DNA of 64,000 nucleotides from an uncultured Acidobacteriaceae bacterium (GTDB lineage Bacteria > Acidobacteriota > Terriglobia > Terriglobales > Acidobacteriaceae), in the NCBI GenBank assembly GCA_903849645.1, contig CAINJJ010000009.1, forward strand, positions 248,001-312,000. The letters run 5' to 3'. The notes beneath the pieces were generated by a model. That model saw only the letters and a list, made by a program, of their open reading frames with translations, searched no databases and was not told the DNA's origin. The translations under genes and the position numbers were made by a program. Each line of letters starts with the position of its first letter. Positions within the stretch are counted from its first letter, which is position 1. Shown here piece after piece: positions 1 to 64,000 of this stretch.

Positions 1-621
1 GTCCTTGACCACGCGGAGCGGGATGATGGATGTGGTCACGTCGTGCGTGGCCGGAGCGGAAGCCAGGCCGAGGGTGGCCGCGGTGAACTCCACCAGCGCC
101 CTGGCCTGGGTCGAAGCGGGCTGGGTCCAGAGGCGATAGGCGAGGCGGCGGTCCTCGTCGATGAGGTGGTTGAGCATGGCTGGCAGTTCGGTCAGCGGTG
201 CCACGGCATCCACGCCAACGGCCCGAGCGACGCCGGGCGAGGCCGCGTCGAGCTTGGCGCCGGTGTACTTTTCCATGCGCAGATTGCGCGTGGGCAGAAA
301 GAGGATCTCGCGGTAGCTGCGCGCGGGCGGCGCGCCGGGCGTGGCGGCCTGGTCGGCGCTGCCCACGATGACGAGCACTGCGCCGGGCTCGGTCCAGCCG
401 GTGAGGTAATAGAAGTCCTCGTCCTGGCGGTAGGGCGTGAGGTCCAGCACCGGCTCCTCGGCCGCAAACAGGACCGCGACCCCGCCCTGGATGCGCTCCC
501 CGAGCGCCACACGGCGGGCGCGGTAGGCCGAGGCCGGCTGCTTCTCAAGGGAGTGCGCCAGCGGGGTGACTGCAACCGCGAGTAAAGACGCCAGGAAGCT
601 GAAACGAATCAATCGACGCAT
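1..621 (-). CDS. Exported Xaa-Pro aminopeptidase (aminopeptidase P) N-terminal part, truncated by window edge
   Basis: The reverse strand reads open from an ATG at 621 to base 1 with no stop, giving 207 codons of a longer protein. It begins with a signal-peptide-like stretch (MRRLIRFSFLASLLAVAV) and continues into an aminopeptidase P N-terminal domain. The diagnostic segment is YRQDEDFYYLTGWTEPGAVL at about residues 64-83, where these enzymes carry a conserved Y-R-x-(D/N)-x-D-F-x-Y-L-(S/T)-G motif. Family members are metallopeptidases that release an N-terminal residue preceding proline; the dimetal catalytic domain would lie beyond the edge. The signal peptide suggests a periplasmic or secreted form rather than cytoplasmic PepP. 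The decarboxylase upstream ends 32 bp before this start on the same strand, so they are probably co-transcribed. Confidence 0.82.
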   Translation of the reverse strand, partial: MRRLIRFSFLASLLAVAVTPLAHSLEKQPASAYRARRVALGERIQGGVAVLFAAEEPVLDLTPYRQDEDFYYLTGWTEPGAVLVIVGSADQAATPGAPPARSYREILFLPTRNLRMEKYTGAKLDAASPGVARAVGVDAVAPLTELPAMLNHLIDEDRRLAYRLWTQPASTQARALVEFTAATLGLASAPATHDVTTSIIPLRVVKD

Positions 622-653
622 GGCATCAAGCCTCGGTGAGCCGGCAGCCAATG

Positions 654-2078
654 TCAAGCGGGCGGGCCCTGCTCCCGCGCCGCCTTGATCATGGCCGCGA
701 GGCTGCGCTCCACGTCGTCTTTGGTGGTGGCCCAGGAGGAGACGCTGATGCGCATGGCCGTCCGCCCCTGCCAGACGGTGCCGCCGCACCAGCAGGCGCC
801 GTTGGCCTGGAGGCGGGCGATGGTGCCGAGGGTGTGCTCCGGGGAGCCGAAGGAGACCAGCACCTGGTTGATGACGACCTCGTTGAGCACCTCGAAACCG
901 GCGGCGCGCAGGCCCTCGGCAAAGCGGCGCGCATGGCTCGAAGTGCGCTCGACGATGGCGGCCATGCCGGACCAGCCCAGGGAACGGAGGCCGGCCCAAA
1001 GCTCCACACCGCGGGCGCGGCGGGAGAGTTCCGGGTTATAGTGCGAGGGCTCGCGCCGGTCGCCCTGCAACAGGTAGGCGGCCTCAATGGACATGGCGGC
1101 GCGCAGCGCGGAGGGGTCGCGGACCAGCACGATGCCGCAGTCATAGCCGATATTGGGCCACTTGTGGCCGTCGGTGGCCCAGGAGTCGGCCAGCTCAAAG
1201 CCGCTGGTGAGCTTGCGGTACGCGGGCGAGACGGCCGCCCAGAGGCCGAATGCGCCATCGACGTGAATCCAGGCCCCGGCCTGTCGCGCGGCCGGGCAGA
1301 GGTCGGCCGCGGGGTCAAAGGAGCCGGAGTTGACGTTGCCGGCCTGGAGGCAAAGGATGGTCTGCGCGTCGAGGGGCGGCAGGGCGTCGGCGCGCATGCG
1401 TCCCTGGGCGTCCACGGGCACCCGGACTACGCGTTTGCGCCCGAGGCCGAGGAGCCCGAGGGCCTTGATGAGCGAGGAGTGGGCCTCTTCGCCGACGACG
1501 ACAGTGATGGGCGGCGCGCCGAAGAGGCCGTCGGCCTCGACATCCCAGCCCACGCGCTCGAGCAGCCTGTGACGGGCGGCGGCGAGGGCGGAGAAGTTGG
1601 CCATGGTGGCGCCGGTGACCACTGCGCCGCTGGTTCCGGCGGGAAGACCGAGCATCTCGCGGACCCATTCAAGCGCCACGTCTTCCAGGGTGATGGCTGT
1701 GGGCGACTGCACGTAGAAGGCCGCGTTCTGGTCCCAGGCGCTGACGAGCCAGGAGGCGGCCAGCGCCGCGGGCAGGCAGCCGCCGTTGACAAAGCCGAAG
1801 TAGCGGCCGGAGGTCTTGGCCACGGTGGCGGGCGAGCCGTACTCATCGAGCAGTCGAAGGACCGCCTCGGGGCTTGTGGGTCCGGGCGGCAGCGGTCCCT
1901 GCAAGGCTTTAAGGGCGGCAACGGCGTTGGCCGAGGGCGCGACGGGGCGCACATCCTCGCCGTCAAGGTAGTCAATGGCGGCGCGGGCGGCGCGCTTGAG
2001 CAGGGCGGCGCGGGATTCGGCCGTGGGTTGGGAAGACAAGGACGAGTGAGAGTTTGGGGAAGCGCCGGAGCCAGCCAT
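654..2078 (-). CDS. PLP-dependent group II decarboxylase (aromatic-L-amino-acid decarboxylase-like)
   Basis: A 474-residue protein of the pyridoxal-phosphate group II decarboxylase family, which decarboxylates aromatic or acidic amino acids to amines. The PLP-lysine motif is DGHKWPNIGYDCG, with the usual His before the Lys. Further family features are HVDGAFGLWAA (the Asp that contacts the pyridine nitrogen) and a small-domain end with cysteine-rich ANGACWCGGTVWQGR. The length matches the 470-490 residues usual for the family. The reading frame stays open to a TTG at 2150, but that extension (PPARSPPAAVSALPADG) looks non-coding and overlaps a repeat, so I chose the ATG at 2078. The substrate cannot be told from sequence. 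It lies directly upstream of the exported aminopeptidase P gene. Confidence 0.85.
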   Translation of the reverse strand: MAGSGASPNSHSSLSSQPTAESRAALLKRAARAAIDYLDGEDVRPVAPSANAVAALKALQGPLPPGPTSPEAVLRLLDEYGSPATVAKTSGRYFGFVNGGCLPAALAASWLVSAWDQNAAFYVQSPTAITLEDVALEWVREMLGLPAGTSGAVVTGATMANFSALAAARHRLLERVGWDVEADGLFGAPPITVVVGEEAHSSLIKALGLLGLGRKRVVRVPVDAQGRMRADALPPLDAQTILCLQAGNVNSGSFDPAADLCPAARQAGAWIHVDGAFGLWAAVSPAYRKLTSGFELADSWATDGHKWPNIGYDCGIVLVRDPSALRAAMSIEAAYLLQGDRREPSHYNPELSRRARGVELWAGLRSLGWSGMAAIVERTSSHARRFAEGLRAAGFEVLNEVVINQVLVSFGSPEHTLGTIARLQANGACWCGGTVWQGRTAMRISVSSWATTKDDVERSLAAMIKAAREQGPPA

Positions 2079-2150
2079 AGGTACTGCCGAGTTTAAGCCA
2101 TCTGCTGGAAGGGCGCTGACGGCGGCTGGCGGAGACCGCGCCGGAGGCAA

Positions 2151-2200
2151 GATGGGGGCACCCAGGGTTTGTGGTTTCCCATGTCCCCAAGTGCGAGGTC
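2151..2200. repeat. Partial copy of dispersed GGGGCACCC intergenic repeat
   Basis: The spacer between the decarboxylase and the EAL gene contains GATGGGGGCACCCAGG followed by a run resembling GTTTCCCATGTCCCC. The GATGGGG(G)CACCC core recurs at about 12414, 12502 and 14190. This copy lacks the left CCCACCC arm of the others, so it is partial or diverged. Confidence 0.4.
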
Positions 2201-2232
2201 GTCAAGGGCGGAGTTTGGCATTGCCCGGTCGG

Positions 2233-3870
2233 CTAAGCCTGCTCGGAGAGGCAGTTGGGGAAGGCGGGGGAGGAGGAGGCGGCGAGGACGGGCGGCTTGA
2301 AGCGTTCGCGGTCGGCGGCGAGGAGGCGGTGGAACTGTTCGGCAGGGACGGGGTGCCCGAAAAGCCATCCCTGGGCGAAGAGCGGCTGGCCGGTTTCAGC
2401 AAAGTAGGCGGCCTGGCGCTCGGTTTCAATGCCTTCCACAATGACATCGAGGTGCAGGGCGTCAGCCATGGCGAGGATTTTGGGGAGGATGGCGAGGGAG
2501 GCCGAGCCGGTTCCAACGGCGGCGGTGAAGGAGCGGTCAATCTTGATGGAGTCAACGGCGAGGTCCTGGAGGTAGGAGAGGCTGGAGTAGCCGGTGCCGA
2601 AGTCATCAATATGGACGCTGTAGCCGCTTTCACGGAGGCGGAGGATGGTTTCGACGGCCACTGTGCCTCGCGCCGTTGAACTCTCGGTAATCTCGATGAC
2701 GAGGCTGGAGGGCTGCACTGAGGCGCTTTTTGCCGCCTGTTCGAGGTAGGACAGAAAGCCGGGACTGTGGAGGTCTGAAGCTGTGGCGTTGAGGCTGAGG
2801 CGGAAGCCTGGATGCGCGTTGAGGGTGGGGCCAAAGTCCGTGAGAGCCTGGCGCACAACCTGACGGGTGAGTTCGCGCACGAACCCCTGCTTCTCGGCGA
2901 GGGGGACGAAGACCTCAGGACTGACCTCGAAACCTTCTTCGTCGGTCCAGCGCGCGAGGGCCTCAGCGCCGACCATGCGGCGGGTGGCGAGTTGCACAAT
3001 GGGCTGGTAGACGAGGCGCAAGTCCCGCATGGCGATGGCCCTGCGGAGCTGCTGCTCCATGCTGCTGCGGCGGCGGTATTGGAGGGCGGCGACCAGGCCG
3101 AGGAAGGCTGCAGCGAGTGCGCCGAGAACCGTGAAGGAGACATTCTGGAGGCGGTCGGCCAGGATGGCGGCAGACACCGGCGTATAGGTGGTGATGCAAC
3201 CTGCATTGCGGGTGAGACAGCGCGAGGCATAGAGGACATCGTCGACCTGGCCGTCGGCGTCACGGTCGGTGACGGCTCCTTCGGCAAAGACCGGCTTGCC
3301 GCTGAGGCGGCTCGATGTGTGGGTCATGGTGTCGAGCACGGTAAAGGTGAAGTGAAGGTTGACGCTGTAAAGATAGCGTTCAATGCGGGGGTCGCGCACC
3401 ACGAAAGCCCCGCCCTTCTGCAGGGTCAGGATGGTGTCAGGAGTGCCGCGATAGGGTGGCAGGTCTCGGTAGACTTCAACCCCGTCCGGCAGGGTGAGGT
3501 CGGGGCTGAATGCCGCCTGCGACAGGCCCTCGCGGCCAAGAATGGCCGAGCACTCCAGCCTGCCGTCCGCCATCCGGCCCGCATCGCGCAAGTACTGGGC
3601 GTGGAAGACAAGGCTTCGCATGAAGGTGAGGTCCGCGTGAGAGCACCTGGGGTAGGGGGAGGCGTTGGCGGCAGCAATAACGGCATTGGATTCATCGAGA
3701 TAGGAGCGCACCATGGCGCTGATCTGAAAGGCATCGGCGGCGAGCCTGGCGCGGGCAGACCGGAGGGCGAGGGCATGGCCGAAGAGGTAGCCGCCCAGAG
3801 CGCCCAGCAAGGCCGCAAGGAGAGAAGCTGTAACCGGCATGAGGAAAACGGTGAGCCGGAACTTCTGCAT
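2233..3870 (-). CDS. Membrane-anchored c-di-GMP phosphodiesterase: periplasmic CSS-type sensor plus EAL domain
   Basis: A 545-residue protein with a transmembrane segment at about residues 7-30, a periplasmic domain of about 200 residues, a second transmembrane segment at about 235-257, and a C-terminal EAL domain. The periplasmic part has paired cysteines (RCSHAD, ECSAI, RCLTRNAGC), consistent with the CSS-motif sensor of redox-responsive phosphodiesterases. The EAL domain looks catalytically complete: EALARW, LSLNATASDL, EITES, DDFGTGYSSLSYL, KIDRSF, VEGIET and QGWLFG are all present, so it should hydrolyse cyclic di-GMP. There is no GGDEF domain. The ATG at 3870 was preferred to the upstream TTG at 3879. 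It is a single minus-strand gene, and a perfect inverted repeat lies 62-97 bp upstream. Confidence 0.88.
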   Translation of the reverse strand: MQKFRLTVFLMPVTASLLAALLGALGGYLFGHALALRSARARLAADAFQISAMVRSYLDESNAVIAAANASPYPRCSHADLTFMRSLVFHAQYLRDAGRMADGRLECSAILGREGLSQAAFSPDLTLPDGVEVYRDLPPYRGTPDTILTLQKGGAFVVRDPRIERYLYSVNLHFTFTVLDTMTHTSSRLSGKPVFAEGAVTDRDADGQVDDVLYASRCLTRNAGCITTYTPVSAAILADRLQNVSFTVLGALAAAFLGLVAALQYRRRSSMEQQLRRAIAMRDLRLVYQPIVQLATRRMVGAEALARWTDEEGFEVSPEVFVPLAEKQGFVRELTRQVVRQALTDFGPTLNAHPGFRLSLNATASDLHSPGFLSYLEQAAKSASVQPSSLVIEITESSTARGTVAVETILRLRESGYSVHIDDFGTGYSSLSYLQDLAVDSIKIDRSFTAAVGTGSASLAILPKILAMADALHLDVIVEGIETERQAAYFAETGQPLFAQGWLFGHPVPAEQFHRLLAADRERFKPPVLAASSSPAFPNCLSEQA

Positions 3871-3931
3871 GGATAACAAGTCAAGCCCTCAGTTGAGAGG
3901 TAATCGGAGCATTGGCAACTGAATCTTACCG

Positions 3932-3967
3932 TGTGGTCAATATTTGATTTGTACATTATTGACCACA
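3932..3967. promoter_or_regulatory. Perfect 11-bp inverted repeat, operator-like, upstream of EAL gene
   Basis: TGTGGTCAATA (3932-3942) and TATTGACCACA (3957-3967) are exact reverse complements separated by 14 bp. Arm centres are about 25 bp apart. The element sits 62-97 bp upstream of the phosphodiesterase start in AT-rich sequence, a normal position for an operator overlapping a promoter. Each arm contains TTGACC, which also resembles a -35 box. The binding protein is unknown. Confidence 0.55.
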
Positions 3968-4063
3968 TTGAATTTCAACTCAAGGAAGGGTAGTTTTGAA
4001 GGCAGGCAGCCAACTCGCTCAACTTTTCAGCCAACCGTCTGCGAATCAGGTGCAGGGATGTCA

Positions 4064-4207
4064 TTACGTGAGCGCCGGGGCTCGCTTGATGCGGCGGGGA
4101 TGGGTCCGGCTCTTTGGCAAATCCTGGGCGATTGCCAGGCTTGAGCCTGAGTTGACCAAGTATTTGCACTCCCATACCGAGCGGCTTAGACTCTCCAATC
4201 GGTCCAT
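4064..4207 (-). pseudogene. IS200/IS605-type TnpA transposase, 5' remnant
   Basis: An ATG at 4207, preceded by a good ribosome binding site (AAAGGAG, 8 bp upstream), opens a 47-codon frame starting MDRLESLSRSVWECKY. This matches the conserved N-terminus of IS200-like Y1 transposases (RLESLSHSVWxCKYHVVF). After CKY, at about 4160, similarity stops: the expected HVVFIPKxRRK, the HUH motif and the catalytic tyrosine are missing, and the frame ends at TAA 4064. It is therefore a truncated, non-functional fragment. The hairpin at 4294-4310 upstream fits the left end of such an element. Confidence 0.7.
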
Positions 4208-4293
4208 CCAGTTTCTCCTTTGCGTGTGCTTTGGTCGGCTCACGTTTGGAGTTTCTTGGATGGACTCCCGTAAATGTCAAACTGCTACTGCCA

Positions 4294-4310
4294 CCCCGGC
4301 AGAGCCGGGG
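4294..4310. mobile_element. Hairpin at probable left end of the IS200-like remnant
   Basis: CCCCGGC-AGA-GCCGGGG forms a perfect 7-bp stem with a 3-nt loop, 87 bp upstream of the transposase-remnant start. IS200/IS605 elements carry subterminal hairpins at their ends rather than terminal inverted repeats, and the position relative to the tnpA start is as expected. The outer boundary is not visible; conserved-looking sequence continues to about 4320. No matching right end was recognised. Confidence 0.5.
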
Positions 4311-4458
4311 GATCTCCTTACCCTTTAGGAATGGCGATAATCTCGGGCCAGGATTTCTTCAATATTTCGTGAAAGGTGGCGGTCACACGGGATCCAGTCC
4401 GGAGAGTCGCTTTAACCTGCAATACAATCGGCTAATCGCCAAGGGGGTTCGTCAGGGC

Positions 4459-5304
4459 ATGCACGGATTCGTTCTCGCATTTCTTGTCTTCGCGCAGTTG
4501 ACTGGCTCTCGGGCTGGGGATTTCCAACTCAGGATGCCCTATGCCTTGATGGGGTGTGCGGTTTCAGCGCCGCGGTTGGACGCACTGCTCCAGGCTGGCG
4601 CGGCGCCCCAGCCGTCCTCTCCTGTCCGTCCGGGCGGGGCGCTGAGCGGAGTGTGGCGGAGCGTTACGACGACTTCTGAGCTGAATTCAGGACCGATCAT
4701 GTCTTACATTGGCCTGAACTATCACTACGCCACTTTCTTTCCAGACCGCTCGTTCACTGCTCAACTTCCCGAAGGGGGGCTCGAAGGGTATGACGAGGCG
4801 GCGGTCCGGCAGAGAGCGCCGGTGTATTGGGGCCAGTACGAGATATCCGGGGGCCACGGAACGATCGTCTTCCCCAAGGAACGCCCGGCCGACAAGCAGC
4901 GCGTGTGGCAAGTTACCCTAAGCGCCGACAACCGGCTGGCCATGGACGGCCTGACATATCGATACCTTGACCCCTGCAATGGCCTGCGGCTGCAAGGCGT
5001 TTACCAGCGCGTAGACAGCAGAGACAGAGTCCACACCATCCTGTTCACCCGCAACGGGCAGTTCTCGGACTCCGGGATAGGAAACGTGATGCCCATGCGA
5101 AAGATGTGGAATGCGAAGCACCAATGGGTGGCGGATGACGGACTGCCGGGGATCGGCACCTACTCGATCAGCAACAACACGCTGCGCCTGAACTATGCCG
5201 ACGGGCGGGTGAAGCAGATGTTCTTCTTTCTAGACGAGAAGGCAAGCCTCGCGAATCCGTGGAAGATTGCTTTGGAGACCTATGAATTCAGCCTGCCTCA
5301 GTAG
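4459..5304 (+). CDS. Secreted protein of unknown function
   Basis: A 281-residue product whose first 20 residues (MHGFVLAFLVFAQLTGSRAG) form a probable signal peptide. The rest is soluble and rich in aromatic and beta-prone stretches (HTILFTRNGQFSDSGIG, GTYSISNNTLRLNYADG), as in lipocalin-like or all-beta secreted proteins, but I recognise no family. The open frame extends upstream to 4231, into the IS200-like remnant, so the start was placed at the ATG at 4459, which gives the signal peptide. It stands alone between the phosphodiesterase and the rimP operon. Two cysteines are present (one near residue 34, one in YLDPCNG). Confidence 0.6.
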   Translation: MHGFVLAFLVFAQLTGSRAGDFQLRMPYALMGCAVSAPRLDALLQAGAAPQPSSPVRPGGALSGVWRSVTTTSELNSGPIMSYIGLNYHYATFFPDRSFTAQLPEGGLEGYDEAAVRQRAPVYWGQYEISGGHGTIVFPKERPADKQRVWQVTLSADNRLAMDGLTYRYLDPCNGLRLQGVYQRVDSRDRVHTILFTRNGQFSDSGIGNVMPMRKMWNAKHQWVADDGLPGIGTYSISNNTLRLNYADGRVKQMFFFLDEKASLANPWKIALETYEFSLPQ

Positions 5305-5465
5305 TTGGCCTGGGCGGCAGGCTGGATTTCAAGGTCGGGACCGGGCCGCACGTGGCGCCGGTTGCCGTGGCGGCTGTATCTCGATATGCAAGAAACAAGC
5401 GTGCTGTCCCGGTGCTCCGTGCATTGATTTGGGCAAGGCTGTGAGCTGTTTGGCTCGTTCGCCCG

Positions 5466-5494
5466 TTGTAATTCCCTCAAATTCGCCGTATGCT
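5466..5494 (+). promoter_or_regulatory. Sigma-70-type promoter for the rimP operon
   Basis: TTGTAA (5466-5471), 17 bp and TATGCT (5489-5494) each match the -35/-10 consensus at four of six positions with ideal spacing. It lies about 60 bp before the leader hairpin and about 195 bp before rimP. The rest of the 385-bp spacer after the secreted-protein gene shows no other feature. Confidence 0.45.
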
Positions 5495-5555
5495 AAGGAT
5501 GCAGACGAATTTGTCCGCCTGAGTTGCCGTGAGCACGCCGGCTGGCGGAGAGATG

Positions 5556-5578
5556 AGTGGGCTTAGAGCCCACTTTTT
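5556..5578 (+). terminator. Terminator-like hairpin in the rimP-nusA-infB leader
   Basis: AGTGGGCT-TAG-AGCCCACT is an 8-bp perfect stem with a 3-nt loop, followed directly by TTTTT. It sits between the predicted promoter and rimP. Such hairpins in front of rimP/nusA operons are plausible attenuators through which NusA limits its own synthesis. It could instead simply insulate the operon from upstream transcription. Confidence 0.6.
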
Positions 5579-5689
5579 ATTTGGGCCAAAAGGCCTGGTT
5601 TTTTGGATGGTTTTCAGGGGATTTCCGCCTTTTTTCGGGGTCTCTAGCGACGAGTCCTTGTCGCGGGGCGGCTGGGCGGGTTGGGAACG

Positions 5690-6280
5690 ATGGCGGCAAA
5701 GCTGGAAGAAATTCGGTTGGCGGCAGCACGCGTGGCCTCTTCGCATGGGCTGGACCTGGTGGATATTGAGCTGGTTGGTCCATCGAAGGAGCGGGTGCTG
5801 CGCGTATATCTGGAGAAGAACGCAGAGGGCCGGGAACGGCTGAAGGCCGCGATTGCGGCCGGGGCGGAGGATCTTCCGGAGCGGCTGGTGGAAGGCACGC
5901 TGAGCGTGGAGCAGCTTTCCGGCATCACACACGAAGATTGCGCCGCGTTCAGCCGTGATTTTGGGGTTTTGCTGGATGTGGAAGACCTGATTCCGGGGGC
6001 GGAGTACACGCTGGAAGCGAGCTCGCCGGGGCTGGACCGCAAGTTGAGCAAGCTGGAGGATTTTCAACGGTTTGCAGGCAGCCTGATCAAGGTGCAGACC
6101 TTTGAGCCGATCCGCAACAACCGGCATTGGCAGGGTCGGCTGGGAGCGGGCGCGGGTGAGACCGTGAAGCTTGACCTGAACGCGGTGAAGCAGAACAGCA
6201 AGAGCCGGAAGGCCGGCGTGAGCACGGTGGAGATTGCGCTGGAGAATATTGAGAAGGCGCAGTTGGTGGCGGAGATTTGA
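5690..6280 (+). CDS. rimP: Ribosome maturation factor RimP
   Basis: A 196-residue RimP homologue, needed for maturation of the 30S ribosomal subunit. The N-terminal domain carries the family pattern HGLDLVDIELVG, then RVLRVYLEK, ITHEDCAAFSRDFGVLLD, and the signature IPGAEYTLEASSPGLDRKL before the C-terminal SH3-like domain. There is an insertion in the middle (GRERLKAAIAAGAEDLPERL, about residues 44-63) relative to the 150-residue E. coli protein. ATG 5690 was chosen over a TTG at 5681. It is the first gene of the conserved rimP-nusA-infB order and is separated from nusA by 142 bp of repeat-containing spacer. Confidence 0.93.
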   Translation: MAAKLEEIRLAAARVASSHGLDLVDIELVGPSKERVLRVYLEKNAEGRERLKAAIAAGAEDLPERLVEGTLSVEQLSGITHEDCAAFSRDFGVLLDVEDLIPGAEYTLEASSPGLDRKLSKLEDFQRFAGSLIKVQTFEPIRNNRHWQGRLGAGAGETVKLDLNAVKQNSKSRKAGVSTVEIALENIEKAQLVAEI

Positions 6281-6287
6281 TCAAGGC

Positions 6288-6340
6288 AGGGACTTAGGGA
6301 CGAGGCAATAGGGACTAGGGAATAGGGACTGAGGGACTGG
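6288..6340. repeat. Degenerate AGGGACT tandem repeats
   Basis: The rimP-nusA spacer contains five AGGGAC units (mostly AGGGACT) and related AGGGAAT units spaced 6-17 bp apart, forming an imperfect purine-rich tandem array. A shorter array of the same word lies at 15674-15704. It is not coding, and no known regulatory role is recognisable. Confidence 0.6.
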
Positions 6341-6422
6341 CCCTCGTTCTACCTACAACGGAACCGCGCGGGCCATGGAGGCTTGCGCCGCACAGAGCAA
6401 CCCACGAGAGAGCAAGCAGAGA

Positions 6423-7994
6423 ATGGCCAGCGTTTTATATCAGAGCATCGAGCTTCTAAGCCGGGAGAAGGGCATTGAGCCCGAGATCGTGGTTGGCGCC
6501 GTCGAGGAGGCCATCGCCCTGGCCACGCGCAAGTTCTACAAAACACAAGAGAATATGCGCGGGGAGTTGAACAAGGAAACGGGCGACATTCTGGCCTACG
6601 CCTACAAGACGGTGGTTCCCGACGAGGAGCCGATCGAGGATGCGTTCAACCAGATATCGCTGACGGAAGCGAGCGCGCTGGCGCCGGGTGTGGAAGTGGG
6701 CAGCGAGATCCGCACCTATAAGGACACGAGCCCGCTGGGGCGCATTGCCGCGCAACTGGCCAAGCAGGTGATCTTCCAGAAGGTACGGGAGGCGGAGCGC
6801 GACACGGTATTCAACGAGTATGCGCACCGCGAAAAGGAAGTGCTGAACGCAACAGTGAAGCGGATCGAGGGCCAGGACGTGATCTACGACCTGGGCAAGG
6901 CGGAGGCGCGGTGCCCCAAGCGGGAGCAATCGCGGCTGGAGCAGTTCTCGATCGGCGAGCGGGTGCGGGTGGTGCTGATCAAGGTGGACCGGGCAGCGAA
7001 GGGTCCGCAGGTGATTGTGTCGCGGGCGGCGCCGGAGCTGGTTTCGAACCTTTTCCAGTCGGAGGTTCCCGAGATCTACGACAACACGGTGGTGATTCGG
7101 GCCATTGCGCGCGAGGCCGGAGAGCGGACCAAGATCGCGGTGCAGAGCCGGGACAAGGATGTGGACCCGGTGGGCGCGTGCGTGGGCATGAAGGGGATGC
7201 GCGTGCAGTCGATCATTCGCGAGCTGCGCGGAGAAAAGATTGACATCATCGAGTTTTCCGACGAGATTACGACGTTTGCCGAGAAGGCGCTGCAGCCGGC
7301 AAAGGTGAGCCGGGTTTCGATTTCAGACCTGACGGACAAGCAGTTGGAAGTGATTGTGGACGACACGCAACTGTCTCTGGCGATTGGCAAGAAGGGGCAG
7401 AATGTGCGGCTGGCGGCCAAGCTGCTGGGCTGGAAGATCGACATCAAGAGCGAAGAGGAGAAGCGCCAGGAGGTCGAGCAGCAGATGCAGGACCTGACGG
7501 GCGGTCCTTCGACGCCGATTGAGCAGGTTACGGAGCTGGGCGACGGCATTATCCAGAAGCTGGTGGCGGCCGGGATTACGACGGTGGAGTCGCTGGCCGA
7601 CATGACGCCCGAGCAACTGGAAGAGATTCCGGGCATCGGCGAGAAGACGCTGGAGAAGATCAGCATCGCCGTGCGGCACTACTTCGGGCACTTTGAAGAG
7701 GGCGAAGATGGGCACGTTCCGGAGCCGGCGGAAGAAGCGGCCGAGGAGAGCACGACGGGCGAGGCCGAGATTGAAAATGCACCCGCGGTGGTTGCGGACG
7801 CGGAAGCCGAGGCGGAAAACGCCGCAGTGGTGCTGGAAGAGATAGAAAGCGTGGATGCGGCTGGCGAGGACCGGGAGACCATTCCTGGCGTTGAAGAGGC
7901 GATCGAGGAAGTTCCCGACGCCGACCAGCAGGCGGAAGCGCTTGAGGCAAGCGAGACAGCAGGCGAGCAGGCGGACAAAGAGGACGGCGCATAA
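6423..7994 (+). CDS. nusA: Transcription termination/antitermination factor NusA
   Basis: A 523-residue NusA. In order: N-terminal RNA-polymerase-binding domain (residues 1-130, beginning MASVLYQSIELLSREKGIEP), S1 domain (about 135-205, TVKRIEGQDVIYDLGKAEA), two KH domains (about 205-350, including VGACVGMKGMRVQSIIRELR and LAIGKKGQNVRLAAKLLGW), and a helix-hairpin-helix segment (about 375-420, PEQLEEIPGIGEKTLEKI). The last 90 residues are a strongly acidic Glu/Ala-rich tail, probably disordered. The frame extends 48 bp upstream; ATG 6423 was chosen because it gives the canonical N-terminus. NusA modulates pausing, intrinsic termination and antitermination. Confidence 0.96.
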   Translation: MASVLYQSIELLSREKGIEPEIVVGAVEEAIALATRKFYKTQENMRGELNKETGDILAYAYKTVVPDEEPIEDAFNQISLTEASALAPGVEVGSEIRTYKDTSPLGRIAAQLAKQVIFQKVREAERDTVFNEYAHREKEVLNATVKRIEGQDVIYDLGKAEARCPKREQSRLEQFSIGERVRVVLIKVDRAAKGPQVIVSRAAPELVSNLFQSEVPEIYDNTVVIRAIAREAGERTKIAVQSRDKDVDPVGACVGMKGMRVQSIIRELRGEKIDIIEFSDEITTFAEKALQPAKVSRVSISDLTDKQLEVIVDDTQLSLAIGKKGQNVRLAAKLLGWKIDIKSEEEKRQEVEQQMQDLTGGPSTPIEQVTELGDGIIQKLVAAGITTVESLADMTPEQLEEIPGIGEKTLEKISIAVRHYFGHFEEGEDGHVPEPAEEAAEESTTGEAEIENAPAVVADAEAEAENAAVVLEEIESVDAAGEDRETIPGVEEAIEEVPDADQQAEALEASETAGEQADKEDGA

Positions 7995-8112
7995 GATGCG
8001 CGGGGAATTCCTTGTCCATTCAGGCAATCATGGAAGTTTGAAGAACAGCCAATGCCACGGGGTAGCTATGAGCGACTAAGGGCTTTGGGTAGCAATTTTT
8101 GAAAAGAGGCGG

Positions 8113-11100
8113 ATGAGTAAGGTTCGAATCAACGATCTCGCACGCGAGATGGAGATCAAGAGTCGTCAGATTCTTGACATATTGGCGGAGCTCGGTCTTG
8201 CCAACGGCAAGACCCATTCCAGTTCGTTGGAGGAGTACGAGGCCGAGCGGGTGCGGGTGCACCTGGATCGGGCCACGAAGCCTTCCAGCCACAGCCAGTC
8301 CTCGCGCGCCCCGCAGGGCATAACGCCCAAGATAGATCTATCCAATGTGTCCAAGCCAGGCGACGTGATGAAGGCGATCCTGGCCAAGAAGATGGAACAG
8401 GAAGCGGAAGCGCGGCAGAGCCACTTGCCGCATCGTCCGCCCTCAGTCGCCCCGCCAGTGGTTGTTCCGGCCCGTCCGGCCGCGCCCGTGGTGGCGGTCG
8501 CGCCGCCGCCTCCGCCGGGCCAGGCCCGGCCCGAGCCGCGGAAGATCGTTCCGCAGCCGCGGCAGGCCCCGCCCATTGTTGTAGCTCCGCCCACTCATGC
8601 CGCGATTGCCAATCGGCCGCCTGCGAATCCAGTGGTTGTGGCCAAGCCGCCGGCTGGCGCGGTGACGCCTGTTCGCCCGGCTGTGGCGTCGGTTCCACCC
8701 GTGGCGACCGTGGTGGTGGTGAAGCCTCCAGTGGTCGCGGCTCCCAGGGAGACGGCGGCCCCTGCGCCTGAGACCGCTGCGGCGGCCAAGCCGGCTGCTG
8801 CGGTTGTGACCACCCCCGCGGTTCCCGTTGCAGTGAAAACGCCTGTGGCGCCCGCAGTCGAAGCGGCTGCTCAGGTGGTTGACGTATCCGCTCCGGCGGC
8901 TGTGCCGGTAGTAGAAGTTGCCTCTTTTGCGGCCTCGGCGGTGGAAACGCCTGTCTCCGCGGTCGCGGAGCCGGTGGCCTCAGCGCCAGTGGCGGCGGAA
9001 GCTGCCGCCCCAGCAAGTGAGCTGGCCGCCCCCGCGGAAGCGGCTGCGCCTGTCGCCGCTCCGGCGCATCGCCAGCAGGGACATACGCATACCCCTTCAC
9101 CGACCGCGGCACTGCCCGCGCGCCGCGTAGTGATGCCGCAGACCGGTCCCAGGCCGGTATACAAGGCGCCGATTTTGCCGCCCGCGCCGCCTCCCGCACC
9201 CAATACGGGCATCGCCGCCGCGGGCATCCAACGCGGCAGGCCCATCTTTGACCGCCGCCCCGGCGCGCCGGCAGGCGGCCCCGGCAGCTATCCACAGCGG
9301 ACCCCCGGAGGCCCTCCCGGAGCACCGGGTCAGTTCCCCGGCGGCCCACGGCCCAAGCACATTACCCGCAGCGGCTATCCCGGAGCCGGTGGAACGGGAG
9401 CTCCCGGCGCCCCCGGCGCACGTCCGGGCTTTGGCGCACGTCCAGGGATGGGCGGACCGCCGCGTCCAGGATTTGGCGGACCTCCCCGTCCGGGCGGCGC
9501 ACCGCCGACCGGCGAGGCGCCCCGTCCGCAGCGCGCGCCTTCCAGAGGCCGCGGAGGCCGTCCGCAGTATCCAAAGACCAAGGAAGGCCCGATGAAGGGC
9601 TTTGTGCCGCCGCCTCGGTATGGCGGGGTGCACTACGGCAACGAGCCGATGCCCATCACCCGCGAAATTACGGTAACGGAAGGCATCAGCGTGAAGGACC
9701 TGGCGGAAAAGCTGGACGTCCGCGCCAAGGACCTGATCGCCAACCTGCTGATGAGCGGCGTGTTTGTGACGGTGAACCAGTCACTGGACGCGGAGATGGT
9801 CAAGGACATGGCGGCCAAGTTTGGCGCCGCGGCCACAGTCATCAGCTACGAAGAGGAGATTGCCAACCAGTCCATCGAGGAAGTGCTCGAGGCTGAGAAC
9901 ACGGGCGAGCTGGAAGTGCCGCGCTCGCCGGTGGTTACGGTGATGGGCCACGTGGATCACGGCAAGACCTCGCTGCTTGACGCCATTCGCGAGACGCACG
10001 TGGCGGAAGGCGAAGCCGGCGGCATCACGCAGCACATCGGCGCCTACAAGGTGAAGTTCTCCAAAGAGGGCTCGCCGGCCTCGGGTCGCGAGATCGTGTT
10101 TCTCGATACCCCCGGCCACGAAGCCTTTACCCGCATGAGAGCGCGCGGCGCCAAGGTTACCGACATTGTGGTGATTGTGGTGGCAGCGGACGACGGCGTG
10201 ATGCCGCAGACGCTCGAGGCCATCGACCACGCCAAGGCCGCGGAAGTTCCCATCATCGTGGCGGTCAACAAGATCGACAAGCCGGAGGCCAACCCCGACC
10301 GCGTAAAGAAGCAGCTCGCCGACCGCGGGCTGATTCCTGAAGAGTGGGCGGGCAGCGGCGAAGCGGGCACCGTGTTTGTGGAGGTCTCGGCCAAGAAGCG
10401 GCTGAACCTGGACCTGCTGCTCGAAATGATCTGCCTGGTCTCGGACATCAAGGCTCCCAAGGCGACCCCCGGCCGCAAGGCAGTGGGCTCGGTGCTGGAA
10501 GCCAAGCTTGACCGCGGCCGCGGCGCCGTGGCCACTGTACTTGTACAAGACGGCACGCTGCACCTGAACGACAGCTACATTGTGGGCAATACCTTCGGCA
10601 AGGTGCGCGCGATGTTTGATGATCGCGGACGCCCGATTGAAGAGGCCGGCCCTTCGACCCCGGTGGAAGTGCTGGGCCTGGAGTCGATGCCGGACTCGGG
10701 CGATACCTTCCTTGTGGTCGCCGACCGCGACAAGGCCAAGGGCATTGCGCAGTACCGCAAGATGAAGGAGCGCGACTCGCAGTTGGCGAAGAGCTCCCGC
10801 GTCTCTCTCGAGGGCCTGGCGGAACAGATTCGCCTGGCCGGCGTGAAGGACCTGGGGCTGATCATCAAGGGCGACGTGACCGGTTCGGTGGAAGTGCTGG
10901 CCGACTCGCTGGTCCGCATGTCAACCGAGAAGGTGCGCGTCAAGGTCATCCACTCAGGCGTGGGCTCCATCACGGAGAGCGACGTGCTGCTGGCGACCGC
11001 CTCGAACGCCATCATCATCGGCTTCAACGTACGGCCGGAACGCAAGGCAGCCGAACTGGCACAGCAGGAGTCGGTCGACATCCGGCTGCACTCGATCATC

Positions 11101-11481
11101 TACGAGTTGCAGGACGAGATGCGGCTGGCGATGCTTGGCCTGCTCGACCCCACCTTCAAGGAAAACTATGTGGGCCGCGCCGAAGTGGTCAACGTCTTCC
11201 GGATTCCCAAGGTCGGCACCATCGCCGGCTGCCGGGTACAGGATGGCGTGATTCGCCGCGACTCCGAAGTGAAGGTGATGCGCGGCACGGAGCAGGTGTA
11301 CAAGGGCAAGATCGGCTCCCTGAAGCGCTTCAAGGACGACGCCCGCGAAGTGACCAACGGCATGGAGTGCGGTATTGGCCTGGGCGGCTTCAACGACCTG
11401 AAGGAAGGCGATTTGATTGAAGCCTTCTCGACGGAGAAGCTGGCGGCCGACCTGGGCGCGCTGACTTCGGCCAAGGCGTAA
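8113..11481 (+). CDS. infB: Translation initiation factor IF-2
   Basis: A 1122-residue IF-2, the GTPase that brings initiator tRNA to the ribosome. It starts with an IF2 N-terminal domain ([20 protein letters not shown]), followed by about 300 residues of Ala/Pro/Val-rich linker and a Gly/Pro/Arg-rich stretch (about residues 380-490). A second IF2_N domain ([20 protein letters not shown]) precedes the G domain at about 612 ([17 protein letters not shown]), then domains II-IV. The linker makes it larger than the roughly 890 residues of E. coli IF-2. The start has a good ribosome binding site (AAGAGG). It is the third gene of the operon, 118 bp after nusA, and is followed by a strong terminator rather than by rbfA. 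Confidence 0.97.
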
Positions 11482-11502
11482 TAGAACCTGGCTCCACGAA
11501 CC

Positions 11503-11544
11503 AACCGGCCCGCTTCTCATCGCGAGAAGCGGGCCGGTTTTTTT
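11503..11544 (+). terminator. Rho-independent terminator after infB
   Basis: AACCGGCCCGCTTCTC (11503-11518) and GAGAAGCGGGCCGGTT (11524-11539) form a perfect 16-bp stem with a 5-nt loop, and the T tract runs to 11544. It lies 22 bp after the infB stop and ends the operon. Confidence 0.95.
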
Positions 11545-11716
11545 GCGTGCTGAGCCGAACTCGTCTCTTCACTGCTGAGGCACATGCCTGAAAGGCTTTA
11601 CCGGCGCGCCGTGCCGGCTCGATGCGCGCCCACACGGCCATTTGCGCAATTGTTGTTCTATTCATGCTTATCGTCGCGTTTCGATTTGGTTTGTGTGCAT
11701 TCTTGACCAATACGTC

Positions 11717-11730
11717 TGCAAGTCATTGCA
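11717..11730. promoter_or_regulatory. TGCAA-N4-TTGCA inverted repeat, possible operator
   Basis: TGCAAGTCATTGCA is a perfect 5-bp inverted repeat with a 4-bp spacer. It ends 23 bp before the -35 box of the TonB-like gene, a position suited to an activator or repressor. The rest of the 273-bp spacer from 11545 shows no other feature. Confidence 0.35.
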
Positions 11731-11753
11731 ACTAAATGTGCGCAGAAATAGTG

Positions 11754-11783
11754 TTGACAATCGTATCGAGTTCGTCTTAAGAT
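11754..11783 (+). promoter_or_regulatory. Sigma-70-type promoter of the TonB-like gene
   Basis: A perfect -35 TTGACA (11754-11759) is followed by TAAGAT (11778-11783, four of six to TATAAT) with an 18-bp spacer. The leader is about 30 nt and contains the ribosome binding site AAGGAGGT immediately before the start codon region. Confidence 0.65.
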
Positions 11784-11818
11784 CGTGATGGTTACTATTA
11801 ACCACAAGGAGGTACTTC

Positions 11819-12211
11819 ATGCGTCGTATTCTGATAGCAGGCCTTTTGTTCGTTCCCTCGGTCTTCCCCGCCGCGGCCAGTGCAAGCCAGTCCGCGATTG
11901 ACCCCTCCACCCTCACCCAGACCCGGCCGGTCAGCACCGGCGTCAAGTTTCCCCAGCTTCTGGAGTCGGCAGACGTCAATGTGCCCTCCGATTCCTATGA
12001 CAGGATCGTTCCCAACAACGCCGAAGTGGTGCTCAGCCTGAACGTGGACGAGCAGGGCAAGCCGCAAGACATCCACATTGTGAAGTCGGTCAACAAGAAG
12101 CTCGACGAGCGCGTGGTGGCGGCGGTTCGGCAGTTCAAGTGGCAGCCAGCCTCGCTGAACAAGCAGACCATTCCGTTTGAGATGACCCTGAAGGTCGACG
12201 TAAAGCGTTAG
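11819..12211 (+). CDS. Small TonB C-terminal-domain (energy transducer-like) protein
   Basis: A 130-residue protein with an N-terminal hydrophobic segment (MRRILIAGLLFVPSVFPAAA) and a TonB_C-type domain over the last 75 residues (VVLSLNVDEQGKPQDIHIV, VVAAVRQFKWQPAS, IPFEMTLKVDV). TonB C-termini contact the TonB box of outer-membrane receptors. Full TonB proteins have a long Pro-rich linker and a membrane anchor; here the linker is nearly absent and the signal may be cleaved. It may therefore be a stand-alone periplasmic TonB_C protein rather than an energy transducer. The ribosome binding site AAGGAGGT is near-perfect. It is monocistronic, with its own promoter and terminator. Confidence 0.8.
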   Translation: MRRILIAGLLFVPSVFPAAASASQSAIDPSTLTQTRPVSTGVKFPQLLESADVNVPSDSYDRIVPNNAEVVLSLNVDEQGKPQDIHIVKSVNKKLDERVVAAVRQFKWQPASLNKQTIPFEMTLKVDVKR

Positions 12212-12263
12212 GGCGAACGGTCAACCCGCAGGCAGCGCAGAGCGGCTGCGGCAGAAAAACATT

Positions 12264-12311
12264 CCTCCATCCGGTCACGGCCCCCGCCGCCCGGATGGAG
12301 GATTTTTCTTT
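12264..12311 (+). terminator. Rho-independent terminator after the TonB-like gene
   Basis: CCTCCATCCGG (12264-12274) and CCGGATGGAGG (12291-12301) form a perfect 11-bp stem, followed by ATTTTTCTTT. It lies 53 bp after the stop codon. Confidence 0.85.
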
Positions 12312-12380
12312 GCGGCGGACGCGGGGTGTTCGACGCCGGCAGCATCTTCCAGAAATATGCAGGGCCGAGCATTGGCGGCA

Positions 12381-12424
12381 TCCCACCCATAGCGCTGGAA
12401 GGCGCGCAATACATGGGGCACCCC
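12381..12424. repeat. Palindromic intergenic repeat, copy B
   Basis: TCCCACCCAT, a variable middle, then ACATGGGGCACCCC. The outer arms CCCAT/ATGGG pair, while the inner stem is weak. It has the same end sequences and orientation as the copies at 12472 and 14161. Confidence 0.55.
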
Positions 12425-12471
12425 GCACCTTCTGTTCAAGTGCTTACGGTAGCGAATTGATTTTGTGCTCT

Positions 12472-12510
12472 CCCACCCTTGAATCAAAGAACGATTCAAG
12501 GATGGGGCAC
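12472..12510. repeat. Palindromic intergenic repeat, copy C
   Basis: CCCACCCTTGAATC, a 7-nt loop, GATTCAAGG and ATGGGGCAC. The inner stem CCTTGAATC/GATTCAAGG is perfect (9 bp) and the outer CCCA/TGGG also pair. It lies 28 bp after the stop of the DUF1593 gene, so it may also act as a transcript-end hairpin. Confidence 0.65.
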
Positions 12511-12538
12511 ACGGGGCTCCGGTGAATCCGAAAGCGCG

Positions 12539-14083
12539 CTATTTGCCGGCGGGTGGCGCGGTGGTGGTCAGAGCGCGCACGTGGAGAATGACGCGGCGGT
12601 ACGAGGTGAGGCGGGGTGAGCCGTCGTCGGTGACTTCGAGGATGATGTGGGCTACGCCGTCTCCGCGGCAGGGGATGAGGCCGGGAATCCATGGGTCGCG
12701 GCAGGGGGAGTTGATACGGACCTGGGCCTGGGGCGTGTCTGCCGCCGTGAGGTTGACGCTGGCGCCGCGGGAGCCGGTGAGGCCGGCCTCTTTGTAGTGC
12801 CACCACTTGTAGTGGAGCGGCTGGCCGTCGGGGTCGGTGCTGCCGGCGGCGTCGAGGGTGAGGGTCTGGCCGGCGTCCGCGGTGATTTCGACGGGCGCCG
12901 TGCCCGGCTGGCCATTGAGCACAAGCTGCGGATTGTGATTGGCGTGGGCGAAGTCGCGGACGGTCCAATCCATGCGCGCGGCAAAGTCATTCTGATAGGC
13001 CTCGCGCCAGCGCCAGATGGTGGCCTGGTCGGAGACGTGGACCTTGCCGTCGACGCCGACGACGGAGTCCTGCGAGTTGACGCGCATGAACATGTCGCCG
13101 CCCTGGGTCCAGATGGCGTGGGTTTCGCCGTAGGGCTGGCGGTAGACGTGGCGGCCGCCCCAGCCGCCCCAGTCGGGTCGCCGGAAGGCGTTCAAGCCGT
13201 TGTCGATGAGGCCCAGATAGGAGGGCGTGTCGCCCTCCATGATGAACATGAATTTGGGGTAGAACCTGCCCAGCGGGCCTTTGGCGCGGATATTGGTCTC
13301 AAGCCACTCATTGGTGACAAGGCTGGTGTCTGCGCCGGCGCCGTTCTGGTAGTAGAGGTCGCCACTGATGCCGGTCCAGGTGGCGGTGTAGTACTCCTCG
13401 CTGTTGGGTGGGCTGGGCTTGACGACATAGAAGAGCGCGGGAAACTCGCGGCGAATCCACGGCCCGGCGTCGTCCTGGTCGGAGATGGAGGAGACGCGGA
13501 GACGGGCAATGAGGCGGTCCATCTCCGCTGGGGAGTGGGCGGCGCGCAGATCGATCAGGGACTGGGCGAGGGTGTTGACGCCGCCCCAGAGGCAGATCCA
13601 CAGGGGGCGAGGGTCGTCGCGCTCGATGACCCTGGCAAGCGCCTGCGACCCGGCTGAGGCCTTGTCCTCTCCGGTTGCAGCCATGCCGTAGGCGGGCTGG
13701 CCGGCAAAGATGCGCTGGTCGAGATCCTGGGCGGTGGGCCAGCCTTTTGCGTGGAGTTGCAGGTTGGCGCGCACCTCGCCATAGGCCTGCACTATGGCGT
13801 GCATGGTCTCAGGATGGGTGGCGGCTTTTTGCCATGTGGAGGTGGAGGCGATCATGGCCTCCAGATCGAGCTCGTTGGAGTAGAGCAGCAGGCGGACAAA
13901 CGACATCTGGTCATCCGGCTCGTTGCCGATGTCGCTGATGATGACCACGCGAGGGTGGCCCGTGAAGGCGTCTACGGCCGGGGGCGGGGGCTCGGTTTGC
14001 GCGGCTGCGGCGACTGCCAGGGAGAGGGCGACGACGAGGACGGCCCGGCGGATGGGGCTGTTGATGGACCGCGCGATGTTCAT
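12539..14083 (-). CDS. Secreted DUF1593 / nucleoside-hydrolase-like protein
   Basis: A 514-residue exported protein. After a signal peptide (about residues 1-28, ending AVAAAAQ) comes a DUF1593 domain with the nucleoside-hydrolase-like metal motif RVVIISDIGNEPDDQMS, then WGGVNTLAQSL and IMEGDTPSYLGLIDNGL. A C-terminal all-beta domain (from about residue 410, ITADAGQTLTLDAAGSTDPD) resembles an Ig/PKD-type fold. DUF1593 proteins are often annotated as cellulose-binding or glycan-active, but no reaction is firmly known to me. ATG 14083 was chosen because GGGAG lies 7 bp upstream; the longer frame to 14221 runs through a repeat. Repeat copies lie on both sides of the gene. Confidence 0.85.
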   Translation of the reverse strand: MNIARSINSPIRRAVLVVALSLAVAAAAQTEPPPPAVDAFTGHPRVVIISDIGNEPDDQMSFVRLLLYSNELDLEAMIASTSTWQKAATHPETMHAIVQAYGEVRANLQLHAKGWPTAQDLDQRIFAGQPAYGMAATGEDKASAGSQALARVIERDDPRPLWICLWGGVNTLAQSLIDLRAAHSPAEMDRLIARLRVSSISDQDDAGPWIRREFPALFYVVKPSPPNSEEYYTATWTGISGDLYYQNGAGADTSLVTNEWLETNIRAKGPLGRFYPKFMFIMEGDTPSYLGLIDNGLNAFRRPDWGGWGGRHVYRQPYGETHAIWTQGGDMFMRVNSQDSVVGVDGKVHVSDQATIWRWREAYQNDFAARMDWTVRDFAHANHNPQLVLNGQPGTAPVEITADAGQTLTLDAAGSTDPDGQPLHYKWWHYKEAGLTGSRGASVNLTAADTPQAQVRINSPCRDPWIPGLIPCRGDGVAHIILEVTDDGSPRLTSYRRVILHVRALTTTAPPAGK

Positions 14084-14160
14084 TTGTTCTCCCATTACAT
14101 TTGGCAGTTGGCGGATTGGTTGGGATGCCCGAGGAGTTGGCTGATTCAGGGGTTTGGTAT

Positions 14161-14198
14161 CCCACCCATTCGCCGGAAAGATGGCGAATGGGGCACCC
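14161..14198. repeat. Palindromic intergenic repeat, copy D
   Basis: CCCACCCATTCGCC, an 8-nt loop, GGCGAATGG and GGCACCC. The stem CCATTCGCC/GGCGAATGG is perfect over 9 bp. It is in the divergent 322-bp spacer between the DUF1593 gene and the HlyD operon. The rest of that spacer holds only the sigma-54-like element. Confidence 0.65.
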
Positions 14199-14376
14199 GG
14201 CCGTGCAGGGTAATCGTACATCGGGCTGCGGGATCAAGGCGTTTGATGGGCAGCCAGGCTTCTTTAAGTGTTCATTTTCGGACACCTGTGCGGCGGAATC
14301 GGCCACGCGGCGGCGGGCGTAGTGAGATTGCGGCTCGGTAAGTGGCTTGTTTTCATTGGGGCGGAGTATCGCCGAG

Positions 14377-14392
14377 TGGCACGACAAATGCC
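14377..14392 (+). promoter_or_regulatory. Sigma-54-type (-24/-12) promoter of the ADOP efflux operon
   Basis: TGGCACG-ACAA-ATGCC matches the sigma-54 consensus TGGCACG-N4-TTGCW: all seven -24 positions and the invariant GC of the -12 element, with exact spacing. Counting GG as -25/-24 puts the transcription start near 14403, next to the ATG at 14406, so the mRNA could be leaderless or nearly so. The operon it would drive ends with a sigma-54 activator and a histidine kinase, which supports the assignment. Confidence 0.6.
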
Positions 14393-14405
14393 ATAGCAGG
14401 GTGTG

Positions 14406-15668
14406 ATGGATATCGCACGCCCAGACTTATTGCAGAAGAGGAAGCGCCGGATGTGGATCTTTGCCGGCGCTGGAGTGGTGCTGCTGGCAGTGGCAGTGCT
14501 GGGGTTGTCGCGGCTGAAGCCGGCGGCGCCGTCGGTAGAGCGGTCGACGATTTGGCCGGACACGGTGAAGCGCGGACCCATGGTGCGCCAGGTGCGCGGC
14601 TCGACGGGAACGCTGGTGCCGCGGGAGGACAAGCTGCGGCTGATTCCGGCGGAGACCGAGGCCACGGTGACGCGGATTCTCGTATTGCCCGGAGCGCAGG
14701 TACAGCCGGAGACGGTGATCATGGAGCTGGCAAATCCGCAACTGGAGCAGGAGTCAATGAACGCGGGGCTGGCGCTGAAGGCGGCGGAGAGCGAGTACCA
14801 CAATACGCAGGTGAAGCTGGAGAGCGACCTGATGACGCAGAAGGCCGGTGCGGCGACAGTCGGCTCGGACTTCAGCCAGGCCAAGCTGCAGGCGCAGACG
14901 GACAAGGCGCTCTTTGACCTGGGCGTGATTTCGGGGCTGACCTACAAGGCCTCGTCGAACAAGGCAGACGAGCTGACGACACGCAACCAGATCGAGGCCG
15001 AGCGGCTGACGATGAACGAGAAGGTGATGGTGTCGCAACTGGCGGTGCAGCAGACGCTGGTGGACCAGGCGCGGGCGCTCAACCAGTTGAAGCAGCAGCA
15101 GCGCGCGGCTCTGCATGTGACGGCGGGCATCAGCGGCGTGCTGGTGGACCTGCCGCACCAGGTGGGCGAACACGTTGCGCCGGGAACGACGCTGGCCAAG
15201 GTGGTGCAGCCGGACCAGTTGAAGGCTTCACTGAAGATTGCCGAGACCCAGGCGCGGGACATTCAGATTGGCCAGCCGGCGGCAATTGATACGCACAACG
15301 GCGTGATTCCGGGGCGCGTGCAGCGCATTGATCCGGCGGTGCAGAACGGAACGGTGACGGTTGACGTGGAACTCATTGGGCCTCTGCCGCAGGGAGCGCG
15401 TCCGGACCTGAGCGTTGAAGGGACCATCGACCTGGAGCGGATGACGGACGTGCTGTATGTGGGGCGTCCGGCGCTGGGCAACGAGAACTCGACGCTGAGC
15501 CTGTTCAAGCTGGATCCGGATGGCAAGGGCGCGACGCGGGTGCCTGTGAAGGTGGGACGCGCCTCGGTGAACAGCATTCAGGTGATTGAAGGTCTGAAGG
15601 AAGGCGACACTGTGATTCTTTCGGATATGTCGCGCTGGGAGTCAGCGGAGCGCATCCGGCTGGAGTGA
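14406..15668 (+). CDS. HlyD/MacA-type periplasmic adaptor of an ABC efflux system
   Basis: A 420-residue membrane-fusion protein that would link inner-membrane transporters to the TolC-type channel encoded downstream. It has a short basic cytoplasmic N-terminus (KRKRR), one transmembrane anchor (about residues 17-36), a biotinyl-lipoyl-like domain split by a coiled-coil hairpin (about residues 115-230), and beta-barrel/membrane-proximal domains ending in IQVIEGLKEGDTVILSDM. A GTG at 14403 is also in frame; ATG 14406 gives the MDIARPDL start I recall for acidobacterial relatives. A further ATG at 14451 has a better ribosome binding site (AGAGGAAG) but would remove the basic N-terminus. It is the first gene of the operon. 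Confidence 0.88.
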   Translation: MDIARPDLLQKRKRRMWIFAGAGVVLLAVAVLGLSRLKPAAPSVERSTIWPDTVKRGPMVRQVRGSTGTLVPREDKLRLIPAETEATVTRILVLPGAQVQPETVIMELANPQLEQESMNAGLALKAAESEYHNTQVKLESDLMTQKAGAATVGSDFSQAKLQAQTDKALFDLGVISGLTYKASSNKADELTTRNQIEAERLTMNEKVMVSQLAVQQTLVDQARALNQLKQQQRAALHVTAGISGVLVDLPHQVGEHVAPGTTLAKVVQPDQLKASLKIAETQARDIQIGQPAAIDTHNGVIPGRVQRIDPAVQNGTVTVDVELIGPLPQGARPDLSVEGTIDLERMTDVLYVGRPALGNENSTLSLFKLDPDGKGATRVPVKVGRASVNSIQVIEGLKEGDTVILSDMSRWESAERIRLE

Positions 15669-15673
15669 AATGC

Positions 15674-15704
15674 AGGGACCAGAAACGAGGGACGAAGGGA
15701 CTGG
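15674..15704. repeat. Short AGGGAC repeat array
   Basis: Three AGGGAC units (followed by C, G and T) within 31 bp between the adaptor gene and the first ABC ATPase gene. The same word forms a longer array at 6288-6340. Confidence 0.45.
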
Positions 15705-15743
15705 CAGCGGCGGCGGGCCGCTCACAACAGACAAGGGGATACG

Positions 15744-16466
15744 ATGGCATCGAATGAAAAGTTGATTGAGATTGAGGACTTGACCAAGATCTTCTACACC
15801 GACGAAGTGGAGACGCACGCGCTCTCCGGCATTCATCTGACGATTGCGCGGGGCGAGTATGTGGCCATGTCGGGACCGTCGGGCTGCGGCAAGTCAACGC
15901 TGCTTTCGATTCTGGGACTGCTGGATACGCCGACGGGCGGCAAGTATCTGCTGAACAACAAGCCGGTGGAGAACCTGAGCTTCGCGGAGCGCTCGCGCAT
16001 TCGCAACCAGGAGATCGGCTTCATCTTCCAGAGCTTCAACCTGATTGGCGACCTGACGGTGGAAGAGAATGTGGAACTGCCGCTGACTTATCGCGCCGGG
16101 ATGCCCGCGCCAGAGCGCAAGAAGCGCGTGAAGGAAGCGCTGGAGCGCGTGAACATGGCGCACCGCATGCGGCACTATCCGGCCCAGTTGTCCGGCGGCC
16201 AGCAGCAGCGCGTGGCCGTTGCGCGAGCGCTGGCGGGCTCGCCGTCGATTTTGCTGGCCGATGAGCCGACAGGCAACCTGGACTCGAAGAACGGCGAGGC
16301 GGTGATGCATCTGCTCGCTGATCTGCATCGCGAGGGCTCCACGATCTGCATGGTGACGCACGATCCGCGGTTTGCCAAGCACGCGCAGCGCGAGGTGCAC
16401 CTATTTGACGGAAAGGTTGTCTCAGAGCAGGAACTGAGAACATTGACAGCCGAAGTGGAGGCCTAG
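15744..16466 (+). CDS. ABC transporter ATPase, MacB/LolD type (first of two)
   Basis: A 240-residue ATP-binding subunit with all motifs intact: Walker A GPSGCGKST (about residues 40-48), Q-loop FIFQSFN, signature LSGGQQQRVAVARAL, Walker B ILLADEP with D-loop GNLDS, and switch His in MVTHD. The sequence is typical of the MacB/LolD/FtsE group that powers mechanotransmission transporters acting on periplasmic substrates instead of classical importers. The ADOP permeases downstream lack an ATPase domain, so this is their likely engine. The next gene starts 2 bp after its stop, indicating tight coupling. Confidence 0.94.
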   Translation: MASNEKLIEIEDLTKIFYTDEVETHALSGIHLTIARGEYVAMSGPSGCGKSTLLSILGLLDTPTGGKYLLNNKPVENLSFAERSRIRNQEIGFIFQSFNLIGDLTVEENVELPLTYRAGMPAPERKKRVKEALERVNMAHRMRHYPAQLSGGQQQRVAVARALAGSPSILLADEPTGNLDSKNGEAVMHLLADLHREGSTICMVTHDPRFAKHAQREVHLFDGKVVSEQELRTLTAEVEA

Positions 16467-16468
16467 TC

Positions 16469-18913
16469 ATGCTGCTCCAGGACTTTCTGAGAGATGTTCG
16501 GTATGCTCTGCGGCAGTTGCGCAGGAACCCGGGGTTTGCGGCGCTGGCGGTGATGACGCTGGCCTTGGGCATTGCGGCAAACAGCACGATCTTCAGTTGG
16601 ATCAACTCGACTCTGTTCAATCCGATTCCCGGAGTGGCGCGGACGGGAAACATGTTCACCATCCAGCGTGGCGAGAGAAGCGAGCATGCGAGCCCGCCGT
16701 TCTCCTACCTCGACTATGTGGACCTTCGCGACGGCGCAACGACGTTGTCGGGGTTGCTTGGCTATCACGATGACTATGTAGCGCTCACCGGCTCCGGCAA
16801 GCCTGAACGGATCTATGGGGCTCTGGCTTCTTCTAATTATTTCGAAGTGCTGGGCGTGCGGCCAGTGCTGGGGCGCGGGCTGCAGTCTCCACAAACGAAT
16901 GAGCGACTGGGCGCTGCCGAAGCGGTGCTGGGCTACGACTTGTGGCAGAACCGGTATGGCGGCGATCCAGGCATTGTGGGCAAGCCGATCGAGATCAACC
17001 TGCACACGTTCACCATTGTGGGCGTAGCTCCGCGCGGCTTTCAAGGATGCAAGAGCGGGCTTCGCACAGAGATATGGATCCCGCTGGGCATGGACCAGCA
17101 GGTGTGGGGCTCGAAGCGTATCAAAGAGCGCGGCACATCATGGCTCAACGTGCTGGCCGTGCTGCGGCCAGGGGTGGATGCGCGGCAGGCTGCCGATGAG
17201 TTGAACCTGCTGATGCAGCGTATTGTGGATCGCTACCCGGAGCCGCATCAAGGCGACAACAGGCTCTCGACTGATCCGCTTTGGCGCTCTCCGTTTGGAG
17301 CCAATGTCTACCTGTATGGAACGCTGCCGATTCTGCTGGCGCTGGCGGCGGTGCTGTTGCTGCTGGCCTGCGCCAACGTGACGAACCTGCTGCTGGTGCG
17401 GTCGGTGTCGCGGCGGCGCGAATTTGCGATTCGGCTTTCGCTGGGGGTGAGCCGCTGGAGACTGGTGCGCCAACTCCTGGCGGAGAACCTTCTGATTGCG
17501 CTGGGAGGTGGCGGCATCGCCTTCCTGATCACGTTATGGACAGCAAAGATGCTCGGCTCGTTTCTGCCCACCAACACGCTTCCTCTCAGCATCAATGGGA
17601 GCGCTGACAGAACGGTGCTGCTGGCGACAATCCTGGTTGCCATTCTCACGGCAGTCTTGTCAGGCGTGGTCCCCGCGCTGCGCGCATCCGCGCTCTCTCC
17701 TGTCAGCGTGCTCAAGGACGAGGCCCTGAACTCCTCGGGAGGGCTGCGGAAATCGCGCCTCACTGCGGGCCTTGTAATTGTGCAGGTTGCGCTGTCACTG
17801 GTGTTGCTGAGTTGCGCGGGACTGTTTGTGCGCAGCCTTGGCAAGGCGCAAGAGGCCAACCCTGGCTTCGATGCGAACAACGTCTATCTCGCGTCATTCG
17901 ACCTTGACCCGATGGGTTACTCCGACGCGAAGGCGCTGGAGTTTGACCATCAGTTGCTGGAGCGGATCAGGTCAATGCCCGGCGTGCAGTCCGCGGCGCT
18001 CGCTGATTTTTCACCGCTGAGTTTTAGCATTCACTCCGACGGCGTATTGCCCGAGGGCTACGTTGCGCGCCCGCATGAATCGATGGAAGCGGACAGGGGC
18101 GTGGTTGGGCCAGGATTTCTGCAAACCTTGCGAACGCCGCTCGTTGCGGGGCGCGAGTTCAACGATGCGGACACGGCCGATACACAGCCGGTAGTGATTG
18201 TGAACAAGGCATTTGTAGATCGCTACTGGCCCGGACAGAATGCGCTGGGCAAGCGTGTGCAGATGGCGGGGCGCTGGTGTTCGGTCGTGGGCGTGGCAGC
18301 CAACGGCAAATATCGCCGGCTCATCGACGGTCCCGCTCCTCTTGTGCTGGTGCCCATGATGCAGCGCTATCAGAGTCTGGTGACGCTCCATGTGCGCACC
18401 GCCGGCGACGCGATGGCTGCCTCCTCCGCAATTGACCAGACGATTCACACGCTCAATCCAGACCTGCCTCTATTCAACGTAACAACGTTGCAACAGAATA
18501 TGCGGATAGGCAGTGTATTCGAGCGCATCGCGGCGGTGTTTGCGGGAGTGTTTGGCCTGCTGGCCATGGTGTTGGCCGCGGTTGGAATCTATGGCGTGAT
18601 CGCCTACACGACGCGCCAACGCACGCATGAGATCGGCATCCGCATGGCGCTTGGCGCAGGCAGGGGCGATGTCTTCCGCGCGATTGTGAAGCAGGGACTG
18701 TTGCTCACCTTCGCTGGACTGGCCGCAGGCCTGATTGGGTCTCTAGCCCTGACGCCGCTGCTGCGCGGAATGCTTTACGGAGTGGCGACAAATGATTGGC
18801 TGACATTTGCAACTGTTGCCGGCGCTCTGTGTTTGGTGGCAGTGACAGCATGCTACATTCCGGCGCGGCGCGCGGCTTCGGTCGATCCGATGCAGGCTTT
18901 ACGAATAGAGTAA
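16469..18913 (+). CDS. ADOP-type ABC permease (MacB/FtsX fold), copy 1
   Basis: An 814-residue permease of the acidobacterial duplicated orphan permease type: two MacB-like modules in one chain, each with a MacB periplasmic core and an FtsX domain. Visible landmarks are the N-terminal DVRYALRQLRRNPGFAAL with the first transmembrane helix, a central membrane block (about residues 285-420, LLLLACANVTNLLLVRSVSR), a second periplasmic domain, and the C-terminal block with RTHEIGIRMALGAGRGDV and IPARRAASVDPMQALR. Most ADOPs are solitary; this one sits in a complete operon with adaptor, ATPases and outer-membrane channel. The substrate is unknown (lipids, peptides or drugs are possible). Confidence 0.9.
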   Translation: MLLQDFLRDVRYALRQLRRNPGFAALAVMTLALGIAANSTIFSWINSTLFNPIPGVARTGNMFTIQRGERSEHASPPFSYLDYVDLRDGATTLSGLLGYHDDYVALTGSGKPERIYGALASSNYFEVLGVRPVLGRGLQSPQTNERLGAAEAVLGYDLWQNRYGGDPGIVGKPIEINLHTFTIVGVAPRGFQGCKSGLRTEIWIPLGMDQQVWGSKRIKERGTSWLNVLAVLRPGVDARQAADELNLLMQRIVDRYPEPHQGDNRLSTDPLWRSPFGANVYLYGTLPILLALAAVLLLLACANVTNLLLVRSVSRRREFAIRLSLGVSRWRLVRQLLAENLLIALGGGGIAFLITLWTAKMLGSFLPTNTLPLSINGSADRTVLLATILVAILTAVLSGVVPALRASALSPVSVLKDEALNSSGGLRKSRLTAGLVIVQVALSLVLLSCAGLFVRSLGKAQEANPGFDANNVYLASFDLDPMGYSDAKALEFDHQLLERIRSMPGVQSAALADFSPLSFSIHSDGVLPEGYVARPHESMEADRGVVGPGFLQTLRTPLVAGREFNDADTADTQPVVIVNKAFVDRYWPGQNALGKRVQMAGRWCSVVGVAANGKYRRLIDGPAPLVLVPMMQRYQSLVTLHVRTAGDAMAASSAIDQTIHTLNPDLPLFNVTTLQQNMRIGSVFERIAAVFAGVFGLLAMVLAAVGIYGVIAYTTRQRTHEIGIRMALGAGRGDVFRAIVKQGLLLTFAGLAAGLIGSLALTPLLRGMLYGVATNDWLTFATVAGALCLVAVTACYIPARRAASVDPMQALRIE

Positions 18914-18931
18914 TAGGCCCAGGAGCAGGTG

Positions 18932-21505
18932 ATGATGACGAACTTGTGGAATGACATTCGCTACGCACTGCGGCAGTTGCGCAAGTCGCCTGGGTTTGCG
19001 CTGACCGCCGTGCTTACGCTGGCTCTGGGGATTGGCGCCAACACCGCCATCTTCACGTTGGTGCATGGCATCCTGTTGCAGACGCTGCCTGTGGCGGATC
19101 CCTCGCAGCTCTATCGGATCGGCGACACGGATGATTGCTGCGTGGATGGAGGCTTTCCGGGGGATGCGAACGACACGGGCGATTTCTCCATTTTTTCATT
19201 TGACCTCTATCAGTATCTGAAGAGTTCCGCGCCGGAGTTTGAATCGCTTGCCGCTGTGCAGGCCGGACAGTGGCGCTGGAGCGTGCGACGCGGCAATGCC
19301 CTGGCGCGCTCCATGCGCGGGGAGTTTGTTTCGGGCAACTACTTCTCCACGCTGGGGCTGGGGGCTTTTGCAGGGCGCGTGCTTGCGGACAGCGACGATG
19401 CGCCGGCGGCCCCTCCAACCATGGTGATGAGCTACAAGACGTGGCAGGGTGAGTTTGCCGCGGATCCATCGATCGTGGGATCAACGATCTTCATTCAGTC
19501 GCGGCCATTCACGGTGGTTGGCATTGCGCCGGCGGGATTCTATGGCGACCGCGTGACCGATTCGCCGCCCGACTTCTGGATGCCGATCCAGACAGAGCCG
19601 TATGTGCGCGGGGAAGGCAGCTCAATTCTGCATCATGCAGAGGCTCACTGGCTCTATCCGCTGGGGCGTGTGCATGAAGGCACGAACATCACTGCACTGC
19701 AAGCCAAACTCAGCACGGCGCTGCGGCAGTGGATCTATTCGCGGCCCCTTCTGACGTCGAACGGCGGAGCGGCAATCATTCCCAAGCAGCATGTGGTTCT
19801 TACGCCGGGAGGCGGCGGGATTCAGACGCTGCAGATCGAGACGGGCCGCGGGCTGAAGATGCTGATGATTTTGTCGTCAGTCGTACTGCTTATTGCCTGC
19901 GCCAACATTGCCAACCTGATGCTGGCCAGGGCGACCACGCGCCGCGCCGACATCGCAGTGCGCATGGCGCTGGGCGCGGGACGGAGCCGGATAATCCGGC
20001 AGATTCTGACGGAGAGCGTTCTGCTGAGTTGCATCGGCGGCTTGGCTGGACTGGCGGTTGCGTATGCGGGCTCGCGCACGATCCTGGCGCTTGCGTTTCC
20101 TGACGCGCACAACATGCCGATCAATGCGCATCCATCGCTGCCCATTCTTGGTTTCGCATTTCTGATTTCCCTGTTGACGGGGGTCATCTTCGGTACAGGA
20201 CCGGCATGGCTGGCATCGCATGCGCAGCCGGCAGAAACGCTGCGCGGAGTCAGTCGGGGCAGCGCCTCGGCGCGGGACCGGTCGCTGCTTCCGCAAAAGG
20301 CTATGGTGGTGCTGCAGGCAGCTCTTGCGGTCGTATTGATGGCGGGCGCCATTCTGATGACTCGCTCTCTTGCCAACCTTGAGCACCAGCAGTTTGGGCT
20401 GACAACTTCAAATCGGTACGTGTTGCATTTTGATCCAGCCGGTGCGGGCTATTCGATTGATCGTGTGCCTGGGCTTTACCGTCAGATCGAGGAACGCTTT
20501 TCAGCGCTGCCCGGCGTGAGTTCGGTAGGCATGGCGCTCTACAGTCCGCTTGAAGGCGACAACTGGGGCGAGTGCGTGATTCAGCAGGGACATCCGGCAC
20601 CGGGGCCAAACGACCGATGCGGATCGACATGGGATCGCGTGAGCACGCACTTCCTTGAGTCAATCGGTGTGGCGATGGTGCGCGGTCGCGGGTTTAGCGA
20701 ACAGGACACGGCCGGCTCGCCGCAGGTGGCTGTGGTCAACGAAACATTTGTGAAGCGCTTCTATCCCAAGGGCGACCCTATAGGACAGCATTTCGGCATT
20801 GACCTGCCGCAGTACTCAGGCACTTTTGAAATCGTGGGTGTCTTCGCGGATTTCAAGATGAACAATCCGCGCGAGCCGATACGGCCGGTGTTCCTGCGTC
20901 CCCTCGCGCAGCAATACCTGGGATACAAAGAGCCGATGTTGAGCGCGGGCGAGACGCAGTCGATGTTTGTGAACGCCATGGTGCTGAACTTCAACCGACC
21001 GCAGCAGAACGCGGACGCGCTGATTCGGAACACTCTCGCCGGGATCGACCCGAACCTGACGGTGATGGATCTTCGCTCGATGGATGCGCAGGTGGCCGGA
21101 AACTTTAACCAGGAGCGGCTGATCGCGCGGCTGACGAGCCTCTTCGGCATTCTGGCATTGGTGCTGGCGTCGATCGGTCTCTATGGAGTGATGTCCTATT
21201 TTGTGGCGAGGCGCACCAACGAGATCGGCATCCGCATGGCGCTCGGGGCCACACGTTCGGGGGTGATCGGCGTTGTGCTGCGCAGCGCGCTTTTGCAGGT
21301 CGCCTTTGGTCTGGGACTCGGCGTTCCCGCAGCACTGCTTGCGGGGCATCTGATGGCAAGCCAACTCTATGGCGTAGGAAGCTATGACCCGCTTGCGCTG
21401 GCGGGCGCTACGGTTGTGCTGGCGCTGTGCGCTACGTTTGCGGGTTTCATTCCGGCGCGCCGGGCCGCATCGATTGAACCAATGAACGCACTCCGCGCCG
21501 AATAA
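18932..21505 (+). CDS. ADOP-type ABC permease, copy 2
   Basis: An 857-residue paralogue of the preceding permease with the same two-module layout: N-terminal WNDIRYALRQLRKSPGFALT, MacB core domain, central FtsX block (LLIACANIANLMLARATTRR), second periplasmic domain and C-terminal FtsX block (RRTNEIGIRMALGATRSGV, IPARRAASIEPMNALR). The starts GTG 18929, ATG 18932 and ATG 18935 compete; AGGAG at 18921-18925 favours one of the ATGs. The first periplasmic domain contains a cysteine pair (DTDDCCVDGG) not seen in the other copies, which could form a disulfide or bind a substrate. It lies 18 bp after copy 1. Confidence 0.9.
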   Translation: MMTNLWNDIRYALRQLRKSPGFALTAVLTLALGIGANTAIFTLVHGILLQTLPVADPSQLYRIGDTDDCCVDGGFPGDANDTGDFSIFSFDLYQYLKSSAPEFESLAAVQAGQWRWSVRRGNALARSMRGEFVSGNYFSTLGLGAFAGRVLADSDDAPAAPPTMVMSYKTWQGEFAADPSIVGSTIFIQSRPFTVVGIAPAGFYGDRVTDSPPDFWMPIQTEPYVRGEGSSILHHAEAHWLYPLGRVHEGTNITALQAKLSTALRQWIYSRPLLTSNGGAAIIPKQHVVLTPGGGGIQTLQIETGRGLKMLMILSSVVLLIACANIANLMLARATTRRADIAVRMALGAGRSRIIRQILTESVLLSCIGGLAGLAVAYAGSRTILALAFPDAHNMPINAHPSLPILGFAFLISLLTGVIFGTGPAWLASHAQPAETLRGVSRGSASARDRSLLPQKAMVVLQAALAVVLMAGAILMTRSLANLEHQQFGLTTSNRYVLHFDPAGAGYSIDRVPGLYRQIEERFSALPGVSSVGMALYSPLEGDNWGECVIQQGHPAPGPNDRCGSTWDRVSTHFLESIGVAMVRGRGFSEQDTAGSPQVAVVNETFVKRFYPKGDPIGQHFGIDLPQYSGTFEIVGVFADFKMNNPREPIRPVFLRPLAQQYLGYKEPMLSAGETQSMFVNAMVLNFNRPQQNADALIRNTLAGIDPNLTVMDLRSMDAQVAGNFNQERLIARLTSLFGILALVLASIGLYGVMSYFVARRTNEIGIRMALGATRSGVIGVVLRSALLQVAFGLGLGVPAALLAGHLMASQLYGVGSYDPLALAGATVVLALCATFAGFIPARRAASIEPMNALRAE

Positions 21506-21527
21506 GGCGCTCTTTGGTTGGAGGACA

Positions 21528-24050
21528 ATGAACACCTTGTTGCTGGATCTTCGCTTTGCGCTGCGTCAACTGCGCAAATCGCCCGCCTTCACTCTAACGG
21601 TAGTGGCCACACTGGCTTTGGGCATCGGTGCAAACGCGGCCGTGTTCACGCTCTTTGACCAGGTGCTGCTGCGGATGCTGCCGGTGGAGCGGCCCAAAGA
21701 GCTTGTCCGCTTCGAATGGACCGGAGGCTTCTCCGGGTCAATGAGCAGCTTCGGCGGCGATGGCAAGAACTACTTTTCGTATCCGATGTACAAGGACCTG
21801 CGCGATCAGAACCAGGTGTTTCAAGGAATGCTGGCCGCCGACAAGACTGCCGTGGGCGTGAGCTGGCGCAACCAGGCGGAGAACAAGGACGCCGAAGTGG
21901 TGACGGGCAATTACTTCGATGTGCTGGGCCTTCGCCCCGCGCTTGGCCGACTGCTCACGCAGCAGGACGACACGGCAAAGAACAGCAACCCGGTTGTGGT
22001 GCTGAGCTACAACTACTGGAAAGCGCGCTTCGCGGGCGAGCGCGACGTGGTGGGCCAGGCCGTGCTTGTGAATGGCCGGCCGTTTACGATTCTCGGCGTG
22101 GCGCCGCAGAACTTTGATTCGGCAATTGGCGGATACAGGCCAGGGCTCTTCATTCCGATCAGTATGTCGGAGATCGCAATACCGTGGATGGCGCCGCGCG
22201 ACGACTTGAACAACCACCAGTCCGTGTGGCTCACTCTGGTGGCGCGACTCAAGCCCGGGGTGAGCCGCACGCAGGCAGAGGCAAGCCTGGGGCCGCTTTG
22301 GCATTCGCTGCGCGCCTACGAACTCACTCTCTACAAGGCGCACACGGAGCGGTTCAAGCAGCACTTTCTGGATGAGACGGGCATCAAGGTTCTGGATGAC
22401 TCCAAGGGCTTTTCTCCCGGTCGCCTGGACATGCAGAAGCCTTTGATTCTTCTGATGAGCATGGCGGGGCTGCTGGTGGCGATGTGCGCCATCAACGTGG
22501 CCACACTGCTGCTGCTGCGGGCCGCGGGGCGTGCGCGCGAGATGTCCATGCGCTATGCTTTGGGCGCCCGGCGCGGAAGAATCGTGACACAACTGCTGGT
22601 GGAGGGGTTGCTGCTGGGAGCGGCAGGAGCGGCGGCGGGGCTTGCGCTGGCGCCCGTGGTTGCGACGACGCTGGTGCGACTGCTGACCAATTCCCTTCCC
22701 GGCGAAGAGCCGTACTCCGCGTCCATCGATGCACGTGTGCTGCTTTTCACGATGGCAGTTTCCCTGCTCGTGAGCCTGCTCTTCAGCATCGCGCCAGTGC
22801 TGCATTTTCTGCATCCGGACCTCGCCGGCGCGCTCCGGCAGAACGCTGGGACAGCATCGAGAGGAGCGCAGCACTTTCGCAAGTGCGCGGTGGGCGCGCA
22901 GATTGCGCTCAGCGTGCTGCTGCTCAGCGGCGCTGGACTGTTTGTGCGAACGCTCAACAACCTGCGCCATCAATCGGTGGGCTTTGAGACCGCAAACCTT
23001 GTGACGTTCTCGCTCGACCCCACCATCTCGGGGTTTGGTGAGGAACGCGCGACACAGATTGTATTCAACGCACTCGAATCACTGCAGCGGATTCCTGGGG
23101 TCACTTCAGTGTCAGCGACCACGGACCCCGAGTTGAGCGGAGATACGCAGAACTCGAACTTCACAGTGGAGGGCTACAAGCCGGCGGAAGACGAGAACAT
23201 GGACTTCGAAGAGCCCTTTGTCGCACCTGGATACTTTGCCACGCTGCGCCAACCGCTGCTGGCGGGGAGGGAATTCACCGCAGCCGATGCGCAGGGCCAG
23301 CCCAAGGTCGCGGTAGTGAACCTGGCGATGGCCAAGCGCTTCTACGGCTCCGCGCAAAGCGCGCTGGGCAGGCAGTTGGGTGAAGGCGACGGCAACGGAT
23401 TGAAGCCGGACACAACGATTGTGGGCGTGGTGGGCGTGGTGAAACATACGGACCTGCGCACTGACCTCAAAGGCGCCGTCTACCGGCCCTTTCTGCAACA
23501 GAAGCATCCGGGGGGTGGAGTGATCTATGTGCGCACCGCGCAGGCGCCTGAGACCGTGGAGACTGCGATCCGTCAGGCCATCCATCAGCTCGACCCAACG
23601 CTCGTGGTGGATGGACTGCGCACAATGGAAGAGCAGGTGGATCGAATCGCATCGGATGAGCGGGCGCTTGCGATGCTGGGCGTGGGGTTTTCGCTGCTTG
23701 CGCTGGTGCTGGCTGCGGTGGGGCTTTACGGGGTACTCGCTTACTCCACCGAGCAGCGCACGCGGGAGATTGGCGTACGGTTGGCGCTGGGCGAGCAGCG
23801 CTGGGGCATCGTGGTGTTGGTGGTGCGAGAGATGGCGATCATCGCGAGCTTCGCAACGGTCATCGCACTGCCATCCGTGGTGGGACTGGCGCGGCTCTTC
23901 AGCAGCCAGCTTTATGGAGTGACAGTGTTCGATCCTGTGTCGCTTGCGGGGGCCGTTCTGCTGACGGGCTTGATGGTTGCGCTGGCCTCGGCACTGCCCG
24001 CGCGCCGAGCCGCCTCAATTGAACCCATCAAGGCGCTGCGCGTTGATTAG
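21528..24050 (+). CDS. ADOP-type ABC permease, copy 3
   Basis: An 840-residue third paralogue, preceded by a strong ribosome binding site (GGAGG). Landmarks: LLLDLRFALRQLRKSPAFTL, the central block MCAINVATLLLLRAAGRAR, and the C-terminal QRTREIGVRLALGEQRWGI with LPARRAASIEPIKALR. Its second module is less like copies 1 and 2 in the signature region (GEQRWG instead of GATRSG/GAGRGD). FtsX-type permeases usually work as dimers, so three different chains could form homo- or heterodimers with the two ATPases. It ends 32 bp before the second ATPase. Confidence 0.9.
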   Translation: MNTLLLDLRFALRQLRKSPAFTLTVVATLALGIGANAAVFTLFDQVLLRMLPVERPKELVRFEWTGGFSGSMSSFGGDGKNYFSYPMYKDLRDQNQVFQGMLAADKTAVGVSWRNQAENKDAEVVTGNYFDVLGLRPALGRLLTQQDDTAKNSNPVVVLSYNYWKARFAGERDVVGQAVLVNGRPFTILGVAPQNFDSAIGGYRPGLFIPISMSEIAIPWMAPRDDLNNHQSVWLTLVARLKPGVSRTQAEASLGPLWHSLRAYELTLYKAHTERFKQHFLDETGIKVLDDSKGFSPGRLDMQKPLILLMSMAGLLVAMCAINVATLLLLRAAGRAREMSMRYALGARRGRIVTQLLVEGLLLGAAGAAAGLALAPVVATTLVRLLTNSLPGEEPYSASIDARVLLFTMAVSLLVSLLFSIAPVLHFLHPDLAGALRQNAGTASRGAQHFRKCAVGAQIALSVLLLSGAGLFVRTLNNLRHQSVGFETANLVTFSLDPTISGFGEERATQIVFNALESLQRIPGVTSVSATTDPELSGDTQNSNFTVEGYKPAEDENMDFEEPFVAPGYFATLRQPLLAGREFTAADAQGQPKVAVVNLAMAKRFYGSAQSALGRQLGEGDGNGLKPDTTIVGVVGVVKHTDLRTDLKGAVYRPFLQQKHPGGGVIYVRTAQAPETVETAIRQAIHQLDPTLVVDGLRTMEEQVDRIASDERALAMLGVGFSLLALVLAAVGLYGVLAYSTEQRTREIGVRLALGEQRWGIVVLVVREMAIIASFATVIALPSVVGLARLFSSQLYGVTVFDPVSLAGAVLLTGLMVALASALPARRAASIEPIKALRVD

Positions 24051-24082
24051 TGGCACAGGGAACAAAGGAATGGAGCAGCGCA

Positions 24083-24787
24083 ATGATTGAGTTGAAGCAA
24101 GTCGAGCGGAGTTACAAAGCGGGCCCAGCGGAGACGTGGGTGCTGCGCAGGGTTGGGCTGACGATTGAGGAAGGCGAGTTCATCACGGTGATGGGGCCGT
24201 CGGGCGCGGGAAAGTCATCGCTGCTCAATGTGCTCGCGCTGCTCGACGATGGCTGGCAAGGGGAGTACTGGTTTGGCGAGACCGCGGTGCACAAGCTGGG
24301 TCGCAAGCAGCGCGCGGACCTGGCGCGGCAACGCGTCGGCATGGTCTTCCAGAGCTATCACCTGCTGGATGACCTGACAGTCGCGGAGAACATCGACCTG
24401 CCGCTCTCGTACAAGAAGCTCCCCCCCAAAGAACGACAGTCGATGGTGGCTGACATTCTTGATCGCTTTCAAATTGTGGCCAAGAAAGACTTGTATCCCT
24501 CGCAACTCTCGGGCGGCCAGCAGCAGCTTGTGGGCATTGCGCGCGCAGTGGTTCATGCGCCTGCACTGCTGCTGGCCGACGAGCCGACAGGAAACCTGCA
24601 CTCGACGCAGGCGCGGGAGATCATGGAATTGTTTCGCGAACTGAACCGGCAGGGAACCACCATTGTGCAGGTGACGCACTCAGAAGAGAACGCGCGTTAC
24701 GGGAAGCGGATTCTCGAACTGCGCGATGGCTGGATGACGCGCGATGAAACACTGCAAGCAGAGGCAACGGAGGCCCAGGCTCGATGA
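24083..24787 (+). CDS. ABC transporter ATPase, MacB/LolD type (second of two)
   Basis: A 234-residue ATPase with Walker A GPSGAGKSS, Q-loop MVFQSYH, signature LSGGQQQLVGIARAV, Walker B LLLADEP and switch His in QVTHS. The D-loop reads GNLHS, whereas the first ATPase has the usual GNLDS; the D-loop Asp helps couple the two nucleotide sites, so the change may alter cooperativity. ATG 24083 (with GGAG upstream) was chosen; an in-frame start at 24050 would overlap the permease stop. Its stop codon overlaps the TolC-like gene start by 4 bp (ATGA), indicating translational coupling. Confidence 0.93.
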   Translation: MIELKQVERSYKAGPAETWVLRRVGLTIEEGEFITVMGPSGAGKSSLLNVLALLDDGWQGEYWFGETAVHKLGRKQRADLARQRVGMVFQSYHLLDDLTVAENIDLPLSYKKLPPKERQSMVADILDRFQIVAKKDLYPSQLSGGQQQLVGIARAVVHAPALLLADEPTGNLHSTQAREIMELFRELNRQGTTIVQVTHSEENARYGKRILELRDGWMTRDETLQAEATEAQAR

Positions 24788-26730
24788 ACCCACGAAGGAG
24801 ACAATGGTTGAAGCAGATGCAGGCCGCGGCCGTGATTGTGCTGTTGCAGGCGAACATGGCATTGGCTGTTGAGCCCGCGAGCTCAGAGGCTGTGCAGGCA
24901 GGGGCAGGTTCAGCGGCGCCGTTGAGCACGGTTCCGTTTGAGCAGTTGCAGCGGCCGCGCTTGGATCCAATCGATGCGTATCGGGGAACGACAGTGCCTC
25001 CGCCGAGCATGGCCAACTCCGCGCGATTGAGCACACTGGTGCGCGACGGAAAGATCTTTCTCTCGCTGCGCGATGCGATCGACCTGGCGCTGGAGAACAA
25101 CCTCGACATGGTGATTGCACGCTACAACCTGCCTATCGCACAGATGGATGTGCAGCGCACGCAGGCAGGCGGGCAGGTGCGCGGGGTAAACACGGGCGTG
25201 GTGCAGGGAACGCCGGGCGGCGGAGCGGGCGGAGCGGGAGCGGGGACGGGAGCGGGAGGCACCTCGAGCGGCGCGGGCGGAGCAGGAGCGGGCGCTTCAG
25301 GCATTGTGTCGTCAACGCTCGGCACGGGCACTTCGGTTTCGAGCTACGACCCCTATATCACTGCGCAGGCGTATATGGATCATACGTCGCAACTGCTGAC
25401 CAACCGGCAGCTCTACGGCGTACCTGTTTACCACGTCAATACGGTGCTGGCAAACGCGAGTTATTCACAGGCGTTTCCAACGGGGAGTTATCTGCAGGTG
25501 GATTGGAACAACAACCGGACAACATCCAACAGCCCCTACAACAGCTTGAATCCGCAGTTGTTCTCAAGCGCGCGCGTGCTGGTGCAGCAGCAGTTGCTGG
25601 CGGGCTTTGGATTGGGACCCAACCTGCGCTTCCTGCGCATTGCGCGGACCAATCAGAAGATCTCGGACATCGCATTCCGCGCACAGACCATCTCAACGGT
25701 GACGCAGATTTGCGAGCTGTACTGGGACCTGGTGAACGCCTATGATACCGAGCAAGTGGAAGAGCGCTCGGTGAGCTTTGCTGCGGAGACATTGGAGACC
25801 AGTCGCAAGGAGTTTGGCTTGCAGGCGATTCCGGAGATGGAAGTATTGAAGGCTGAGGGAGAGGTGGCAATCCGGCAGCAGGAGTTGACAGTGGCGCGGA
25901 CCAACCTGGAACTGCAGGAACTCTACATGAAGAACGCCATCACGCGCAGTCTCGACGATCCGATTTTGGAAGACATGCCCGTGGTGCCGGTGGATCATAT
26001 CGCGAGCCAGATTGCGCCCATCACGCAACCCGTGCCGGAGATGATTGTGGAGGCACTGAAGAGCCGGACGGAGCTGGCCGAGTCGAGCCTGGACCTGGAG
26101 AACCGCGATCTCAGCCGCAAGAGCGCGCGGAATGCGCTGCTGCCGTCCCTGGGGCTCTATGGATTCTATGCGGGGTCGGGATATGGCGGAGTGCCGAATC
26201 CGCAGTTCGTCAACAGCGGCGGTTCGGTGAGCGCGCCGGGAGGATTTGGCGGCACGGTGGAGAATGCACTGAATAACTCATCGCCCGAGTACCAGGTGGG
26301 CTTTCAGTTGAACGTGCCTTTGCGCAACCGGATTGCCAAAGCGGACCAGTATCGCACGGAGCTCGAGTACCGGCAGTCGCAGGTGTATCTGGAAGAGTTG
26401 AAGAAGCGCATCCGCATCGAGGTGCGCAACGCGCGTTATGCTTTGGAGCAGGGCGCGAGCCGCGTGGAAGCGGCTCGCAAGGCGCGCGACCTGGCATCGC
26501 GGACACTCGATATCATGCAGAAGGAGCAAAAGCTGGGGGCGGGCTCGAATCAGCAGACGCTGAGCGCGGAGCACGATCTGGCGCTGGCGGAGTCGGCGCT
26601 GGTGACTGCGGAGACCGCCTACGAAAAGGCGCGCATCGAGGTGTGGCGGGCAACAGGCTCGGTGCTTGAGCAGTATGGAATCTCAATCGCGGGCGCCAAG
26701 GCAGGCGCTGTGGAGGCCGACCATCCCTAA
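24784..26730 (+). CDS. TolC-family outer-membrane efflux channel
   Basis: A 648-residue outer-membrane factor with a signal peptide (about residues 1-27). Two OEP repeats are visible through their helical stretches (FRAQTISTVTQICELYWDLV; KRIRIEVRNARYALEQGASR) and the late motif NQQTLSAEHDLALAESALV. It is 150-200 residues longer than typical TolC because of an extended N-terminal region with a Gly/Ala/Ser-rich segment at about residues 143-180 (PGGGAGGAGAGTGAGG), which looks like a flexible linker or surface-exposed insertion. It should form the exit duct for the adaptor and permeases encoded upstream. The response-regulator gene starts inside its 3' end. Confidence 0.9.
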   Translation: MNPRRRQWLKQMQAAAVIVLLQANMALAVEPASSEAVQAGAGSAAPLSTVPFEQLQRPRLDPIDAYRGTTVPPPSMANSARLSTLVRDGKIFLSLRDAIDLALENNLDMVIARYNLPIAQMDVQRTQAGGQVRGVNTGVVQGTPGGGAGGAGAGTGAGGTSSGAGGAGAGASGIVSSTLGTGTSVSSYDPYITAQAYMDHTSQLLTNRQLYGVPVYHVNTVLANASYSQAFPTGSYLQVDWNNNRTTSNSPYNSLNPQLFSSARVLVQQQLLAGFGLGPNLRFLRIARTNQKISDIAFRAQTISTVTQICELYWDLVNAYDTEQVEERSVSFAAETLETSRKEFGLQAIPEMEVLKAEGEVAIRQQELTVARTNLELQELYMKNAITRSLDDPILEDMPVVPVDHIASQIAPITQPVPEMIVEALKSRTELAESSLDLENRDLSRKSARNALLPSLGLYGFYAGSGYGGVPNPQFVNSGGSVSAPGGFGGTVENALNNSSPEYQVGFQLNVPLRNRIAKADQYRTELEYRQSQVYLEELKKRIRIEVRNARYALEQGASRVEAARKARDLASRTLDIMQKEQKLGAGSNQQTLSAEHDLALAESALVTAETAYEKARIEVWRATGSVLEQYGISIAGAKAGAVEADHP

Positions 26731-28090
26731 CAAGACAGAGCGCATTCGGATACTGGTTGCCGACGATCAACCCGACGTTCTGGACGCAGTGGATCTGCTG
26801 CTGCGACCGCAGGGGATTGATGTGGACTGCGTGCGCTCACCGCAGCTTCTGCTGGAGGCGCTGGGGCATCGCGAGTATGACGTGGTGTTGATTGACTTGA
26901 ACTACACGCGCGACACGACCTCGGGGCAGGAAGGGCTGGACCTGCTGGAGCGCATCCGCGAGTTTGACGCGCGGCTGCCGGTGATTGTGATGACGGCGTG
27001 GGGCAACATTGATCTGGCGGTTGAGTCGATCAAGCATGGAGCGCGGGATTTTCTGCAGAAGCCGTGGGAGAACGAGCGGCTTGTCTCGCTGGTGCGCGTT
27101 CACGCCGAGCTGCGGCAGGCGCTCAGGCGCGCGCGGCAACTGGAGATGGAGAATCGCCTGCTGCGTTCGGAAGGGATGCCGGAGTTTGTGGCCGGCGCGC
27201 CCTCGATGCAGCCGGTGCTGGAGCTGATTGCGCAGGTGGGCCCATCGGACGCGAACGTGCTGATCACGGGCGAGCATGGCACGGGCAAGGAGATTGTGGC
27301 CAAGCTGCTGCACGCCGCTTCGCCGCGCGCGCGCATGGCGCTGGTGGCGGTGAACGCAGGCGGACTGCCCGAGGGCACGTTTGAGAGCGAGATATTCGGG
27401 CACGTGAAAGGCGCATTCACCGATGCGCGCACGGACCGCATCGGGCGCTTCGAACTGGCGAATGGCGGCACGCTGTTTCTGGACGAGATTGCCAACGTGC
27501 CGCTACGGCAGCAGGCCAAGCTGTTGCGCGTTCTGGAGACGGGCGAGCTGGAGCGGGTAGGGTCATCGCAGACGCGGCGCGTGGATGTGCGGGTACTTTC
27601 GGCCACCAACGCTGCGTTGGATGAAGAAGCCAAGAACGGCGCCTTCCGCGAAGACCTGCTGTTCCGCATTAACACGGTGGAGATTCACCTGCCGGCATTG
27701 CGCGAAAGGCGCGAGGATATTCCGCTGCTGGCGCAGCACTTTCTGGGGCGCAACCGCATACGCTATCGCAAGCAGGTGGAGGGGTTTTCACAGGGAGCGA
27801 TGCAGCAGATGATGCAGTACGCGTGGCCGGGAAATGTGCGCGAGCTGGAGCATGCGGTGGAGCGTGCGGTGCTGCTGTGCCGCGGCAACGAAATTGAGAG
27901 CGCCAACCTGGCCATCTCGCCTTCGCGTGCGTCCACGCAGTCGTTTGAGAACATGAGCATCGACGAGGTGGAGGCGCTCTTGATTCGCAAGGTGCTGCGT
28001 CGCTGCGACGGCAACATTTCGCAGGCCGCCGAAGGTCTGGGGCTGAGCCGCGCCGCGCTCTATCGGCGCATTGAAAAATATGGCCTATGA
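26675..28090 (+). CDS. NtrC-type sigma-54 response regulator of the efflux operon
   Basis: A 471-residue regulator: receiver domain (DDQP near residue 30, phospho-acceptor D74 in VLIDLNYTRD, switch Lys in LQKPW), AAA+ domain (Walker A GEHGTGKE, Walker B GGTLFLDEI, and R-finger region), and a C-terminal Fis-type helix-turn-helix (NISQAAEGLGLSRAALYRRI). The sigma-54 contact loop reads GAFTDA instead of the canonical GAFTGA. The start overlaps the TolC-like gene by 56 bp (ATG 26675; a TTG at 26666 is also possible). The likely target is the sigma-54-type element before the adaptor gene, giving autoregulation of the whole operon. Confidence 0.9.
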   Translation: MESQSRAPRQALWRPTIPNKTERIRILVADDQPDVLDAVDLLLRPQGIDVDCVRSPQLLLEALGHREYDVVLIDLNYTRDTTSGQEGLDLLERIREFDARLPVIVMTAWGNIDLAVESIKHGARDFLQKPWENERLVSLVRVHAELRQALRRARQLEMENRLLRSEGMPEFVAGAPSMQPVLELIAQVGPSDANVLITGEHGTGKEIVAKLLHAASPRARMALVAVNAGGLPEGTFESEIFGHVKGAFTDARTDRIGRFELANGGTLFLDEIANVPLRQQAKLLRVLETGELERVGSSQTRRVDVRVLSATNAALDEEAKNGAFREDLLFRINTVEIHLPALRERREDIPLLAQHFLGRNRIRYRKQVEGFSQGAMQQMMQYAWPGNVRELEHAVERAVLLCRGNEIESANLAISPSRASTQSFENMSIDEVEALLIRKVLRRCDGNISQAAEGLGLSRAALYRRIEKYGL

Positions 28091-29432
28091 ACGCGCACGA
28101 AGACGGCGCCGCTCGGCTGTGCGCCGGGCGTGGCTCTATTGCCTGCTGCTGGGGCTGCCCGCGCTGATCTTGTGCGCGCTTGGGCTGCTGGCGCAACATA
28201 TCTCTGCTGGTCTGGCGATCATGCTGATGGGCGGGCTGATGCTCTATCTCGCTCTGGTGGCGGGGGCGCTGATTGAGAGCATGATTCGCCCGCTGCAGAC
28301 GCTCTCCAACGTGGTGTCGTCGCTGCGCGAGGGCGACTATTCGTTTCGCGCGCGGGGCGCGGGCGGGCAGGATGCACTGGGCGAGTTGGCCGCTGAGGTC
28401 AACGCGCTTGCGGACCTGCTGCAGAAGCAGCGCGTGCGGTCGCTTGAGGCCACGGCGCTGCTGGCGCGGATTCTGGAAGTCATGCACGCGCCGCTGTTTG
28501 CCTTTGACCGCGACGACCTGCTGCAACTGGTAAATCACGCCGGCGTGCAACTGCTGGGCCGGTCGCAGGCGCGGTGCTTCGGGCACACTGCACATGAGCT
28601 GGGACTGGAAGGGCTGCTTGCCTCGGCGGACCAGACGATTCACTCCTTTGGCACAAAGCCAAGCCGATGGCTGCTGCGCAAGGCAGTCTTCCGGCAGGAC
28701 GGCATACCGCACACGCTGCTGCTGCTGGCCGACGTCAGCCTTCCGTTGCAGGAAGAGGAGCAGGCAGCATGGAAGCGATTGATTCGGGTGCTGGGACACG
28801 AACTCTCGAATTCGCTGGCGCCCATCAAATCCATCGCGGGGAGCCTGCTTGCGCGCGTCGAAAGCATGTCAGGCGATGACACGGTGCAGCGCGACTTTCG
28901 CCGCGGGCTAGGCGTGGTGGAGAGCCGGGCGGACGCGTTGCATCGATTTGTGCAGTCGTACAGACAACTGGCGCAACTGCCTCCGCCCAAGCCGCGCGAA
29001 GTGGTGCTGGGCGCGTTGCTGGAGCGGGTGGCGCTGCTGGAACAGCGGCTGCCGGTGGAGTTGGAGCAGGGTCAGCCTGTGGTGCTTTACGCCGACGCCG
29101 ACCAACTGGAGCAGATGCTGATCAACCTGCTGGCCAACGCAGTGGACGCGGCGCTGTGCAACGGCGCCAGGCCGGTGCGCATGGCGTGGCGGCTGGATGA
29201 TTCATCCGCGTGGATCACGATTGAAGATCGCGGTTTGGGGATTGCCAACACGGAGAATCTCTTTGTGCCCTTCTATACCACCAAGCCCACAGGCAGCGGC
29301 GTGGGACTGGCCCTGGCGCAGCAGATTGCGCGCGCGCACGGCGGGCAGATTCAACTGGTGAACCGCGAGGATGGAGAAGGAGCGCGCGCCATTGTGCGGC
29401 TGCCGCTGGCGCAGGGCTTGCCGGAGCAATAA
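28080..29432 (+). CDS. NtrY-like sensor histidine kinase of the efflux operon
   Basis: A 450-residue membrane kinase: two adjacent transmembrane helices (about residues 15-65) with almost no periplasmic loop, a HAMP-like segment (IRPLQTLSNVVSSLREGDY), a PAS-like domain (ILEVMHAPLFAFDRDDLLQL), the phospho-acceptor helix LGHELSNSLAPIKS, and an ATPase domain with LINLLANAVDAAL, EDRGLGIAN and GSGVGLALAQQI. The lack of an external sensor domain suggests it senses membrane or cytoplasmic cues. ATG 28080 overlaps the regulator stop by 11 bp, so the two are translationally coupled. It is the last gene of the operon; a terminator follows. Confidence 0.92.
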   Translation: MAYERARRRRRSAVRRAWLYCLLLGLPALILCALGLLAQHISAGLAIMLMGGLMLYLALVAGALIESMIRPLQTLSNVVSSLREGDYSFRARGAGGQDALGELAAEVNALADLLQKQRVRSLEATALLARILEVMHAPLFAFDRDDLLQLVNHAGVQLLGRSQARCFGHTAHELGLEGLLASADQTIHSFGTKPSRWLLRKAVFRQDGIPHTLLLLADVSLPLQEEEQAAWKRLIRVLGHELSNSLAPIKSIAGSLLARVESMSGDDTVQRDFRRGLGVVESRADALHRFVQSYRQLAQLPPPKPREVVLGALLERVALLEQRLPVELEQGQPVVLYADADQLEQMLINLLANAVDAALCNGARPVRMAWRLDDSSAWITIEDRGLGIANTENLFVPFYTTKPTGSGVGLALAQQIARAHGGQIQLVNREDGEGARAIVRLPLAQGLPEQ

Positions 29433-29481
29433 GAGCAGACGCGGCCTGCGCTTGCGTGTGCGGGGGGATGATCTTCAACAG

Positions 29482-29511
29482 AAATGGCTACTCCGCGGGG
29501 AGTAGCCATTT
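29482..29511. terminator. Bidirectional terminator between convergent operons
   Basis: AAATGGCTACTCC and GGAGTAGCCATTT form a perfect 13-bp stem with a 4-nt loop. It ends in TTTTG on the plus strand and has an A/T arm end on the minus strand. It lies 49 bp after the kinase stop and 23 bp after the stop of the convergent cytochrome c gene, so it can serve both. Confidence 0.85.
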
Positions 29512-29534
29512 TGTCTTACGCTTGTGTTGCCTGT

Positions 29535-30932
29535 TTACCAGGCGTCCGCACTGGCCTTCTTCTGTTGCTTTGACCAGAGATAGTCGGCGATGCGGTTGAT
29601 GTCTTCGTCGCTGAGCACATGCTTCCACGCGGGCATGTAAAGCGGCGGAGCGGCGCCGGCGGGGTTATCCATCGGAGGCACCCGCCCGTTGCGGATGACG
29701 GCGATGACTTCGTCCTTGGTGTAGTCGTCGGAGACGTGGAGCAGGGAGGGCACTTCGCCGCCCTGCGCGTTGGGATTGGGGACGCCGCCCTGCAACTCGG
29801 TTCCGTGGCAGCCAACGCAGCCGAAGCGGGCGAAGTCCTGCTTGCCGGCTTCGATGGCGATGTCCGCGGGAGTGAGCGAGCGGGTCTTCTTGGAGAGGAT
29901 CAACTGCGCATCCTCCGCGGTGGCCGTGGTGAGGAAGGCGATGAGCGCCTTGCGTGAGTTGACGTCGAGATCGTAGACCGGCATGGAACTGCCGGGGTAA
30001 ACGAGTTCAGGGTTCACGAGCTGCTCATCGAGCCATTCCGGTGAGTGCTTGCCGGTGACGCCGAGAAGGTCGGGGCCGGTCTTGGCGCCAACGCCGCCGA
30101 TGTTATGGCATGCGATGCAGTTCTTCTCGTCGAAGAGCTGGCGGCCGTAGACGGGGCCGGGGATGAGGCGGACGCTGGAGTAGAACGAACCCATGTCTTC
30201 GCTGGTGAGCGAGAGCATGTAGTAGGTGAGGGCGCGCGCCTGGTCCTTGGTGAAGTGGAAGTTGGGCATGGCCGAGCCGGCGGAGACGGCATTCGGCGTG
30301 AGGAAGTGCTTTTCAAGCCACTCGGGAGCGCGGTGGTTCGCGCCTTCGCTGGTGAGGTCGGGGCCGATGCTGCCGCCCACGCCGTTGAGCTTGTGGCAGC
30401 CGCGGCAGCCCTGCGTCTCAAAGAGGTGACGGCCTTCAGTCAGTTCGGGGACGCCGGGGACTTCGCCTTCCTTGTGGCAGCGGCCGCAGGAAGCGCGAAT
30501 ATAGTCCTTGGCGAGCAGCGGGTTGGGCCAGAACTCGACGTTGCCGTGGGCGCCCGCGGTATCGGTGGCCAGACCCTGGCCTCCGTGGCAGATGGTGCAG
30601 CCGAACTTGGAGGGGATGTGCGGTCCGAGCCCCTGGTGATAGCGGAAGGGCTCGGGCGCATCCTTCATGGTCGGGTCTTCCACGCCGAGATGGCACGTGG
30701 TGCAGCGGTCAACACGCTGCAGGCCGGTGAGCATGACCTGATGAATCTCAGGCGGCGTGGCCAGCACCGCGGCCTTGGTAATGGCGTTGGGCTCGGCCTG
30801 GGCTTCAAGTTGGAGGTAGTTATGCTGGAAGGTCTTCCACGAAGGCGTGTTGGCCTGCCAGGCGGCCGCCACAATCAAGGCCAGCGCCAGAATGCTCAGC
30901 GCGAAGAAGGTCTGTTGAAGTCTGCGTTCCAT
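29535..30932 (-). CDS. Membrane-anchored six-haem cytochrome c subunit
   Basis: A 465-residue protein with one N-terminal membrane anchor (about residues 8-25) and six CxxCH haem sites: CTTCH 77-81, CTICH 112-116, CGRCH 149-153, CRGCH 176-180, CIACH 272-276 and CVGCH 372-376. The last three domains look like separate class-I cytochrome c folds with downstream Met ligands (GSAMPNFHF, GSSMPVYDL). Its start codon overlaps the cytochrome b stop (TAATG), so it is almost certainly the c-type subunit of the Rieske/b complex, replacing cytochrome c1 or f. It would pass electrons between the complex and periplasmic carriers. It is the last gene of the cluster. Confidence 0.92.
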   Translation of the reverse strand: MERRLQQTFFALSILALALIVAAAWQANTPSWKTFQHNYLQLEAQAEPNAITKAAVLATPPEIHQVMLTGLQRVDRCTTCHLGVEDPTMKDAPEPFRYHQGLGPHIPSKFGCTICHGGQGLATDTAGAHGNVEFWPNPLLAKDYIRASCGRCHKEGEVPGVPELTEGRHLFETQGCRGCHKLNGVGGSIGPDLTSEGANHRAPEWLEKHFLTPNAVSAGSAMPNFHFTKDQARALTYYMLSLTSEDMGSFYSSVRLIPGPVYGRQLFDEKNCIACHNIGGVGAKTGPDLLGVTGKHSPEWLDEQLVNPELVYPGSSMPVYDLDVNSRKALIAFLTTATAEDAQLILSKKTRSLTPADIAIEAGKQDFARFGCVGCHGTELQGGVPNPNAQGGEVPSLLHVSDDYTKDEVIAVIRNGRVPPMDNPAGAAPPLYMPAWKHVLSDEDINRIADYLWSKQQKKASADAW

Positions 30933-32221
30933 TACTCAGCCCCCCCGACAACATGCACCCATGGTGGAACCAGTGCCCAGCCCGGGCCGCGGAAGAATGT
31001 TCCCACGACGATCAGGACCAGGTTGATCACGACAAAGAGTGTGAACAGCCAGATCGCCCACTTGCGGTCGGAAGGGCGGCGGCTGGGATTGCGGTCAATA
31101 TAAGGAATGGCCAGCAGGGCCAGCACCATGAGCGCCGGGGCCACTACGCCACCGAGCATCGCCGAATGGCTGACCAGTTCCTGCAGTCCGAGGAAGTACC
31201 AGGGAGCCTTGGCCGGGTTGGGGGTCTTGGCTGGATTGGCCAACTCCTCCAGCGGGGCGTGGAAGAAGAGCGACATCATCATGATGCCCGTGACCGTGAC
31301 CATGAGGGCCACCGCCTCGCGCACAAAGGCGTAGGGATAGGAGAAGACCGTGTCCTCTTCTTCCTCGGGAGTGATGGTCTCAAAGATGGGCTTGCCGGTG
31401 ACGACTTCCATGAGGCCGTAGGTCTTGGTGCTGGAAGCGGCGGAGGCCTTGAGGGGCGCGGCAGAGGCGGCTGGGGCGCCGATGGTGACCAGGGGCGCGG
31501 CCTTGGGAGGAGCGAGCTTCCAGATGGGCCGGGACAGGCCGCCGTCCTTGCGGACGCGCCAGAAGTGGACGATGGTGAACAGGATCATGGCCGCGGGAAG
31601 GACGGCAACGTGGAGCACGTAGAAGCGCACCAGAGCGGCCTCGCCAACCGAGTGGCCGCCCAGCAGCCACTCGCGCAACTGGCCGCCCACGAGCGGGGCG
31701 TAGCTGCCGATGTTGCTGCCGACGGTGATGGCCCAGTAGGCCAGTTGATCCCAGGGAAGCAGGTATCCGGTGAAGGAGAGGCCCAGGGTGAGCAGGAAGA
31801 GGAAGACGCCGACGACCCAGTTGAACTGGCGGGGCTTCTTGTATGAGCCGGTATAGAACACGCGGCACATATGAAGGAAGACGCAGACGACCATGCCGTG
31901 CGCCGCCCACCGATGCATGCCTCGCAGGAAGGGACCCATGAAGACGACAAACTCAAGGTCCTTCATGTCCTGATAAGCCTGCGGCGGGAAGGGCCGGTAG
32001 TAGACCATCAGCACAATGCCGGTGGTGACCAGGATGAGGAAGAGAAAGAAGGTGATGAAGCCCAGGTAAAAGGAATGCCTGAACTTCATGTTCTCTTTCT
32101 TCACTTTGGCCGGATGGATGTGCAGCCACACGTTGAGAAAGACCAGTTCGGACTTTCCCTTGTCGGTGGACAGCGGATCCCGCCGGACGATCGATTGCCA
32201 GATTTCACGGAAGAGATTCAT
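30932..32221 (-). CDS. Cytochrome b (b6-type, fused N- and C-terminal domains) of a Rieske/b complex
   Basis: A 429-residue integral membrane protein with about eight helices. The N-terminal half contains the haem-b histidines ([20 protein letters not shown] and [13 protein letters not shown]...VHFWRV) and the motif [15 protein letters not shown]. The second His pair in the fourth helix is spaced by 14 residues, as in b6-type proteins. A hydrophilic Ala/Pro-rich linker (about residues 233-275) leads to a subunit-IV-like part, where the Qo PEWY motif is replaced by [11 protein letters not shown], as in deep-branching fused cytochromes b. An in-frame GTG at 32227 would overlap the Rieske stop; ATG 32221 was chosen. 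It oxidises or reduces membrane quinone. Confidence 0.93.
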
Positions 32222-32223
32222 CG

Positions 32224-32685
32224 TCACACCATCAATCGGTAAGAGGAGGGAACAACCTTGTCCTTGTCGACGCGCAACTGGCCGTCGCGGGCCAGCGTCA
32301 CTTCAAACCAGTCCAGTGCACGGGGAGCGGGACCATGCTGCGCAGCGCCGTCAGCGCCAAAAACGCTGCCATGGCAGGGGCAATGGAACTTCTGGTCGCT
32401 CTGAAAGTGAGCGACGGTGCAGCCCAGATGGGTGCAGACGGCGCTGGCGGCGGAGAAGCCCTTCTCGCGGTCGCGGAAGATGAATATCTTTTCCTCGACG
32501 AGAAAGGTGGGGGCGCCAAAGGGGAAGTCCCCAGGAGTGCCGATCTTGAAGGCCTGTGGCGGCTCATAGAACACGTTCGGCTTGAGGAATCGGAGGATGG
32601 CAGCGAAGCTGACCCCGAGCGCCGAAACCAGGGCGCCCACACCGACGGTGCCCCAGCTTAATTTGAAAAAGCTTCTTCGATTCAT
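32224..32685 (-). CDS. Rieske [2Fe-2S] iron-sulfur subunit
   Basis: A 153-residue Rieske protein with both cluster-binding boxes: CTHLGC (Cys84, His86; Cys89 disulfide) and CPCHGS (Cys102, Cys104, His105). The N-terminus has a twin-arginine motif (NRRSFFK) followed by one hydrophobic helix, so it is probably folded in the cytoplasm and exported by Tat while remaining anchored. The length and the compact cluster domain are as in b6f-type complexes. It is followed by cytochrome b within 2 bp and preceded by the flavoprotein gene 12 bp upstream. Confidence 0.95.
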
Positions 32686-32697
32686 TCCCTTGCTCCC

Positions 32698-34533
32698 CTA
32701 TTCAAAGACTTCGCGTTCCTGTTGTTCCAGGGCTTCCATGGTGATGGATCCGGTTGGGCAGCGCTCGGCGCAGAGGCCGCAGCGGATGCACTTTTCTTCG
32801 TTCTTGATGATGGCTCCGGCCTGGCCTGCCTTGAGTTCGTCGGCCGGCACACCGTAGCGCGATTGAATCAGCGCATCGTAGCGGGCGTCACCGGAGACCT
32901 GGGCAAGATCCACGAGGCGCAGGCAGTTCTCCGGGCATACATCCACGCAACCGGCGCAGAGAATGCACTTGGAACCGTCAAAGATGGTGTTCACCTGGCA
33001 TTTGAGGCAGCGGAGTCCCTCGGCGCGTCCCTGCTCCTCGCCAAAGCCGAGTTCGACTTCAGCAATGCCGATACGGCGGTTGGCTGCAAGGACTGGCATG
33101 ACCTGGCGCGGGGTGCTGAGGAATCCGCGGGGCATCTCCCAGTTGGGCATGATGCGGAAGCGGCTCAGGACAGTCTTTTTGGTCTTGCCGCTGAGGAATA
33201 CGTGAATGGAGCGGGCGGCCTTGTGTCCGTTGGCCACGGCTTCCACCAGGATGCGCGGGCCAAAGGCGACATCGCCGCCGGCGAAGACGCCGGGGGCGGT
33301 GGTCATGAGGTTTTCATCGATCTTGAGAATGCCGCGCGGCGTGACCTGCACACCCTCGTCGCCGCCGAGGAAGGAGAGATCCGCCTGCTGGCCGATGGCC
33401 AGAATGACGCTGTCGCAGGGGATGATCTTTTCCTCGTCGCTGAAGGCGGGGTTGAAGCGGCCGTTCTCGTCGAAGACGTTGATGCAGCGGCGCACCTTGA
33501 GTCCGGTGACGACGCCGTTTTCGCCCACGATCTCCTTGGGCCCCCAACTGTTTTCAACGGTGATGCCCTCGTGCTCGGCCTCGTCCACCTCGCCTTTCCA
33601 GGCGGGCATCTGGGCGCGGGACTCGAGGGAGACGAGTTCCACCTCCTGGGCGCCGGAGCGCATGGCCATGCGGGCCGCGTCAAAGGCCGGTTGCAGGCTC
33701 TTCTCCTCTTCGTCGGCGGCCGAATCGCCGGGCTCGACCACGAGGCGGACCGCGGCGCGGGCCACGTCGATGGCCACGTTGCCGCCGCCCACCACCACCA
33801 CGCGCTTGCCGAGGTTGATTTCCTGTCCGAGGTTGACGTTGATGAGGAAGTCGATGCCGTTGTAGACGCCGCCCAACTGGGCGCCGGGGATATTGAGCTC
33901 GCGGCCCTTGTTGAGGCCGGTGGCCAGCAGAACCGAGTCGAATTTGGAACGGAGATCGGCGAAGGAGATGTCGCGGCCAAGAGTCACGCGGGTGTGCAGC
34001 GTGACGCCCATGGCGAGGATGCTGTCCACTTCCATCTTGATGATTTCGCGCGGGAGGCGGAACTGGGGAATGCCGAGATAGAGCATGCCGCCGGGCACGG
34101 GCGCGGACTCGAAGACCTCGACGGTATAGCCGAGCAGGGCGAGGTCGTGCGCGCAGGTGAGGCCGCAGACGCCGGCGCCCACGATGGCGATCTTCTTGTT
34201 GCGCTTCGGCGCGGGCGCAAGCTTCCTGCGGGCCGGGTCGTGGCCCTGGCCGAGGTTGTGGCGGTCAGTGGCGTAGCGCTTGAGAGCGCAGATGGCGATG
34301 GGTTCGTCAATCTTGCCGCGGCGGCAGTTGTCTTCGCAGGGGTGGGCGCAGATGCGGCCCAGTACGTAGGCAAATGGGTTGGGGGCGCGCGCAAGCAGAT
34401 ACGCTTCCTCGTCCTGGGAGATCCCGATGGCTTGCACGTAGCGGCCGCATTCAGTGTGAATGGGGCAGGCAGTGCGGCAGGGAATATTCTTGTCGAAATA
34501 TTCCTGGTCCGGGACGGTAATGGAATAGCGCAT
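32698..34533 (-). CDS. GltD-like FAD/NAD(P) oxidoreductase with added ferredoxin domains
   Basis: A 611-residue cytoplasmic flavoprotein. The N-terminal Cys-rich domain (PCRTACPIHTECGRY, CAHPCEDNCRRG) resembles the Fe-S domain of GltD and DPYD. Two dinucleotide folds follow: FAD site IVGAGVCGLTCAHDLALLG near residue 118, and NAD(P) site VVVGGGNVAIDVAR near residue 245. The C-terminal 110 residues add two 4Fe-4S motifs (CILCAGCVDVCPENC; CIRCGLCAERCP). Normal glutamate-synthase small subunits are about 470 residues and sit beside gltB; here the neighbour is a Rieske/b complex. The likely role is electron transfer between NAD(P)H or ferredoxin and the quinone/cytochrome chain, not glutamate synthesis. 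Confidence 0.88.
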   Translation of the reverse strand: MRYSITVPDQEYFDKNIPCRTACPIHTECGRYVQAIGISQDEEAYLLARAPNPFAYVLGRICAHPCEDNCRRGKIDEPIAICALKRYATDRHNLGQGHDPARRKLAPAPKRNKKIAIVGAGVCGLTCAHDLALLGYTVEVFESAPVPGGMLYLGIPQFRLPREIIKMEVDSILAMGVTLHTRVTLGRDISFADLRSKFDSVLLATGLNKGRELNIPGAQLGGVYNGIDFLINVNLGQEINLGKRVVVVGGGNVAIDVARAAVRLVVEPGDSAADEEEKSLQPAFDAARMAMRSGAQEVELVSLESRAQMPAWKGEVDEAEHEGITVENSWGPKEIVGENGVVTGLKVRRCINVFDENGRFNPAFSDEEKIIPCDSVILAIGQQADLSFLGGDEGVQVTPRGILKIDENLMTTAPGVFAGGDVAFGPRILVEAVANGHKAARSIHVFLSGKTKKTVLSRFRIMPNWEMPRGFLSTPRQVMPVLAANRRIGIAEVELGFGEEQGRAEGLRCLKCQVNTIFDGSKCILCAGCVDVCPENCLRLVDLAQVSGDARYDALIQSRYGVPADELKAGQAGAIIKNEEKCIRCGLCAERCPTGSITMEALEQQEREVFE

Positions 34534-34613
34534 AGATTCCCCGCTGAGGCGATGTTATGAATGGCTGGGGTGAGTTGCGGCTGACCGAAGACGGCCGCAT
34601 GAGAAAGCAAGTC

Positions 34614-34646
34614 CCCCGGCGAACGGTGCAGAGAAGTTCGCCGGGG
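34614..34646. terminator. Hairpin between cytochrome c and flavoprotein genes
   Basis: CCCCGGCGAAC and GTTCGCCGGGG form a perfect 11-bp stem with an 11-nt loop in the 162-bp spacer. No T tract follows on the minus strand, so it is more likely an mRNA-processing or stabilising hairpin, or a weak terminator that lowers expression of the downstream genes. Confidence 0.45.
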
Positions 34647-34695
34647 CGGTTTCGATCATCACAAGCAAAGACAACCGGTAGAGCCGAACCGCGCT

Positions 34696-35103
34696 CTAGT
34701 GCTGCGAGGCCTTGAGCTTTTCGATCTCCTCATCGGAGAGCGAGGGGAAGAAGGCCTTGATGTTCTTCTCCTTGCGGTTTTCCTGGTCGTAGGCAAGGAA
34801 CTCATAGATGGTCTTGCCCTGGGCGTCGCTGATGCCGGAGTTGGGCTTGTGCATCATGCGCTTGACGTAGCGGCTCCACTCGGGGGCGGTCATGGTGGTG
34901 TTGATGGGGCGCGCGATGGTGTGGCACTTGGCGCACTTGTCCACAAACACCTTGTAGCCCTTCTGCTGTTCTGCCGGGTACTTGGAGACGTCGACCTTGT
35001 CGGGTCCCTTGTCCTGGGGCAGGTTCACGTTGCTGCTCTGCGCGGCCACAAACAGCGGGAGCGAAAGGGCAGCGGCGGCCAGAATGCGGATTGCCTTGTA
35101 CAT
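34696..35103 (-). CDS. Periplasmic monohaem cytochrome c
   Basis: A 135-residue exported protein with a signal peptide (about residues 1-21, ending VAAQ), one haem site CAKCH (57-61), and probable axial methionine at RMMHKP (83/84). The second half (SDAQGKTIYEFLAYDQENRKEK) is typical of small class-I cytochromes c. The ATG at 35103 has a strong ribosome binding site (AGAGGAGA); the frame also offers a GTG at 35124 overlapping the upstream gene. It starts 14 bp after the barrel-cytochrome gene, so the two are probably co-translated, and it is the natural soluble shuttle between the outer-membrane protein and the inner-membrane complex. Confidence 0.9.
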   Translation of the reverse strand: MYKAIRILAAAALSLPLFVAAQSSNVNLPQDKGPDKVDVSKYPAEQQKGYKVFVDKCAKCHTIARPINTTMTAPEWSRYVKRMMHKPNSGISDAQGKTIYEFLAYDQENRKEKNIKAFFPSLSDEEIEKLKASQH

Positions 35104-35117
35104 TTTGAATTCTCCTC

Positions 35118-36476
35118 TTACCACATGAAGCGGAAATCAAGTTTGAACAGCTTGTCGGTTGAGCCGATGCCGGCGAGCGGGTCGGCGTCGTGCTCCTGGT
35201 TGTAGCTGGCGCGAAGCACCACGTTGCCTTCCTGCGTCAGGGCGTGCTCCAGGCCGAGGCCAAAAGCATGTGTATGGACGGTCGGCAGGGATCCAACCTT
35301 TTGGGTGCCGCGGTCCAGACGAGCCATGACAACCGTCCCTGTCTTGAGATAGTAGTCCGCTTCGCCGCGATAGGTGTCGGCCGAGTAGTTGGTCATGGGC
35401 GTGACGAGGTCGAAGCGGTAGTCGTCGTGGCTGTGGATGTAGCCGCCCAGCAGGTCGAGCTTGTCGAAGAAGAGATAGTTGCCGAAGGCGCCCACGCGAT
35501 AGAAGGTGGGACGGTAGGTGAACGGGTTGCCACTGCCATCCGTCGAGTTCTGGTCCTTGGAGCCGCGGTAGAACATTGCGGTGACGCCGCCATCGGGGCC
35601 AAACCAGTAGTCGGCGTCCGCCCATACATCCTTGGAGTTCTTGGTGGATGCGTTGATGATGGTGCTTCCGTCCGCCGCCAGGCCGTTGGTCACCTTGGCC
35701 GAAACTGCGAAGATATTCTTGAAGTAGGGCGAAGCCCAGGTGTAGCCCACGTCCACGCCGACCGGCGCCTGATCAAGCGAGAAGCCGATGGGATCACCCT
35801 GGGTGAGCGTGTAAGCCGGGTCCGGGAAGAGGTTATAGAACATCGCTGCGCGTGTTCCTTCACCTTCCTGCATGTGAATCTGGCCGCCCTTGATGAAGTA
35901 GCTCGAGTTGGCCTTGCCGCCGGTCCACACGCCGAAGCCCTGCTCCAGGCCGTTGCTGCCGTCCTGGTACATCTCATAGTGGCCGAAGTAAGAGAAGCCC
36001 GTCTCGGGAACCGCGCCGGCGACGAAGAACGCCGCTTCGTCGAGGTTGAAGCTCGATGTAGTGGAAGTGGCCGTCGGAGAAAGTGCGAGTGTGTGGCCAA
36101 TCTTCTGGTAGGCATTTCCCTTGGGGGCTTGAAATACGGGTGTGACGCCGGTCTCAGTAATGGTCTTGTCGTCGGTGACGCTGGCCTGGAAGAGAACCGC
36201 GAACGAGTTGGTCAGGCTGAACTTGATGTCCTTGTCCAGCGCGGATACCTTGGGCGCGGGCTTGGTGCCGTCCATCTCGTCCGGAGGCATGCGATAGCCG
36301 AGGCGCTTGAACTCGTAGCCGGTCTTGTTCAACGCGGGGGGAATGGTGTGGCAGGTGTAGCACTTCACACCGTACTTGCGGGCAAACGCGGGAAGCGCGT
36401 TGCCGGTTTGGGGGATGAGCAAGATCAGGGCGAACACTGACAGCAGTGCTTTTACAACGAAGGTTGAAGGTTTCAT
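35118..36476 (-). CDS. Fused monohaem cytochrome / outer-membrane beta-barrel (Cyc2-like architecture)
   Basis: A 452-residue protein. A signal peptide (residues 1-27) is followed at once by a small haem domain, PAFARKYGVKCYTCHTIPP (Cys39, Cys42, His43), then LNKTGYEFKRLGYRMP. The pattern FAR-x(4-5)-CxxCH-x(3)-P-x-LN-x(2)-G-x(2)-F-x(3)-GY is the N-terminal signature of fused cytochrome-porins such as Cyc2. The remaining 380 residues are alternating beta strands (FGHYEMYQDGSNGLEQGFG, AFGNYLFFDKLDLLGGYIHS) ending in LFKLDFRFMW, a typical C-terminal barrel signal. One haem inside a barrel lets such proteins move electrons across the outer membrane. The true donor or acceptor is unknown. ATG 36476 was chosen; the longer frame lacks an export signal at its start. 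Confidence 0.78.
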   Translation of the reverse strand: MKPSTFVVKALLSVFALILLIPQTGNALPAFARKYGVKCYTCHTIPPALNKTGYEFKRLGYRMPPDEMDGTKPAPKVSALDKDIKFSLTNSFAVLFQASVTDDKTITETGVTPVFQAPKGNAYQKIGHTLALSPTATSTTSSFNLDEAAFFVAGAVPETGFSYFGHYEMYQDGSNGLEQGFGVWTGGKANSSYFIKGGQIHMQEGEGTRAAMFYNLFPDPAYTLTQGDPIGFSLDQAPVGVDVGYTWASPYFKNIFAVSAKVTNGLAADGSTIINASTKNSKDVWADADYWFGPDGGVTAMFYRGSKDQNSTDGSGNPFTYRPTFYRVGAFGNYLFFDKLDLLGGYIHSHDDYRFDLVTPMTNYSADTYRGEADYYLKTGTVVMARLDRGTQKVGSLPTVHTHAFGLGLEHALTQEGNVVLRASYNQEHDADPLAGIGSTDKLFKLDFRFMW

Positions 36477-36577
36477 AATTGGCAACTCCCTGCTACTTCG
36501 GTAAGCATTTGGGAGTCCAAAGTAACCACCCCATGCAATCAACGAGTTGCAGGCGGACAGGAGGCGGGTTGGGGAAC

Positions 36578-37978
36578 TCATTCCCCGATGCGTACACCCG
36601 CCTGCGGAATGGATTCCCCAGTTGAGGAGTCCTTCTCTCGCCGGAGCAGGGTATAAAACGTCTTGCGGTCAACCCCGGCCTCCCGCGCCGCGGCGCTCAC
36701 GTTGCCACCGCAGCGGGCCAGCACCGCCTGAGCGTAAGAGAGCTCGAAGCTGGCCAGATACTGCTCGCGGGCATCTTTCCAGGGAAGCGCTGAGAGGTTG
36801 CTGGAGACCTCGACGGGCTGCGACTCCTCGGCCATGTCTTCCGGGCCAAGAACGCCGCCGGGGTGGAGAGCGGTGAGCCGCTCCATCACGTTTTTCAACT
36901 GGCGCACGTTGCCCGGCCATCGCTCGCGCAGCAGCCCCTCATAAAACTGGGGCGAGCCGGAGAGGCTCTTGCCGTAGCGGCGAGAGAAGCGCTCCAGAAA
37001 AAAGCGGGCGAGGTGAGGGATGTCGTCGGGCCGCTCGCGGAGAGGCGGCAGCTTGACCGTGACCACGCTGAGCCGGTAGTAGAGCTCCTCGCGAAAGGTC
37101 CCGGCCTTGATCTTGGCCGGCAGGTCCTGGTTGGTGGCGCAGAGGATGCGGCACTCGACGCGGACGGTGCTCAGCCCGCCGAGCCGGCGCAGGGCCCGCT
37201 CTTCGACAAAGCGAAAGAGGCGTGTCTGCAACTCAACGCCGAGGTCGCCGATTTCGTCCAGAAAGAGCGTGCCGCCATCGGCGGACTCGATGAGGCCCTT
37301 CTTGGTGCGTTCGGCCCCGGTAAAGGCGCCGCGTTCATAGCCGAACAGCTCGCTCTCGATCAGGGAGCCTGGCATGGCGCTGCACTCCACGGGGACAAAC
37401 GGGCCATCCTTGCGGCGGCTCTGGTTGTGGATGAAACGGGCCATGACCTCTTTGCCGGTGCCGCTCTCGCCCAAAATCATGACTGTAGCGTCGGTGGCGG
37501 CGGCGCGTCGGCATTTTTCTATCTGGTCGAGCATGGCGGGGCTGCGGCTTTGCGCCCCGTCGGTCTCGCCGAGGGACTCCAGGCGCCCTTTGAGGGCCTC
37601 CACCTCGTGCTCCAGGCTGGCGTGAGAGAGAGCGCGCTTGACCACCAGGAGAAGATCTTCGCGCTTGAAGGGCTTTTGCAGATAGTCGAACGCGCCATTG
37701 CGCATGGCCATCACAGCGCTCTCGACCGAGCCAAAGGCGGTGAGGAAGACGATGGGGAGGCCGGGATGGACCTCGTGAACCCGCGCGAAGACCTCTTCTC
37801 CCGACATGCCGGGCATGCGCACGTCGAGCAGGACAAGGTCAGGCGGGCTGGCCAGGCAATCGGCGAGGCCCTTGACGGGATCCTCAAACACCGAGACAAC
37901 CACGCCGGGCAAGCGCAGCATGCGCTGGATATTTTCGCCGAGGGCGGCTTCGTCGTCGATGACCAGAATGCGGCTCAA
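36578..37978 (-). CDS. NtrC/ZraR-type sigma-54 response regulator of the cytochrome cluster
   Basis: A 466-residue regulator: receiver domain (DDE at 8-10, phospho-acceptor D52 in LVLLDVRMPGMSG, Lys in YLQKPF), AAA+ domain (Walker A GESGTGKE, canonical GAFTGA loop, Walker B GGTLFLDEIGDL, PPLRERPDDI), and Fis-type DNA-binding C-terminus (GNVSAAAREAGVDRKTFYTL). The only in-frame start is a TTG at 37978 that overlaps the kinase stop codon (TTGA), so expression should depend on translation of the kinase. It lies directly upstream of the barrel-cytochrome gene and probably activates it; I did not find a convincing sigma-54 site in the 101-bp spacer. Confidence 0.92.
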   Translation of the reverse strand: MSRILVIDDEAALGENIQRMLRLPGVVVSVFEDPVKGLADCLASPPDLVLLDVRMPGMSGEEVFARVHEVHPGLPIVFLTAFGSVESAVMAMRNGAFDYLQKPFKREDLLLVVKRALSHASLEHEVEALKGRLESLGETDGAQSRSPAMLDQIEKCRRAAATDATVMILGESGTGKEVMARFIHNQSRRKDGPFVPVECSAMPGSLIESELFGYERGAFTGAERTKKGLIESADGGTLFLDEIGDLGVELQTRLFRFVEERALRRLGGLSTVRVECRILCATNQDLPAKIKAGTFREELYYRLSVVTVKLPPLRERPDDIPHLARFFLERFSRRYGKSLSGSPQFYEGLLRERWPGNVRQLKNVMERLTALHPGGVLGPEDMAEESQPVEVSSNLSALPWKDAREQYLASFELSYAQAVLARCGGNVSAAAREAGVDRKTFYTLLRREKDSSTGESIPQAGVRIGE

Positions 37979-39051
37979 TCGGCGCCTCCTGAGGCGAACC
38001 AGTGGTAGGGCTGGCCGCGGGTAAAGCGGGCCGGGGGCAGCTCGACGATGAAACTGGCCCCTCCACCGTCCCTGGTTTCGTAGCGGATGCGGCCATCATA
38101 CATATCGAGCAGGCTGGCGGCCAAAAACAGGCCCAGGCCCAGGCGCTCGCGACCGCTGCTCTGCGAAACGAAGGGCTCAAAGATGTGCTCGCGCAGGTTT
38201 TCCGGGACGCCGGGACCGTTGTCTTCAATGCGCGCCACAACCTTGGCGCCGGCGGTGCGGTAGGAGTCCAGACGCACCCAGATGGCGCCGCCCTCCTGGC
38301 CGGAGAGCGCCTGCAGGGCGTTGGCGATCAAACCACGCACCACTTCGCCCACAACATGCTCCGGCACATCGACATGGGGCGCCTCGCCAAGCTCCTCGAC
38401 AATGTGGACACCCTGAGCAACAGCCAGCGGGCCAAGCGCCGCCATGGCGTCTTCCAGGGCGCGGTGCGGCGCTGAGGCGTCAAAGACCTCGCCGCCGCGC
38501 TCGCGGCGCAGGGCCTGCAGCAGCGTGGTGGCGATGCGGCTCATGTAGTTGGCTTCCTTGAGCATGCGCTCCAGGTCGGCGCAGAGCTCGCGGTCCTCCC
38601 TGCGTTCGTCCAGCAGCACCTCAAGGCGGCCGGCGACGATGGCGAGGGGATTGTTGAACTCGTGCATGAATCCGGCGCTGAATTGGCCCAGAAGGGTGAG
38701 CTGATGGGAGAGGCGCGCCTGCTGGTCGGCTGCGCGCAGCTCTTCACGCAACTGGGCGGTGCGCTGCCGGACAGTCTCCAACTGAAGCTTGAGCTGCTCC
38801 GCGAGTACCTCGGCGTTGCTGGCGCGGGTGTGGAACCAGCCGCGCATCCAATGAAGGTAAACCAGGGCGGGGACGGGCGCCATGAGAATGGTGAGGACCG
38901 AAGCCGCCACAAGAATTGCCGGGAAATGGGGGAACATCCATTGCGAGATCGCCCAGAAAGGCATCGCCCAGACCCCGCTGGCCCACAGAAGAGGAGATAT
39001 CCGCGAGGCGGGTGCTTTGGGGACTTGCGGCGCTTTCGGCTCTCCGGGCAT
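37975..39051 (-). CDS. Sensor histidine kinase paired with the cytochrome-cluster regulator
   Basis: A 358-residue kinase with two transmembrane helices (about residues 18-70), a coiled-coil linker rich in Glu/Gln/Arg (AEQLKLQLETVRQRTAQLRE), phospho-acceptor region FSAGFMHEFNNPLAIVAGRL, and ATPase domain with VRGLIANALQAL, EDNGPGVPENL and GLGLFLAASLLDMYDG. No extracytoplasmic sensor domain is evident. ATG 39051 was preferred over upstream starts because the extension is Pro/Arg-rich and unlike a protein. Its stop overlaps the regulator start. The 191 bp upstream (39052-39242) shows nothing recognisable. Confidence 0.9.
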   Translation of the reverse strand: MPGEPKAPQVPKAPASRISPLLWASGVWAMPFWAISQWMFPHFPAILVAASVLTILMAPVPALVYLHWMRGWFHTRASNAEVLAEQLKLQLETVRQRTAQLREELRAADQQARLSHQLTLLGQFSAGFMHEFNNPLAIVAGRLEVLLDERREDRELCADLERMLKEANYMSRIATTLLQALRRERGGEVFDASAPHRALEDAMAALGPLAVAQGVHIVEELGEAPHVDVPEHVVGEVVRGLIANALQALSGQEGGAIWVRLDSYRTAGAKVVARIEDNGPGVPENLREHIFEPFVSQSSGRERLGLGLFLAASLLDMYDGRIRYETRDGGGASFIVELPPARFTRGQPYHWFASGGAD

Positions 39052-39242
39052 ACCGCTCAAGTGTATCGGTCCTGGGCGGATGGCCGGTAGCCGGGGCGGC
39101 GCGTAGCCCCAAGGCGGCGGCCAGATGCGGAGCTGGCTGCCGTGGCACATCAAGGCTCATCCGCTGGAGGATGCCGTTGTAATAGCGATTCCGGCCCGCT
39201 GGGAACCCCGCTCGGCAACCTGCATGAGGGGTCCGTGCGGGG

Positions 39243-40154
39243 CTATTTTTGCGGATTCCCCGGCGCGGTGGGAGTCGGCGCTGGAGATGGTTGTGCGGCG
39301 CCTTGCCCCTGGATCATCGCAGCCTGCCGGGCCAGCTTTTCGGCGTGCCTGCGCTTGATGTGACGTGCGAGGTCCGGCCAGAATTCGATCACTTCGGAGC
39401 CGAAGATGCCTTCAGCGGTCACGGTGAGCCCGTCCGTCACGGTGTCGGTGACATTGCGTTCGGAGGCGGGGTAGTAGGCGCGGGCGATCGCGGAGCCGAT
39501 CAGGTTGCCGCCGACATTGGCCCAGTTCGGCCCCCATTTGCGGTTGTCGCGCCTGCACCAGACCGTGCTGGACGCAGCCCACAGAAAGCGGCTTGCGCGG
39601 CTGCCTGTGCCCTTCTGGAAGTAGCGCGGGTCTTCGCGCAGCAGTGACGTAAGCACGGCATTCCCGAAGAAATTGCCAATGAAGTAGTCCGAGTAGTTCG
39701 CGCCAAACTTCTTGGCGTAGCCTTGCACGCCCTGGCCCCACTCGGGGTTGCTGCCATTGGCCTGGCCAATCCCGGAAACAAACGCCGCCAGCCCAAAGGG
39801 CCACGGGTCGGTGGCGCTCTTGAAGAAGAGCTGATATTTCTGCCTGGACGAGAGCGGCAGCGCGTTCTTGTTGGTGGTTGTGTTGAAGGTGGCCATGACG
39901 CCCATCACCCGCTGCTTCTCCTGCTCCTTGAGTTGCTCGGCCGCTGTTTCCTTCTGGCCTTTTTCGGGGTTGGGCGCCTGGGCCTGGGAACTGGAGCTGT
40001 CCTGGGCAGGCACGGCCTGTGGGAGAGGTGATTCAGGAAGCTCGGCCGCGGCCACGCTGGAGTTGGGCTCCTGGGAACAAAGAGATGTGGGGAACGCGGG
40101 CAGGCAGAGGCCCGCTGCGAGCATTGCAAGGGTAAGGGTCGAGCTTGGACGCAT
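39243..40154 (-). CDS. Secreted protein of unknown function, acidobacterial type
   Basis: A 303-residue product with a signal peptide (about residues 1-27), then a low-complexity Ser/Gln/Pro/Glu segment (residues 28-75) and a conserved-looking domain with VMATFNTTTNKNALPLSS, YSDYFIGNFFGNAVLTSLL, EDPRYFQKGTGS and WANVGGNLIGSAIARAYYP. It ends in another Pro/Ala-rich tail. The glycine- and aromatic-rich middle with short hydrophobic stretches suggests membrane association. I recall similar unannotated proteins in Acidobacteriota but know no function. It ends about 190 bp upstream of the kinase gene on the same strand; co-transcription is possible but not required. Confidence 0.7.
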   Translation of the reverse strand: MRPSSTLTLAMLAAGLCLPAFPTSLCSQEPNSSVAAAELPESPLPQAVPAQDSSSSQAQAPNPEKGQKETAAEQLKEQEKQRVMGVMATFNTTTNKNALPLSSRQKYQLFFKSATDPWPFGLAAFVSGIGQANGSNPEWGQGVQGYAKKFGANYSDYFIGNFFGNAVLTSLLREDPRYFQKGTGSRASRFLWAASSTVWCRRDNRKWGPNWANVGGNLIGSAIARAYYPASERNVTDTVTDGLTVTAEGIFGSEVIEFWPDLARHIKRRHAEKLARQAAMIQGQGAAQPSPAPTPTAPGNPQK

Positions 40155-40374
40155 CCATTCACCAGATCCAGGGTCTGTTCCCGCGAGGGCGGCTCACCTG
40201 AAACGAGGCGAATCGAACCGAGGGCTGCTTTGAGATTAATCCACTCTCTGCCGCACGCCGGTCAAGATACGGGATCAGAGGGGAACGTATCATTGCGATT
40301 CAACACTTCTTCCTGTTAGACGCAATTCCGCGCTTCCCGGACACATTGATTCCCGACAGACAACTGCGGCGACG

Positions 40375-40500
40375 ATGCGAGACCGCTGGTCCCGCCACAA
40401 GTGGGCGGCCTGGCGGCACCTGATCTCGTTGAGCGGGATTCCGGCGGAGGCGCGGGAGTACCGACTGGGAAACCGGAGCGCGCTGGAGTGGGTGGTGGAC
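40375..40500 (+). pseudogene. Remnant of a type ISP restriction-modification (helicase-methyltransferase) C-terminus
   Basis: A short plus-strand frame in the otherwise empty 416-bp spacer encodes SGIPAEAREYRLGNRSALEW followed by VVD (40432-40500). GIPxExxxYxLGNRSALEWVxDQY is a pattern I know from the C-terminal specificity/helicase part of type ISP restriction enzymes. Neither the upstream methyltransferase/helicase nor the downstream end is present, so this is a decayed fragment. The remaining spacer holds nothing else I recognise. Confidence 0.45.
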
Positions 40501-40570
40501 GCAGGGGCTGAGACCCGCGCCCTTCAAATCGCAGCAGACTTTTCAACAGGCGCCCAGGCTCGCTGTTGCA

Positions 40571-41686
40571 TTACTGAAGCGCCGCCACGACTTTGAGGAG
40601 TTCGTACCCGAGACCTTGCTTGCTGTAGGTGTTGAACAGGTCCGCGCGTTCTGTGTTGGCAAGGATGACGATCGAGGCGGACTGATCTGGCAATAGATTG
40701 TTCAGAAGGCGGGTTCCGCCGATATCTCCCTGGCGTTCGACAACTCGAATCGGTCCATTTGCGCCCTTGGCGTCGTAAGCCCATGAACCCAAGGCCTCCC
40801 CGTAGAGCTTTGGATCGGCGGTGAACATCACGGTGGTGGCCGCCTTGGGCAGCAGTTTGTATGCAAGCAAGGCCTCATCCCATTGAGCCAGGTCCAGGGC
40901 GTTGCCATACACTGCGCCCGCAGCGCCATAGGTGGCGACGTTCTGAGGGAGCTCAACCGTTCCATCCGCGCTGTATCCTACGGCCACCTGGGGAGCCCGG
41001 TTTGGATCAGCCGGGAAGACCCCCCAGCTTTTCAACTTCAATGGCTCAATCACACGCTGCTGAACAAGAGCCGCATAGCTTTTCCCGGTCACTTTCTCCA
41101 GCAAAGCGCCTAACACCAGGTAATCGCAATTGTTGTATTCGAACATCAGGCCTGGCTCTCGTTTCGGGGCGCCCGAGCAGAAGTCAAGAGCCGATTTTGT
41201 GTTGTCCGCGGCGTCCCGTCCAGACCTCAGGTAGAAAGCAGGCACAACGTTGTCGGGGCCATCGGACGGGTTGGGCAAGCCAGAAACATGCTGGAGCAAC
41301 TGCAGAATGGTGACACGCCCAGTTGAGGGAGCAAGTTCCGGAAGGACCTGCCGCGCGGCCTCGTTCAATTCCAAATGCCCAGCTACGACCTCCTGCATGA
41401 TAAGTAAAGCCGTAATCTGCTTCGTCTGTGAGGCAAGTCGGAAGACAGTGTTCACGCGCATCGGCACAGCGTGGGCCCTGTCTGCCATGCCCACGGCTTC
41501 GCTGTAAACGACTTTCCCATGCTGCGAGACGACGACGACACCATCAAAATTCCCATTTGCATGGGCCCCTTGCACGATCTGATGGAGAGCTGTGGAGAGC
41601 GCCGAAGCAACCGGGGGAGGGGTGGAAGCTGCGTATGTATAAACGGGGAGTGTGGATAAAATGAGCTGTAAAATCAAACGTCGCAT
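40571..41686 (-). CDS. Exported serine hydrolase of the beta-lactamase (class C)/esterase family
   Basis: A 371-residue protein with a signal peptide (about residues 1-20) and a penicillin-binding-protein-like fold. The catalytic SxxK is SQTK (Ser86-Lys89), the second motif YxN is YNN (Tyr184-Asn186), and the third region lies around RQGDIGGTRLL. VFRLASQTKQITALLIMQEV and LLQHVSGLPN are standard family landmarks. Such proteins act as D-aminopeptidases, esterases or carboxypeptidases; true AmpC activity cannot be inferred. The gene is divergent from the GH97 gene, with 64 bp between the starts. Confidence 0.88.
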   Translation of the reverse strand: MRRLILQLILSTLPVYTYAASTPPPVASALSTALHQIVQGAHANGNFDGVVVVSQHGKVVYSEAVGMADRAHAVPMRVNTVFRLASQTKQITALLIMQEVVAGHLELNEAARQVLPELAPSTGRVTILQLLQHVSGLPNPSDGPDNVVPAFYLRSGRDAADNTKSALDFCSGAPKREPGLMFEYNNCDYLVLGALLEKVTGKSYAALVQQRVIEPLKLKSWGVFPADPNRAPQVAVGYSADGTVELPQNVATYGAAGAVYGNALDLAQWDEALLAYKLLPKAATTVMFTADPKLYGEALGSWAYDAKGANGPIRVVERQGDIGGTRLLNNLLPDQSASIVILANTERADLFNTYSKQGLGYELLKVVAALQ

Positions 41687-41750
41687 ATCAACCCTCTTGG
41701 CGGCAGACTGCTTGCAGGGCTGATCGGAAGGTTTTCCAATCAGTCAGAGT

Positions 41751-43739
41751 ATGATACTCCCCATGAGACGCCGCACCATGCTCGCGCTTTGCCTTTGCTT
41801 GGTCTTCGGCGCCTGCCTGCGCGCCGAGGAGGTCGCTTCGCCGGATGGAAGATTGGTCCTGGCAATTGCAACAGTGCCCGCCACTGCAAACGAATTGACA
41901 GGGCGACTGGTTTACAAAGTGACGTTCCGCGGAAAGACGCTGGTGGAGCAGTCGGGACTGAAGTTTGAGCTGGAGGGACAGCGGCCGCTTGGACCCGAGG
42001 TTCGAATCACGGGCTCCGCACATTTGCAGGGAGAGGACTCGTATATGCTCCTCACCGGCAAGACCAGCGAAGTGCATGATCGCTACAATGCGCTGCGGCT
42101 GGATGTGGAGCAAGCAGGACTCCTGACGGTGAAGTTCTCGATCGAGGCCCGCGTCTTCAACGATGCGGTGGCATTCCGCTATGTGATTCCCGACCAGAGC
42201 GCCATTCGCAACTTTCGGCTTGTGAAGGAAAGCACCGAGTTTCGCATTGCCAAGGACGCGACGACCTATGCCCTGGAACTACCAAACTTTCACTCGATGT
42301 ACGAGAGTGAATTTGTAAAGCTGCCCATCAGCGCGTTTTCAAACCAAGGTGGCGTTGCGAGCAAGGTCCTGATTGGACTGCCGCTCTTGATGGAGGTTCC
42401 GGGGGTGGCCTGGATGGCGATCACGGAAGCGGACCTGCGCGGCAACAGCTCGATGTATTTGACGAACCCTTCCGGCAGTTGGCAGGGACATTGGTTCGAG
42501 TCGGCGCTCGCTCCGTCGGAAGAGGACGGCAATCTGATTGTCAAGAGTTCCCTGCCCCATCACTCGGCATGGAGAGTATTGCTGATCGGAGACCAGCCAG
42601 GCCGGCTCGTGGAGTCGAACGTGATTTCATCCCTGAATCCTGAGAATCAAATTGGGGACACATCGTGGATCAAGGCAGGCAAGGCTTCATGGGATTGGTG
42701 GAGCGGCAGCCTGAACGCGGATGGGAAATCGTCCTACAGCACGGAGACGATGAAGTACTACGTGGATTTTGCCGCTCAGTCAAAGTTCGAGTACATGCTG
42801 GTGGATGCCGGTTGGGCTGAGCCCAATGACAGTACCAGGATGAATGGGAAAGTGGACATTCCGGGGCTTGTGAAGTACGCAGCAGCAAAAGGGGTGAAGG
42901 TATGGATCTGGCTCTACTACAAAGCGACTGACAGCCAGATGGAAGAAGCGTTTCCTCTTTACGAAAGATGGGGAGTTGCGGGATTGAAGATTGATTTCAT
43001 CGAGCGCGACGATCAGCGCGGGATCGACTTTTACTATCGGACGGCTGAACTGGCCGCCGCGCACCACCTCATGGTCGATTTCCACGGATCGACAAAGCCC
43101 AGCGGCCTGGAACGCTCTTATCCGAATGTATTGGGCTATGAAGGCGTTCTCGGCCTTGAACAATCCAAGGCGGGCGGCCGGGACAATCCGGAGCACCACA
43201 CGACAATTCCATTCACGCGCATGCTGGCCGGTCCGATGGACTACACTCCCGGCGCATTTACGAACGTCACGCGCGAGGAGTTTTTGCCCAGGGCCGAGTC
43301 ACCGATGGTCATGGGCACAAGGGCGCACCAATTGGCGATGTATGCGATCTACCAGGCGGCAATCCAAATGGTGGCGGACTGGCCCAAGGCCTATGAGGGC
43401 GATCCCTCGTTTGAGTTCATCAAGGCTGCCCCCGCGACATGGGACGAGACGCGCGTATTGAACGGCAGGCCTGGGGAATTTGTGACCATTGCGCGGCGCA
43501 AGGGCGGGGAATGGTTCCTTGGCAGCATTACAAACTGGAGTGCGCGCGAGCTGGATTTGCCGCTTGGCTTTTTGGGGGCTGGGGATTTTACAGCGGAAAT
43601 TTACGCTGATGCTCCGGACGCGGACGTGCACCCCAAGTCCACCCGGATTGAGAAGAGGACAGTGACTCGGGATTCGCATCTTACGGCAAAGCTGGCGCCT
43701 GGTGGCGGTTTTGCAGTGCGGTTCTTGCCAACAAAGTAG
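41751..43739 (+). CDS. Glycoside hydrolase family 97, retaining (alpha-galactosidase-like)
   Basis: A 662-residue exported GH97 enzyme: signal peptide, N-terminal beta-sandwich (about residues 28-290), TIM barrel (about 300-560) and C-terminal beta domain. GH97 contains inverting alpha-glucosidases (catalytic base Glu) and retaining alpha-galactosidases (nucleophile Asp). Here GLKIDFIERDD supplies an Asp at about residue 415 in the nucleophile position, and GYEGVLGLE supplies the acid/base Glu at about 470, matching the retaining type as I remember it for BtGH97b. ATG 41751 and ATG 41763 are both possible; the latter gives a more compact signal peptide (MRRRTMLALCLCLVFGAC). It opens the carbohydrate locus on the plus strand. 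Confidence 0.9.
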   Translation: MILPMRRRTMLALCLCLVFGACLRAEEVASPDGRLVLAIATVPATANELTGRLVYKVTFRGKTLVEQSGLKFELEGQRPLGPEVRITGSAHLQGEDSYMLLTGKTSEVHDRYNALRLDVEQAGLLTVKFSIEARVFNDAVAFRYVIPDQSAIRNFRLVKESTEFRIAKDATTYALELPNFHSMYESEFVKLPISAFSNQGGVASKVLIGLPLLMEVPGVAWMAITEADLRGNSSMYLTNPSGSWQGHWFESALAPSEEDGNLIVKSSLPHHSAWRVLLIGDQPGRLVESNVISSLNPENQIGDTSWIKAGKASWDWWSGSLNADGKSSYSTETMKYYVDFAAQSKFEYMLVDAGWAEPNDSTRMNGKVDIPGLVKYAAAKGVKVWIWLYYKATDSQMEEAFPLYERWGVAGLKIDFIERDDQRGIDFYYRTAELAAAHHLMVDFHGSTKPSGLERSYPNVLGYEGVLGLEQSKAGGRDNPEHHTTIPFTRMLAGPMDYTPGAFTNVTREEFLPRAESPMVMGTRAHQLAMYAIYQAAIQMVADWPKAYEGDPSFEFIKAAPATWDETRVLNGRPGEFVTIARRKGGEWFLGSITNWSARELDLPLGFLGAGDFTAEIYADAPDADVHPKSTRIEKRTVTRDSHLTAKLAPGGGFAVRFLPTK

Positions 43740-43767
43740 TCGACAGGGTGTTGGCATTTCAGATGAA

Positions 43768-45135
43768 ATGGGTATTCAGGAAAGGAGCTTTGGACAATTG
43801 CGACTTATCTTGCTGACTGCACTCTTTGTGACCATGGGCAACGCGGCGGGAGGTCAGACGGAGACCTTCTTCAGTGTGCCGGCAGCGGACGCTCCCGAAC
43901 TTGCGGCGCGCGGTGCCTATTCCGTGGGTGTGCGCACCCTTGAGATCAAGAATCCCAACCAGGTCGATATTCTCAGTTTCGACAAGACTACCGGGAAAGC
44001 GCCCGTTTACCAGCGCCCGCTGAAGATCGAGGTCTGGTATCCGGCCACGATTCCAGCCGGAGCGCAGGAGCGCACGGTCTATGAGATGGGCTTCCCAAGT
44101 GGGGGCAGCGGATTTGAAGGCGTCCCCAAGGCGTTCTCTGTATTGGGCAAGGCGCTGCGGGATGCACCGCCGGTGAAAGGGGGGCCGTTTCCGCTGGTGA
44201 TTGTGTCGCACGGATATCCAGGCTCGCGTTACTTTCTCACTTACCTTTCTGAAAACCTCGCTTCGAAGGGTTACATTGTTGCGGCCATCGACCATACCGA
44301 TTCGGTATTCGGTGCGGAGAAGGCGTTTCAAAGCACTGTGCTCAATCGCGCCAGCGACCAGTTGTTCACCATGGCCGCACTGGAGGATTTGGCTGGGCAG
44401 TCCGGCCATTTCCTGAATGGGATTCTCGATAGCTCGCGTGTGGCGGTTGTCGGCTACTCCATGGGTGGTTATGGGTCGCTTGCAAGTGCCGGCGCGGGAT
44501 ACAGCCCGACCTCGATGGGGCATGGATTCGTGCCGGGAGGCTACTTCGCGGATTGGGAAGAAGGAAGCCCGAAGTATCAGGCACGGCTCAGGAAAGAACT
44601 CCGGGCAGTCGTTGCAATTTCGCCCTGGGGCTCACAGGCGCCATACAACTCATGGGACGCGGCAGGGTTGGCCGGGATTCACATTCCGATGCTGGTGATT
44701 GCCGGCGACCAGGACGATGTCTCCGACTATGCCCATGGAATCAAGCCAGCCTTCGAAAAGGCTGTGCACTCTGACCGCTGCATGCTGGTGTACGAGAATG
44801 CGCGGCACAATGTGGGGGGCAATCCAGCGCCGGCAGAGGCCTTGCCCAACTTTGTAACGCGCGAATTCTTCGAGGAGCCAGTTTGGCGCAAGGATCGGAT
44901 CACGGCCATCAATCAGCATTTCATCACGGCCTTTCTTGACCTGACCTTGAAAGGGGATGAAAGCAGAAGAGCCTACTTGCACGTGGCTCCTGAGATTTCA
45001 AACGAGGGCAAATGGCCGCTCCCGCCGGGCGCATCCGTTGGGGCTAAACTCAGCGATGGAACAGGCTATTGGAAGGGCTTCCAGCGACGGTGGGCCCTTG
45101 GGCTGGAGATGCACTGCTCGGCGGCAACGCAGTGA
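43768..45135 (+). CDS. Exported alpha/beta-hydrolase (PAF-acetylhydrolase/dienelactone-hydrolase-like)
   Basis: A 455-residue secreted hydrolase. The core has an oxyanion region VIVSHGYPGSR, nucleophile elbow VVGYSMGGYGS (Ser231), a probable acid in VIAGDQDDV, and catalytic His in ENARHNVGG. An N-terminal extension (IKNPNQVDILSF, KIEVWYPA) is typical of PAF-acetylhydrolase-like esterases. The start is uncertain: ATG 43768 lacks a clear ribosome binding site, whereas the in-frame TTG at 43798 has AAGGAG 10 bp upstream and still yields a signal peptide. It follows GH97 by 28 bp, so it may remove ester groups such as acetyl from the same glycan. Confidence 0.8.
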   Translation: MGIQERSFGQLRLILLTALFVTMGNAAGGQTETFFSVPAADAPELAARGAYSVGVRTLEIKNPNQVDILSFDKTTGKAPVYQRPLKIEVWYPATIPAGAQERTVYEMGFPSGGSGFEGVPKAFSVLGKALRDAPPVKGGPFPLVIVSHGYPGSRYFLTYLSENLASKGYIVAAIDHTDSVFGAEKAFQSTVLNRASDQLFTMAALEDLAGQSGHFLNGILDSSRVAVVGYSMGGYGSLASAGAGYSPTSMGHGFVPGGYFADWEEGSPKYQARLRKELRAVVAISPWGSQAPYNSWDAAGLAGIHIPMLVIAGDQDDVSDYAHGIKPAFEKAVHSDRCMLVYENARHNVGGNPAPAEALPNFVTREFFEEPVWRKDRITAINQHFITAFLDLTLKGDESRRAYLHVAPEISNEGKWPLPPGASVGAKLSDGTGYWKGFQRRWALGLEMHCSAATQ

Positions 45136-45200
45136 GTGAACTTGCTCTCAGGGTTTCAGGCGTAATCGCCCTGGTTCGATCGGATTAAACAACCTTATGT

Positions 45201-45218
45201 AAAAGCCATCGGAATGGC
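45201..45218 (-). terminator. Weak terminator-like hairpin after the PD40/TPR gene
   Basis: On the minus strand GCCAT-TCCG-ATGGC is followed by TTTTAC. The stem is only 5 bp, so termination would be weak. It lies 24 bp after the stop of the last gene in the minus-strand glycan operon, in the 106-bp convergent spacer. Confidence 0.3.
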
Positions 45219-45241
45219 ATGCATTCTGGCCGGAAATAGAA

Positions 45242-48115
45242 TCACGGCTGACGGATTGGAGTCTTCGCGCGAAATAGTTCGCTGCGGCTGCCCAGCGTTG
45301 TTGCGAGCTGGGTTTTCCCTTCCTGGCTTGCCAGGTCAGTTGCACGCTGTTCCAATTGAAGCGCTCTGTCGAAGGCGCCCGTTTCCGCATAGGCGGCCGC
45401 GAGTGTTCCGAGCAGAACCGGGTCGCGTCCAGAGGTTAGTTGCACGGCGTGTTCGGCCAAGCTAGTCGCCTCGTTTCCGTTCCGAAGCAGGGCGTTAGGC
45501 GAAGTTGCAAGGAACCATGCAGTTTCATTCAACACCTGGAGGTTGTCGGGATCGGTCGCGAGCGCGCGCCGCCAGTGCGCCAGTCCTTCAGCTTCCCGAC
45601 TTTCCAAGACCAGGACCATCCCTAGATAAGAATGCGCCTCCACCATGTTGGGCGATAGTTGCAGCGCCTCTTCAAACTTCGCAATCGCCTGCTCTGTATG
45701 CCCTGATTCCACCAAAGCAGCTCCCAGTTCAGTGCATAACTCTGCGCTTTTAGGGCTCAGCTCCAAAGCTTTTTCCAGGTGCGGAACTGCCTGATCGGGA
45801 TGGTTGTCCAGGAGTAGCGCATGCCCCAGGTTTCTTTGCGCGCCGGCGTTGCCGCCATCCAATTCCACGGACTTACTGAAATCCGCAATGGCTTCATCGA
45901 TCTTCCCTTGCCTTGCCTGGAGCGACCCCAGGTTGTTGTAGGCGTCAGCATACTTGGTGTCGAGCTCGATAGCCTGGCGATATTGTTCAGCAGCCTCGTC
46001 AAGATGACCTGTCGATGCCAGCGCGAAGCCAAGGTTGTTGTGCGCCTGGGAGTAGCCTGAATTGATTGCGAGCGCTTCCCTGAACTCCCCAATAGCTGTG
46101 TCGACCTGGTGGTTGTCAAGGAGCGCAAGGCCAAGGTTATTGTGCGCCTCGCTGTAGCGCGGGCTATCCGCCAGCGCCTTTCGATAAGACTCGATAGCTC
46201 CCGCGGTAAAGCCTTCCCCCGCCAGCGCCATCCCGAGGTTGTTTTCCGCTTCAGGGTATTGTGTCTTGATTGACAGTGCCTTGCGGAATTCGGCTATTGC
46301 CTCCTGTGTCTTGCCCAGGCGGGCCAAAGTCTGCCCGAAACTATTGTGAACACGCGCATCGCCGGGGCTCATCGAGATAGCCTTGATCCACTCCGGAACG
46401 GCAGCTCCGTACTGTCCACTCTTTGCCAGATCGGCAGCCATGTCGAATTGCGCATAAAACTCGACGGCTGGGGTAGCGATATGTTGAATTCCGCTCGGCT
46501 CCACGTTCACGAATTCGGGGATATTCGCCGCTCGATTCGCAGCAGTCGAGTTCTCGATAAGAATTGCCGGAGTATCGTTGCCATCGGCATCGATATGTGT
46601 CAGGAAAAGCTGCGTATATGGCGAGCGGCTCTTGGAGGAAAACACCAGCCAGCGGCTATTGGGGCTGAAGGAATGCCAGGAGTTCATCAACGCCGTATTG
46701 CAGGTCATTCGGCGAGCCTGCCCACCCGCTGCTGGAACGATGTAAAGCTGGCCGTCGGGGCGCATCAGTTGCCCGTTATGGGCCTGAACGAAAACAATCC
46801 ACTTGCCATCGGGAGAGACCTTTGCGAAGCTGTTGCTCATCCCGTTTCGCGAAGCGCCCTGAATCGGCTCAGCAACTCCTCCTTTTCCATCATTGAATGG
46901 AATGCGATACAGATCATACTGGATCGGAACTTCAGCAGGATCGTTGGCATAGGCGGCCATATTGCCGTCCGCTGGAAATGGATCTTTGGCCTCTGCTCTT
47001 GCAAACACCAGGTACTTTCCATCGGGGCTCCAAACGGCACTGGCCTGCACATAGCGCGGATCGTCTGCGCCGGGCAGAGGTCGCAGCTTCCTTGCATCGC
47101 GGTCATACCACGCCAGGATTCCACGCGTTGGATAGAACACCTGCAGGAAGCGATAATCCTTGAAGTTGGCTACGTAGTAAAACTGCGAACTCGTGGTTTC
47201 GTGCGGCCGGATCGTGGTTACCACGTGGTGTCCATCAGGCGAGACCTGCGACATGAAACCGACGCGCACTGGACTGCCCGCTTCCGTTGGGAAGGAAGAC
47301 CATGAAATCATGTCCTCGTCGCGGATGACCATCTTCTTCCGCACGGGCACCATCGCGTACAGGCCCTTGTCATTCTGTGGCCCGTCCATGTCCAGGCCAA
47401 GTGTTTTGCCATCGCCCGAAAATGAGTGACAATTGGCGCATGTATGCAGGCCTGTCATCACAACATGGCTGCTGCTGTCATTCAGATTGCGCATCCGCCA
47501 AGCGATTAACGGAACCGCGCCGCTGGCGAGCGGTTTGATGAATCCCTTCTCCGTCTCCGAGGGCATGAGCGGCACGTCGCGATAGAAAATGGGCGCGTCC
47601 ACCGGGTCGGCTGACACATGAATGCGCATAGCTCCGCTCGATACCAGCTCGGTGAATATGTTGTTAGCATAGCCTCGAATGGAAATCGTGACGGGACCCG
47701 CCCCCGCTCGCTTTTCGATCGATGCCCATGTTGCAGCATCGGGTTTCCAGGTATGCGCCGCGGCTTGCTCAGGTGTGAGTTCCGGCAACTTGTTGGTGAT
47801 TGAAATGCAGCGCTTGTCTATCTCCCCAACCTGTAGACGCTCGCCCTTTGAGGTGAGATGAATCGCGGGCAAATCCTCTGCAAACGACACATCGATCTTC
47901 CAGATATTGGCTTCGGGAGAAGGATCACGCCAGAGAAACGTGGGCGGCGCAAAGTTCGGAGGAAAAACCGATTCGTTGAGCGGATAGTCGATGATGATTC
48001 GCTCTGGGCCGTTCGCAGCGTGTACAACAGCCATCCCCAGCCCAACCATGAGGGGAAGAGCAATCGCAGACTTGATCGCGGTGGCTTGGGTCAAAGACGA
48101 CATGGCTCGCCACAT
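45242..48115 (-). CDS. Exported PD40 beta-propeller plus TPR protein with a CxxCH site
   Basis: A 957-residue protein: signal or anchor segment (about residues 10-35), an N-terminal region with a single haem-like site (TCANCHSFSGDGKTLG, about residue 228), a WD40-like/PD40 beta-propeller (about 290-550; VSPDGHHVVTT, WSPDGKYLVFARA, VSPDGKWIVFVQA, FSPNSRWLVFSSK), then about ten TPR units (EAIAEFRKALSIKTQYPEAE, KAISMSPGDARVHNSFGQTL). PD40 and TPR domains are protein- or polymer-binding scaffolds, so it may organise glycan-degrading enzymes in the periplasm; no enzyme domain is seen. ATG 48115 was chosen (48103 is also possible). It is the last gene of the five-gene minus-strand operon. Confidence 0.8.
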   Translation of the reverse strand: MWRAMSSLTQATAIKSAIALPLMVGLGMAVVHAANGPERIIIDYPLNESVFPPNFAPPTFLWRDPSPEANIWKIDVSFAEDLPAIHLTSKGERLQVGEIDKRCISITNKLPELTPEQAAAHTWKPDAATWASIEKRAGAGPVTISIRGYANNIFTELVSSGAMRIHVSADPVDAPIFYRDVPLMPSETEKGFIKPLASGAVPLIAWRMRNLNDSSSHVVMTGLHTCANCHSFSGDGKTLGLDMDGPQNDKGLYAMVPVRKKMVIRDEDMISWSSFPTEAGSPVRVGFMSQVSPDGHHVVTTIRPHETTSSQFYYVANFKDYRFLQVFYPTRGILAWYDRDARKLRPLPGADDPRYVQASAVWSPDGKYLVFARAEAKDPFPADGNMAAYANDPAEVPIQYDLYRIPFNDGKGGVAEPIQGASRNGMSNSFAKVSPDGKWIVFVQAHNGQLMRPDGQLYIVPAAGGQARRMTCNTALMNSWHSFSPNSRWLVFSSKSRSPYTQLFLTHIDADGNDTPAILIENSTAANRAANIPEFVNVEPSGIQHIATPAVEFYAQFDMAADLAKSGQYGAAVPEWIKAISMSPGDARVHNSFGQTLARLGKTQEAIAEFRKALSIKTQYPEAENNLGMALAGEGFTAGAIESYRKALADSPRYSEAHNNLGLALLDNHQVDTAIGEFREALAINSGYSQAHNNLGFALASTGHLDEAAEQYRQAIELDTKYADAYNNLGSLQARQGKIDEAIADFSKSVELDGGNAGAQRNLGHALLLDNHPDQAVPHLEKALELSPKSAELCTELGAALVESGHTEQAIAKFEEALQLSPNMVEAHSYLGMVLVLESREAEGLAHWRRALATDPDNLQVLNETAWFLATSPNALLRNGNEATSLAEHAVQLTSGRDPVLLGTLAAAYAETGAFDRALQLEQRATDLASQEGKTQLATTLGSRSELFRAKTPIRQP

Positions 48116-48198
48116 GCAGTTGTCTTCAAGTCTCACTCTAGGTTTCGCCTTCCCACCGTCAGCACTCTCCAGAGGAAAAGAAGCACACAAACCAACAC

Positions 48199-50760
48199 CT
48201 ATTGTGACATCAGCAAGACCCAGTGCTGGTTAGTTGCGTCGGGGACATCCTGCGATTGATCGATGAGGCCGGTTGCTGCGTTCAGTTCCAGGTCGAGGCC
48301 ACTGTTTACATTCACGATCCTGTAAGAACCGCCTCCCAATGAAACGAGGTTCCAGCGTTCATTGAGCGCACCGGGTCCGCTGTCCTCCCATTGGTCGACG
48401 ACTCCGCCGTTTGACTGGCTTGCTCTGTTCACTTCCAGGTCAAGACCGCTGTTCACATTCACGATTCGATAAGATCCGTCACCTGCCGCCATCAGATTCC
48501 AATGTTCATTCTTTGCACCGGCAACGTCTTGATAGGTGTCAACCAAACCACCATCGGCCAGGCTAGCTGAATTCACTTCCAGGTCAAAGCCATTTTTGGA
48601 ATTCACAATTGTATAGATTCCCTGGCCTGCCGAGGGGGTCAACGAAACCACGTCGATTCGGTCAGCCACGACAGTCGATCCACTCGATGCTGGATTCATG
48701 AGGCCGGTAACGCGCACCTTCAACGTATGGGTGCCCTGTGGCAACGTGGGCGTCGCAAAAAGGAACACGTTATCCGCACCAACCGGCGCATAGGTATCGA
48801 AGTAGGTTTCGGCTCCGTTGTCCACCGAAAATGCCGCGATCCCTCCATCGGCGGCCATGGAGGCAAACACCCTCGCCTGCTGGCCACTGAATTGAACCGT
48901 GTAGTAACTGCCGGTGCTGTTGCTCCAGTGGCTGTCGTTGTCGTACCTGCCGGCCTGCGATCCGTTGTAGGTCCATGCGCCAATGTAGTTGAACTGGTTA
49001 TTGCCGGTACCGCTGGTGTTGTCGTTCACGATCATTGCCTGCGGCGCGTAGGAAGCGTTGCCGATCAAGAATGTGGTGACGGAATTTGCCGGAGCGGTAT
49101 AGCTGAAGGAACCATTCACAATGGCCACGCTGCCGAGGGAAGCGAAACTCGCCGCAGGAGATGTCTGGTAGACAGCAGCTCCGGCCCCAGCGCCGCTGAA
49201 GTTTGAGAGATGATAGGTCATATTTCGAACGGTTGAATTCCAATTTTGGGTAACGATCGCCAGCGTCTTTGTCTGTTCGTTAAACGCAGCCAGAGACTGC
49301 GGGTCCGCGATCGAGATGAATTGGAATCCGGGGCGAATAAACCTTGTGTACTGCTCGAAAATGTAGTAGGCCTCGTTCTGAGTGAAGGCTTGATTCGCAT
49401 AGTCGATGTTGACCAGGCCCGGCCAATCGGGTTGCCATATCGTCCAGGCAACGGGACGAGTCAAATTGATATCGGCCAGTATTTGATTGGAGATTTCCTG
49501 ACCTGTCGTATCGTTACTTCCCCACTCGGACATGGTCAATCGCTTGCCCTGTTGCAGAGCGGAGGTAGCCAGCGCTACGCTGCCAAGCGGGGACGCATAT
49601 CCGTGGGTATTCAGTGCGGTCATGGCGCCGAGGGTCGCGGAGTCGTAGGAATAGAATTCGTTTGCCGTGGTTTGCGCGGGGGAATTGAGAACACCCTCCT
49701 GGTACTCATCCATCGCAGCGACCTGTGTCAAGAGCCCCTTATTGACAAGCGATTTCTGCAGGTCCTGGATGGTCTGCTGTTGCCCGACAAGCGTGAATGC
49801 GGCCCCTTCCTGCTTGGTTTCTCCGGCAGGCCACCAGTTTTGTCCCGACTCGTTGAGCGGCTCCAGATGGTGGAATGTAATTCCAAAGCTGGTGTTGAAA
49901 TGATTTGCGACGGTCGTCAGGTAGTCCGCAAAGGTCCCTGATCCCGAGCCAAAGTATCCGGGTGCAAGGTTGGCGGTTCCACCCACACCGCCCTCGGATG
50001 TACCGCTGATCGTCATCCAATAGGGAGGCGAGTAAGAAGATGCCTCAAAGAGGTTAGCGCCCATGGACTGCGCGGCTGCCGCAACCCAACGCTGATTCGC
50101 ATCCTGCGTCCAATCATACGTTCCATTGGACGTCTCATAACCAGGCGTGGCATGGTACGAGGGACTTATGCATACATAGTGCGGACCGCCGGTGCCGCAA
50201 AGCGGGTCGTTTCCACCACCGATGTTATAGCGAAGATAGGTCAACCCAAGACCGGTGGCCGGACTGAACAATGCCTGCATCAGGCCAGCTTGATTCCTGG
50301 TGTTGGTCCAGCCCCCAACTGAGTTCGCAAACCAAGCCAGGGATGTACCCCATCCTTCAAAGGTTTGATTCGCCATCGAGACATCGACGTTTGCTACCAC
50401 ATCGACTGTTGAGGTAGCGGCTTTTGTCGGATCCTCAGTCGATGTGGAAGTGAGTGTGGCGACGCCTGCGATCAAAGGGAGGAAGACACCGGTCGCGCTC
50501 ACAGTTCCGATCGACGACGGACTGACCGCCCAACTCACAGTTGAACCGTAGTTGCCTGTACCCTGAACCGTCGCCGAACATTGGCTGCTTTGCCCGGTAT
50601 GAATGCTTCCAGGGGTGCAGGAAAGTGCCACAGATGAGATTGTGGGTTGATTTGCGGGCGGTGTAATGGTTCCGCCGCCGCCACCACAACCCGAGAAGAA
50701 GACCAGAAGGCTCGATGCCAATCCCAGACTTGATTGAATTCCTGCATTCCAAATTCGCAC
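48199..50760 (-). CDS. Lipoprotein GH30-type glycosidase (endo-beta-1,6-galactanase-like) with ricin-B lectin domain
   Basis: An 853-residue secreted lipoprotein. A lipobox (FFSGC, Cys25) is followed by a Gly stretch, an Ig-like Big domain (40-125), a GH30-like TIM barrel (130-520) with acid/base Glu304 (EPLNESGQNWW) and nucleophile Glu412 (RLTMSEWGS), a beta domain, a carbohydrate-binding-like domain (about 600-720) and a C-terminal ricin-B/CBM13 domain with three QxW-like repeats (NEHWNL, NERWNL, NQHWVL). The barrel resembles endo-beta-1,6-galactanases, which cut arabinogalactan side chains; glucanase or xylanase activity cannot be excluded. It starts at GTG 50760 with GGGAGG upstream. Confidence 0.82.
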   Translation of the reverse strand: MRIWNAGIQSSLGLASSLLVFFSGCGGGGGTITPPANQPTISSVALSCTPGSIHTGQSSQCSATVQGTGNYGSTVSWAVSPSSIGTVSATGVFLPLIAGVATLTSTSTEDPTKAATSTVDVVANVDVSMANQTFEGWGTSLAWFANSVGGWTNTRNQAGLMQALFSPATGLGLTYLRYNIGGGNDPLCGTGGPHYVCISPSYHATPGYETSNGTYDWTQDANQRWVAAAAQSMGANLFEASSYSPPYWMTISGTSEGGVGGTANLAPGYFGSGSGTFADYLTTVANHFNTSFGITFHHLEPLNESGQNWWPAGETKQEGAAFTLVGQQQTIQDLQKSLVNKGLLTQVAAMDEYQEGVLNSPAQTTANEFYSYDSATLGAMTALNTHGYASPLGSVALATSALQQGKRLTMSEWGSNDTTGQEISNQILADINLTRPVAWTIWQPDWPGLVNIDYANQAFTQNEAYYIFEQYTRFIRPGFQFISIADPQSLAAFNEQTKTLAIVTQNWNSTVRNMTYHLSNFSGAGAGAAVYQTSPAASFASLGSVAIVNGSFSYTAPANSVTTFLIGNASYAPQAMIVNDNTSGTGNNQFNYIGAWTYNGSQAGRYDNDSHWSNSTGSYYTVQFSGQQARVFASMAADGGIAAFSVDNGAETYFDTYAPVGADNVFLFATPTLPQGTHTLKVRVTGLMNPASSGSTVVADRIDVVSLTPSAGQGIYTIVNSKNGFDLEVNSASLADGGLVDTYQDVAGAKNEHWNLMAAGDGSYRIVNVNSGLDLEVNRASQSNGGVVDQWEDSGPGALNERWNLVSLGGGSYRIVNVNSGLDLELNAATGLIDQSQDVPDATNQHWVLLMSQ

Positions 50761-50835
50761 TTGGCGCCACCGCCTCCCGATTATCGGTTCCCGTTTTGCA
50801 CACCTCGCGAATCAAGAGACTGACCTCCTTGCAAA

Positions 50836-50857
50836 TTGCCCGGAGCATCCCGGGCAA
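50836..50857. other. Hairpin between GH59 and GH30 genes
   Basis: TTGCCCGG and CCGGGCAA form a perfect 8-bp stem with a 6-nt loop in the 160-bp spacer. Only TTT follows on the minus strand, so it is a poor terminator; it may tune relative expression or protect the 3' end of the upstream transcript. Confidence 0.35.
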
Positions 50858-50920
50858 GGGATACTTTCCCCGCGATGCTCCGAAATTGCAAAGAGGCCAA
50901 CATCTCTTGACAAGATTCCG

Positions 50921-52927
50921 TCAGGGAGTCACCTTCAGATTATCGAATTGAATGTGGTCCCATTCCGAGCCAAGGGCAAACATACCGTGCGAGTGGGCCA
51001 GACTATCGACTGATGCGATTACCGTGCCATCCACGGAGGCCTTGATCTCCGCTCCGCGGAAGCGCAACTCCAGATGGTGCCACTGAAGCGGGTCCAACTT
51101 GATTGATCCCGCCGCTAGGGTTACAACAGGCTTCTTGAATTCAGCCGAAAGCAGCTCCCACGTCCCGTCGGGCTTGACGCGCAAGACATAGCCGCTCGGC
51201 CAGCGGGCATTGCCATCCTGAAAGACATCCGCGGAGTCGATGCGTCCCATGAGTGCTGCCGGAGTTGAGGTGAGGAAGTGGATGTCTGTCGATACGGTGT
51301 AGTCTGTCGAGGCTGAATCGCCAGCGAGGGTAAACGGATCGGGCAATGGACCCCAGGGGACCGGCTTCATGGAGATGACCTGCTCCAGGCACTGCCCTGG
51401 GCGTCCTTCGCAGGGACGAATCTCGAATGCGCCATCCTGATCGGAAAGATACTTTGGCACGTGCTGCAAGGCGGGTCCTTCGAAGTCATCCGCGTATGAC
51501 AGTGGAAATGTTTCCGCGGGCGGCGGTGCTGCCGCACCCTTGCCTTGTCCGGTGGTTGTTGTCATTGAATAGAGCGAATCAGGATCGAAAGTATACTCAA
51601 AGTTCCCATTCACCGGCTGCAGGCTGGCAACATGCTCGAAGATGTGAGTGCTATTGGTTTCCCAGACATGAACCACTGTCGCAGCAAGGCCACCTGCGAG
51701 TCGGAACGAGACGGCCTGCGGATGCTTGGCTCCAATGGTCTCAACGATCGTGCTCCAGTTTCTTTTGTCAGTGGAGCGCAGTGCGACGTAACTACCCTTC
51801 CCCGGGAGGTAACCGGAAGCAGAGTCGAGGTACTGCCAACCCGGCTGAGCAAACTGCGTTGTATGCGCTGTCACCCAGATGGTGGATTGGACATCATAAT
51901 GTCCGGACCATGGCGTGTTGGCATACATGAGGCCGGAGTTTGGAGCGGCCAGGTTGTCATAATAGGAGGTAACGGGGCTCCAAATCTCGGTAGACGTGAG
52001 TGTGCCTTCAAGATAGTTCTGGTTGTAAAGATGAGCGAGAATGCGACCACCAATCGGCCAGTCGCGACTCAAGATGGGGCCGCCTCCGGAATTGGGCTGA
52101 TCTTCGCTTGACCACAGGGGCTTGCCTGTCTTGCGCGCGGCATCTGTGGTGGTTATCTTGCCGTCAACAAGTGGATAGTGCACACCGATCACTTGAATCG
52201 CAGCGGCCAGTTCCGGGTCCTTCAGGATTTCGTCCGCAATGGCCCATTGTCCCGCGCCTTCGCCCGGGTACTCATCGCAGCAAACGATTTTTGTATCAAC
52301 GCCGGCTGCCCGGAGTTGGCGATGCAGTTCCTTGACGTAAGGAAGGTCGAAGACCTTTTCATTCCAGACACCGGAATAAGCAATATCGATGGAGTAGTCG
52401 CGCTTCGCGGTCTTGATAAAGTCAGCGACATATTCGGCCATCTTTGCGGTGTATAGCGTGTCTTTGCCGACCCATCCCGGCGCGCCCCAGGGGAGAATCT
52501 CAAGAACTATGTTCGGGTTGCGCTTATGCGCCTCCACCATCAACCACCATTCGTAACCACGCGTCGAGTCGTGGTCCGTTGGGGTTCGCATGTGGCTGGG
52601 CTCCGAGCCATCGGTGGAGTTCACATCCGCTCCGATTTCCACCTTGAGATGCTGAAGCGCTGCTCCATATCCGGGCTTGAACAGGTAGTCCAGGATCTGG
52701 CTGCGCTCCGGTTCCGGGTAATCAATTAAAAGGCGCGAGGAAGCTCCCGCGCTTGCCGCCCCAATACCGTCGAAGACTCTGCCTTTGCTGGATCCGTCCA
52801 GGATTACAGTTGCAGGCTGGCTGTGCGCGGTCGCAGCGACAAGGCAGAGACCCACCCAAAAGGCCAGGAGTGTGAGCCTGCGTGAACCTGTTCCCGTTCC
52901 ATCGAACTTCATTTTGTCTGTGCGCAT
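50921..52927 (-). CDS. GH59 galactocerebrosidase-like beta-galactosidase
   Basis: A 668-residue exported enzyme. VFDGIGAASAGASSRLLIDY and ILDYLFKPGYGAALQHLKVE closely resemble the GH59 family, whose best known member is mammalian galactocerebrosidase (GALC). The acid/base is Glu190 in SGVWNEK and the nucleophile Glu275 in PLWSSED, both in the expected context. The C-terminal 200 residues (from YADDFEGPALQ to DHIQFDNLKV) form a concanavalin-like lectin domain, as in GALC, so the full architecture is kept. Family members release beta-linked galactose from glycolipids or glycans. The signal peptide is at about residues 15-36. ATG 52927 has AGGAG 6 bp upstream. It lies 12 bp after the MFS gene. 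Confidence 0.9.
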   Translation of the reverse strand: MRTDKMKFDGTGTGSRRLTLLAFWVGLCLVAATAHSQPATVILDGSSKGRVFDGIGAASAGASSRLLIDYPEPERSQILDYLFKPGYGAALQHLKVEIGADVNSTDGSEPSHMRTPTDHDSTRGYEWWLMVEAHKRNPNIVLEILPWGAPGWVGKDTLYTAKMAEYVADFIKTAKRDYSIDIAYSGVWNEKVFDLPYVKELHRQLRAAGVDTKIVCCDEYPGEGAGQWAIADEILKDPELAAAIQVIGVHYPLVDGKITTTDAARKTGKPLWSSEDQPNSGGGPILSRDWPIGGRILAHLYNQNYLEGTLTSTEIWSPVTSYYDNLAAPNSGLMYANTPWSGHYDVQSTIWVTAHTTQFAQPGWQYLDSASGYLPGKGSYVALRSTDKRNWSTIVETIGAKHPQAVSFRLAGGLAATVVHVWETNSTHIFEHVASLQPVNGNFEYTFDPDSLYSMTTTTGQGKGAAAPPPAETFPLSYADDFEGPALQHVPKYLSDQDGAFEIRPCEGRPGQCLEQVISMKPVPWGPLPDPFTLAGDSASTDYTVSTDIHFLTSTPAALMGRIDSADVFQDGNARWPSGYVLRVKPDGTWELLSAEFKKPVVTLAAGSIKLDPLQWHHLELRFRGAEIKASVDGTVIASVDSLAHSHGMFALGSEWDHIQFDNLKVTP

Positions 52928-52939
52928 TTGACGCTCCTA

Positions 52940-54370
52940 TCACTTGCTCGCTCGCAAGTCTGTTTCGATCTGTTCGAGGGTCTTTCCCTTGGTTTCCGGC
53001 AAACGGAAGGAGAGAAAGAGCAATCCAGCAAGGCAGATGACCGCGTAGGTCCAGAAGGTTCCCGCAGCACCCAGTCTGGCGTTCAACAACGGAAATGTGT
53101 ATGTGAGTAGAAAGCACGCCGTCCACAGGGCGGTGATGGCGATGGACATTGCGCCGCCGCGAATGCGGTTGGGGAATATCTCTGAAATTACAACCCAGGT
53201 TGCCGGGGCCAGGGACATGGCATAGCAGGCAATGGCCGCAAGAACCAGCACCAACATGGGCTTGCCCTGTATATGCAGATGGTAGAGCGCACCCAGGAGG
53301 GTGTAGATGGCAACCAGCCCCGAGATGCCGGTGAGCAGCAGGAATCGCCTGCCGAAGCGATCAATGGCGACCAGGGCGATGAGTGTGAAGACCACGTTGA
53401 CAGCGCCGGTAACCACGATGTTGAAAAGGATGTCGGAGACCTGGTATCCAGCCGATGCAAAGATCTCCTGTGCGTAATTGAAGATGACGTTGATGCCGCA
53501 CCACTGCTGAAGAATGGCAAGCACCACGCCCAGGACAAGCACCTTTGCCATACCCGGTGCGGCCAGTTCACGGAGGAGGGACATTTGCGGTTGGTCAGCA
53601 CCGGCTGCCTTGAAGTCATTGAGAACTCTTTCCGCATAGCTTTGCCCACCCAGGCGCTTAAGGATAGCGAGGGCCTGGCGATCACGGCCCTTTGACGCGA
53701 GCCAACGGGGACTCTCAGGCACCAGGAAGGTTGCAACCAGAAACAGAACCGAAGGGACAGCGGTGACCGCGAACATCCATCGCCACGCCCACTGACCGTT
53801 CCACGAGACCAGAATCTCATGTGCCGTTGAAGCGATGGGCACGGGCCGGGCGATGAGCCAGTTCACAACTTGCGCCAGCAGGATTCCGAAGACAATGGCC
53901 AGTTGGTTGAGAGACACCAAACGCCCACGCAAATGTGCTGGAGAAATCTCCGCAATGTACATTGGCGAGATTCCAGAGGCAAGTCCAATTGCGTAGCCGC
54001 CGAGCATTCTCCACAAAACAAATGCGCTGAATTGGCCAGCAAGGCCAGTTCCCAGCGATGAAATCGCAAAGACCAGCGCGGCCAGGGTCAACAGCCGCTT
54101 CCTGCCGAACCGGCTGCTTAGTCCTCCGGACGAGACCGCGCCGAGTAGGCACCCTATCAGAGCACAGCTCATCGCCCAGCCTTCCAGCGAAGGTGAATCG
54201 AGTTGGAAGTAGCGCTCGTAGAAGGGTTTTGCACCGCCAATCACAACCCAGTCATAGCCAAAGAGCAGCCCGCCGAGGGCACCCGCCGAGGCGACCAGCC
54301 AAACATAGGCTAGATGAAATTCTCCTCGGGGCCCTGACGCGTCTTCGGAGGTGGAGACAGGTATGATCAC
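52940..54370 (-). CDS. Sugar-porter-family MFS transporter
   Basis: A 476-residue transporter with 12 predicted membrane helices. Family signatures are GGLLFGYDWVVIGGA in helix 1, SSRFGRKRLL between helices 2 and 3, ISPMYIAEISPAHLRGRLV, VPESPRWLASKGR, and a C-terminal PETKGKTLEQIE. This is the H+-symporter group of XylE/GalP, so it should import a monosaccharide, plausibly the galactose released by the adjacent GH59 and GH30 enzymes. The start is GTG 54370, overlapping the stop of the DUF5107 gene by 4 bp (GTGA), which indicates translational coupling. Confidence 0.92.
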   Translation of the reverse strand: MIIPVSTSEDASGPRGEFHLAYVWLVASAGALGGLLFGYDWVVIGGAKPFYERYFQLDSPSLEGWAMSCALIGCLLGAVSSGGLSSRFGRKRLLTLAALVFAISSLGTGLAGQFSAFVLWRMLGGYAIGLASGISPMYIAEISPAHLRGRLVSLNQLAIVFGILLAQVVNWLIARPVPIASTAHEILVSWNGQWAWRWMFAVTAVPSVLFLVATFLVPESPRWLASKGRDRQALAILKRLGGQSYAERVLNDFKAAGADQPQMSLLRELAAPGMAKVLVLGVVLAILQQWCGINVIFNYAQEIFASAGYQVSDILFNIVVTGAVNVVFTLIALVAIDRFGRRFLLLTGISGLVAIYTLLGALYHLHIQGKPMLVLVLAAIACYAMSLAPATWVVISEIFPNRIRGGAMSIAITALWTACFLLTYTFPLLNARLGAAGTFWTYAVICLAGLLFLSFRLPETKGKTLEQIETDLRASK

Positions 54371-57300
54371 GATGCTGGCGAAGCCTCAATTGCATTTGTC
54401 GAGAGGGTGATTGTCGAGTTCAGCCATTCAAGTGTTTCAGCGGCGAACTGATGATTTGGATCCAGCGCAACCACTTGCTCCAACTGCCGGATTGCACCAT
54501 GCGTGTCGCCGAGGCCATGACTGGCCAACGCGCTCAAGAGCAACGAGTCTATCGTGTTTCGTTTTCGCAAGTCGTCGTCGAAGAGAAGCAAATTCGGCAG
54601 GGATGTCGCGAAATAGTCGATGGTGGGTTCGGTCTTCAACAGAGCGGCAGAAAACTCCTGGAGTCTAGACAGGACTGCTTGCGCATCCTCGTCGCAGCCC
54701 AGAGCGAACATGGCAAGCGCTTGGAAGTACGACTGGATTCCCATGCCCGGCAGGGACGCCGCGCCGGCATTCCAATACTGCTCGGCCAGCGTTGCGTCTC
54801 CAAGTTGCTGGGCTGCGAGGCCGGAATAGTAATCGAGATCGCGCTCCAGCGTGAGTAGATGCTTGCCTTCTCCCAGGTTTTCCGGATAACTGCGAGCAGC
54901 TTCAAGATGACGCAGTGCATCTGCAGCTCTTCCGGTTGCGAGCGCGGCCTTGCCGAGGGACTTGTGGGCATGGACATATTGTGCGGAAACCAGTCCTTCG
55001 CCGCCCTCCCAGGGGCTGAAGCGGCGCGTTTCGAGTCGCTGCAGGGCCGCTTCCCACTCCCCGCATTGGTTGAGAAGCGTGATGTATTCCACGCTCAGAT
55101 CATCTCTTTTTTCGACCAGGCGCGGATGCTCACCCAGGCAGCGAAGACGCTCCTGTGGAACGACCAGGCCGATCCTCTTTTTGAGCTGGTCCCACTCGTA
55201 GAAAACACGAGCATCGTCCTCATTTGCCGCGAACGCACATTGATACATTCGATCGGCTTGCTGGGGGTTGTGGAGCACGTTGAATTCGGCAATCCCAAGG
55301 TTCCTCCACGGGATGGAGAAGCTTCCATCCAGTTCAACAGACCGGCGCCAGCAGTCAATCGCATCTTCGTAGCGCCTCTTGTCGTAGTAGAGATTGCCGA
55401 GGTAATAGTTGGCCCTTGCGCTCGATCGGCTTCTACGCAGCGCATCTTCGAGGACAATCATCTCTTCCAGGCGAGCCGGAAAACAGTACCGCGGAGACGC
55501 CGTCTCAGCGTGCGCCAGATATTGGCTGGAAGCCTCTTCCTTTCCCAGCGAGGAGGCGAGCCAGGAAAGCGTGTACCAGAGCATTGGATGCTCCCAGTTG
55601 GATTCGCGAACGCACGCCTCCAGCAAGTCATATGCATCTTTGCGAAGTCCCGACCAGGCGAGATCGAACGCGACGTCCAGAAGCGTCTGCACATCCCCGT
55701 CCAGCGCCGACGCGTATTCCCGCAGAGACTTCTCGTCACGGCTCACAAGAAACCGCTCTGCCATGGTGCGAAAATCCAGAGGATCGAGCGACAACGTTTC
55801 GCTGATCAGTGCTTGCGCATCTTCTACTCGACCGAGCTTCCGAAGCAGCGAGACTTTAAGCGCCCTTCCCTTCAGGCTGTTCACATTGGTTAGCAGGGAT
55901 TGCTCCACCTGATCGAGCGCCAACTTGAGATCGCCTCGCCCGGTGCTCAGAGAGGCGAGGGAGTCGTATCCTGCGCTCTTCCAAGCGTAGTTCCAAACCG
56001 ACTTATGGAAAGCGTCATAAGCCTCGGTATCTTTTCCCTGATACTTTCTCGCCAGCCCAAGGTTGTAGTAAGGCTCCCCATCGTAGGGGTTAGGATTCCT
56101 GAGGGTCAGGCGCCGAACCGCGCAGCCAAAATGCTGCTCAGCTTTTGCAAACTCGCCTTTCCTCAGCAAGCTCAGGCCCATGGCATTGTTCAGTCTGGAG
56201 TCCTCTGGATCGCGCTTCAAGCCTTCGCGCCAATATGCCTCTGGAGAGCGAGTGGCGTGGCGGTATTGCTCAAGGTGGAGCCCTGTGAGGTAGAGTTCCT
56301 CGATGCTCTGGATCTGCTCTGGCGGCGGCGGTTCCGTGGCGGCCTGCGGCGGCTCTTTGCTTGCGTGGGTTGCAGGCTGATAAGCAATCAGTTCGTTGCC
56401 CGCTGTATCAAAAACCGCCAGCTTGTAACTATCCGGTTCAGACGAAGGAACCGCGAGCGACCTGGTAAATGGATGACCGGGAGATAGCTCAAGCTGATCG
56501 TCAAACAAAGGTCGCCCAGCGCATGTGAGCACCACGCGCACCGTTTGCCGCGATGTAACGCAAACCCCTGCGTGCCCAACACCATCCCCAAATTCGAGAT
56601 TGATCGCGACCTCTGTGTTTGCGTTCTTTGCCGGTCCAATCTCCTGGATCGGATACCAGTATTGACTGACAGTCTTGGTCTCGTACGGCTGAAGCCAGGA
56701 AAAGTCCGGTTGATTGTCTGTGAAGGCGCCCGCCATCAGTTCAATGTACGGACCATCTTCATCGGTCAGGTTGCGATCCCAGGCGTAGCCGAACTCCGCA
56801 TTGCCCCATGTCCACATCTTCTTGCCTGGAGCAAGAAAGTGGTTCGACGTATGCACCAGTCCTGCCTTGCGGCCGTGATCGTAACCTCCGCAGAAGTCGT
56901 ACTTCGACTCGGTAACCATGTAGGAGGTTGGAACAGGGATGTTCTTGTACCAGGAGATGTCGGTCCCCGGACGATAATCCACACCGTAATAGTGATTGCG
57001 GGCAACCGGGAACGACGAGATCGCGCGCTTGGCATGATCCGCGACGAACTTGACATCGGGAGGAAAGAACGCCTGATATTGATCGTTCACCCTCACGGCG
57101 ACATTTGCCCACCAGAGAAATGTTTGTGGCAGAGGTGTGCGGTTGTACAGCCTGACCTTGGCCTCCACAATCGCTTTCCCCGGCGAGAGGCAAATGCCTA
57201 CCATCCCCTTCATCCGCAGCATGGGATCGTGCTCGCTCAGCCAAACCGTCCGACTGCCATCGGAATGTTCCTCGATGGATGCGTGAACCGGCATGTAAGT

Positions 57301-57696
57301 GGACGGGCGGTGGTGCTGAGGCCAGTTGAATTCAACCCCGCCGGATATCCATGGCCCCAATAAGCCAACCAACGCAGGCTTGATGACGTTCTGTCTATAA
57401 AAGAAGTCGTATGCATTGCTCTTGTCCAGACCGGTATGAATGCGCCCCCCAATTTCAGGGAGAATCATCAACTGAATAAACTCATTTTCGAGCAGGATCG
57501 CTCGGTAGACTTGATCGACCTTCTGCAACGCCACCCGATCGGTAAAGGGATTCGGATATACCTTTCCGCTGCTTCCCTGGTAGACCCGCTTCTCGAGGAA
57601 CATCGGGTTGGGATCCGCATCCTGAACCGGATAGGTTGGAATGACTACCTGCTGTTCCCGGCACAGGACTGGTTCGGATTGATTCACTTCGCTCAT
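54367..57696 (-). CDS. DUF5107 (mutarotase-like) plus TPR protein
   Basis: An 1109-residue protein without a signal peptide. The first 400 residues form a DUF5107 domain, related to galactose-mutarotase/aldose-epimerase folds (MILPEIGGRIHTGLDKS, WISGGVEFNWPQHHRPS, YELMAG-like motifs). The rest is a long TPR-type solenoid (for example RLNNAMGLSLLRKGEFAKAE and YYNLGLARKYQGKDTEAYDA). DUF5107 proteins commonly lie beside glycoside hydrolase and sugar-transport genes; the mutarotase-like part may bind or process imported sugar. It is the first gene of the minus-strand operon DUF5107-MFS-GH59-GH30-PD40. ATG 57696 has AAGGA upstream. The biochemical role is unproven. Confidence 0.85.
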   Translation of the reverse strand: MSEVNQSEPVLCREQQVVIPTYPVQDADPNPMFLEKRVYQGSSGKVYPNPFTDRVALQKVDQVYRAILLENEFIQLMILPEIGGRIHTGLDKSNAYDFFYRQNVIKPALVGLLGPWISGGVEFNWPQHHRPSTYMPVHASIEEHSDGSRTVWLSEHDPMLRMKGMVGICLSPGKAIVEAKVRLYNRTPLPQTFLWWANVAVRVNDQYQAFFPPDVKFVADHAKRAISSFPVARNHYYGVDYRPGTDISWYKNIPVPTSYMVTESKYDFCGGYDHGRKAGLVHTSNHFLAPGKKMWTWGNAEFGYAWDRNLTDEDGPYIELMAGAFTDNQPDFSWLQPYETKTVSQYWYPIQEIGPAKNANTEVAINLEFGDGVGHAGVCVTSRQTVRVVLTCAGRPLFDDQLELSPGHPFTRSLAVPSSEPDSYKLAVFDTAGNELIAYQPATHASKEPPQAATEPPPPEQIQSIEELYLTGLHLEQYRHATRSPEAYWREGLKRDPEDSRLNNAMGLSLLRKGEFAKAEQHFGCAVRRLTLRNPNPYDGEPYYNLGLARKYQGKDTEAYDAFHKSVWNYAWKSAGYDSLASLSTGRGDLKLALDQVEQSLLTNVNSLKGRALKVSLLRKLGRVEDAQALISETLSLDPLDFRTMAERFLVSRDEKSLREYASALDGDVQTLLDVAFDLAWSGLRKDAYDLLEACVRESNWEHPMLWYTLSWLASSLGKEEASSQYLAHAETASPRYCFPARLEEMIVLEDALRRSRSSARANYYLGNLYYDKRRYEDAIDCWRRSVELDGSFSIPWRNLGIAEFNVLHNPQQADRMYQCAFAANEDDARVFYEWDQLKKRIGLVVPQERLRCLGEHPRLVEKRDDLSVEYITLLNQCGEWEAALQRLETRRFSPWEGGEGLVSAQYVHAHKSLGKAALATGRAADALRHLEAARSYPENLGEGKHLLTLERDLDYYSGLAAQQLGDATLAEQYWNAGAASLPGMGIQSYFQALAMFALGCDEDAQAVLSRLQEFSAALLKTEPTIDYFATSLPNLLLFDDDLRKRNTIDSLLLSALASHGLGDTHGAIRQLEQVVALDPNHQFAAETLEWLNSTITLSTNAIEASPAS

Positions 57697-57782
57697 TTGG
57701 CTAGATCCTTATTGTTTGCACATGCTGCAGGACAGCTGCGCCTGCCGAATGTTTCGTGACAACGCAAGTTGCATGTTTTCGA

Positions 57783-57798
57783 CAATCGTTAACGTACA
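57783..57798. promoter_or_regulatory. LacI-type operator candidate before the glycan operon
   Basis: CAATCGTTAACGTACA contains the 8-bp palindrome CGTTAACG (57787-57794), similar to the CG-centred sites of LacI-family repressors. It sits 87 bp upstream of the DUF5107 start. A second 8-bp palindrome, GACATGTC, lies at 57811-57818 in the same spacer. Confidence 0.35.
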
Positions 57799-57816
57799 CG
57801 GCACTACTTCGACATG

Positions 57817-58146
57817 TCAATGGTTTTCGTCACCTTTCACTGTCGTTTTCCCGAATGACCCAATCCGCTTGTGAACGGGCCAGGCGGATACGGGAAGGCC
57901 GCGGGCTTTGGGAACTCCACCGCGACTCCGCGCCAATTCGGCCGCCGACTCATTGGGGGCGTAATCCAGCTCTGAAATTGCAGTCATGACGCTTGCTTTG
58001 GTGGAGAAAGTCACGTTGCTGGCGCCATTGATAACACGAGATACAGTTGCAACAGAGACCCCAGCGAGGCGAGCAACCTCCCTCACCGTTGATGGTCGTC
58101 GATCTACCTGTGTCTGCTGAACATGGCATTGTCCCTCGCATCTCAT
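57817..58146 (-). CDS. Truncated LacI-type protein: helix-turn-helix domain only
   Basis: A 109-residue product containing a LacI DNA-binding domain ([20 protein letters not shown], then [20 protein letters not shown]) and the start of the hinge ([13 protein letters not shown]). The roughly 270-residue sugar-binding domain is missing: the frame stops at 57817, only 120 bp before the next gene, so no ligand domain could follow. The tail ([20 protein letters not shown]) is unlike LacI. It may be a gene remnant or a stand-alone DNA-binding protein that competes for, or co-binds, the operator upstream of the glycan operon. ATG 58146 was chosen; ATG 58152 is also in frame. Confidence 0.6.
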
Positions 58147-58318
58147 AAACATGTCCAACAGCAGGTACGCGCAAACAGCGTTCACCACGTTGCGGCCCGG
58201 AATGGTCAGCTGTGGCTCCCTCGGGAGAATGTGAGGCCCTTCTGGATTCCGGCAACTGCCGAGACCAGGGAAGCAAGCTGCTAGAATGCTGTAGAACTTT
58301 GGTTCCGAAAAGATTGTC

Positions 58319-59392
58319 ATGAAGCCTCCCAGCATTAAAGACATCGCGCAGGCCTTGAGCATCTCGATTGGCACTGTCGACCGCGCATTGCATGGACGCT
58401 CCGACGTCAGCCCATCCACCCGAGCTCGTGTGCTGAAGAAGGCCGAGCAACTGGGATACCGGCCAAACCTCGCCGCTCGCTCCCTCAAGCTCAACCGCAG
58501 GGTGCGCATTGGCATCTACTTTCCGCGCGACATCGCTTCATTTTTCGATCCTCTCAGAGCGGGCGTCCGCGCCGCTGCCTCTGCTTTCACCGGCGTCAAC
58601 GTTGAACTCGTCTTCCGAACCTTTCCCAGGCTTGATGAAGGCGACCTGGAACTTCTCGCGACGGATGCTGGCGAAAAGTTCGACGGCATTCTTGTCGCGC
58701 CCGGCAATCCGGATCACATCGGCCCCGCGCTCAACCAGATCGCGAGCCGTGGTGTTGCAGTTGTTTGCGTGGCCAGCGATGCTCCGCGCAGTGAACGCCT
58801 CGCCTCTGTTGCGGCCCATGCGCACGCCAGCGGCGCAATTGCCGCCGAACTATTTTCCCGCACCATCCGGAAACCTGGTTACCTCGCGACCATCACAGGG
58901 GAACTGACTACGTTGGACCATGCGGAAAAGCTGCGGGGGTTTGCGGCGAACCTGGCTGTATTTGCCCCCCATCTCTCGCTTCTCCCGGCACTGGAATCCA
59001 AGGAGCAACCGGAGCTGGCCTATCGCCAGGCGACCGCACTGCTTTCCCACACGCCTCATCCCCTGGGAATCTACGTCAGTACAGCCAACAGCATTCCAGT
59101 GCTTCGCGCGCTTGAAGAGAAGAACCTTTTCGGAGAGGTTCAAGTGATCGCCACCGATCTTTTCCTGGAACTCGTTCCATATATTGAGTCCGGAAAAATT
59201 CTGGCGACTCTTTACCAGCGACCCTTTGCCCAAGGGAAAACAGCGCTCGAGCTGCTGTTGCGTCATCTCCTGAATGGCGAGCCGCCGGACACGATCACAC
59301 GCCTGGCCCCCCACATCATTTTGCGCAGCAACCTTGACCTGTTTACAGGCTATCTTGCTGAGGTCGACGACACGGCCAACACTGGCGCTTAG
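58319..59392 (+). CDS. LacI-family transcriptional regulator
   Basis: A 357-residue full-length LacI/GalR regulator: [23 protein letters not shown] with hinge [13 protein letters not shown], followed by a two-lobed sugar-binding domain ([56 protein letters not shown]). The middle sequence resembles the ribose/rhamnose-type periplasmic-binding fold used by regulators of sugar catabolism. It is divergent from the HTH-only fragment and convergent with the TPR gene, so it is probably the local regulator, sensing a galactose-containing sugar. Confidence 0.92.
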
Positions 59393-59400
59393 CATCCTTC

Positions 59401-60618
59401 TCATTTTTTAACCTCTGTCTGGCCCGTGTCGTCTTTCCTGTCCTGGCTCTTGATCCGCTCGACGATCGCGGACTCGGCCGCAGCCTTTGCTTTATCCCCA
59501 GTCCTGCCATAGAGCACGGCAAGACGGAAGTGTGCCGGAGCAAAGCCTGGCTCGATCCTCACAGTCTTCCGCATTTCGCGGATAGCGTCCGGATAAAGCT
59601 TCTCACTCTCGTACACCACGCCAAGCTGATAGGGTGGCTCGTACCAATCCGGGGCGCGGCTCTCAGCCTCCATCAGTAATGTATGGATCTTGTCGAGGTT
59701 CTTCCCCTCTTCTCCACCACCTCGCTGCCAGAGGCTGAAGGCATAGTAGTAGCAGATGGCGGCATTGTGGGGGTACCGGACCGCAAAGTCCTGTAATCGC
59801 CTGTCAACCTCTACACCCAATTCGGGGGATACTTTACGGGCCTTCCCCAGGAACTCGATGGGGCGACTGTCTTTCGGATCCAGGTCCACGGCCGCACATA
59901 GAACGCGAACCGCCTCGTCGTACTGCTCGGATGCGTAGAGCGCAACACCCAGGCCAACCATCATTTGCGAGGAACGGGGAAACTGCGCCACACCGTAACG
60001 GAAGAACTTGACAGACGCCTCAACAAACCCGGCGAACCTCTTGTGCTGCAGGAGGAATGTCGCGAGATCAAAGATATTCGATTCCGATGGGTCGATTTCG
60101 GCAGCCCGATGATACTCCGTTGCAGCTTCTAGATATTGCCCACGCTTGTCCTCGATTGCCCCAAGCAGATTGTGCAGCTTCGCGCTTTCTGCTCGTTCCA
60201 ACATTTGCCCTGCCTGCTTCTTCGCGCCTTCCAGGTCGCCGGCCTGCATCTGCGCAAGTGCCAGGTCGTAGCCGATCGATTCATTGCCGTCAGAGAGCTT
60301 GTAGGCCTTTGACAGCCATCGCACGCCTGCTCGCCAATTCTGCTTATGCACGTAGTACTCACCAAGCGAGGCGGCGGCCTGTACGTTATCCGGTTGCCTC
60401 TCCGCGGCAAGCAGCATGGCTTGTTCCTCGGGCGCTGCTCTTTTTACTCCTGCTGGAGCCTGCGCCCCCACCGCAATGCCGTGAAAAGGAAAACCCAGTA
60501 TCGCCGAGAGCGCCAGGGATTGTGCCACTCTACCCAAGTCCCTTTCCCCCTGTTCCAACGTGACCTTTTCGCTGCGCAAATGACAGCCGGCGCAACCTGA
60601 CCTTATCGAGTCTCGCAT
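59401..60618 (-). CDS. Exported TPR-repeat protein
   Basis: A 405-residue protein with an N-terminal hydrophobic segment (about residues 32-50, VAQSLALSAILGFPFHG) and at least eight TPR-like units (YLEAATEYHRAAEIDPSES; YDEAVRVLCAAVDLDPKDS; YPDAIREMRKTVRIEPGFA). Such scaffolds often accompany TonB-dependent receptors and glycan enzymes in Acidobacteriota. A CAGCH motif occurs before the hydrophobic segment and is therefore probably not a haem site. ATG 60618 was chosen over an upstream start at 60684, which would run into the terminator hairpin. It is convergent with the LacI gene, 8 bp apart. Confidence 0.8.
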   Translation of the reverse strand: MRDSIRSGCAGCHLRSEKVTLEQGERDLGRVAQSLALSAILGFPFHGIAVGAQAPAGVKRAAPEEQAMLLAAERQPDNVQAAASLGEYYVHKQNWRAGVRWLSKAYKLSDGNESIGYDLALAQMQAGDLEGAKKQAGQMLERAESAKLHNLLGAIEDKRGQYLEAATEYHRAAEIDPSESNIFDLATFLLQHKRFAGFVEASVKFFRYGVAQFPRSSQMMVGLGVALYASEQYDEAVRVLCAAVDLDPKDSRPIEFLGKARKVSPELGVEVDRRLQDFAVRYPHNAAICYYYAFSLWQRGGGEEGKNLDKIHTLLMEAESRAPDWYEPPYQLGVVYESEKLYPDAIREMRKTVRIEPGFAPAHFRLAVLYGRTGDKAKAAAESAIVERIKSQDRKDDTGQTEVKK

Positions 60619-60650
60619 GGCCGCGGGCTCCAGGTCGATTATGACAAAAT

Positions 60651-60682
60651 GGCCCGGGAATCCACTCGGGGACGCCCGGGCC
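60651..60682 (-). terminator. Terminator hairpin after the TonB-dependent receptor gene
   Basis: GGCCCGGG and CCCGGGCC form a perfect 8-bp stem with a 16-nt loop. On the minus strand it is followed by ATTTTG. It begins 14 bp after the receptor stop and lies before the TPR gene, so it probably reduces read-through. Confidence 0.6.
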
Positions 60683-60695
60683 ACCTCAGTTTGTT

Positions 60696-63600
60696 CTAAA
60701 AGGAGTACTTGAACGCAAACTGCAACTCACGCGCCGTGCTGCGCTTGGAGGTGATTTGACCGAAGTTCGGGTTGTTTCCCTGGTAACTCAGGTTGCCAGG
60801 CAAGGCGAAACTCGGCGTGTTGGTCAAATTGAATGCCTCGGCTCGGAAATCCGCATGGCTTCCTTCCGTAACCCTGAAGCTTTTGAAGACGGAGAAGTCG
60901 AAGTCCTTGTAGCCTGGACCATTTACCTGGTCTGGCGGTCCACCAAGCGGCGCCAGACTCGTTTCTCCGATGCTGGTTACTACTGGAGGATTGGTGAAGG
61001 CGGCAGGGTTATACCAACTGGCGAGCTTCTTCTTGTATTTGTTCACGCCAGGAACCACGACGGCATTCGCTCCGATACCCGAGCCTGTGCTGATATTGCT
61101 GCTGATGTTTTGCGGCTGCCCGCTATCGAAGGCGAGGATCGTGTTTATGCTCCAACCACCCAGAATTGCTTCTCCCACGGGGTTCAACTGGTTGAGGTAA
61201 GTCTTCCCTTTGCCAAAGGGCAGAGCATAACTTCCGCTGCCGACAAACTGGTTCTTGATGTTGAATGAAGCGAGTCCTTTGTCATACGAGATCGGGACGA
61301 AACCAGGAGCCCGATAGCCGCCTGCCCCGCCGTTGCTGAGCGAATCGCCCGCATCGCTGAGTGCCTGGGCGAGTGTGTAACCAACAAGGACGTCCAGGCC
61401 GCCCGAAGTGCGGTGTGTCCATTTGGTCTGCAGCGAGTTATAGCTGCTGTTGCCGATCGTTCCGAAGAATGGCATTCCCGCACTCCAATCCGGAAATGGA
61501 ATGAAGTTTTGTGGGGTGGCGCCTGGAGAGGAGACATAGCCCGTGTAAGGTGTCCCAACGGGCAGCATCCTGGTGACATTGTTTTGACCGACCGAGGCTT
61601 CAAGGTGGCGAGCCTGCGATCCGACATACGATGCTTCAAGAGCGTCGTGCCGCGTGAGCTGATACTGTGCGGCAAGGTTGTAACCCTGCGTGTAGGGGGT
61701 TTTGTAGTTGAGCGAGATGCCGCGGAGAGACAGGCCGCTTGCGGAGATTGTCGAGGGAGTGAGAGGGTCTCCAGACATCCCCTCCTCAAGGGTGCCCGTC
61801 GCGCCATTGGGGTAGATGACCGGCGTGACTGTTGATATGCCGCCATTCGAGGAATCGGTCAGCCCGATCTCGAACTGGAACGGGTAGTTATAGCCGAGAC
61901 TTGGGTATCCGCCACGATTCTCAAACGCGCCGTAGAATATCCCGTATCCGCCACGAAGCACCAACTTCGGCGTAAGTGAATACGCGAACCCCAAACGCGG
62001 CGAAAAGTTCATCTTCTGAATGATGCCCAACCCCGTTCCGTACTTGTCCGTGTAGTTGAGCGCGATTCCGTCCTTCGCCAACGTATCTGTAAAGCTTGAC
62101 GAGAGCGTGGTGCCTTTCTGCTTGGCGGGGATGATGAATTGTGCGCCGGCGTTGCTGGTGAGAGACGGCTGCACAAAGTTTGCTTGCGCACCGCCTGCCT
62201 CGCCGGTCAGGCCAAAATGCTCCCAGCGCACACCCAGGTTCAGCGTCAGTTTCTGGGTGATTGCCCAATCGTCCTGAAGATAGGTGCCAAAATAGTTCCG
62301 GTTGGCATGTACCGTGCCGAAGTTTGAGGCGTAGAACTGGTCCATGCCTCCTGACATGTTCACGCCGTTCGGAACAGTGGCATTCTCCGGGCTGATCAGG
62401 AATTGCGCCCTGCCGGGCAACCAATCTCCCTGGCCGGGAATGGAAGTGTAGTTGCCGTCGAAATAGAAGTTGCCCTTGGAAGCAGGCGGGGCAAGCCACG
62501 GGAGGTAAATGTACTGAAACTCTGCTCCAGCCTTGAAGGTATGTTTGTTGTACACCTTGGTGAGGTTGTCGCTCATCTGTTCGGTGTCGCTGAAGCGGTT
62601 GCCAGGGAGCCAGCCGGCTCCGCCGAGTCCACTCAAGCCAGCAATTCCAAGGTAGGGCAACCCCCCATTCAGAGGCAGTTGCGGGATCCCAGTGATTCCA
62701 AATTGCGCGGGAATCCCCATGGTGCTGTCACCAGAGGGATTACGCGTGTCGTGGGCACGGGTATAGCCCAGCCGTGCTTCGTTGACAAGAGTTTGTGTAA
62801 AGGTGTGGGTATAGCCCAACGCAAAGCCGCGCACATTATAGATTTCAGTCCCAGCACCGTATCCGCCTCCGTCAGCTACACCCTTGAACGGGGGCGGGAC
62901 GACCCGGACGCTGCTGATGTAGTCATAGTGGAAGAAAGCCTGGTCTTGATCGCGAAAGCGCTGATCGATTCGCAAATCAGCCGTGTTTGTGTTGCTGGTG
63001 TCATTGGCGACGACGTTGTAGTTGTTGTACTCGCCGGCAACAGTTGGCTGCGGGAAGAGCTCGAGCAGCTTGACAGCATTCGGATCAAGGCGATTTGCCG
63101 GAATCTGGTTATTGGCAAAAGCCTCCCGAACATAGCCTGTCGCAGTGGCTGCGATACCCGTGACTGGGTCGACGGCGCCCTTGGTCACTGCGCGGGTTGT
63201 GGCGGGATCGAATACCTGGCCATTCTGGAATGAGCGGCCCAGGTCATCGGTGCGATTGAACGAACCCGCGGCGCCATAGAGACCCTGGAAGTTTGTATAC
63301 CCACTGGTGCGCTCCACCGCAGTGGGCACTGACAAGCCTGAGTAACTCGATCCATTGATGATTCTCGTTCCTTCATAGTCGCCAAACCAGAAGGTCTTGT
63401 CCTTCCAGATGCGTCCGCCAAGAGTACCGCCGAATTGATTCTGGCGCAGTTCAGGTTTGTGACTCTTGGTCGCGTTGGGAGTGAAATAGTTGTCGTAGGC
63501 ATCCAGTGCATCGTTGCGGAAGAACTCCCAAACCGAACCGTGGAGTTTGTTTGATCCCGACTTGAGCGTCGCATTCACGATCGCGCCGCCTGCCCGTCCA

Positions 63601-64000
63601 AATTCCGCGGGAAAGTCGCTGGTCATGGTCTTGAACTCGGCAATCGCGTCCACCGGAGGCTTGACCACATCTGCCTTGCCATCCAGGTAGTCGACGCTAT
63701 TGCTGTTGTTGTCGATGCCGTCCAGGAGATAGTCATTTTGGGCTACGCGGGCGCCGTTGGCCACAAACTGGTTGTCGGCACGCGCCCCCTGCTGAGGGAT
63801 GGTTACACCGGGTATGAGCAGGACCAGCTTGGTATAGTCGCGGCCATTGAGCGGCAAGTCCTGGATTGTTTTCTCTTCGATTACCTGCCCGACAGAGCTG
63901 CTCTGGGTCTGCATGAGTTCCGGCGCTTCTGTCACCTCGACGTTTTCAGTAGCAGCCCCCGGCTGCAGTGAGACGTTGACAACGGCCTGCTGCTGCACGT
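60696..64000 (-). CDS. Oar-type TonB-dependent outer-membrane receptor, 5' end beyond window
   Basis: At least 1101 codons, open to the window edge. The plug domain is seen near the start of the visible part (DLPLNGRDYTKLVLLIPGVT, LLDGIDNNSNSVDY, and FPAEFGRAGGAIVNATLKSG), followed by a very long beta-barrel ending in LQFAFKYSF, a standard C-terminal outer-membrane signal. The sequence style matches the carboxypeptidase-regulatory/Oar-like receptors that are highly expanded in Acidobacteriota; the N-terminal CarboxypepD_reg domain would lie past base 64000. No SusD-like partner is nearby. It most likely imports the oligosaccharide produced by the secreted GH enzymes of this locus, energised by TonB. 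Confidence 0.92.
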   Translation of the reverse strand, partial: VQQQAVVNVSLQPGAATENVEVTEAPELMQTQSSSVGQVIEEKTIQDLPLNGRDYTKLVLLIPGVTIPQQGARADNQFVANGARVAQNDYLLDGIDNNSNSVDYLDGKADVVKPPVDAIAEFKTMTSDFPAEFGRAGGAIVNATLKSGSNKLHGSVWEFFRNDALDAYDNYFTPNATKSHKPELRQNQFGGTLGGRIWKDKTFWFGDYEGTRIINGSSYSGLSVPTAVERTSGYTNFQGLYGAAGSFNRTDDLGRSFQNGQVFDPATTRAVTKGAVDPVTGIAATATGYVREAFANNQIPANRLDPNAVKLLELFPQPTVAGEYNNYNVVANDTSNTNTADLRIDQRFRDQDQAFFHYDYISSVRVVPPPFKGVADGGGYGAGTEIYNVRGFALGYTHTFTQTLVNEARLGYTRAHDTRNPSGDSTMGIPAQFGITGIPQLPLNGGLPYLGIAGLSGLGGAGWLPGNRFSDTEQMSDNLTKVYNKHTFKAGAEFQYIYLPWLAPPASKGNFYFDGNYTSIPGQGDWLPGRAQFLISPENATVPNGVNMSGGMDQFYASNFGTVHANRNYFGTYLQDDWAITQKLTLNLGVRWEHFGLTGEAGGAQANFVQPSLTSNAGAQFIIPAKQKGTTLSSSFTDTLAKDGIALNYTDKYGTGLGIIQKMNFSPRLGFAYSLTPKLVLRGGYGIFYGAFENRGGYPSLGYNYPFQFEIGLTDSSNGGISTVTPVIYPNGATGTLEEGMSGDPLTPSTISASGLSLRGISLNYKTPYTQGYNLAAQYQLTRHDALEASYVGSQARHLEASVGQNNVTRMLPVGTPYTGYVSSPGATPQNFIPFPDWSAGMPFFGTIGNSSYNSLQTKWTHRTSGGLDVLVGYTLAQALSDAGDSLSNGGAGGYRAPGFVPISYDKGLASFNIKNQFVGSGSYALPFGKGKTYLNQLNPVGEAILGGWSINTILAFDSGQPQNISSNISTGSGIGANAVVVPGVNKYKKKLASWYNPAAFTNPPVVTSIGETSLAPLGGPPDQVNGPGYKDFDFSVFKSFRVTEGSHADFRAEAFNLTNTPSFALPGNLSYQGNNPNFGQITSKRSTARELQFAFKYSF

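Follow-up and report, generated by a model that had tools for sequence, protein, structure and literature searches.

A Cyc2-like fused cytochrome-porin encoded with a Rieske/cytochrome b/NAD(P) complex in Acidobacteriota

Proteins of the Cyc2 family are recognised by the motif AXPXFAR[QK][TY], a single CXXCH, a PXL element and a length of at least 365 residues; the three members of tested function treated in the same source are Fe(II) oxidisers (Keffer et al., 2021, PMC8406198). Cyc2-like genes serve as markers of Fe(II) oxidation, finds in heterotrophic phyla are read likewise, and homologues from Acidobacteriota metagenome-assembled genomes (MAGs) are already in print (PMC9769843), while the words Cyc2 and porin are absent from the main text of a study of peat Acidobacteria (PMC9599518).

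In Acidithiobacillus ferrooxidans, Cyc2, a small carrier, a bc-type complex and a putative NAD(P)-binding protein lie in one path, for which either direction of flow has been proposed (PMC2754497; PMC8790237). The Fe(II)-induced petI operon of this species encodes cytochrome c4, the putative NAD(P)-binding protein SdrA, a Rieske protein, cytochrome b and cytochrome c1 (PMC2754497), and its Cyc2 has itself been proposed as a ferric reductase (PMC8790237). The anammox bacterium Kuenenia stuttgartiensis has complexes in which an NAD(P) oxidoreductase is joined with a b6-like cytochrome b and a cytochrome c of six or eight haems, and that are proposed to split the electrons of quinol between NAD(P)+ and a favourable acceptor (PMC12954380). 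Our search of the open full-text literature—which leaves most subscription papers and bioRxiv outside—found no report of a cytochrome-porin linked to an NAD(P)-bearing Rieske/cytochrome b complex. Here, we describe a locus that brings the two together in one operon.

The window, a stretch of 64,000 nucleotides from an uncultured Acidobacteriaceae bacterium (contig CAINJJ010000009.1), had been assigned to an acidobacterium in a first-pass annotation made from the sequence alone; we retain that assignment because the nearest named records are Acidobacteriaceae MAGs. Eight genes run on the minus strand from 39153 to 29535, in the order histidine kinase, NtrC-type regulator, cytochrome-porin, monohaem cytochrome c, NfnL/GltD-like oxidoreductase, Rieske protein, cytochrome b and hexahaem cytochrome c (Table 1). 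Pfam gave HisKA and HATPase as the only domains of the histidine kinase and no named sensor domain. A single −24/−12 sigma-54 pattern, sought in the roughly 120–150 bases upstream of the porin, occurs in one of 32 close loci and is absent from the window, so that control by the adjacent NtrC-type regulator is without sequence support. Convergent with the operon, the plus strand at 14403–29432 encodes, as judged by eye, ABC-type permeases and ATPases, a TolC-like protein and a second NtrC-type regulator/kinase pair.

Table 1. Features of the cytochrome-porin operon in window coordinates, in order of transcription.
Feature	Position	Strand	Basis
Sensor histidine kinase	37975..39153	-	Pfam; conserved in orthologous regions
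NtrC-type (sigma-54-interacting) response regulator	36578..37978	-	Domain search; conserved in orthologous regions
Cyc2-like fused cytochrome-porin, 452 aa (P0001)	35118..36476	-	Reading frame, motif, model, profile
Signal-peptide-like N-terminus, residues 1-26	36399..36476	-	Hydrophobic stretch by eye; conserved column A27
Haem-c domain, residues 27-61, ALPAFARKY...CYTCH...PALN..G..F...GY	36294..36398	-	Sequence motif
Single CXXCH of the porin haem-c domain	36348-36362	-	Sequence motif
16-stranded beta-barrel, residues 92-451 (predicted)	35124..36203	-	AlphaFold2 model and fold comparison
Periplasmic monohaem cytochrome c (CAKCH), frame overlapping the porin stop	34696..35124	-	Motif; adjoins the porin in 11/11 orthologous regions
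NfnL/GltD-like NAD(P)/FAD oxidoreductase, 611 aa, ferredoxin-type clusters at C-terminus	32698..34533	-	Best solved relative 9bov/9bp5, E 4.2e-96
Rieske [2Fe-2S] protein	32224..32685	-	Best solved relatives 9rk4, 9rk3 (anammox)
Cytochrome b, 431 aa, N-terminal (b6) and C-terminal (subunit-IV) parts in one chain	30932..32227	-	Sequence
Hexahaem cytochrome c (six CXXCH), last operon gene	29535..30932	-	Motif count

The porin, P0001, is read on the minus strand from 36476 down to 35118, the plus-strand frame being interrupted by stops; the first-pass annotation had recognised a Cyc2-type motif at its N-terminus and left the strand unstated. An alternative upstream ATG at 36581 would lengthen the protein to 487 residues, but we took 36476 as the start because orthologues begin at the matching position. 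All the published sequence features of the family (PMC8406198) can be read in it: AXPXFAR[QK][TY] as ALPAFARKY at residues 27–35, the single CXXCH as CYTCH at 39–43 and, at the expected spacing, PXL as PAL at 47–49, in a protein well above the lower length bound; PAFARKYGVKCYTCH covers residues 29–43. The annotated continuation P-x-LN-x2-G-x2-F-x3-GY is there at residues 47–61 (P47-A-L49-N50-K-T-G53-Y-E-F56-KRL-G60-Y61), and the protein does end in FRFMW. The joint motif P.FAR[QK][TY]...C..CH...P.L arose in 0 of 20,000 shuffles of P0001, and eleven orthologues with 63–79% identity were read in other genomes, which together rule out a chance frame or artefact. Searches of Pfam, NCBIfam and PDB sequences with P0001 returned no match, so these databases supply no family name for the porin.

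An AlphaFold2 model built from an alignment of 51 sequences (pLDDT 78.3, pTM 0.76) predicts 16 long strands, counted from the listed elements, between residues 92 and 451, in keeping with the barrel-like strands seen in the first pass; residues 22–49 and 51–53 fall below pLDDT 50, so the N-terminal haem part is poorly modelled. Fold comparison (Foldseek/VIA-align) placed the model close to OprP (2o4v; Z 25.7, rmsd 3.2, 310 aligned) and OprO (4rjw; Z 25.6, rmsd 2.9, 306 aligned), the entries named for Cyc2 of Mariprofundus (PMC8406198), although these are tied for best with other general porins such as VhChiP (Z 25.8) and PorB. Neither program lists a solved Cyc2, an absence that carries no weight. 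The concern that the best matches might be to non-haem porins alone thus holds for the solved structures listed for the barrel and fails for the protein as a whole, for the haem domain is confirmed separately by sequence; its conservation rules out an ordinary non-haem porin. The likeness to Cyc2 of Mariprofundus ferrooxydans PV-1 extends to the motif, the single CXXCH, the PXL spacing, a length above 365 residues, 16 strands and the OprO/OprP fold (PMC8406198). Motif, length, predicted strands, porin fold and a profile match to proteobacterial Cyc2-like proteins thus support the identification of P0001 as a Cyc2-type fused cytochrome-porin, as its layout and 452-residue length had suggested. 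A model of a distant type of the porin (L139, 12 sequences) reached a pLDDT of 49.5 and therefore leaves the barrel of that type unproven.

Relatives of the porin are widespread in the phylum. At E 0.001, 154 of 298 genomes of the host's own order match P0001; the matches comprise close orthologues, a second group with roughly 37–42% identity and many that align in the haem domain only. In a profile search of the phylum, 115 of 396 genomes matched. Among the best 80 of 144 confirmed matches in named records, the 75 loci belong to Acidobacteriaceae, Bryobacterales, other Acidobacteriota and one Rokubacteriota, and records with bog, palsa or fen in their titles account for 13 of the 32 closest. 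Profile–profile alignment (hhalign) matched 364 columns of the window's family with the distant type from acidobacteria (probability 99.0, E 2.5e-18). It also joined the family to six plasmid-borne proteobacterial proteins (probability 97.6, E 3.4e-12) by way of the haem domain, a homology to named Cyc2-like proteins that takes in the haem domain and the start of the barrel only.

The porin found no relatives on plasmids when P0001 or the Rokubacteriota protein (L136) was the query, or in a scan of viral contigs; a plasmid search with L140 gave three weak matches, and these led to the proteobacterial set. Its members come from Caballeronia, Paraburkholderia, Ideonella, Methylocystis, Acidiphilium, Acidithiobacillus ferrooxidans YQ-N3 and Polymorphobacter (L159–L165); one of the genes (L164) is annotated in two pieces, and tcuB lies close to the Cyc2-like gene in the A. 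ferrooxidans and A. multivorum plasmids. We know of no biochemical test of any of the six proteins. Most of these plasmid genes of seven genera stand beside a c-type cytochrome gene, which is the next annotated gene downstream in six of the seven loci and lies upstream in Paraburkholderia. Rieske, cytochrome b and NAD(P) genes were found in none of the six loci counted, five of which are cut by short flanks, whereas the porin of the window is tied to such a complex. Although the haem domains are homologous, the sequence after the haem site differs: PPALN..GYxFKRLGYRMPPD in the window and FPELTxxGRxFKLxGYT in the proteobacterial set. On an 85-row tree, the window porin is not part of the clade formed by the six proteobacterial proteins, with which one acidobacterial sequence (L191) stands; the only proteobacterial relatives on this tree are the plasmid-borne ones. 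The Cyc2 part of the locus is of a kind already known in Acidobacteriota, and the surroundings are the unusual part.

Those surroundings most resemble the anammox complexes. When the Rieske protein was compared with PDB sequences, Kuste4569 (9rk4, E 4.2e-24) and Kustd1480 (9rk3, E 5.6e-19) ranked first and second of 77 solved sequences matched, so that among solved structures its nearest relatives are the Kuenenia proteins. By eye, its CPCHGSVF keeps the serine and has phenylalanine for tyrosine, the same combination as in Kustd1480 (PMC12954380). The 611-residue NAD(P) module is NfnABC-like, its best solved relatives including 9bp5, the entry that DALI found for the anammox module (PMC12954380). 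A multihaem cytochrome c, with six CXXCH in the window and eight in the distant loci L139, L206 and L207, replaces cytochrome f/c1, just as hexa- and octahaem cytochromes accompany a b6-type cytochrome b in Kuenenia (PMC12954380).

There are also differences. Cytochrome b and subunit IV are separate in the Kuenenia complexes but form one chain in the window, the split arrangement recurring in the distant locus L206; and the passages of the Kuenenia account that we drew on describe no outer-membrane cytochrome-porin, which the window operon has (PMC12954380). An extra haem b is proposed for the anammox complexes, with a histidine of cytochrome b at the dimer centre as its ligand (PMC12954380). 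His36, near the N-terminus, is invariant in our alignment of 34 cytochromes b, which holds no Kuenenia sequence. The usual quinol-site glutamate seems absent from the window cytochrome b (30932–32227). This chain reads differently at the place where bc1 complexes usually have PEWY. A. ferrooxidans differs too: its cyc2 and pet genes lie in separate operons (PMC2754497; PMC8790237) and its SdrA is a short-chain dehydrogenase rather than an NfnL-like flavoprotein (PMC2754497). Elsewhere in the genome, NrfD, SCO1 and COX1 share a cluster, in which NrfD and SCO1 near COX1 may represent an alternative-complex-III-like chain, and there are two further cytochromes b; on these grounds we regard the operon complex as accessory. 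RuBisCO, the one carbon-fixation marker sought, was not found in the genome.

The link between porin and complex is conserved. The eight-gene operon is complete in 11 of 11 orthologous regions, the small cytochrome c follows the porin in all 20 regions read, and 27 of the 28 uncut close named loci carry porin, NAD(P) module, Rieske protein and cytochrome b together (L080–L111, n = 32, four truncated at contig ends). Only L110 departs from this; it is the most distant of the close loci (48% identity) and has neither Rieske protein, cytochrome b nor NAD(P) module. Median identity is highest for the NAD(P) module (86.8%) and cytochrome b (85.4%), and lowest among the structural genes for the porin (65.0%).

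Specificity can be read from the side of the cytochrome b. Of the 298 genomes of the order, 17 encode a full-length cytochrome b with 82% identity or more, and the porin slot holds a cytochrome-porin in 17 of 17, a count that includes the window's own genome and one (G135) whose operon is split over two contig ends, so that its slot was deduced. Twelve slots hold the close type; five (G172, G220, G077, G219, G135) hold another porin, with 36–38% identity to P0001 and accompanied by an additional cytochrome c; the slot thus persists even where the porin differs. These loci (L044, L048, L049, L223, L222/L225), in which the close porin gives way to the 36–38% type and an extra cytochrome c in an otherwise conserved operon, represent an exchange of the outer-membrane part. 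In an eighteenth genome (G163), a cytochrome b fragment marks a copy of the operon, porin included, that is decayed or misassembled (L224, 7133–10437): parts of kinase, regulator, porin, cytochrome b and hexahaem c lie close together and the middle is missing.

A more distant lineage with split cytochrome b (49–58% identity) behaves similarly: 63 of its 74 genomes have a cytochrome-porin no more than 7 kb away in the same orientation—32 from a first list and the rest from a second, better-fitting profile search of the 42 genomes missed, a search not extended to all control groups. The 74 rows are the split cytochrome b matches listed between E 5.5e-86 and 4.9e-68, excluding weaker and unlisted rows. 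The porin comes first in 50 of the 63 and cytochrome b in 13; at many of the added loci the match is confined to the haem domain, with E near 1e-6, and three of the 11 genomes without a near porin (G218, G235, G288) have their cytochrome b within 1 kb of a contig start. In two control groups of other cytochromes b, taken from the same search, a listed porin lay nearby in 0 of 35 rows and in 1 of 23 rows, of which 22 and 19, respectively, are in genomes that have a listed porin. This comparison drew on 144 porin rows, an earlier control having used only part of the list; the sole positive (G211) was translated across a stop codon and is possibly one of the split type.

The link can also be counted from the side of the porin. 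The 7.5 kb downstream of 113 porin loci hold Rieske protein, cytochrome b and NAD(P) module in 55 cases, Rieske and cytochrome b alone in three, a partial set in three and none in 28, with 24 loci cut. The porin can therefore occur without the complex, as 28 of the 89 uncut loci have no Rieske/cytochrome b within that distance. The 113 loci, a few of which appear in both genome sources (for example L150/L198 and L147/L173), were selected with a motif regular expression, which makes motif percentages among them circular; L140 is counted as cut, though NAD(P), Rieske and cytochrome b genes lie upstream of its porin. The tree mentioned above shows 11 changes of context label and thus places the linkage in several distant branches, that of L191 included. 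It retains 85 of 114 rows (four fragments or duplicates dropped, 25 close relatives thinned), was made by a quick method with a warning of long branches and had no shuffled control.

Loci of the distant type have a cupredoxin in place of the small cytochrome c (PF00127 in L206; L139, L207 and L210 by eye). In G135, a cupredoxin-like protein, seen by eye, follows the hexahaem cytochrome gene (L222, 6134–6799), as if both kinds of carrier, cupredoxin and cytochrome c, could belong to the operon. At the same locus (L222, 6950–11340), two small cytochromes c, a Rieske protein and a cytochrome b of only 28% identity come after a second-type porin in the same orientation, and we read this as a link of the second-type porin to a different Rieske/cytochrome b complex. 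Stand-alone porins of the second type occur as well (L112, L113, L117, L120), followed by a dihaem cytochrome c of 203–259 residues and no Rieske protein or cytochrome b.

We think it probable, judging from the sequence family, the operon and its specificity, that the operon encodes a conduit between the outside of the cell and the Rieske/cytochrome b/NAD(P) complex, whichever way electrons travel. The cytochrome-porin would carry single electrons across the outer membrane, along a path from an extracellular partner through the porin haem, the monohaem cytochrome c and the hexahaem cytochrome c to Rieske/cytochrome b in the inner membrane and to quinone, with the NAD(P)/FAD/iron–sulphur module on the cytoplasmic face.

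As to direction, the first-pass annotation had named Fe(II) as a possible electron donor, with another extracellular partner as the alternative; neighbours that form a quinol- and NAD(P)-linked complex fit export at least as well as import. One genus that bears on the question, Acidicapsa, is an acidobacterium. Fe(III) reduction at low pH has been reported for heterotrophic acidobacteria, and cultures of Acidobacterium capsulatum and Acidicapsa reduce iron (PMC8790237). Because of these iron-reducing cultures, the ferric-reductase proposal for Cyc2 and the greater use that a heterotroph has for an outlet, we slightly prefer the outward direction, Fe(II) oxidation with inward flow ranking only a little lower. 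We thus tentatively favour a conduit from quinol to iron(III) or humics, while rating it somewhat below an even chance. In this version, quinol would be bifurcated in the way put forward for the anammox complexes: one electron would leave by way of the Rieske protein, hexahaem cytochrome c, cytochrome c and porin for an acceptor of high potential, iron(III) or humic matter for instance, and the other would move through the haems b and iron–sulphur clusters to NAD(P)+. Against it, the three tested members of the Cyc2 family oxidise Fe(II) (PMC8406198); the anammox bifurcation is itself a proposal (PMC12954380); and the porin occurs without the complex in 28 of 89 uncut loci, while the window cytochrome b is one chain and that of anammox is split.

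A stronger form of the outward reading, possible though less probable, makes this a respiratory apparatus of its own in Acidobacteria: a quinol-bifurcating Rieske/cytochrome b complex would have the cytochrome-porin as its outlet, so that electrons passed to extracellular iron(III) or humics would pay for NAD(P)H.

The same conduit could run inward, and this is the alternative that survives best, a genuine possibility to which we give a minority share. The porin would then be a true Fe(II) oxidase, and its electrons would pass to the cytochrome c and on to an aa3-type oxidase, or uphill to quinone and NAD(P)H as with petI. It has every family feature open to comparison, petI offers a comparable layout for uphill flow (PMC2754497), the genome has a COX1 oxidase, and the cupredoxin (PF00127, L206) between porin and complex in the distant type recalls rusticyanin. 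Uphill flow is, however, without evident use in a genome in which RuBisCO—the only such enzyme sought—was not found; and the operon has no oxidase gene, while straight flow to O2 needs no quinol-linked complex beside the porin.

It is improbable that the conduit faces a partner other than iron, such as humic quinones, partner cells or an extracellular enzyme, or that it is a redox sensor feeding the histidine kinase. A monohaem site by itself confers no specificity, the kinase and regulator belong to the conserved set, and the bog, palsa and fen records are from places rich in humics; but nothing in the sequence points to another partner, and the kinase shows kinase domains only. About as improbable, in our judgement, is an ordinary respiratory complex whose porin is merely co-transcribed, with a structural haem and a role in solute uptake or another outer-membrane task: the barrel does match general and phosphate-selective porins, the porin is the least conserved structural gene and over a quarter of its uncut loci have no complex downstream, but all 17 genomes have a porin in the slot, exchanged in some for another of the same haem-motif kind, near porins number 0 of 22 and 1 of 19 in the controls, a small cytochrome c or cupredoxin-like protein accompanies the porin, and a separate NrfD/COX1 cluster exists in the genome.

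In Acidobacteriota, where the cytochrome-porin is tied to a quinol- and NAD(P)-linked complex, electrons may flow in a direction other than, and possibly opposite to, the one assumed for Cyc2 markers, in which case maps of iron oxidation drawn from such markers would have to be revised. Acidobacteria of peat and soil would gain a testable route of extracellular electron exchange, and the anammox-type Rieske/cytochrome b complex would gain a plausible high-potential partner outside anammox. Should the bifurcating version prove true, extracellular respiration would be coupled to electron bifurcation in one operon, and in several distant acidobacterial lineages.
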